The notes below the pieces were generated by a model. That model searched no databases, had not been told where the DNA came from, and worked only from the letters and a program-made list of their open reading frames with translations. A DNA stretch of 22,827 nt from a virus: the IMG/VR virus record IMGVR_UViG_3300020439_000085, positions 1 through 22,827 of that record; one strand, written 5' to 3'. The stretch's first letter is position 1; the number at the start of each line of letters is the position of its first letter. Below are positions 1 through 22,827 of this stretch, one piece after another. The position numbers and the translations under genes were made by a program.

Positions 1-98
1 ATACTTGCTTCGAGTTTAGCAACGGAACGATCTAACCTCACGATCTCATCAAAAAGCGATGTAGAGGTGTTTGGGGTCAAGAATTTGCGAATTTTCAT
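1..98 (-). CDS. Possible partial CDS running off the left edge
   Basis: An open minus-strand frame starts at an ATG at 98 and stays open to the window edge. It reads MKIRKFLTPN, then roughly ...LFDEIVRLDRSVAKLEAS. It overlaps the end of the upstream gene by about 50 bases, more than is usual here, so a GTG at 41 is an alternative start that would leave almost no overlap. The ATG at 49 that overlaps the upstream stop opens a frame that closes after three codons, so it is not the start. No function can be read from about 32 codons. It is listed because the next gene in this tightly packed operon should begin about here. Confidence 0.35.
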   Translation of the reverse strand, partial: MKIRKFLTPNTSTSLFDEIVRLDRSVAKLEAS

Positions 99-222
99 CG
101 GTGTAATGTGTTTCTGAAACGGGGACAAATTCATCTTCGGAAATGTCATAAACTGTGACATCCTGTTGTAGCGTCTCTTTGGAGCACAGTTGAAGTTGCT
201 CCAACAGTTGCAAGTAAGTCAT
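49..222 (-). CDS. Conserved-looking small phage protein, 57 aa, unknown function
   Basis: The protein starts MTYLQLLEQL and continues with a D-V-T-V-Y segment, then an acidic E-D-E-F-V-P-V segment, ending ...PKHLYIAF. This layout (short N-terminal helix, then a beta-rich 'DVTVY...DEFVPV' stretch) resembles small proteins I recall from cyanophage early regions, but I cannot name a function. The ATG at 222 is preferred over the longer frame because it overlaps the stop of the upstream gene as ATGA, the pattern seen at many junctions here. No convincing Shine-Dalgarno sequence precedes it, so translation is probably coupled to the upstream gene. Confidence 0.7.
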   Translation of the reverse strand: MTYLQLLEQLQLCSKETLQQDVTVYDISEDEFVPVSETHYTDENSQILDPKHLYIAF

Positions 223-419
223 TTTGAAATGCGGTGATAATCGATGGATTTGATGCACCAACCTGCGGCACATGTGATCTCTTCAACTAGATCATCTTCA
301 TCATCTGCTTCCCATGGACCCAGACAATCGTCGATCGTTTGTTGTTGACAATCAAGAGGAACATCGCCCTCTTCATCATCAGTGAAGTCGAACTCGATTT
401 GTGTTACGTTAAAGATCAT
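219..419 (-). CDS. Acidic small protein, 66 aa, unknown function
   Basis: The protein begins MIFNVTQIEF and is strongly acidic, with a D-D-E-E-G-D run near residue 16 and W-E-A-D-D-E-D-D-L-V-E-E near residue 40. It ends with an aromatic and cysteine-containing segment (ITCAAGWCIKSIDY). The ATG at 419 is chosen because GGAGG lies nine bases upstream; the in-frame ATG at 425 would have only three bases of spacing. It overlaps the next gene by four bases. The charge pattern would suit a protein that binds a basic partner or mimics DNA, but that is speculation. No family is recognised with confidence. Confidence 0.7.
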   Translation of the reverse strand: MIFNVTQIEFDFTDDEEGDVPLDCQQQTIDDCLGPWEADDEDDLVEEITCAAGWCIKSIDYHRISK

Positions 420-424
420 TGTCA

Positions 425-664
425 TCAACCTCCGAACATTTCGTCGAACAGATTGTCAGCGTTCTGTGCTCGTTCTTGCATTTCTGCATGTCGATCGAGT
501 TGATCACGCATGGCAATCAGTGCAGATTGTTGTGCTTTAAGTTTGTCCATTTCCACATTCAGGTAATGCAGTTTGGTGTTGATTTCACAACGGTCGAGAC
601 CATCAACCGTGGGCATATCGTACATTGTGTTGTTGATCTTGCGAGGTTGATGAATGACAGTCAT
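425..664 (-). CDS. Predicted coiled-coil protein, 79 aa, unknown function
   Basis: A short N-terminal segment (MTVIHQPRKI) is followed by a heptad-like helix over about residues 25-70 rich in L, M, A, E, K and Q (LHYLNVEMDKLKAQQSALIA). The end is ...NLFDEMFGG. This looks like a small oligomerising coiled-coil protein. It is the first gene after the duplicated 59-bp intergenic element at 685-743, whose TATATT box lies about 25 bases upstream of the start. The leader between them carries AAAGGG as a modest ribosome-binding site. The stop overlaps the ribosome-binding region of the next gene, so they are almost certainly co-transcribed. Confidence 0.7.
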   Translation of the reverse strand: MTVIHQPRKINNTMYDMPTVDGLDRCEINTKLHYLNVEMDKLKAQQSALIAMRDQLDRHAEMQERAQNADNLFDEMFGG

Positions 665-684
665 GAATGAATCCCTTTGACCCT

Positions 685-743
685 TTTAATATACATGCCA
701 CAGGCGCGCCTGGCGCGTCTGGTGGACACTTTGATCAACTGTC
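685..743 (-). promoter_or_regulatory. Intergenic element, copy A (dyad box, hairpin, TATATT box)
   Basis: Read on the minus strand, it has three parts. A 22-bp box (743-722) is centred on TTGATCAA inside near-symmetric GACA...TGTC arms. A 26-bp variable part (721-696) contains the 12-bp palindrome CAGGCGCGCCTG. An 11-bp box, TGTATATTAAA, lies at 695-685. Both boxes are identical and identically spaced in copy B at 7776-7834. The first box contains the TGA stop codon of the gene at 735-1715. The dyad looks like an operator for a dimeric protein, and TATATT could be a -10 element. The function is inferred from layout only. Confidence 0.6.
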
Positions 744-1715
744 CCCCATGGGAAATGTTATCGTTGCTCCCTTGTCCAACCATTTTTTGGCAGTGGTGAA
801 GTTTCGATAGGAAAATGCACGACGATCAACTAACTTGAACGTCCCATATCTGTTCGTCTGAACATAACCTTCATGATCACATTCTTGACCCTCAAACTGA
901 CACACAACGTTCTCATCTGCGATCATACCATCCATGATCAATTCCTTGATGTGCATGATAAGTTTGTAGAGATATGTTTGCATCTTGGTCATACCTGCAT
1001 CTGCAATATCTTTCTGTTCTCGTATGCACTTATTGACTGCAACTTTCAGTTCTTTTGCTTCCTTACCCTCAGGAAACTTCACGAAGTTTGCTGCAGCACC
1101 TGCAAGACTGATCAGGTAGTTGATTCTACGATGACGGGAAGAAATGGTGACGTTTGTGTTAAGGAACCGCACTCGATCTTGACCGAATGGTTTACCCTTC
1201 TGTCGGTTTGCATATACTTCAGGAGGAGACACATCCCAGGGGAAACCGAAGCGAACCTCTGCATCCTTGATTGTGTTACCAACGTAATGAGTATGAGCAG
1301 CGAAGACGATAGATTCTGGAGAGATTATATCAGGAAACTTGTATGTAATGCAATTAGGAGTATATTCATCATCACCACCATAACCAATAAAATCGCCTTG
1401 GTATATACCATTGAGACGAGGAAGCGAATCCATGCAAATGTGCAGGATAGATGCTACTCTCGGTTTGTCACCGTGATTCCGTTCAATATCAGCGTGAGTA
1501 TAATTGATCTTGATCTTTACTTTATTGAAGACAGACTTAGTACCTACAAAGAATCGATTGTTTTCGGGATTGATACCCCAAACAATAGCAGGCGCACCGT
1601 CATATTTGACAGAAACAGTATTATCAATGCAACGGAGAAACCGCAGCATTTCCATGAAATCTTCCCGAGAAGTTAATAAACAATCTTCGGGATGCTCGAG
1701 ATGTGTGTTTTTCAT
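735..1715 (-). CDS. Putative KxDG nucleotidyltransferase (ligase-like), 326 aa
   Basis: Several elements match the covalent nucleotidyltransferase fold of DNA/RNA ligases and capping enzymes. K37-Y-D-G40 fits motif I, whose lysine carries the nucleotide. FVGTKS follows at 56-61. GDFIGYG at 107-113 sits where motif III is expected, though the usual Glu is replaced by Asp. EGYVQT at 282-287 fits motif IV, and FKLVDR at 293-298 fits motif V. The length suits a minimal catalytic core. No separate OB-fold or DNA-binding domain is evident after motif V. It may be an unusual ligase or a derived, possibly inactive, relative; the substrate cannot be told. The ATG lies inside a perfect inverted repeat directly downstream of a TATATT box. 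The stop is embedded in the duplicated intergenic element. Confidence 0.6.
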   Translation of the reverse strand: MKNTHLEHPEDCLLTSREDFMEMLRFLRCIDNTVSVKYDGAPAIVWGINPENNRFFVGTKSVFNKVKIKINYTHADIERNHGDKPRVASILHICMDSLPRLNGIYQGDFIGYGGDDEYTPNCITYKFPDIISPESIVFAAHTHYVGNTIKDAEVRFGFPWDVSPPEVYANRQKGKPFGQDRVRFLNTNVTISSRHRRINYLISLAGAAANFVKFPEGKEAKELKVAVNKCIREQKDIADAGMTKMQTYLYKLIMHIKELIMDGMIADENVVCQFEGQECDHEGYVQTNRYGTFKLVDRRAFSYRNFTTAKKWLDKGATITFPMGDS

Positions 1716-1735
1716 GGTTTTAATATAAAACCATG
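1713..1735 (-). promoter_or_regulatory. Perfect inverted repeat spanning the start codon
   Basis: Two 10-bp arms (1713-1722 and 1726-1735) flank a 3-base centre. The downstream arm contains the ATG at 1715-1713 of the ligase-like gene. TATATT (1727-1722) overlaps the centre, and TTGCGC lies at 1750-1745, exactly 17 bp away, giving a weak sigma70-like promoter. If transcription starts 6-7 bases after TATATT, the mRNA would be nearly leaderless. If it starts upstream, the start codon would be locked in a hairpin. Confidence 0.55.
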
Positions 1736-1743
1736 CGGGAAAC

Positions 1744-1781
1744 GGCGCAAGCGCCTTTGTGACAATTTTTATATAGTCACA
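1744..1781 (-). promoter_or_regulatory. Palindrome-rich intergenic segment
   Basis: GGCGC-AA-GCGCC (1744-1755) is a 5-bp inverted repeat with a two-base centre. Immediately upstream, TGTGAC and GTCACA (1758-1763 and 1776-1781) flank a 12-base AT-rich core. The second dyad resembles an operator for a dimeric regulator. A further imperfect hairpin lies at about 1785-1813. No gene of useful length occupies 1716-1864. Confidence 0.45.
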
Positions 1782-1842
1782 CCCCTCAAAACGATGTTAT
1801 CGCGTTTTTGAGTTCTTTTTTATATAAAAAAAAATTAGACAC

Positions 1843-1866
1843 AAAAAAAGCACCCTTTCGGGTGCT
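1843..1866 (-). terminator. Strong intrinsic terminator
   Basis: On the minus strand AGCACCC pairs with GGGTGCT around a GAAA tetraloop and is followed by TTTTTTT. The stem includes the TAG stop of the gene at 1865-2071. This ends the operon that begins upstream at about 2.9 kb or further right. Confidence 0.88.
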
Positions 1867-2071
1867 ACATCTTACGAGGTTTGTGTGGCATATCCAGGTA
1901 CGCCTGATGAATCAATGCACTCAATTCATCGGCGCATTTACACCACTTTCTTCTCAGTAATTTTGTCTCTGGTTTATGTCTCGTCTCATTATTATTGAAT
2001 TGTTCGTACCACTCATGCCAAAGTTTGTTACACTCACAGTTCTTGACATTCAGATGTGGTTCTTTATACAA
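1865..2071 (-). CDS. Cysteine-containing small protein, 68 aa, TTG start
   Basis: The protein reads MYKEPHLNVKNCECNKLWHE at its start and later has a W-C-K-C-A-D segment. The two C-x-C pairs (residues about 12-14 and 44-46) with nearby His could bind zinc, although the spacing is not that of a standard zinc ribbon. The only usable start is TTG at 2071, one base after the TGA of the upstream 55-codon gene. CGGAG overlaps that gene's final codons four to five bases ahead, so translation is likely coupled. The stop codon is built into the terminator stem. No family is recognised. Confidence 0.6.
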   Translation of the reverse strand: MYKEPHLNVKNCECNKLWHEWYEQFNNNETRHKPETKLLRRKWCKCADELSALIHQAYLDMPHKPRKM

Positions 2072-2072
2072 C

Positions 2073-2240
2073 TCACTCCGATTGCAACGTGTCTAGGTAA
2101 TCCAGAAGTTTGCGGATGTTGCCATCCTGGTTTACACTCGGGTTGTCGATCATCTCTGCCATGAGAACATTAAGTGCCGTCTTTGATTGTTCTCTAATTC
2201 TCTCTTTCTGTTCGTGATCTACAAACTTTGGTTCTTCCAT
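2073..2240 (-). CDS. Small helical protein, 55 aa, unknown function
   Basis: This short frame starts at ATG 2240 and reads MEEPKFVDHEQKERIREQSK, continuing to ...LLDYLDTLQSE. It is hydrophilic and probably all-helical, with a basic-acidic helix in the first half and a leucine-containing helix at the end. The start overlaps the upstream stop as TAATG. Its own stop precedes the TTG of the next gene by one base. The exact fit between two neighbours, without gap or long overlap, is the main evidence that it is real. Function unknown. Confidence 0.7.
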   Translation of the reverse strand: MEEPKFVDHEQKERIREQSKTALNVLMAEMIDNPSVNQDGNIRKLLDYLDTLQSE

Positions 2241-2440
2241 TAGTCAAACTCTACCTGATCGAGTGGAATAGGATCTTCCTCCTGGGTGTTATATGCAGGA
2301 GGAAACATATGTGCTTCATAGAACATATTTAGCACTGATTCACACTCTTTGTAGAGATTACTACTGACTACAGTTTTGTTGATCTGGTAGTAACGAACTG
2401 CATCATAAATCAGATTCTTTTGTGAATGAGATAATTCCAT
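2240..2440 (-). CDS. Small protein, 66 aa, unknown function
   Basis: The protein begins MELSHSQKNLIYDAVRYYQI and ends in an acidic tail (EEDPIPLDQVEFD). The first two thirds look helical with several tyrosines; the tail is probably disordered. It overlaps its upstream neighbour as ATGA (ATG at 2440) and its downstream neighbour as TAATG, so it sits inside a translationally coupled run. Similar short 'NLIYDAxRYYQINK' proteins seem familiar from cyanophage genomes, but I know of no function. Confidence 0.7.
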   Translation of the reverse strand: MELSHSQKNLIYDAVRYYQINKTVVSSNLYKECESVLNMFYEAHMFPPAYNTQEEDPIPLDQVEFD

Positions 2441-2679
2441 CAGGTAGTAAACTGCTCCACAATACAGGACTCAAGTTCTTCAGCGAGGGCATATGTTGGT
2501 GCCTTGATGATATTCTCTCGCAGACGATTGTAATAGTCGTCGTTCAATCCATCATCCTCAGCAGCAATCAAGTCAAAACATTCATCATCATTTTGTGCAA
2601 CAACAACCCACATTCCGCCATACTCAGAACGAGGAAATGGGATGAAGTGATCAACAGTATAGAGAAACTTGGATGTCAT
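2440..2679 (-). CDS. Small acidic protein, 79 aa, unknown function
   Basis: The protein starts MTSKFLYTVDHFIPFPRSEY, with a beta-like segment GGMWVVVAQNDDECFDLIAA, and ends ...EELESCIVEQFTT. The pattern (a W/V-rich strand, then 'ECFDLI', then an acidic helix) suggests a compact alpha/beta fold. TAGGAAA lies just before the ATG. A good sigma70-type promoter (2703-2731) sits directly upstream, so this is probably the first gene of an early transcript running to the terminator at 1843-1866. No function can be assigned. Confidence 0.72.
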   Translation of the reverse strand: MTSKFLYTVDHFIPFPRSEYGGMWVVVAQNDDECFDLIAAEDDGLNDDYYNRLRENIIKAPTYALAEELESCIVEQFTT

Positions 2680-2702
2680 TTTCCTATGTAAAGTTTGGTA
2701 TG

Positions 2703-2731
2703 ATTTTAGTAAATTATCGACGAGATGTCAA
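2703..2731 (-). promoter_or_regulatory. Sigma70-type early promoter
   Basis: On the minus strand TTGACA (2731-2726) is followed, after exactly 17 bp, by TAAAAT (2708-2703). The predicted start at about 2696 leaves a leader of about 17 bases carrying TAGGAAA before the ATG at 2679. The -35 box lies inside the end of the upstream gene. Host-like promoters of this type are expected for early genes of T4-like phages. Confidence 0.75.
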
Positions 2732-2878
2732 CTTAATCTTTGGCGGTTTAGGTGTCTTAAATGTATCAGGTGTGATCTTTATATAATCATCATAGAAGTC
2801 AACATACTCCATCAACATGTAAACCATGTCATAGAGTTCTTCAACTCTTTGTTCAAGATCTTCGACCTTTTTACTCAT
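2714..2878 (-). CDS. Small protein with N-terminal coiled coil, 54 aa
   Basis: The frame starts at ATG 2878, overlapping the upstream stop as ATGA, and reads MSKKVEDLEQRVEELYDMVY. It continues through a tyrosine-rich segment to a basic, proline-containing tail (KTPKPPKIKLTSRR). The heptad pattern in residues 4-25 suggests dimerisation, and the basic tail could contact nucleic acid. The gene is too short for a usual 60-codon cutoff, but the coupled start and clear amino-acid bias support it. The early promoter at 2703-2731 overlaps its last codons. Function unknown. Confidence 0.7.
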   Translation of the reverse strand: MSKKVEDLEQRVEELYDMVYMLMEYVDFYDDYIKITPDTFKTPKPPKIKLTSRR

Positions 2879-3171
2879 AGGACAAATGCCAATTCAAGTG
2901 GATTAAGATGATCAAGATTCAACTGCATTGCAGTGAACGGAGTTGTGTCCCTGATGTCTACTACCTTACCAACTTTTTTGGAGTTGATAGGAGCGTGGTA
3001 CTGTTGTTTTTTGGTGTCATAGAATCCCCAGATAGTACGATGGGGATTATGATCATTGAACAAATACCCAGGACGATATACAAGGTGGATTGCAATAACA
3101 TTACGTTTAAAGCAAACCTCCTCGTAGAAATGATCGTCTGTTGGTGGTTCGTGGGGAAATCCATCGATCAT
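2875..3171 (-). CDS. Hypothetical protein, 98 aa
   Basis: The protein starts MIDGFPHEPPTDDHFYEEVC and continues with a strand-rich stretch (AIHLVYRPGYLF), then HRTIWGFYDTKKQQYHAPIN, ending NPLELAFVL. The 'WGFYDTKKQQYHAPINSKKVG' region reads like a small beta-sheet fold. ATG 3171 is chosen because it overlaps the upstream TGA as ATGA; a TTG five codons earlier is less likely. The downstream neighbour also starts on an ATGA overlap. It belongs to a coupled run of four small genes (2714-3631). No family is recognised. Confidence 0.7.
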   Translation of the reverse strand: MIDGFPHEPPTDDHFYEEVCFKRNVIAIHLVYRPGYLFNDHNPHRTIWGFYDTKKQQYHAPINSKKVGKVVDIRDTTPFTAMQLNLDHLNPLELAFVL

Positions 3172-3380
3172 CGCTCCACTTTCCAATCAGTATTACCTTT
3201 AGCAGGAACCCAGAAATAGTAAGACTTATTCAGTGACTGAAGATACAACCACTTTTCACCCTCATGTTCACGAACAATTTCTACAACACAAGTGTGAAAC
3301 AGATCCATCTCATTAGCAAAGCGATTCTTTGCTTTACGAGACAGAGGAGTGACACAAACTCGTTTGGTTTTGGTAGTCAT
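3168..3380 (-). CDS. Hypothetical protein, 70 aa
   Basis: The true start is most likely the ATG at 3380, overlapping the upstream TGA as ATGA, giving MTTKTKRVCVTPLSRKAKNR. The N-terminal third is strongly basic. It is followed by a strand-turn-strand segment (HTCVVEIVREHEGEKWLYLQ) and an aromatic cluster (SYYFWVPAKG). A small basic-plus-beta protein like this could bind RNA or DNA, but no defining motif is visible. It is probably made from the same transcript as its neighbours on both sides. Confidence 0.68.
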   Translation of the reverse strand: MTTKTKRVCVTPLSRKAKNRFANEMDLFHTCVVEIVREHEGEKWLYLQSLNKSYYFWVPAKGNTDWKVER

Positions 3381-3631
3381 CAAAGATCGAGAATAGTTTG
3401 GAAGTTTACAATTTCGGACACCACAACTTGTTGGGTGTCTACATTGAGAACAACATGTTCCCATTGTGTGTCATCAGCACCACGAGCATACATCTCCAAC
3501 GATGTATCATTCACACGTTTGAAGAATGTTTTATCGGGTACAGGATTCTGTCGGAGTTGTTTCCGACCACGGAGATTGCCTGTTGAATTGTAAGCAAATC
3601 CGAGTTGAATTAGTTTGTCAGGTACACTCAT
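3380..3631 (-). CDS. Hypothetical protein, 83 aa
   Basis: The protein begins MSVPDKLIQLGFAYNSTGNL, followed by a basic patch (RGRKQLRQNPVPDKTFFKRV) and a beta-like C-terminal part (EHVVLNVDTQQVVVSEIVNF). It starts 12 bases after the preceding gene, with no strong Shine-Dalgarno sequence. The next gene starts on its stop codon. Nothing in the sequence identifies a family. The order of small basic and acidic genes around a helicase suggests a role early in infection, by context only. Confidence 0.68.
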   Translation of the reverse strand: MSVPDKLIQLGFAYNSTGNLRGRKQLRQNPVPDKTFFKRVNDTSLEMYARGADDTQWEHVVLNVDTQQVVVSEIVNFQTILDL

Positions 3632-3643
3632 TTGCGACTGAAG

Positions 3644-4054
3644 TTATTGTAGGGCATCGAGCAACGGGTTCCCCGTGGATCGGGACGGTTTGGTGATTGT
3701 CACTCCCTTAGATTTAGGCGTGTTCCTGGTAGTCTGTCTCACCGTGGTTTTGACTCTCTCAGATCCCTTGCCACCACTGGGGTGCAGTAATTGTTTATTT
3801 TGTTTTTTTGTTGATTTTGGTTTGGCAGGTGTCCTAGGTCGTCTCTGCGGTTTAGACTGCGACTTTTTCATTTTATCTAACTTACGCATAGCAATATCGA
3901 ATGACGTTGCTAACTCCAGTTGTTTCCCGTTGTGAATTATCATCCACTTTTTACCGCATGGAAGTACACACCACATCCCATCTGGAGAGATATAATCTCT
4001 CACAGTTTTTGGATGTAGCATACTGGAGTTGTGGTTGTGATACCTATCCTTCAT
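3644..4054 (-). CDS. Protein with very basic C-terminal tail, 136 aa
   Basis: Residues 1-60 contain a compact segment (PDGMWCVLPCGKKWMIIHNG) that may form a small beta domain, followed by a helix (ATSFDIAMRKLDKMKK). From about residue 65 the chain is low-complexity and very rich in K, R, P, S and T (SQSKPQRRPRTPAKPKSTKK onward). It ends NPLLDALQ. Such a tail is typical of disordered nucleic-acid-binding regions. The ATG overlaps the helicase stop as ATGA, so the two proteins may work together, perhaps with this one tethering the helicase to DNA. That role is inferred from position only. Confidence 0.7.
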   Translation of the reverse strand: MKDRYHNHNSSMLHPKTVRDYISPDGMWCVLPCGKKWMIIHNGKQLELATSFDIAMRKLDKMKKSQSKPQRRPRTPAKPKSTKKQNKQLLHPSGGKGSERVKTTVRQTTRNTPKSKGVTITKPSRSTGNPLLDALQ

Positions 4055-5235
4055 CGACGAATTTCACTGATAGCAGGTTGACCTTGTTCAAAGACGGTAT
4101 CAACGACCGCCTGAACCTTTCTGGAGGTGGTGATACCCACAGAGTCATAAACAGGGACGCAGACCAATCCAAAGGTCTTAGAAGTGTCACCCAGACGGAT
4201 AACTCGTCCGATAGATTGAGAGATGCCAATGTAATCCATGTTGCGAAGGAAAATTACCGACTCCAAACCATTTACGTTGATACCTTCAGACAAGATAGAG
4301 TGATGCAGAACCACAAACTTTTTGCTGGGATCTTTACCCCATGCGTTCAAAGTATCGAAGAACACTTCACGGTTCACTTTCTGACCGTCGATGATAGCAC
4401 CAGTCTTACTGGTGATTGTCATCCAAGACATGCCACGTTTGGCACACTCAAGTGCGAAGTCACTATCAGTCAGAAGACCAACGATTTGTTTGGTAGTGCG
4501 AGCACAGACCAGAACTTTCTCAGTCTCTTGATCATCAATAGTCTGCATCAGAAAGTCACAGTCACGGGACCAGACTTTCATCTTATCTTGCACCATGTCC
4601 AGTTGTTTGACTACAACTTTAGGAGGAAGAATGTAACCACCTTCAACCAACTCAGGTGCAGGAACATTGACCAGAACTTGACCATAAACTGCGGTGTCAT
4701 TCATCCCTGGTTTCTTGATAGTCAGGGAGTGTTTTGGAGTCGCAGTGAAGAAGTAACAACGGTCAGATTCTGCAGCAAAGTGTTCAGTAGGACCGAAGAA
4801 GTTACGTTGCACGGAGTTGTGTGCTTCGTCAAAGTAAATGGTGTTTACTTCAATGTCTGCATCAACAACACGATGGAGAGAATGATAGGTGGTAAAGATA
4901 ATGCAGTCTTCACCCATACTCCGTGCAGTGTTAGCGAAGACGTGAATCTTCTCGGAGTTGGTGGTAGAGAAGTGATGAGTTTCACCACTGTGAACGTGCA
5001 TCACATGCGTATATGTAGAGGTGATAACCTCCAGAAACTCACTGCAAAGTTGTTCTGCAAGGAGAATACGAGGAGCAACAACAACAGTGGTGTGACCACA
5101 CTTAGACTGTTGAACGTGTGCAGTATCTTGAATCATACACATCGTTTTGCCACCACCAGTAGGAACAATAATTTGTCCCTTAGGATAAGTTTGCATCCGC
5201 TCAAGGATACGAACTTGGTGAGGACGGAGTTGCAT
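4051..5235 (-). CDS. SF2 DNA/RNA helicase, UvsW-like, 394 aa
   Basis: Helicase motifs, numbered from the ATG at 5235, are clear. They are a Q-like start (LRPHQ, 3-7), motif I VPTGGGKT (24-31), motif II DEAH (136-139), motif III TATP (164-167), motif V SEGINVNG (316-323) and motif VI QSIGRVIR (340-347). Both RecA-like lobes are present. T4 UvsW, the nearest named relative in layout, is longer and has an extra N-terminal domain that is absent here, so a second phage helicase type is equally possible. UvsW-type enzymes remodel forks and R-loops. The ATG at 5235 is preferred over a start at 5289, which lies inside a hairpin upstream of a TATATT box. It is coupled to the basic-tail protein downstream. 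Confidence 0.9.
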   Translation of the reverse strand: MQLRPHQVRILERMQTYPKGQIIVPTGGGKTMCMIQDTAHVQQSKCGHTTVVVAPRILLAEQLCSEFLEVITSTYTHVMHVHSGETHHFSTTNSEKIHVFANTARSMGEDCIIFTTYHSLHRVVDADIEVNTIYFDEAHNSVQRNFFGPTEHFAAESDRCYFFTATPKHSLTIKKPGMNDTAVYGQVLVNVPAPELVEGGYILPPKVVVKQLDMVQDKMKVWSRDCDFLMQTIDDQETEKVLVCARTTKQIVGLLTDSDFALECAKRGMSWMTITSKTGAIIDGQKVNREVFFDTLNAWGKDPSKKFVVLHHSILSEGINVNGLESVIFLRNMDYIGISQSIGRVIRLGDTSKTFGLVCVPVYDSVGITTSRKVQAVVDTVFEQGQPAISEIRR

Positions 5236-5248
5236 TGATCGCGTTCGT

Positions 5249-5295
5249 TTGTATGAATACAATATAAATCCCTCACCGCAGTACGGCAAGGGATT
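5249..5295 (-). promoter_or_regulatory. Hairpin, TATATT box and dyad upstream of the helicase
   Basis: On the minus strand AATCCCT and AGGGATT (5295-5289 and 5273-5267) form a stem with an inner CCG/CGG pairing. TATATT follows at 5266-5261 and overlaps a perfect inverted repeat, TTGTAT-TC-ATACAA (5262-5249). The hairpin may end the transcript of the gene at 5325-5852, TATATT may be a -10 box for the helicase, and the dyad could be an operator. This is the fourth hairpin-then-TATATT arrangement in the left module. Confidence 0.5.
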
Positions 5296-5324
5296 CGGAG
5301 GGATTGATTGATTAGACCTACTTA

Positions 5325-5852
5325 TCAGACCAAGTAGGAAGACTCATAGTTGATAAGTTCTTCAGGAACTAGATCTTCAAAGACATCACGGACCACACCT
5401 TTCTCCTGGTGAAAGAGTACAATCCCAAGGTGATCATACTTCTGGTGTGTAGCAACATGGATGAAGAATTGTCCATCCTTGTTTTCAGTGAGTTTACTCA
5501 GATCGTTGTTCTCTTTAGAAGTAACTTCAATAGTCTGACAACACTTAAGGAAGAGAGTCTTGAACTTATCGAAGTCAGTCAACCAAACATCTGGATTGTC
5601 GTAGACCATCCTTGCAACAAATTGAGGAGACAAACAATGATCTTTTGTTGTCTTATTACCCTTACGTTTTGCTTGCATTGCCTTGACACTGATGAACCCA
5701 GTTTTGTTAGGTTCACCTGCACAGAATACCTGATCATACAGGATTCGTGTCATTGAACGTTGACGATTGGAGTTTGCATTAGTCCAGAAAGGTAAGACAC
5801 CTTTCATCGCGTGAAATGCAATCAACGCGAATTCTTCCCATCGATTACTCAT
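5325..5852 (-). CDS. Hypothetical protein, 175 aa, partner of the ParB-like gene
   Basis: The protein begins MSNRWEEFALIAFHAMKGVL. Its middle part has K-T-T-K-D-H-C-L-S-P-Q-F (about residues 67-78), then a run of helices with paired cysteines (FLKCCQTIEV), and ends in a beta-like domain (FFIHVATHQKYDHLGIVLFH). The 'KDHxLSPQ' signature and following helix seem to recur in phage proteins, but I cannot tie it to a known activity. The start overlaps the stop of the ParB-like gene as ATGA, so the two are coupled. A functional pair, for example a DNA-binding or nuclease partner, is an inference. Confidence 0.72.
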   Translation of the reverse strand: MSNRWEEFALIAFHAMKGVLPFWTNANSNRQRSMTRILYDQVFCAGEPNKTGFISVKAMQAKRKGNKTTKDHCLSPQFVARMVYDNPDVWLTDFDKFKTLFLKCCQTIEVTSKENNDLSKLTENKDGQFFIHVATHQKYDHLGIVLFHQEKGVVRDVFEDLVPEELINYESSYLV

Positions 5853-6889
5853 GCGAACTCCTCCATGTTGTCAACTTCAGAGATCTGAGGAACGAAATCG
5901 AAGATAACATCTCGAACAGGAAAGATGCGTTCCTCTTTAACTGCATCAGCAATCTTGAGAATCCTGTCAAGCATTTCCTGCATCATCTTCTCCTGTTTGT
6001 ACTTTCGGATCTGTGGAATCTTTTCCGAAGTAGACTTGTTCACAGAACAGATGTTGTGGACTTTATGAACACCAGAGTTGTTGAGGAGAACCTCACAAGA
6101 ATCAAAGAAACAACGAGGATCGTAGTCAAGATCTTGCAGTCCACCTTTACCCTTTCCTCCCTTGAAAGTCTTGGATTGGTAGACTATACCATCCACAGGA
6201 ATAATCTGTGTACGGGAAGAGAATTTGATGTTGGGTTTGTTATCTTCACACCACTTTCTGCGGTCCTTATCTTCATAGGACTTGACTGGTGTGATCTTAC
6301 CGTGTTTTTCACGGAGTCGTTGACGCAGAAGAGGAAACTCATTGCTCTTCTGTTGGAGACGAATAAGACGAGCGTTGATAGACTTTTCGTCGTTGATGTC
6401 AATCATACCTTTGTCAACCATTTGGGACAAAGTAAGAATAACATCAGTCTGAGTACGAGGTGCTTTCACATACTCATCATCTTCATTGTTCTCGTTTGAT
6501 TGGAAGATCATCTCATCTTCTTCCGTCTCAAACTTAACAACTGCAACGAAGATTGTATCGCGTCCAGCAGCAATGTGTGCCTGATAACGGTGTTCACCCG
6601 TCAACAGTTCATACAGATTGTTACCCAGATCTTTTACAGTGGGTTGTTCATAAATGAACCTGTACTGACCGTTCTCGATACGGTCAACAAATGCTGCAAC
6701 TTTTTCTTGATCAATTCCTTCAGCACGTACCTTGTTTGTCAGTTTGTTTCCAGTACGTTGCAAAACGTTTGTGCATTGAATCTCCTTAAACTCAAAAGAT
6801 AAGAGTCCTTCACCTTTTGGTGTGGAGTTTGCACTAGTAACTAGGTCAACCTTTTGTTGAAAGGTCAAACAATCGATTTGGTTTTTCAT
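5849..6889 (-). CDS. ParB/Srx-fold domain protein, 346 aa
   Basis: Residues about 30-136 match the N-terminal ParB/sulfiredoxin-like fold: an initial strand, a helix (QEKVAAFVDRIENG), then YELLTGEHRYQAHIAAG, where G98-E-H-R101 with the following helix is the family's phosphate-binding signature. S-N-E-N-N at 131-135 resembles the later ParB motif. The remaining 200 residues are helical and highly charged, with a cysteine-containing segment near residue 260, and do not match the standard ParB helix-turn-helix clearly. Family members include NTPases, nucleases and DNA-modification proteins, so the activity is open. It is probably not a plasmid-type partition protein, because no parA is visible. 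The next gene starts on its stop codon. Confidence 0.75.
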   Translation of the reverse strand: MKNQIDCLTFQQKVDLVTSANSTPKGEGLLSFEFKEIQCTNVLQRTGNKLTNKVRAEGIDQEKVAAFVDRIENGQYRFIYEQPTVKDLGNNLYELLTGEHRYQAHIAAGRDTIFVAVVKFETEEDEMIFQSNENNEDDEYVKAPRTQTDVILTLSQMVDKGMIDINDEKSINARLIRLQQKSNEFPLLRQRLREKHGKITPVKSYEDKDRRKWCEDNKPNIKFSSRTQIIPVDGIVYQSKTFKGGKGKGGLQDLDYDPRCFFDSCEVLLNNSGVHKVHNICSVNKSTSEKIPQIRKYKQEKMMQEMLDRILKIADAVKEERIFPVRDVIFDFVPQISEVDNMEEFA

Positions 6890-7002
6890 GATGATAGTAA
6901 CCGTGAGTTTGCATTATGCGTGACTTGTTCCCTGTCGGGATCGTCGTCGGTCGCGGTGGGGAGGAGTTTAGAGTCTTCACCCCATCAGACTTGCGTATCC
7001 TA

Positions 7003-7146
7003 TCAGAAGGAACGGAGGAGTGCAAGCGTTTCCCTGTCCAGTTCTTCCTTCACTCCACACTCAGGAAGCAACCATTCTTCACTGCCAGACTCCATGAAAT
7101 CTTCATAGAGTTCATCAAAATCGTTGTAGTTCTTAGGATCAGACAT
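7003..7146 (-). CDS. Small acidic protein, 47 aa
   Basis: The frame starts at ATG 7146, overlapping the end of the upstream 43-codon gene by eight bases, and reads MSDPKNYNDFDELYEDFMES. It ends ...LDRETLALLRSF. The composition is acidic and aromatic, consistent with one or two amphipathic helices. No Shine-Dalgarno sequence is evident, so coupling to the upstream gene is likely. The space between its stop and the ParB-like start (6890-7002) contains an imperfect hairpin at about 6957-6982 but no convincing gene. Function unknown. Confidence 0.6.
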   Translation of the reverse strand: MSDPKNYNDFDELYEDFMESGSEEWLLPECGVKEELDRETLALLRSF

Positions 7147-7270
7147 AGATGTAATCAGGGTGTTTTTCTTTGAAAGCTTTAACTTGTTCTTCAGTTTTGA
7201 GGAATACTGATAGTGAAGTCTTGGGATGTTCCTTAAAGTAATACTTTACTTGGATCATTTTAGTTTCCAT
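7139..7270 (-). CDS. Very small protein, 43 aa
   Basis: The start ATG at 7270 has a near-perfect ribosome-binding site, AGGAGG, eight bases upstream, the best in the left half of the window. The protein reads METKMIQVKYYFKEHPKTSL and continues with a basic helix (KTEEQVKAFKEKHPDYIYV). It overlaps the end of the gene at 7260-7679 by 11 bases and the following small gene by eight. The strong site suggests high expression independent of coupling. The K/E-rich alpha/beta pattern does not identify a family. Confidence 0.7.
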   Translation of the reverse strand: METKMIQVKYYFKEHPKTSLSVFLKTEEQVKAFKEKHPDYIYV

Positions 7271-7679
7271 CGGTAATACCTCCTGCGGGGATTGCAACCT
7301 GTTGCTTGTATGTATCGCTCCAGGTCTTAGTATCATAACAGGTCCAACCTGCACTTGTAAACACATAACCAAACTCTTCACCATTCTCAATGAAATCCAT
7401 CAGAGAATCGTGAATGATCGGTGCATTGTTCACGATAGATTCACCACGGGAAGTGTAGTGGAGAGGACCATTTTCGTCAAGAGTTTCATTGTTCCAACCT
7501 GCATTAGTCCAGGTGCAGGACATATCACCACCGTCGATCAGTTCGGAAACTTTATCAGCGGAGGAGAAATAGTCACGGAGAACGCGACCATTGAACTCAG
7601 GATAACCATCGTAGTGACAATAGACAGACAGAATAGAACCGTCTGCGAGTTGCTTACCGATGCGTGAACGAGTGCCCAT
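7260..7679 (-). CDS. Conserved phage protein of unknown function, 139 aa
   Basis: The protein begins MGTRSRIGKQLADGSILSVY, then CHYDGYPEFNGRVLRDYF, then ELIDGGDMSCTWTN, and later has an EEFGYVFTSAGWTCYDTKTW segment. The combination of an MGTRSRIG start, a 'YxHYDGYP' motif and a 'LIDGGDMS' motif is one I recognise as widespread in T4-like phages and cyanophages, always without known function. The repeated G-W and aromatic positions suggest a compact beta-sandwich. It is the first gene after intergenic element copy B, with a leader of about 90-100 bases. Confidence 0.8.
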   Translation of the reverse strand: MGTRSRIGKQLADGSILSVYCHYDGYPEFNGRVLRDYFSSADKVSELIDGGDMSCTWTNAGWNNETLDENGPLHYTSRGESIVNNAPIIHDSLMDFIENGEEFGYVFTSAGWTCYDTKTWSDTYKQQVAIPAGGITDGN

Positions 7680-7775
7680 GATACTTAGGAATGAGTGTGA
7701 GAGGCGGAGAACTGTTTGTCGTTCCCTCTTACTGTTTTGCCTCTCGGTGTGCGTCTCAGGTCTCCCCTCGACTCA
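7680..7775 (-). other. Leader region without a gene
   Basis: Between copy B of the intergenic element and the ATG at 7679 there is a stretch of about 95 bases with no usable frame. GAGAGGC and GCCTCTC arms (7699-7705 and 7739-7745) could pair across a long loop, and the loop carries AAACAGT twice. It may be an untranslated leader with structure; this is weak. Confidence 0.35.
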
Positions 7776-7834
7776 TTTAATATACACGGGTTGGACTACC
7801 GTGGCGAGGGTAGTGGACACTTTGATCAACTGTC
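7776..7834 (-). promoter_or_regulatory. Intergenic element, copy B (dyad box, hairpin, TATATT box)
   Basis: The 22-bp dyad box (7834-7813) and the 11-bp TGTATATTAAA box (7786-7776) are identical to those of copy A at 685-743, and the 26-bp spacing is identical. The variable middle differs in sequence but again forms a hairpin (ACTACC/GGTAGT arms around an eight-base loop). As in copy A, the preceding gene ends inside the dyad box with Asp-Ser-stop. Confidence 0.6.
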
Positions 7835-7996
7835 ACACAGGGTCGCGGACTCCATCCCGATCACCTCTTGCCCTCTCTTGATCATTTTCATCATCGCTTC
7901 CTGGGCAGATTCCATCGTAAAATATACTGCCCACCTTTTTTCATCTCCAAGGTAATATCCTACCTTGTAATACTCATTAGAAAACTTAGGTCTCAC
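7826..7996 (-). CDS. Small protein, 56 aa, GTG start
   Basis: The frame starts with GTG at 7996, overlapping the upstream TGA as GTGA, and reads VRPKFSNEYYKVGYYLGDEK. It continues RWAVYFTMESAQEAMMKMIK and ends MESATLCDS. An aromatic strand-turn-strand start followed by a methionine-rich helix suggests a compact alpha/beta protein. Its last codons and TGA form part of the duplicated dyad box at 7813-7834. The gene accounts for most of the otherwise empty interval 7826-7992. No family is recognised. Confidence 0.65.
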   Translation of the reverse strand: MRPKFSNEYYKVGYYLGDEKRWAVYFTMESAQEAMMKMIKRGQEVIGMESATLCDS

Positions 7997-8187
7997 AAGA
8001 TTACTTGTCCACCACAGAATGCTTGAACAGTACGCAAGAATGCTTTATCGGACTCACGAACTGCGTCCTTCTCGTCTCTAGTTTCACTCCAATATGTCGC
8101 GGTACTTCCTTTGTTTTCTTCGATAATCACAGATCGAATTTCTGCTCGGACCCAATCACGGAGCAGTTGAAACTTTTCAGGGGTCAT
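7993..8187 (-). CDS. Small helical protein, 64 aa
   Basis: The likely start is the ATG at 8187 (MTPEKFQLLRDWVRAEIRSV). A GTG at 8211 would add eight residues, but neither start has a clear ribosome-binding site. The protein is mainly helical and charged (ETRDEKDAVRESDKAFLRTV) and ends AFCGGQVIL. It lies immediately downstream of asnB, in the same direction. The 12 bases at 8206-8217 just ahead of it copy those at the asnB start, so this gene may originally have followed the zinc-ribbon gene directly. Function unknown. Confidence 0.65.
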   Translation of the reverse strand: MTPEKFQLLRDWVRAEIRSVIIEENKGSTATYWSETRDEKDAVRESDKAFLRTVQAFCGGQVIL

Positions 8188-8205
8188 TGATTTGTTGTTA
8201 GTTAC

Positions 8206-8217
8206 CCACACATATTA
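8206..8217. repeat. 12-bp direct repeat, asnB end copy
   Basis: CCACACATATTA on the plus strand is identical to 9851-9862. The copies lie exactly 1645 bases apart and mark the end and start of asnB. The copy at the start is explained by the asnB stop-start junction and the MCG codons; this one has no such coding reason. Confidence 0.75.
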
Positions 8218-9858
8218 GGGCGTAAAGCAAAATGTGTCAAGGAAAAACTCAGTGTTTATATACTTCCACTCAGTATCTCTGTCGTTGTATGGAGACTGGA
8301 CATAACTTCCGTAGATGTCGTAACTTTTGTCAATGCCATTCTCTAAGTAACGATACATTTCATTAGGATGCCCACTAAATCCAATCTTAGCGTATGGTCT
8401 ACGTTTGTAGTGATTCTCGAAGATTTTACCGAGTGGTCTCTTGTTTTCTAACAGATATGGTGGAGAATTGATTGCATAGGTCACAATATCTTTGCGTGTG
8501 AATGGTGTCCTGGTCTCAATTCCATGACTAGAACCAATCAAATCTCCAGACATTAGAGTGGCATTAGGCATCTGGTGGAAGAAATCTACAAAGGAACATG
8601 CTTTAATGTGTGCATCTTTTGTAGAGTATAGGTTATCAATGAAGAACTGGAAGGCATACTCATAGTCTTCCTGTATATTCTCAGAGAATGATAGTTTGAA
8701 GTTATTTCTTACTGCCATGGTGTACTCTGAACGTACACAATTCTGATAGTATTTGTATCCTAGGAATAATTCGTCTGCACCTTCACCACCATAGAGAATT
8801 GATCCAGGTTCTAACATCTCATACAGTAGATTTGCAGAGGCAAAATCATGCGATGGTATGGGAGAACAACATAACTTAAGAGTCTGTAGGTAAGACTCAT
8901 AATAACTATCACGATCTATGTTCCTAACTAACTGACCTGTGTAGAGTTTATCGAACAGTTTATCAGCGAACAGAGAAACCGAATCTTTCTCATCAAACGT
9001 AAGTGTGATCCCTCGTACTAACTGAGTACCAATGTTCTCCAGTAGTTTAGTAACTATCGACGAATCTGTACCGCCAGATACTGTTGAATAGACGTTCACA
9101 TGTGGACGAACACTTGACTGCATCTTCTTGAGAGTTCTTATCAGTAACTCTTCAAGATAGTGTGTGTATTGTCCTGATGTTGTCTTGTTTAGTTCTCTTG
9201 TAAGTTCTGAGTTCAGATACTTCCTAGGTGTCCACACTTGTGTGACTGAAGAATACTTATTGTAGTGAAACTTACCACCTGGGGGTACTTGATAGATCCC
9301 ATTGATTGCAGTGGAGTTTGAGATATAATGTCTCGTTACAAAATAATCTTTCAGTGCCACCTCATTCAAGGTCACTGGTTCATCAAACTCCTCCATAACT
9401 TTGAGGATGAATGATGGCGTAGAACCAAGAATTAAGACTCTGGGATTATCATAATAGAAGATCCTTTTCTCTCCCTGAATATCTCTCAGGGCAGTAATAT
9501 CTAACCATTGTCCCTGTCTCTGTGCCTGAACAACAGCAAACATTCCATCACATCGACCCAGAACCAGTTGTTTAGAACTGCACTTCTGCAACATTTCGAT
9601 GTCACTATCATACTCATGTTCATCATATATCTCCCCGTTATAGAGAGTTACATCAAAGTTCTGAGGTAGACTAGCAAACCCATCATCACGATCTGGTTCT
9701 GTTTGAATCGCCAAGACAGATTGATACATGTAAATATCATCTCCCATGTAATGTGTTGCATGGGAGGGACCACGAAGTCCTAAATCATTTTCAGCGATCT
9801 TGATAAGATTGTGAGGAATTTTGTCTTTTTTTGAGAAAACTAGTCCAAATCCACACAT
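8215..9858 (-). CDS. asnB: Asparagine synthetase, glutamine-hydrolysing (class B), 547 aa
   Basis: The enzyme transfers the amide nitrogen of glutamine to aspartate, using ATP, in the cytoplasm. After removal of Met1, Cys2 of MCGFGLVF is the class II amidotransferase nucleophile. R29-G-P and YNGEIY (73-78) belong to the glutaminase pocket, and R125-D..G (RDIQGEKRIFYY) is also conserved. The synthetase domain has the PP-loop SGGTDSS (261-267) and YGGEGADELFLGY (356-368). Later HGIETRTPF also fits the family. The length is typical and the gene looks intact. It follows the zinc-ribbon gene by one base and probably uses the promoter at 10180-10208. asnB-like genes occur in some cyanophages; specialised amidotransferase homologues that modify other substrates remain possible. 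Confidence 0.93.
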   Translation of the reverse strand: MCGFGLVFSKKDKIPHNLIKIAENDLGLRGPSHATHYMGDDIYMYQSVLAIQTEPDRDDGFASLPQNFDVTLYNGEIYDEHEYDSDIEMLQKCSSKQLVLGRCDGMFAVVQAQRQGQWLDITALRDIQGEKRIFYYDNPRVLILGSTPSFILKVMEEFDEPVTLNEVALKDYFVTRHYISNSTAINGIYQVPPGGKFHYNKYSSVTQVWTPRKYLNSELTRELNKTTSGQYTHYLEELLIRTLKKMQSSVRPHVNVYSTVSGGTDSSIVTKLLENIGTQLVRGITLTFDEKDSVSLFADKLFDKLYTGQLVRNIDRDSYYESYLQTLKLCCSPIPSHDFASANLLYEMLEPGSILYGGEGADELFLGYKYYQNCVRSEYTMAVRNNFKLSFSENIQEDYEYAFQFFIDNLYSTKDAHIKACSFVDFFHQMPNATLMSGDLIGSSHGIETRTPFTRKDIVTYAINSPPYLLENKRPLGKIFENHYKRRPYAKIGFSGHPNEMYRYLENGIDKSYDIYGSYVQSPYNDRDTEWKYINTEFFLDTFCFTP

Positions 9859-9862
9859 ATTA
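9851..9862. repeat. 12-bp direct repeat, asnB start copy
   Basis: Identical to 8206-8217. It contains the TAA of the zinc-ribbon gene, one spacer base and the first codons of asnB. Confidence 0.75.
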
Positions 9863-10171
9863 CCACTTACCTATGGGACACGATGTATTGATAAATTTTA
9901 CCTTAACTTTCATATAACATCCACACTTCCTACACCTATTTTGTTGTTTATCGTAATAATCACAACGACCACACTCTTCAATCCTAAGTTTGCTTATCTC
10001 TTCAGATACTAATATACCTTTGCCTTCTTTAGTACCCTGATTGACAGACTCAGCAAACTTTTTGAAACCCTCAATCTGTGTCCAAAAGTCTGGATAATCG
10101 TTCCCGTCAAGGAGTTGTGGTAACTCACTATCCCTCTTCTTATTTCTAAACAAGTTACGGATAAAACGCAT
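9860..10171 (-). CDS. Zinc-ribbon-like small protein, 103 aa
   Basis: The C-terminal third carries six cysteines in a regular pattern: C67-x2-C70, C80-x2-C83-x-C85 and C98, ending SCPIGKW. This fits a metal-binding ribbon found in many phage small proteins of unknown role. The N-terminal part is basic (MRFIRNLFRNKKRD) and the middle is helical. It begins 1-3 bases after the predicted transcription start, so its mRNA may be leaderless. asnB follows by one base. A role in DNA or protein binding is plausible but unproven. Confidence 0.78.
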   Translation of the reverse strand: MRFIRNLFRNKKRDSELPQLLDGNDYPDFWTQIEGFKKFAESVNQGTKEGKGILVSEEISKLRIEECGRCDYYDKQQNRCRKCGCYMKVKVKFINTSCPIGKW

Positions 10172-10179
10172 AGTAATAC

Positions 10180-10208
10180 AGTATAGAGAAAAAAAGAGGG
10201 ATAGTCAA
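10180..10208 (-). promoter_or_regulatory. Sigma70-type promoter for the zinc-ribbon/asnB operon
   Basis: TTGACT (10208-10203) and TATACT (10185-10180) are separated by exactly 17 bp. The predicted start falls only a few bases before the ATG at 10171, which implies a leaderless or nearly leaderless mRNA. The -35 box lies in a perfect 12-bp palindrome, GTCAATATTGAC (10204-10215), which could be an operator. Confidence 0.72.
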
Positions 10209-10210
10209 TA

Positions 10211-10240
10211 TTGACACACCCCCCTAATAATGTATATAAT
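10211..10240 (+). promoter_or_regulatory. Perfect-consensus promoter on the opposite strand
   Basis: On the plus strand TTGACA (10211-10216) and TATAAT (10235-10240) are separated by 18 bp, a 12/12 match to the sigma70 consensus. It shares the palindrome 10204-10215 with the minus-strand promoter, so the two are divergent. Nothing on the plus strand downstream looks like a gene, so any transcript would be antisense to the late genes at 10.26 kb onward. Confidence 0.6.
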
Positions 10241-10254
10241 AACTCTGTGGAGTT
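10241..10254 (-). terminator. Weak hairpin, possible terminator
   Basis: AACTC and GAGTT flank a CACA loop, followed on the minus strand by an AT-rich stretch (ATTATATAC). It lies 8 bases after the stop of the 59-codon gene and ahead of the asnB-operon promoter. The stem is short and the T-run interrupted. Confidence 0.35.
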
Positions 10255-10261
10255 TCAAAGA

Positions 10262-10441
10262 TTATCCTTTGACTGTATGTAATGCTTCTAGAGCACCAGA
10301 CAGTTTGATGAATTCTTCTTTCTTAGTGTTAAATGCTCTTTCGGTTTCGAGCAGTTCTTCGCGAAGTGCTTCAAGTCTCGATGTCAGATCAGTGATCATA
10401 CCTTCGACATCAGCACCAGTAGTTTCTGTTGGTTTTGCCAT
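10262..10441 (-). CDS. Small coiled-coil protein, 59 aa
   Basis: The frame starts at ATG 10441 and reads MAKPTETTGADVEGMITDLT. A long charged helix follows with leucine and isoleucine at heptad positions (SRLEALREELLETERAFNTK, then KKEEFIKLSGALEALHTVKG). It is predicted to be a single coiled coil from residue 13 to the end. A CCTAAATA late-type motif lies 31 bases upstream, overlapping the stop of the preceding oxygenase. This suggests its own late expression, perhaps as a minor virion component or fibre chaperone; that role is inferred from position. Confidence 0.75.
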   Translation of the reverse strand: MAKPTETTGADVEGMITDLTSRLEALREELLETERAFNTKKEEFIKLSGALEALHTVKG

Positions 10442-10471
10442 GATAGAGAATAATAAGTAACTCAGACATTT

Positions 10472-11029
10472 TTATTTAGGTAGTCCCAGAGAAGGTCTTC
10501 CATCAAATAGTAAATCTTTATTGGGTCCGTTTGCATCAACCCAGTGCATAAAACATTGAAGTAACCAATCAGATTCTATAGGTTCTCTCCAGTGATAGTA
10601 TTTACAACCTTCATAAATGCACAGATCTCCTCTCTCTAGAGTAAAACTTTCAGCACCATTTTTTGAAGGAGTTTTACTAAAGTAAATTGGCGACAGTGGT
10701 TGATCTGAAGGATGTGCTAGAGTAAGAGTTGCAGAGTATTCACATTCTGGTCTATCAGTGTGTACTTTTAACTCATCACCTTTCTGATAAAATCTCACAT
10801 AAGTGTATGTTGGTAGTAAATGTTTGCCTAACATACATGAAATATGATCTGTAGATAGTTTTAGAATCGTATCAGTGAAAGGATCTCCATAGATATTCAT
10901 ACCTCCATGGTTTGTATTTGCATCAGAACCAAACTGAACATCTTTACCAGAGGATAATCTGGTGATAAAATATTGTTCAGCAAACTTACTGAACTCTAAT
11001 CCTAAAAATCCTTTAATTATTTTGTTCAT
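10472..11029 (-). CDS. 2OG-Fe(II) oxygenase family protein, 185 aa
   Basis: H90-T-D92 provides the HxD iron-binding pair, and H146 (KYYHWREP) is the likely third ligand. LSPIYFSK and SFTLERGDLCIYEG are typical jelly-roll strands between them. The family normally uses an Arg or Lys after the distal His to bind 2-oxoglutarate. No Arg or Lys appears at the usual spacing here (L-L-Q-C-F instead), so co-substrate binding may differ. Such enzymes hydroxylate proteins, nucleobases or metabolites. The ATG overlaps the stop of another oxygenase gene as ATGA, so the two are made together. The region is clearly more AT-rich than the early module. Confidence 0.8.
   Translation of the reverse strand: MNKIIKGFLGLEFSKFAEQYFITRLSSGKDVQFGSDANTNHGGMNIYGDPFTDTILKLSTDHISCMLGKHLLPTYTYVRFYQKGDELKVHTDRPECEYSATLTLAHPSDQPLSPIYFSKTPSKNGAESFTLERGDLCIYEGCKYYHWREPIESDWLLQCFMHWVDANGPNKDLLFDGRPSLGLPK
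10473..10480 (-). promoter_or_regulatory. Late-type promoter motif CCTAAATA
   Basis: This resembles the T4 late box TATAAATA. It sits 31 bases before the ATG of the 59-codon gene, the same distance class as the motifs at 13848 and 21184. Confidence 0.5.
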
Positions 11030-11688
11030 TTTAACTTATCTCCAATAACCCAACCAACTAATGAATAACGAATTCCTTTAGTTACTGGTGTCACTTCATG
11101 TAAGGTATGTGAGGGGAATATAGTTATGGATCCTCTGTCTTTTGATGCTATATCTGATCCGCCGTTTAGAAATAAATCACCACCTTGATAAGTTGGGTGT
11201 GATAATTGAACTGAGAAACTTAATTTTCTTTGAGTTACAGTTACATTATTTCCTAGAAAAGAATCTAAGTGTGGTCTATAATATCCTTTGTATTCTGAGT
11301 GATACTCACCAAACTGTAATGTTTGTATCGAACGTATATCATATTCCCAATTAGAATCATTGACTCCACAGATAATACGAGTCAATTTTTCATACAACCA
11401 ACTATTAAATGAATTTGGTTTTAACCAAGAAACCTTAGATCTTCTCACTTCAGAGTCAACTACATAATCACCATTTGAGAAAACAGTTCCTAAATGACCA
11501 TTAGATTGTTTTCCTGTAAATATAATTCTATTGATTTCATCTTCAGAAAAAATATCAGGAACTGTTACATATGTTGGATTATTAAATGACATTAAAGGCC
11601 ATTCATCTGAATCAGATTGATTTAATTCTAAATCTGGAATAATATAATCCAGACTGTCTACATCATAGTTAAAATAGTCAGATACCAT
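11026..11688 (-). CDS. 2OG-Fe(II) oxygenase, prolyl-hydroxylase-like, 220 aa
   Basis: The C-terminal half matches the prolyl 4-hydroxylase/PKHD group: YYRPHLDSF with H140-x-D142, the double-stranded helix core (RKLSFSVQLSHPTYQGGDLF), the third ligand H197 in FPSHTLHEVTPV, and R207 in KGIRYSLVGW for 2-oxoglutarate. The N-terminal 45 residues are acidic and of unknown role. All catalytic residues are present, so activity is expected. The gene overlaps both neighbours (11 bases upstream, ATGA downstream) in the operon behind the late promoter at 12700. A protein substrate such as the nearby collagen-like fibre is an attractive but untested idea. Confidence 0.88.
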   Translation of the reverse strand: MVSDYFNYDVDSLDYIIPDLELNQSDSDEWPLMSFNNPTYVTVPDIFSEDEINRIIFTGKQSNGHLGTVFSNGDYVVDSEVRRSKVSWLKPNSFNSWLYEKLTRIICGVNDSNWEYDIRSIQTLQFGEYHSEYKGYYRPHLDSFLGNNVTVTQRKLSFSVQLSHPTYQGGDLFLNGGSDIASKDRGSITIFPSHTLHEVTPVTKGIRYSLVGWVIGDKLK

Positions 11689-12211
11689 AACTTAATTGAC
11701 TCAATTCATATACTGAGGAACACTCATCAATTTGTCTAAAAAATTCTATCTCTTGTTCTAATAGTTCATCAAATCTGCGGTTCATTCTCTCTACAAGAGT
11801 AAACATTTGATCTCTACTGAATTTGTGATAATCATTTTGACTCTTGATGATATTGACACACCTATTATTTTGGAAGTTAGCAAATACGATTGACTCTAGA
11901 TCTATGGCAAATCTGTATCCTTCAAAAACTACACCTTCAGCACGAAGATCTTTAGTGATCTCTGATGACATTCTTTTTATATTGAGTTTTATTTCTCCCA
12001 AGTGATTATCACTGCAAGAGTAATCCTTTAGAGATTCACCACGAATAAAACCTACACCATCATGTCCTGCCCAAGATAAATCAGATTTCTCTTCATCACT
12101 TAGTCCAGGAAATGTGCAGATATTTTTCCAATTTTCTGGTTGTTTTTGAAATACTCCTCTTATTTCTTTTTGGTGATTATCAACAATAATGTAAAGTTCA
12201 CTCAGATTCAT
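11678..12211 (-). CDS. Hypothetical protein, 177 aa
   Basis: The N-terminal part (MNLSELYIIVDNHQKEIRGV, then WKNICTFPGLSDEEKSDLSW) looks like a small alpha/beta domain with several tryptophans. The middle contains strands (GVVFEGYRFAIDLESIVFAN) and the C-terminal 50 residues are a long helix (FTLVERMNRRFDELLEQEIE). The layout resembles some tail-fibre assembly proteins in having a compact head and helical end, but there is no motif to prove it. It lies between the coiled-coil protein and the oxygenases, with short overlaps on both sides, in a late operon next to fibre genes. Confidence 0.65.
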   Translation of the reverse strand: MNLSELYIIVDNHQKEIRGVFQKQPENWKNICTFPGLSDEEKSDLSWAGHDGVGFIRGESLKDYSCSDNHLGEIKLNIKRMSSEITKDLRAEGVVFEGYRFAIDLESIVFANFQNNRCVNIIKSQNDYHKFSRDQMFTLVERMNRRFDELLEQEIEFFRQIDECSSVYELSQLSYGI

Positions 12212-12677
12212 TGTTATCAGGCAATAGTGGTTTGGGTGGTTCTTCTACTCGAACTTGTTCTAGTTCTAACTCTTTTTTAGCAATAAGTTTTTCTCTTGAT
12301 CTATCATTAAGTTGCCAAGAACCGAGACCTATATGTGTTGTTTCGGGAAGTGTTCTGGGATCCCAGGATCTCCAAGTAGCATAATCTTCCTTGGGTCTAG
12401 TGGCAATATCTAAACCACATTGAGCAGCAAGAGAGTTTAACAATTCAACCGCTTCAGTTGGATTGAGTTGCATATACAGATCATTTGAATCTCCACGCAT
12501 TGAAATTTCTATAGTTCCGCCATTTGCAGCACCAACAGAAATACTACGTGCTCTATTTTTAGCAGCTCTGATGTCATACATCTCGAACTTAAGTTTCTCA
12601 AGTTCAATCTGTGCGTTTAACAACTCTTTTTGTTTTTCTACCGCTTCGAGTTCTGCGGATTTGTTCATTTCTTCCAT
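12198..12677 (-). CDS. Coiled-coil hypothetical protein, 159 aa
   Basis: Residues about 5-45 form a predicted coiled coil (ELEAVEKQKELLNAQIELEK and following). A Gly/Ser segment (SISVGAANGGTIEISMRGDS) and a mixed C-terminal part with several tryptophans follow (ATWRSWDPRTLPETTHIGLG). The end is acidic and proline-rich. It is the first gene behind the late promoter AATAAATA at 12700-12707, 22 bases upstream. The next gene overlaps by 14 bases. Its role is unknown; a structural or fibre-assembly function would suit the neighbourhood. Confidence 0.7.
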   Translation of the reverse strand: MEEMNKSAELEAVEKQKELLNAQIELEKLKFEMYDIRAAKNRARSISVGAANGGTIEISMRGDSNDLYMQLNPTEAVELLNSLAAQCGLDIATRPKEDYATWRSWDPRTLPETTHIGLGSWQLNDRSREKLIAKKELELEQVRVEEPPKPLLPDNNESE

Positions 12678-12699
12678 ACTAAAACAAACAGGTTTTGAT

Positions 12700-12707
12700 T
12701 ATTTATT
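12700..12707 (-). promoter_or_regulatory. Late promoter AATAAATA
   Basis: It matches the NATAAATA form of the T4-like late box, 22 bases before the ATG at 12677. It lies within the last codons of the preceding gene. Confidence 0.65.
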
Positions 12708-13815
12708 GAGCATCCCACTCAATGGTTACTTGTCCACCACTTGGAACTGTGACACTATAATCATTGAATGGAACTATAGCAATATCTGAGTAAGAACTGG
12801 GATTGGCAGGATTTCCTGGGTTTCCAGGATTGCTTGATCCAGGAGATCCTGCCTCTCCAGGGTTGCCGGTGTTGCGTTGCGAACCACCGCCGCCACCGCC
12901 GCCTCCACCGCCACCTGCTTTACCATCACCACTATCATCATTACCATTGGCACCACCTCCGTCACCACCGTTGCCACCCTTACCAGCAGCACCAGGACCA
13001 GGACCACCAGATCCACCATTTCCTCCAGCACAGTTACCACGATCATTCCAAAAGCGTTGTCCAGTATTACCACCGTTACCACCAGGATTTCCTTTACTAC
13101 CAGCTGGTCCTTTGGTTACGCCATCCATTTTATAGTCATCATTGCCGAAGTTGTTATAGGAAACGTATGCGCCTCCGCCGCCTCCTCCACCATTGCCGCC
13201 GCCACCAGCATTACCCTTATTACCAGGATTTCCAGGATTGCCTGGGTTTCCGCTACCCGCTTGTCCGCCTTGTCCACCAGCAAAATTATAACTACCAAAT
13301 GTAGTAGATTCTCCTACATTTCCTGCCTGTCCTGCACCACCAGCGCCGCCGGTTCCACCGTCACTTTTATTGCCTTGGTTTCCTGACTGTCCTGCCTGTC
13401 CTGCACCACCAGCACCTGCATATATTGTATATTTGTTATTATATTCCCAGTCCCTACCAAAGTTAAATGCGTTTCCTTTACTGCCGCCATTGCCTCCACC
13501 ACCGCCAGGGTTTGAAGTGCTTTCGCCCTTATTGCCTCCACTGGCACTATTATTGCTTGATTTTTCACCTTCACAGCAGGAACCACCACCGCCTCCGCCT
13601 CCTCCACCACCACCGTGGTTTCCAGGATTTCCAGTACCTGCATTACCAGCATTTCCAGCATTACCAGGATTGCCTGGGTTACCTGCTCCACCATATCCAC
13701 TTAAACTGGCAACTTTTAATCTTGGAGGAGCAGTAAAAGTACCAGGAGCATTAAAAGTAACCGATCCCGCTAATAGAGATCCTGATTGCATGATTCTGCG
13801 GCTGTAATGTGTCAT
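12703..13815 (-). CDS. Glycine-rich, collagen-like candidate tail adhesin, 370 aa
   Basis: The N-terminal 40 residues (SVTFNAPGTFTAPPRLKVAS) resemble the short beta domain that precedes glycine-rich regions in phage fibre proteins. Residues about 41-335 are dominated by Gly, with Gly-Asn-Pro/Gly-Asn-Ala triplets (GNPGNPGNAGNAGNAG), polyglycine runs of up to about 11, and an SCCEGEKS insert near residue 80. The last 35 residues form an ordered end (YSDIAIVPFNDYSVTVPSGG). Polyglycine II sandwiches of this composition tip the adhesins of some T4-like phages. The strict G-N-P triplets instead fit a collagen helix, so both folds are possible. It has its own late-type motif and lies between oxygenase genes. 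A role in host binding is inferred. Confidence 0.82.
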   Translation of the reverse strand: MTHYSRRIMQSGSLLAGSVTFNAPGTFTAPPRLKVASLSGYGGAGNPGNPGNAGNAGNAGTGNPGNHGGGGGGGGGGGSCCEGEKSSNNSASGGNKGESTSNPGGGGGNGGSKGNAFNFGRDWEYNNKYTIYAGAGGAGQAGQSGNQGNKSDGGTGGAGGAGQAGNVGESTTFGSYNFAGGQGGQAGSGNPGNPGNPGNKGNAGGGGNGGGGGGGAYVSYNNFGNDDYKMDGVTKGPAGSKGNPGGNGGNTGQRFWNDRGNCAGGNGGSGGPGPGAAGKGGNGGDGGGANGNDDSGDGKAGGGGGGGGGGGSQRNTGNPGEAGSPGSSNPGNPGNPANPSSYSDIAIVPFNDYSVTVPSGGQVTIEWDAQ

Positions 13816-13816
13816 C

Positions 13817-14431
13817 TTAGATGTAATAAAACCAACCAGTTATAATATATTTAGATTTAGTTCCATGAACAACATTGCCTCGATGAGTATGAGTAAAACC
13901 AGCAGGCCAAATAGTACACATATTCCTCTCTGGTTTAATTCTTTTTTTCAAATAAAGAAATTCGGTTTCGCCTGCATCTTCAATATCATTGAGATAAATT
14001 GAGAATGCTAGACATCTATGTCTATCTTCATATCCATTATTCTCGCAATGCCAAAGATGATAACCTTGACCAGGATCAGTTCTTTGCATTTTTAATGCAT
14101 GTGCTGATATGTTTTCATCTGAAAGATGATCATATTTTTTAACATATTCACTGAAACAAACTTGAAGTCCCTTCCATATCATACTAATCGTAGATTTATT
14201 TCTCCATCGAGGAATTTGGAGAGCAGCTAAGTCCAAAAACATGAACTTATCGTCTTTGTTATACTTAGGCATTTTTGAATCTTCTTCTTGCCTATTTTGA
14301 ATAATACAATTATTACCGTTTTCTACTTCTTCAAAAAAATTGATTATATGTTCACAAAAATCATCGGGATATACATTTCTGTAACTCCCGATAAAATCTT
14401 CATATTCACATGACACTTCTGTTGTAGTCAT
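13817..14431 (-). CDS. 2OG-Fe(II) oxygenase, prolyl-hydroxylase-like, 204 aa
   Basis: The core reads GYHLWHCENNG, where H128-x-E130 takes the place of the usual HxD, then LAFSIYLNDIEDAGETEFLY and IWPAGFTHTHRGN with H181 or H183 as third ligand. K194 in KSKYIITGW is the candidate 2-oxoglutarate-binding residue. The AGETEF and 'WPAGFTHTHRG' segments are typical of phage members of the prolyl 4-hydroxylase-like group. The Glu in place of Asp is unusual but seems to be a feature of this subgroup as I recall it. The gene ends one base before the collagen-like gene and starts 21 bases after a GATAAATA late promoter, so it is made with the structural proteins. Confidence 0.82.
   Translation of the reverse strand: MTTTEVSCEYEDFIGSYRNVYPDDFCEHIINFFEEVENGNNCIIQNRQEEDSKMPKYNKDDKFMFLDLAALQIPRWRNKSTISMIWKGLQVCFSEYVKKYDHLSDENISAHALKMQRTDPGQGYHLWHCENNGYEDRHRCLAFSIYLNDIEDAGETEFLYLKKRIKPERNMCTIWPAGFTHTHRGNVVHGTKSKYIITGWFYYI
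13848..13855 (-). promoter_or_regulatory. Late-type promoter motif TCTAAATA
   Basis: It is identical, including the two following bases (TA), to the motif at 21184. It lies 32 bases before the ATG of the collagen-like gene, inside the end of the oxygenase gene. Confidence 0.5.
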
Positions 14432-14452
14432 ACGCTAAATCATAAGATAATT

Positions 14453-14460
14453 TATTTATC
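14453..14460 (-). promoter_or_regulatory. Late promoter GATAAATA
   Basis: A NATAAATA match one base after the stop of the 2228-residue protein gene and 21 bases before the oxygenase ATG at 14431. Confidence 0.65.
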
Positions 14461-14461
14461 A

Positions 14462-17400
14462 CTACTTGAGGTCAGGTAGTGAGAGGTTTCCGTACCAGTT
14501 AGAACCACCATCATATGTAATAAAGACCCAGATGTCTTGAGCATTATTATTAGTAGTTCTCTGTGGTGTAACGCCACCAGGCCACTTTATACTAGCGTTC
14601 CACGTCAAACTAGCACCACCAGTTCCATTGACGACAAGAACTTGCATAGAATAAATGTCAGAACCAGAATCGTTGCTGTCAACAGGAACATTAGTGAAAT
14701 TTATATTGGTATTACCCGTGATTCTAACTCTGAAGTTGTTGGCACTACCACAATTCAGATTAGTACCACCACTCTGATTACCCTTATCGTTGAAAGTTTC
14801 CAGATACTTACCCATTCTGAATTTATTAATCAGTGGATAATTGTCATTACCGTTAATACTACCAGTGACATTCAGAGTAGTAATATCTGCGGTATTGGCA
14901 TTAAACGTGTCAGTCTCAATGTCTCCACTGTTATCAATTTCTGCGGATGTTAGTTTATTAACCGCAGTGTTTCCATTACTATTACGAGACATAATAGTGC
15001 TGGCATCCGCTGCATTAGTTGCAGTCTTATTATCAAGTAAATCAGCATTCAGGTTGGTAACCTTAGTGTTAGATACAACCGTAAATGGTGCAGCACCTTG
15101 AGCAACTGTAGATTTGAATTGTTTTGCCTGAACAATACCTTCTGAACCTGCATTGATGTGCATGTTGTTGCCTTGACTGTCAAGGTTACCTAATACACTC
15201 TTAGCATTATGTCCGAAGTAAGTGATAATACCAACATTTGCTCTTAGACCCTCACCTGCAGCACTTCCACTCAACCAGAGTTTAGAACCAACCTCTGCAT
15301 TTGCAACATAAAGAACACCAGCACCAGCGGGATCTCCACCTGTTTGACCAGCAATATATGGAGAGTAAATGTTGTTTGCATTTACATTAGTATAAGTTAG
15401 ATCAGTACCAGATATTGTGGTGACAATACCAGAGTTAATATATGCATTTGGAGCACCTATCCAACCACCACTAGGAATAATTAGAGTGGTTACAATACCT
15501 ACACCAATATATGCGGTACTGATACCTGCCCAGGAATCACCAGTGTTTACATTATAAGGTGGAACAATCAGAGTAGTTACGATACCAACATTAATTCTTG
15601 CATTTGGTGTTGCAAAGTTGGTTGCACGTAATCCAGTCGCTTGAATTGTTGTACCAGTAATCTCATCATACGTTAGATCACTACCTTCGATAGTAGTAAC
15701 AACACCAGTGTTTACATATGCATTTGATTGAACAACTAAGTCATCATAAACATAGAAGTCGGTAGCAAATCCTAACTTGATACTTGCAGCAGTACCAACT
15801 TGTAGGAATTCACATTCCACAGAGGTAAAGATTCCAGTTGCAGCACTAGCAAGTCCTACGACTTCCAGTTGACCCATTGCAACTGTTCCCTTAAATGTAG
15901 AGACTCCAGTGTAATTAGACTCGAAAGAGTTCTCTACAGTTACTTGAGTGTTATTACTGAAAGTGAATGCCGCACCAGTGATCTCTACATTAGAGAACTG
16001 TGCAATCTTAGTTGCATCAGTAACTTTGAAGACGTAATTATCAGTTCCTGCAGTACCAGTTAAAGTAATTTCATCCTTAACTGTGACAGTTTCATAGGTA
16101 ACACCAGAGAATGTCTGGTTTTGTGCGAAAGTAACCGCACCACCAACAAATAGGTGATCGATTCTTGTAACACCATTTACTTGGAAAGCATCTGCGGTTG
16201 TATCGTGAACAAACGCAGCACTACCACCAGTCTCACCAATAGCAATTCTATCTAAAGTTAGGAAGGTTTCATCTTTCTCGATAGAAATTACTCCCCATCT
16301 TCTCCAGTCATTGTCAGCAAATATGTGTCCAACATATCCACCAGGTTCAGGTATTGCCTTGAATGAAATGTCACCAGGTCTCTTTCCGATGATGGGTGTT
16401 TGAATACCCACGGTCATTTCTTTAGCCTGTGCTGCCTCACCTTTCAGGAAGAAGACATTAGTTTCTAATCCTTCTTCAGAAGAAACAGTTACCTTATTAG
16501 TATAAGATACTGGACCATAGAACTGAGATGTTCTGTTTTGGTTTACACCACCTTCAACAGTGATTGCGTTCTTAACAATCAGATCGTCAAAGATGCCGTT
16601 GTTTGCACTAAGAACTTCACTCTTACTTTCATCACCGAAGTAAGTAATCTTAGGAGCACCGATTGTAGTTTCTTCACCAGTAGTTCCGTTGACCTTAGTT
16701 GCACCAGTGAAGAATTCACCACGGTCATTCATACCAGTGTAAACAACTGCACCACCATCTTGTTCTCTTGCTTGTGCAAGTAGAACTTCATCATCACTCA
16801 AGATTCTATCTTGAACCTGAGGCATACCAGTTGAATAGTTACCAGGACCGAAACCTAGATATTCAAATGTATGTGCAGATGCACGAAGAATGGAGTGTCT
16901 GCGTAACTCCATTGGAAGAATCTTAATCTTCTGGATAACCTGACCAATTACACCAACGTTTGCAGGAGTAGCAAACTGACCTCTAGCTACTTGTAAAGTA
17001 TTACTGGTTGGGTTTGCTTTAATTCTCATGACTTCATCACCCAGTGTGATGTAATCACCAAGACCAAAACCGTCCGAATCAGTTACAGTAATACTAATAT
17101 CAGTTTTAGCTGCAGGACTTGCCAGAGTAGTTTGAATACCAACATACATTGGAGTGGATCTACCACCTAAGTTCTCTTCACCAGCACCAACTGGTTTACC
17201 CTGTGAGGAGAGACCATATCTTTGAATTGTAGTTCCTGTTGCCATTGTTTGTGCAACAGTAGAGACACCCGCAGTAAATGTGAAGGTGTTAACTCCTACA
17301 TTCTCAAGAACTTGATACTTTTCAAGTCCAAAGAAAGTGTTACCACTACCAACAACTCTAAAAGTATTACCAGGTAAGAAGTTGTGAGCACTCTCAACAG

Positions 17401-20400
17401 TTACTGTAGCAATACCTGCTTCTGGATTATAATCTAAACTATCAAAGATTAGACCTTTACCAGCATATGTAACAAGTGGTAGTCTACTATCATTTCTAGG
17501 TTTGTAGACATTACTTTCAAGATTAACGTCATTCTCTACAACAACAGTGTTTGCATCAGGAACGTCAATAATCTTAAAGACACCATTCAGTTTAGGAGTA
17601 GCAAAACCAGAAAGTTCTAGTGAGTCACCGATATTATTGTAAATATCATCAACTGTTAGAATTGCGAAGGTTGATGGATCACCAGCAGGTTCTGCTGATA
17701 CTGTCATAGTATCACCAATACCATATGCACCACCTGGTTCAACAATTCTAAACGAAGCGATAGTATTTCCAGTTGAAACATTCGCTCTAATTACACCACC
17801 TTCACCAGTTCCTCCAGTGGAAGTAAGAAGATCTGCAGCATAGATTGTTGTAGTAACACCTGCAGCATTGTTATATCCAGCACCACCATTTGTGATGGAC
17901 ATAGACTTAATTTTATTAAATCCATGATTTCTGGTTAGATTCAGAGTAACAGTAGTGTTTCCTGTACCAGTAATCGTGGCACTATTTACTGCAAACGCAA
18001 TATTATTATTTTCTAGGAAGATCTCCTCACCCTCTCTAGTAACAGAGTTTCTCTTGTCATTAGTAAGAACTTTACCTAGAGGTGACTTACGAGCATGAGA
18101 AATAGCAGGACCAGGATCAGAATTATAGTTATCTCTATCACCCTGAGGATAAAGATCTACTACATTCTGAGAGAACTTCTTCTGACTTACACCGTAACCA
18201 ATGTTTTGATCTGGTTTAATAGAACCACAAAGAAGAGTGACCGCATATACACCATCTTGACCATCAGCACCAGGAATGTGTTCTCTGATTTGTCTGGAGT
18301 TGTAAATGTAAAGTGAATCCTTATATCTACTTCTTTGTACAGTTGGTAGAGCTTCAACCTGTTGTTGTGTACTTCTTTGGTTGACTTGGTTAAGGAATGT
18401 TCCAGGATCTCCAGTAGTTACACTAACTTGGAATGTTCTTGGATTGTCTACCTGATAAACTTCAAAAGTTCCATTATATGCAGAAGTTGCAGTAGCAACA
18501 GTATTATTTGCACTACTTACGCCTTTAATAATAACCTGGTCACCAGCAACAAAGTTATGTTCCTTTTCAGTCTTGATTGTAGCACGTTCAGTTACACTGT
18601 TATAAGATGCAAGTGTAATGATACGTGGGTTTCTAAGTTGAGTTGGATCACTAACACTAACATCTAAGAAGGATGCAGATCCAACACCAACACTCTTGGA
18701 TTCTTGGAGAATGAAACCTTCAGATGGTTGACGGCCATTATTAAACTCTTTAGGAACGACATAACGAACTTTATAGATTCTTTCTTCAATACCTCTAGCA
18801 TCAATTTGTCTTTGGATGAATGTACCACCAGTTACTTCACCGACAATATCAGTTCCAATACCAGTAATACCAGTATAAATCTCGTTAAAGAAAGTTGATG
18901 GTGAAGAGTTTACATACCACTGACCTTCTGTATCATCGAATTGAATTGGGTGTCCTGGTTCACCAGTTACTTTATCAGCAACTGTACTAAGAACGGTGAT
19001 TTCACCACCACCATTAGTAATACCTGTGATGTTATTACCTGCTTCAGCATCATTGACACTGGTGGAAACTTTAATCTGGTTAGGATTCAGACCAGTTGTT
19101 AGTGCATAGTAAATCTTATTTGCCTCAAGGTTTGCAGGCATTTCACCAGTATCAGCATAAATTCTGATTTTTTCACCGTTGAATAGTTGGTGATTCTTAG
19201 TAAAGGTAAGAATGTTAGTGGAGATACTGTTAATACCAGCAGCTCTACCAACAACATTTGTCTTAAATGCCTCTGTACTGAGACCAGTTCCCCCAGGAAC
19301 ATCCATTAGAATTGGAGAACTGAAAGTACTTACAGCAGTACCAGTAATTGTTTGTAGGAATAGTTTATCTTGTCTCTTACCACCAATTCTATATGCATCT
19401 AGTTCACCTGGGGGTGGAACATCCGCAGACTTGAAGTTAGCCAACCACAGTTTGTTGGTTGTAGCAGCAGAGACGATCTTAGTTGCATCTAGTGGCAACC
19501 AAGTAATGTTGGAGATTCTTCTCTCTGGTTCTCTTGGTGGGATGATGTGTGTAATATAACCTACGTCATCTCTATCAAAAGAGTTTGCCTGGAAACCAGC
19601 AGATTCTAGAGAGATTGAACCAAAGTTGGAGTTCGAGTTGGTGATAGATTGGTCACCACCAGACTCAGCAACGAAGTGTTTTGCGAAACCGATAGCAAAG
19701 ATAGAAACACACTGAATGATAGAATCATTCGAGCACTTCATGTGGAAGTTCTCAAAAGATGGTTTGTAGATTGCTCTAGAATTAGTGTGTAAGGGTTTCT
19801 GATCGTCGCTTACAGTTTCATTATCATTATAGATGTTAGTTGTCTCATCAAATAACATGAAGGCATTATCATCCTTCTGAAGAGAGATGCCCGTAAACTG
19901 TGCAGTAAGCATGGATTTGAATCCAGTTGCTTTACTACCATCAGCATGTAGACCATTGACACCGAAAACAGATCTCAGCGAACAAGAGAATACATATGGA
20001 GATGCAGATGATGTACTATCAGACTCTACAATGATCTGTGAGTTGTTGAATTTATCTAGAGTAGGTAAGACATCTGTTGGAGTTGATGTGGTCTCATAGG
20101 TGAATTTCGTGTCACTCAGAACATCTTTGACAACGAAAGAACCATTATAAGCATCAACGTTTGTACTAATACCTGAAATTAGAACTGGAGTATCCTTAAA
20201 CAGTCCATGATTCTTACTGGTAATTACAGTAATCTCTTGAGTTGGGATGACACCATCACCAGATCTCAAACTAGTAATACCCAGTGGGTTTGCTGTTAAG
20301 TCACCAACAATTCTAAATTCATCAACAGATGGTTCAAAATCAAGGGAAGATGCTGAAGGATAATCAGCAAGTCCTCTACCGCCAGAGTCACCATAAGCAT

Positions 20401-21148
20401 AAGTGACCTTGAAGTAATACATTTCAAGATCAGTTAGATCTGTTACATCATCACCTAGAACTGCATTATTAACACCATCAGCATACTCAAAACAAGTGAG
20501 TTTGTGGTGAGAGAATCTTGGATTGACTTTCTTAGCAGTAGAGTCTGTATATGCCTGTCTCGCTGGGTCTGCATCAAAGAATGAGAATGCAGTAAAGTAA
20601 CAAGTACCAGTAACACGGAAGATTGCAGTTTCTTTTACTGCATCATTCAGAGGATCGGGTACATATAGAGGTCTAATCTTGGTCTTTCTGAGGTCAAGAC
20701 CTACAATGGATGTACCTCTAGGTAGGATAACGCCACCATGGATACTATTATATTTGTATAGATCGTTCTCTTCGTCAAAAATATCAAAGTTAGTATTTTC
20801 GTTAAACTCAGTTAGTTCTGCCCCACCTGTTTGCCATACACCATTAACATATTTTTTGAATACCGCAGTACTTCCATTCGATTGAATAGAATGTCCAGGT
20901 CTATTGTCAATGTAGTGTGTGCCTGGATATACTAGAATCGTAGTACTATCAATCTTATCATTATTTCTTCCTGCTCTGTATGAGAATCTAGCAGATTCAA
21001 TCAGAGCTCTTTGGATAGTTCTGAAAGGTCTTGTTAGAGAATTACCTCTATTTTCATAACTATCGGTTGCGTCAAAGTCAGAAGGGTTTACATACAGGAT
21101 ATTACCTTCAGCATTCTTTAGGAAATTCTCTAATCTACTTAGGGGCAT
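14462..21148 (-). CDS. Giant virion protein, fibre or baseplate type, 2228 aa
   Basis: The N-terminal region (SLTRPFRTIQRALIESARFS, then TTILVYPGTHYIDN at 69-82) matches the start of pectin-lyase-like beta-helices in phage structural proteins. At least five modules recur with an H-(G/N)-(L/F) start and a following strand: about residues 313, 652, 863, 1074 and 1255. The GxNAxINxGIVTT motif repeats at about 1813, 1853, 1883, 1905 and 1971, suggesting a repetitive shaft. The end (about 2150-2228) is an aromatic cap, SNWYGNLSLPDLK. No S74-type self-cleaving chaperone is seen. Similar very large proteins occur in cyanomyoviruses as virion components. A late-type motif lies 35 bases upstream, and AGGA precedes the ATG by eight bases. 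Whether it is a baseplate or fibre part cannot be settled here. Confidence 0.85.
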   Translation of the reverse strand: MPLSRLENFLKNAEGNILYVNPSDFDATDSYENRGNSLTRPFRTIQRALIESARFSYRAGRNNDKIDSTTILVYPGTHYIDNRPGHSIQSNGSTAVFKKYVNGVWQTGGAELTEFNENTNFDIFDEENDLYKYNSIHGGVILPRGTSIVGLDLRKTKIRPLYVPDPLNDAVKETAIFRVTGTCYFTAFSFFDADPARQAYTDSTAKKVNPRFSHHKLTCFEYADGVNNAVLGDDVTDLTDLEMYYFKVTYAYGDSGGRGLADYPSASSLDFEPSVDEFRIVGDLTANPLGITSLRSGDGVIPTQEITVITSKNHGLFKDTPVLISGISTNVDAYNGSFVVKDVLSDTKFTYETTSTPTDVLPTLDKFNNSQIIVESDSTSSASPYVFSCSLRSVFGVNGLHADGSKATGFKSMLTAQFTGISLQKDDNAFMLFDETTNIYNDNETVSDDQKPLHTNSRAIYKPSFENFHMKCSNDSIIQCVSIFAIGFAKHFVAESGGDQSITNSNSNFGSISLESAGFQANSFDRDDVGYITHIIPPREPERRISNITWLPLDATKIVSAATTNKLWLANFKSADVPPPGELDAYRIGGKRQDKLFLQTITGTAVSTFSSPILMDVPGGTGLSTEAFKTNVVGRAAGINSISTNILTFTKNHQLFNGEKIRIYADTGEMPANLEANKIYYALTTGLNPNQIKVSTSVNDAEAGNNITGITNGGGEITVLSTVADKVTGEPGHPIQFDDTEGQWYVNSSPSTFFNEIYTGITGIGTDIVGEVTGGTFIQRQIDARGIEERIYKVRYVVPKEFNNGRQPSEGFILQESKSVGVGSASFLDVSVSDPTQLRNPRIITLASYNSVTERATIKTEKEHNFVAGDQVIIKGVSSANNTVATATSAYNGTFEVYQVDNPRTFQVSVTTGDPGTFLNQVNQRSTQQQVEALPTVQRSRYKDSLYIYNSRQIREHIPGADGQDGVYAVTLLCGSIKPDQNIGYGVSQKKFSQNVVDLYPQGDRDNYNSDPGPAISHARKSPLGKVLTNDKRNSVTREGEEIFLENNNIAFAVNSATITGTGNTTVTLNLTRNHGFNKIKSMSITNGGAGYNNAAGVTTTIYAADLLTSTGGTGEGGVIRANVSTGNTIASFRIVEPGGAYGIGDTMTVSAEPAGDPSTFAILTVDDIYNNIGDSLELSGFATPKLNGVFKIIDVPDANTVVVENDVNLESNVYKPRNDSRLPLVTYAGKGLIFDSLDYNPEAGIATVTVESAHNFLPGNTFRVVGSGNTFFGLEKYQVLENVGVNTFTFTAGVSTVAQTMATGTTIQRYGLSSQGKPVGAGEENLGGRSTPMYVGIQTTLASPAAKTDISITVTDSDGFGLGDYITLGDEVMRIKANPTSNTLQVARGQFATPANVGVIGQVIQKIKILPMELRRHSILRASAHTFEYLGFGPGNYSTGMPQVQDRILSDDEVLLAQAREQDGGAVVYTGMNDRGEFFTGATKVNGTTGEETTIGAPKITYFGDESKSEVLSANNGIFDDLIVKNAITVEGGVNQNRTSQFYGPVSYTNKVTVSSEEGLETNVFFLKGEAAQAKEMTVGIQTPIIGKRPGDISFKAIPEPGGYVGHIFADNDWRRWGVISIEKDETFLTLDRIAIGETGGSAAFVHDTTADAFQVNGVTRIDHLFVGGAVTFAQNQTFSGVTYETVTVKDEITLTGTAGTDNYVFKVTDATKIAQFSNVEITGAAFTFSNNTQVTVENSFESNYTGVSTFKGTVAMGQLEVVGLASAATGIFTSVECEFLQVGTAASIKLGFATDFYVYDDLVVQSNAYVNTGVVTTIEGSDLTYDEITGTTIQATGLRATNFATPNARINVGIVTTLIVPPYNVNTGDSWAGISTAYIGVGIVTTLIIPSGGWIGAPNAYINSGIVTTISGTDLTYTNVNANNIYSPYIAGQTGGDPAGAGVLYVANAEVGSKLWLSGSAAGEGLRANVGIITYFGHNAKSVLGNLDSQGNNMHINAGSEGIVQAKQFKSTVAQGAAPFTVVSNTKVTNLNADLLDNKTATNAADASTIMSRNSNGNTAVNKLTSAEIDNSGDIETDTFNANTADITTLNVTGSINGNDNYPLINKFRMGKYLETFNDKGNQSGGTNLNCGSANNFRVRITGNTNINFTNVPVDSNDSGSDIYSMQVLVVNGTGGASLTWNASIKWPGGVTPQRTTNNNAQDIWVFITYDGGSNWYGNLSLPDLK

Positions 21149-21183
21149 CTCGTTTTCCTACAGTGACAAATCTATTCTTTTTA

Positions 21184-21191
21184 TATTTAGA
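21184..21191 (-). promoter_or_regulatory. Late-type promoter motif TCTAAATA
   Basis: It sits directly after the terminator at 21195-21223 and 35 bases before the ATG of the 2228-residue protein, so it starts a new transcript. Confidence 0.6.
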
Positions 21192-21194
21192 CAC

Positions 21195-21223
21195 CAAAAA
21201 ACCTCCCTCGTTAAAGGGAGGTT
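21195..21223 (-). terminator. Strong intrinsic terminator
   Basis: On the minus strand AAACCTCCCT and AGGGAGGTTT form a 10-bp stem around a six-base loop, followed by a T-run. It ends the cpeT/oxygenase transcript 22 bases after the last stop codon. Confidence 0.9.
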
Positions 21224-21244
21224 TCTATAGTCACACGGAAGGGA

Positions 21245-21457
21245 TTACTGGTGAGTACCACCATAATCTATCTTATCTAAATCTATCTTTTCTGGCAAGT
21301 ACCCAGACTTATCTAACATATGTTCTACCGTGTTTGCTACATCATTTAAAGCATCACGAAGCATAGGTTGTTGTCCTGCTTCCATATTTAAGTCTTTATC
21401 TGTCATAGTCCAACGCCATTGACCCATTGCACTGTTGTACCAGAGTTTTATATTCAT
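21245..21457 (-). CDS. Small protein, 70 aa, unknown function
   Basis: The favoured start is ATG 21457 (MNIKLWYNSAMGQWRWTMTD). A longer frame would overlap the oxygenase gene. AAGGAG lies 15 bases upstream, which is longer than ideal. The first 20 residues look like a strand-turn-strand with three tryptophans. A helix follows (LRDALNDVANTVEHMLDKSG) and then a short acidic tail. The 'YNSAMGQWRWTMTD' pattern seems familiar from cyanophage small proteins, but no role is known. It is the last gene before the terminator. Confidence 0.68.
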   Translation of the reverse strand: MNIKLWYNSAMGQWRWTMTDKDLNMEAGQQPMLRDALNDVANTVEHMLDKSGYLPEKIDLDKIDYGGTHQ

Positions 21458-21476
21458 CTTGGACTTACCATACTCC

Positions 21477-22094
21477 TTAGAATTTACGGGACACAAATTG
21501 TGAGATGCAGAATCTTCCATATTTTTGTCCTATATGTTTCTCCTCCATTATAACGGGTTTAGCCGCATGATTAATAACTGAAGGAAAAATTAATGTCCTA
21601 TTATTTAAGCACTCTATTTCCAGATCAAAGTCTTCAAAATACAAGTTACCACCAGAAAATTTCTTTGGTTTTCTGTAAAACCAATTTAACACGGTAAACT
21701 GAGAACAATCTCTATGACTCTTATACTCATCATTGTTCTCATAATAAACAAGTTGAGTAAAATGTTGGTTGGTGTTAGAGGCGGTTCCAGGAAAAAACCA
21801 GTGAGGATGACTCATGAAGAACTTACTATCCTCCATAAAGATTTTTTCAGTTATTTGTAAAATAGCTGAATGATTTCTATTTTGATATACGTCCTCAAGA
21901 TACTGACAATGAGTAAACTTTAGAAGTTCTCCATCGGGATCAGTTGCAGAACCATTATTTGTATCAGCAACCATCAATCTTCTTGGACTACAAAGATAGT
22001 CCATCTCTTCCCATAGTTCTTCCAATTCCCATTGATTATAGAGTTCATCTATAAGAACATAGGGGAAAGGTTCTACTTCGTAACTTACTCTCAT
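21477..22094 (-). CDS. 2OG-Fe(II) oxygenase, 205 aa
   Basis: H127-x-D129 (YKSHRDCSQF), H176 (FPSVINHAAKPV) and R194 (YGRFCISQF) give the full set of iron and 2-oxoglutarate ligands. SGGNLYFEDFDLEIE forms the strand pair between them. The N-terminal half (EPFPYVLIDELYNQWELEEL) is typical of this group, which starts with a short strand and a helix. The substrate is unknown; virion protein or nucleotide targets are both conceivable. The ATG begins one base after the 3' end of tRNA-Thr, so tRNA processing would leave an mRNA with almost no leader. It is probably transcribed with cpeT from the late promoter at 22654. Confidence 0.87.
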   Translation of the reverse strand: MRVSYEVEPFPYVLIDELYNQWELEELWEEMDYLCSPRRLMVADTNNGSATDPDGELLKFTHCQYLEDVYQNRNHSAILQITEKIFMEDSKFFMSHPHWFFPGTASNTNQHFTQLVYYENNDEYKSHRDCSQFTVLNWFYRKPKKFSGGNLYFEDFDLEIECLNNRTLIFPSVINHAAKPVIMEEKHIGQKYGRFCISQFVSRKF

Positions 22095-22095
22095 A

Positions 22096-22167
22096 AGCCC
22101 CCGATCCGATTTGAACGGACGACCTGCTGTTTACAAGACAGCTGCTCTACCACTGAGCTACAAGGGC
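22096..22167 (-). tRNA. tRNA-Thr(UGU)
   Basis: It folds as a full cloverleaf: acceptor GCCCTTG/CGGGGGC with two G-U pairs, anticodon stem GCTGT/ACAGC, loop CTTGTAA with anticodon TGT, and a T-arm with TTCAAAT. CCA is not encoded. It is packed two bases after the cpeT stop and one base before the next ATG. Confidence 0.93.
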
Positions 22168-22169
22168 AA

Positions 22170-22637
22170 TTATTTTCTATCAAACTCGAAGTGTCCATGA
22201 CGAGATCCCCAAAGTTGTTCATCATTTTCAGGGTCAAATCCCTGATCGATTACATGATAATATCCATCACCTAATTTGGCAGAGGATTGCATATACGTAT
22301 TCTTGATCCCACGTTGGACAAAACATTCTTTGCCAGTGATGTCACCATGAAATTCATTATCGACTTTTTGGAATACACAATCACATCCAGGGATGTGTTC
22401 TCCATCCTTGTATGTTTTTAGAATTACTTGGTCGTTATCTGAATCGTCAATGACTTCAATTTCTACGGATCGATAAGGATCTCCATCCATCACATATCCT
22501 TGAGTAACAGTGAATCTGTTAGTTCCTTCAATGCGACGATGATTAAGTTCAATCATTGCAAACTCTCTAGGATAGTTGAAAGCCTGCATTTGATTATTAA
22601 AATATCCCTCAAAATAACTACAAAATTCTTCAAGCAT
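22170..22637 (-). CDS. cpeT: CpeT-type phycobiliprotein lyase, 155 aa
   Basis: The sequence follows the CpeT/CpcT family closely: YFEGYFNNQMQAFNYPREFA at the start, then IELNHRRIEGTNRFTVTQGY, DPYRSVEIEV, PGCDCVFQKVDNEFHGDI, GKECFVQRGIKNTYMQS, and the ending DPENDEQLWGSRHGHFEF. Family members attach or carry bilin chromophores for phycobiliproteins in cyanobacteria. Phage members, like this one, are shorter than host CpeT. A phage homologue has been studied and binds phycoerythrobilin, as I recall. It probably alters host light harvesting during infection. ATG 22637 is preferred over an in-frame TTG two codons earlier. An AATAAATA late promoter lies 16 bases upstream, so expression is predicted to be late. 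Confidence 0.92.
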   Translation of the reverse strand: MLEEFCSYFEGYFNNQMQAFNYPREFAMIELNHRRIEGTNRFTVTQGYVMDGDPYRSVEIEVIDDSDNDQVILKTYKDGEHIPGCDCVFQKVDNEFHGDITGKECFVQRGIKNTYMQSSAKLGDGYYHVIDQGFDPENDEQLWGSRHGHFEFDRK

Positions 22638-22653
22638 GATCAAAATTTTCTTT

Positions 22654-22661
22654 TATTTATT
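22654..22661 (-). promoter_or_regulatory. Late promoter AATAAATA
   Basis: It lies between tRNA-Leu and cpeT, 16 bases before the ATG. It would drive cpeT, tRNA-Thr, the oxygenase and the small last gene up to the terminator at 21195-21223. Confidence 0.65.
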
Positions 22662-22665
22662 AGGA

Positions 22666-22750
22666 TGCGAGTAGGGAGACTTGAACTCCCACGAGATTAA
22701 TTCTCAACAGATTTTAAGTCTGGTGCGTCTACCGATTCCGCCATACTCGC
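22666..22750 (-). tRNA. tRNA-Leu(UAA)
   Basis: This is a class II tRNA of 85 bases: acceptor GCGAGTA/TACTCGC with discriminator A, a long variable arm, anticodon loop CTTAAAA with anticodon TAA, and T-arm loop TTCAAGT. The top anticodon-stem pair (27-43) is a C-T mismatch. The D-arm and anticodon region resemble cyanobacterial tRNA-Leu(UAA), but without an intron. CCA is not encoded. Confidence 0.93.
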
Positions 22751-22754
22751 AAGG

Positions 22755-22826
22755 TAGGACTGTCGGGAATTGAACCCGATTCACACCGTTATAAGCAGTG
22801 GGCCTTAACCAATAGGCGACAGTCCC
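22755..22826 (-). tRNA. tRNA-Ile(UAU)
   Basis: It has acceptor GGGACTG/CAGTCCT (first pair G-U), D-stem GCC/GGC, anticodon stem CACTG/CGGTG, loop CTTATAA with anticodon TAT, and T-arm TCGGG/CCCGA. It lies four bases before tRNA-Leu. The 5' end is one base from the window edge, so the assignment is complete but upstream context is missing. Confidence 0.85.
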
Positions 22827-22827
22827 T

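Follow-up and report, generated by a model that had tools for sequence, protein, structure and literature searches.

Early genes of the marine T4-like cyanophage Syn9 are reportedly controlled by a novel regulatory element, and its middle genes by host-like promoters (Doron et al. 2016, ISME J, doi 10.1038/ismej.2015.210). T4-type phages are also said to carry promoter-early-stem-loop (PeSL) cassettes, repeated units of a promoter plus a stem-loop, attributed to Arbiol 2010 and Comeau 2014 (both cited in PMC4503421). In T4 itself, the middle promoter has a MotA box, TGCTT, centred at -30, and early promoters rely on strong -35/UP-type contacts together with the Alt protein (PMC2988021). Cyanomyoviruses are without homologues of alt, modA, modB, motA and asi, and their early/middle control has been called unclear (review, PMC2984593). 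In the literature searched, which did not extend to the Syn9 and PeSL studies just named, the motif described here was not found.

We analysed a stretch of 22,827 nucleotides of viral DNA (IMG/VR record IMGVR_UViG_3300020439_000085, positions 1 to 22,827), referred to here as the window, in which a preliminary description had singled out two related blocks at 685-743 and 7776-7834; its account of their boxes and spacers agrees with the sequence. Read on the minus strand, both blocks open with an identical 22-mer, GACAGTTGATCAAAGTGTCCAC (743-722 in copy 1 and 7834-7813 in copy 2), and close with an identical 11-mer, TGTATATTAAA (695-685 and 7786-7776), and the gap between the two measures 26 bp in both (696-721 and 7787-7812) and differs in sequence. 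A third copy of the 22-mer was not present in the whole record with up to three mismatches allowed. With the weight matrix of the family introduced below, copy 1 scores 63.1 and copy 2 scores 59.1, so far above the control maximum of 7.2 (56 randomised chunks of relatives' genomes) that chance is excluded. Our main reading, to which we give a probability of about 75%, is that the blocks are copies of a cyanophage-specific promoter of about 75 bases that would combine a -10 element for the host sigma factor with a dyad bound by a dimer and would serve early small genes. The element is real, widespread and almost certainly functional; it is ordinary in kind, as a putative phage promoter, and its dyad architecture is distinctive.

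All features of the two copies lie on the minus strand. In copy 1, the operator-like dyad box, backed by the family conservation profile, occupies 722-746 (right arm GTGTCCAC at 722-729) and spans -65 to -41 relative to the predicted start. It contains the stop codon (735-737) of the gene upstream, which encodes a DUF6267 protein (735-1715; Pfam E = 1.4e-81). The 26-bp spacer (696-721) covers a -35 region without canonical TTGACA and forms a modest stem-loop, and it is followed by a sigma-70-type -10 (685-695; hexamer TATATT at 688-693 with an adjacent TG). Positions 665-684 take in the start, which judged by its distance to the -10 would fall near 681, and a short leader, AGGGTCAAAGGGATTCATTC, that includes the ribosome-binding-type sequence AAAGGGA. 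The first downstream gene (425-664) encodes 79 aa and belongs to phrog_3146, which has no assigned function; its homologue in Sf-FS3 likewise has the element in front.

Copy 2 has its dyad box at 7813-7837 (right arm GTGTCCAC at 7813-7820), and this box again holds the upstream stop codon (7826-7828), here of a frame that is open in five related contigs and ends ...MESATLCDS-stop. Its spacer (7787-7812, 26 bp) contains a 6-bp stem, and its sigma-70-type -10 lies at 7776-7786 (hexamer TATATT at 7779-7784). The leader, GAGTCGAGGGGAGACC... (7680-7775), is long and partly structured, with a GAGAGGC/GCCTCTC stem and a fold of -26.7 kcal/mol (z -2.11); the usual leader of the family is short and the long type is a minority, and in relatives similar leaders precede the same gene family as the one downstream of copy 2. 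That first downstream gene (7260-7679) encodes 139 aa of phrog_1987, again without assigned function; in 14 non-redundant contexts, a member of this family comes after the element. Two earlier observations hold for both copies, namely that the upstream gene ends Asp-Ser-TGA inside the dyad box and that a new run of genes begins after the TATATT box, the next genes starting at 664 and 7679.

Searched for exactly, the box plus TATATTAAA turned up in relatives, on nine IMG/VR contigs with a span of 59 nt in every case, and a relaxed scan (GTGTCYAC-N(23-29)-TGTATATTAA) matched at least 118 viral contigs. Among the matches listed, the spacer is 26 bp long in 115 of 124 distinct instances, 27 in six, 25 in two and 29 in one. 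Of 50,697 phage records, 307 match the sister-class consensus, with 1,007 sites in all, and 306 of these 307 records are named Synechococcus, Prochlorococcus or cyanophage. On this evidence the family is confined to marine T4-like cyanophages, essentially all consensus matches being cyanophages. A longer pattern gave seven matches in 84,980 bacterial and archaeal species genomes, which is about the chance level, and the element was not detected in T4, Ma-LMM01 or the podovirus P-SSP7. We also considered a host origin and rejected it: complete copies occurred only in three of the seven matches, on MAG contigs that resemble cyanophage contamination. The dyad with a TATAAT- or TATACT-type -10, lacking the common leader, is found in S-RSM4, P-SSM4, P-SSM2, P-SSM7, P-HM2 and S-PM2. 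The preliminary view of a control element of cyanophages is thus upheld with regard to its repetition and fixed box spacing, far beyond two copies, but not with regard to the middle genes it was said to control.

With the first base of the -10 hexamer numbered -12, the dyad is imperfect and reads, on the minus strand, about GTGNCAGTT-N4-AA(C/G)TGTCCAC from -65 to -41. Two alignments were used, one of 74 non-redundant copies and then one of 240 copies picked by their -10 and leader regardless of the box, so that conservation of the -10 and leader in the 240-copy set is by construction. Conservation in the 74 copies peaks at CAGT, GTGTCCAC, TGTATATTAA and the leader, and the upstream box consists of TGNCAGT(T) at about -64 to -56 together with GTGTCCAC, or a version of it, from -48 to -41. 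Among the copies picked regardless of the box, the right arm is GTGTCCAC in 62, TGTCCAC(T/C) in 26, CTGTCCAC in 21, TGGCACAC in 17, GTGGCACA in 9 and another sequence in the rest. The dyad centre, TTGATCAA, to which the preliminary description drew attention, is not the conserved part in the family: positions -55 to -51 hold only 0.12-0.54 bits in the 74 copies, and the signal lies in GTGTCCAC and CAGT. The accompanying proposal of an operator for a dimeric protein is supported, in that the upstream box behaves like one. Complementarity of the arms is 4.86 of 8, vs. 4.19 ± 0.05 with shuffled left flanks, and exchanging arms between copies changes it little (4.76 ± 0.07), indicating that the arms do not covary. 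Arms that are alike without covarying point to two versions of one half-site and not to a compensatory stem, and the missing covariation speaks for an operator in DNA and against a stem in RNA. Conservation of the left arm is weak, and the interval between the arms varies by one base, which would be unusual for a strict dimer site and counts against a promoter with a bound dimer.

The right arm stands exactly 26 bp from TG-TATATT, in which TATATT is a sigma-70-type -10; hexamers in the family are of the types TATATT, TATNNT or NATACT, the -10 having formed part of the search pattern. In the sister classes with TATTCT or NATACT, a TTG -35 half-element recurs at a constant position, which is not so in the TATATT class. 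TTG is found at -35 in 41 of 62 copies of the NATACT class (shuffle maximum 7), where TG at -15/-14 extends the -10; in the TATNNT class, 39 of 76 copies have TTG at -34 (largest shuffle count at any position, 9). Both window copies fall in the TATATT class, in which canonical TTGACA is not in excess (3 copies vs. 2.6 expected), and a near-invariant C occupies -32 in the 74-copy alignment. Counting against our main reading, the missing -35 of this class could reflect a different sigma requirement. Downstream of the -10, the leader AGAGTCAAAGGAA follows in most relatives and is conserved to about +9, beyond what a promoter needs, so that the leader itself may contribute a function. Of 242 contexts, 233 have an ORF starting with ATG downstream, with a median distance of 18 nt from the predicted start, and the median position of the upstream stop is -60, so that the element fills the gap between stop and start.

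Set beside the promoters of T4, the element resembles the middle promoter in joining a phage-specific box to a sigma-70 -10 with a dispensable -35. It differs in having, instead of TGCTT at -30, a dyad that spans -65 to -41: a MotA box about 12 bp before the -10 is absent, the consensus being C/A-rich at about -30 and the conserved box, GTGTCCAC, lying at -48 to -41. With early promoters of T4 it shares the -35/-10 logic of host sigma-70, but it has a G/C-containing dyad upstream, and cyanomyoviruses are without alt (PMC2984593).

Scanning of genomes with the three-class matrix (control maximum 7.2) placed seven sites in Syn9 at 43.2-53.1 kb and none elsewhere in its 177 kb, six in Sf-FS3 at 37.0-49.4 kb, and seven in S-SCSM2R at 41.0-54.2 kb, with two weak matches elsewhere (scoring 13.2 and 14.6); Bellamy and Syn19 have further sites within the regions examined. 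The predicted starts of the seven Syn9 sites lie near 43177, 44839, 46354, 47269, 48623, 51065 and 53061. The sites fall where small genes of unknown function cluster around the helicase. Every confident copy in the complete genomes of Syn9, S-SCSM2R and Sf-FS3 belongs to such a small-ORF cluster, and none of these genomes has a confident site by DNA polymerase, clamp, uvsX/recombination, nrd/nucleotide or virion genes. This distribution argues against middle control in the T4 sense and fits genes of an early, host-takeover type; the early timing of the genes served is what we infer from sequence.

The preliminary description had read the blocks as a middle-gene operator joined to an RNA hairpin selected for its shape, a model that we now regard as improbable. 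The dyad and the fixed spacing on which it drew are real, and both window spacers can fold, but their folds are modest against dinucleotide shuffles (copy 1, -14.1 kcal/mol, z -1.46; copy 2, -6.8 kcal/mol, z -1.94). Across the 74 copies, with shuffles that preserve dinucleotides, the mean z is -0.30 and 20% lie below -1.5, so the spacer fold is not a family-wide property; many copies have no hairpin, the positions that pair differ between copies without a common register, and the dyad arms lack pairing covariation. Compensatory divergence of the hairpin, which had been part of that model, is not borne out, and the model's middle genes of T4 type are without confident copies in complete genomes. 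The stem-loop is an optional part outside the conserved core. The dyad could also act in RNA, as the 3'-end stem-loop of the upstream mRNA, with AGAGUCAAAGGAA as a processed common 5' leader. The leader is indeed strongly conserved, and the dyad at the upstream stop codon folds well in copy 1 (-11.9 kcal/mol, z -2.97) but weakly in copy 2 (z -1.33); arms that do not covary between copies, and a strict 26-bp spacing to the -10 together with positioned -35 half-elements, which point to recognition of DNA, leave this reading with a probability as low as that of the shape-selected hairpin. At gathering score, no Rfam family was found in the window at 1-12000, and only tRNAs in the regions of four relatives.

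Somewhat better placed, and still unlikely, is a recombination cassette of PeSL type, in which the spacer stem-loop would end the upstream transcript, the -10 would start the next one and the repeats would shuffle genes. There are likenesses: these too are promoter units that recur between small genes in a variable region and often include a stem-loop; one downstream gene family has many different upstream ones (36 upstream families for 54 members, for example); spacers fold better than mononucleotide shuffles, with stems of -8 kcal/mol or lower in 23-29% of spacers vs. 6-10% of shuffled ones; and some copies in S-PM2, Syn19 and Bellamy are clear stem-plus-T terminators combined with a promoter. 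One stem-loop of S-PM2 named in the PeSL context (11369-11391; PMC4503421) is the spacer of a copy of the element described here. However, only 11 of 240 spacers resemble intrinsic terminators, neighbour turnover is only slightly higher across the element (0.89) than at the following gene boundary, which lacks one (0.80), and recombination needs no strict spacing from dyad to -10. Most copies differ from PeSL cassettes in being without a terminator, in having the stem-loop, where present, within the promoter spacer, and in the dyad upstream at fixed spacing. A recent local duplication or a chance repeat, which would suit a window with only two strong copies, has a negligible probability: hundreds of cyanophage copies share a fixed geometry around diverged spacers, and these copies in relatives rule out an origin by duplication within this genome only.

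For the promoter with a dimer-bound dyad, we propose that host RNA polymerase, carrying the housekeeping sigma factor, would read the -10 (TATATT here; TATNNT or NATACT elsewhere). Immediately upstream of the -35 region, the dyad would be bound at its fixed distance by a protein, probably dimeric, that would recruit or stabilise the polymerase; it could be supplied by the host, be injected as a phage protein or arise as an early phage product. Transcription would start about 7 nt after the -10 and usually yield AGAGUCAAAGGAA, a short leader that includes the following gene's ribosome site, and the small host-takeover-type genes so served would be expressed early. Because the dyad lies upstream of the -35, the protein is more likely to activate than to repress, and the strict distance of 26 bp favours direct contact with the polymerase. 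Since the TATATT class is missing the -35 hexamer, the putative dyad-bound protein should matter most there.

The nearest counterpart may be the Syn9 early-gene element, which reportedly serves early genes of a marine T4-like cyanophage, and Syn9 carries seven sites of the present family; the two motifs probably overlap. The label "undescribed" given to the blocks earlier is accordingly doubtful, and the family's spread, its class without a -35 and its dyad geometry may or may not already stand in Doron et al. 2016. Only tentatively, and with the odds against it, would we suggest that marine T4-like cyanophages share a promoter logic that has yet to be described for a whole family, in which a single dimeric activator, host-made or injected with the virion, would direct host polymerase through the dyad to a set of promoters, some of them without a -35, and so control most host-takeover genes. 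A compact element that can be aligned in hundreds of genomes gives exact predictions of start sites and a DNA bait for the regulator, and it marks likely early transcription units in uncultured cyanophages; as there are natural classes with and without a -35, it can be tested directly if the dyad stands in for that element.

A possible third, strongly diverged relative of the element lies in the window before the DUF6267 gene (1722-1780, minus strand), below the matrix threshold. It comprises a GTGAC-N12-GTCAC dyad (1759-1780), a GGCGCTTGCGCC stem and TATATT (1722-1727), and at the corresponding place by the DUF6267 orthologues of S-SCSM2R and Bellamy the element matches weakly (scores 15.4 and 18.8, respectively).

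The leader of copy 2, the promoter-type element on the minus strand near 7776-7837, is long (7680-7775, minus strand) and folds (z -2.11) into an outer stem, GAGAGGC/GCCTCTC, and an inner stem whose sequence varies among relatives. Genes of phrog_1987, the family of the first gene downstream of copy 2, are also preceded elsewhere by leaders resembling this one. The copy-2 leader had no match in Rfam, and it is possible that it acts in cis as an RNA.

In the related contig L004, the copy-2 relative (7368-7428) is identical to copy 2 from ~45 bp ahead of the element onward, and the upstream gene is unlike that of copy 2 until that point, ~45 bp before the element; this change from differing to identical sequence marks a junction, near the element, at which recombination took place. 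Ahead of the DUF6267 gene lie a dyad GTGAC-N12-GTCAC, a GGCGCTTGCGCC stem and a TATATT just a few bases upstream of the ATG (1722-1780, minus strand); together they may be a third element that has diverged and whose start is almost leaderless. Since the complete cyanophage element was also present in three MAG contigs (L178, L182, and L184; bins Euryarchaeota TMED129 and Rhodobacteraceae NAT686), these contigs are probably cyanophage contamination of the MAGs.

An intergenic gap holds a 25-nt inverted repeat (10127-10205; 84% complementary, 29-nt loop), at which an Rfam scan returned a weak microRNA-family match scoring far under its gathering score. The gene run that encodes an asparagine-synthase-like protein (8215-9858, minus strand; Pfam E 4.7e-20) also encodes a protein with weak similarity to ParB (5849-6889, minus strand; PHROG E 7e-6). 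A 370-codon ORF composed of glycine-rich, 9-nt-periodic repeats (12703-13815, minus strand) adjoins a very large ORF of 2228 codons; the product of the 370-codon ORF resembles proteins of the collagen type or those associated with tail fibres.
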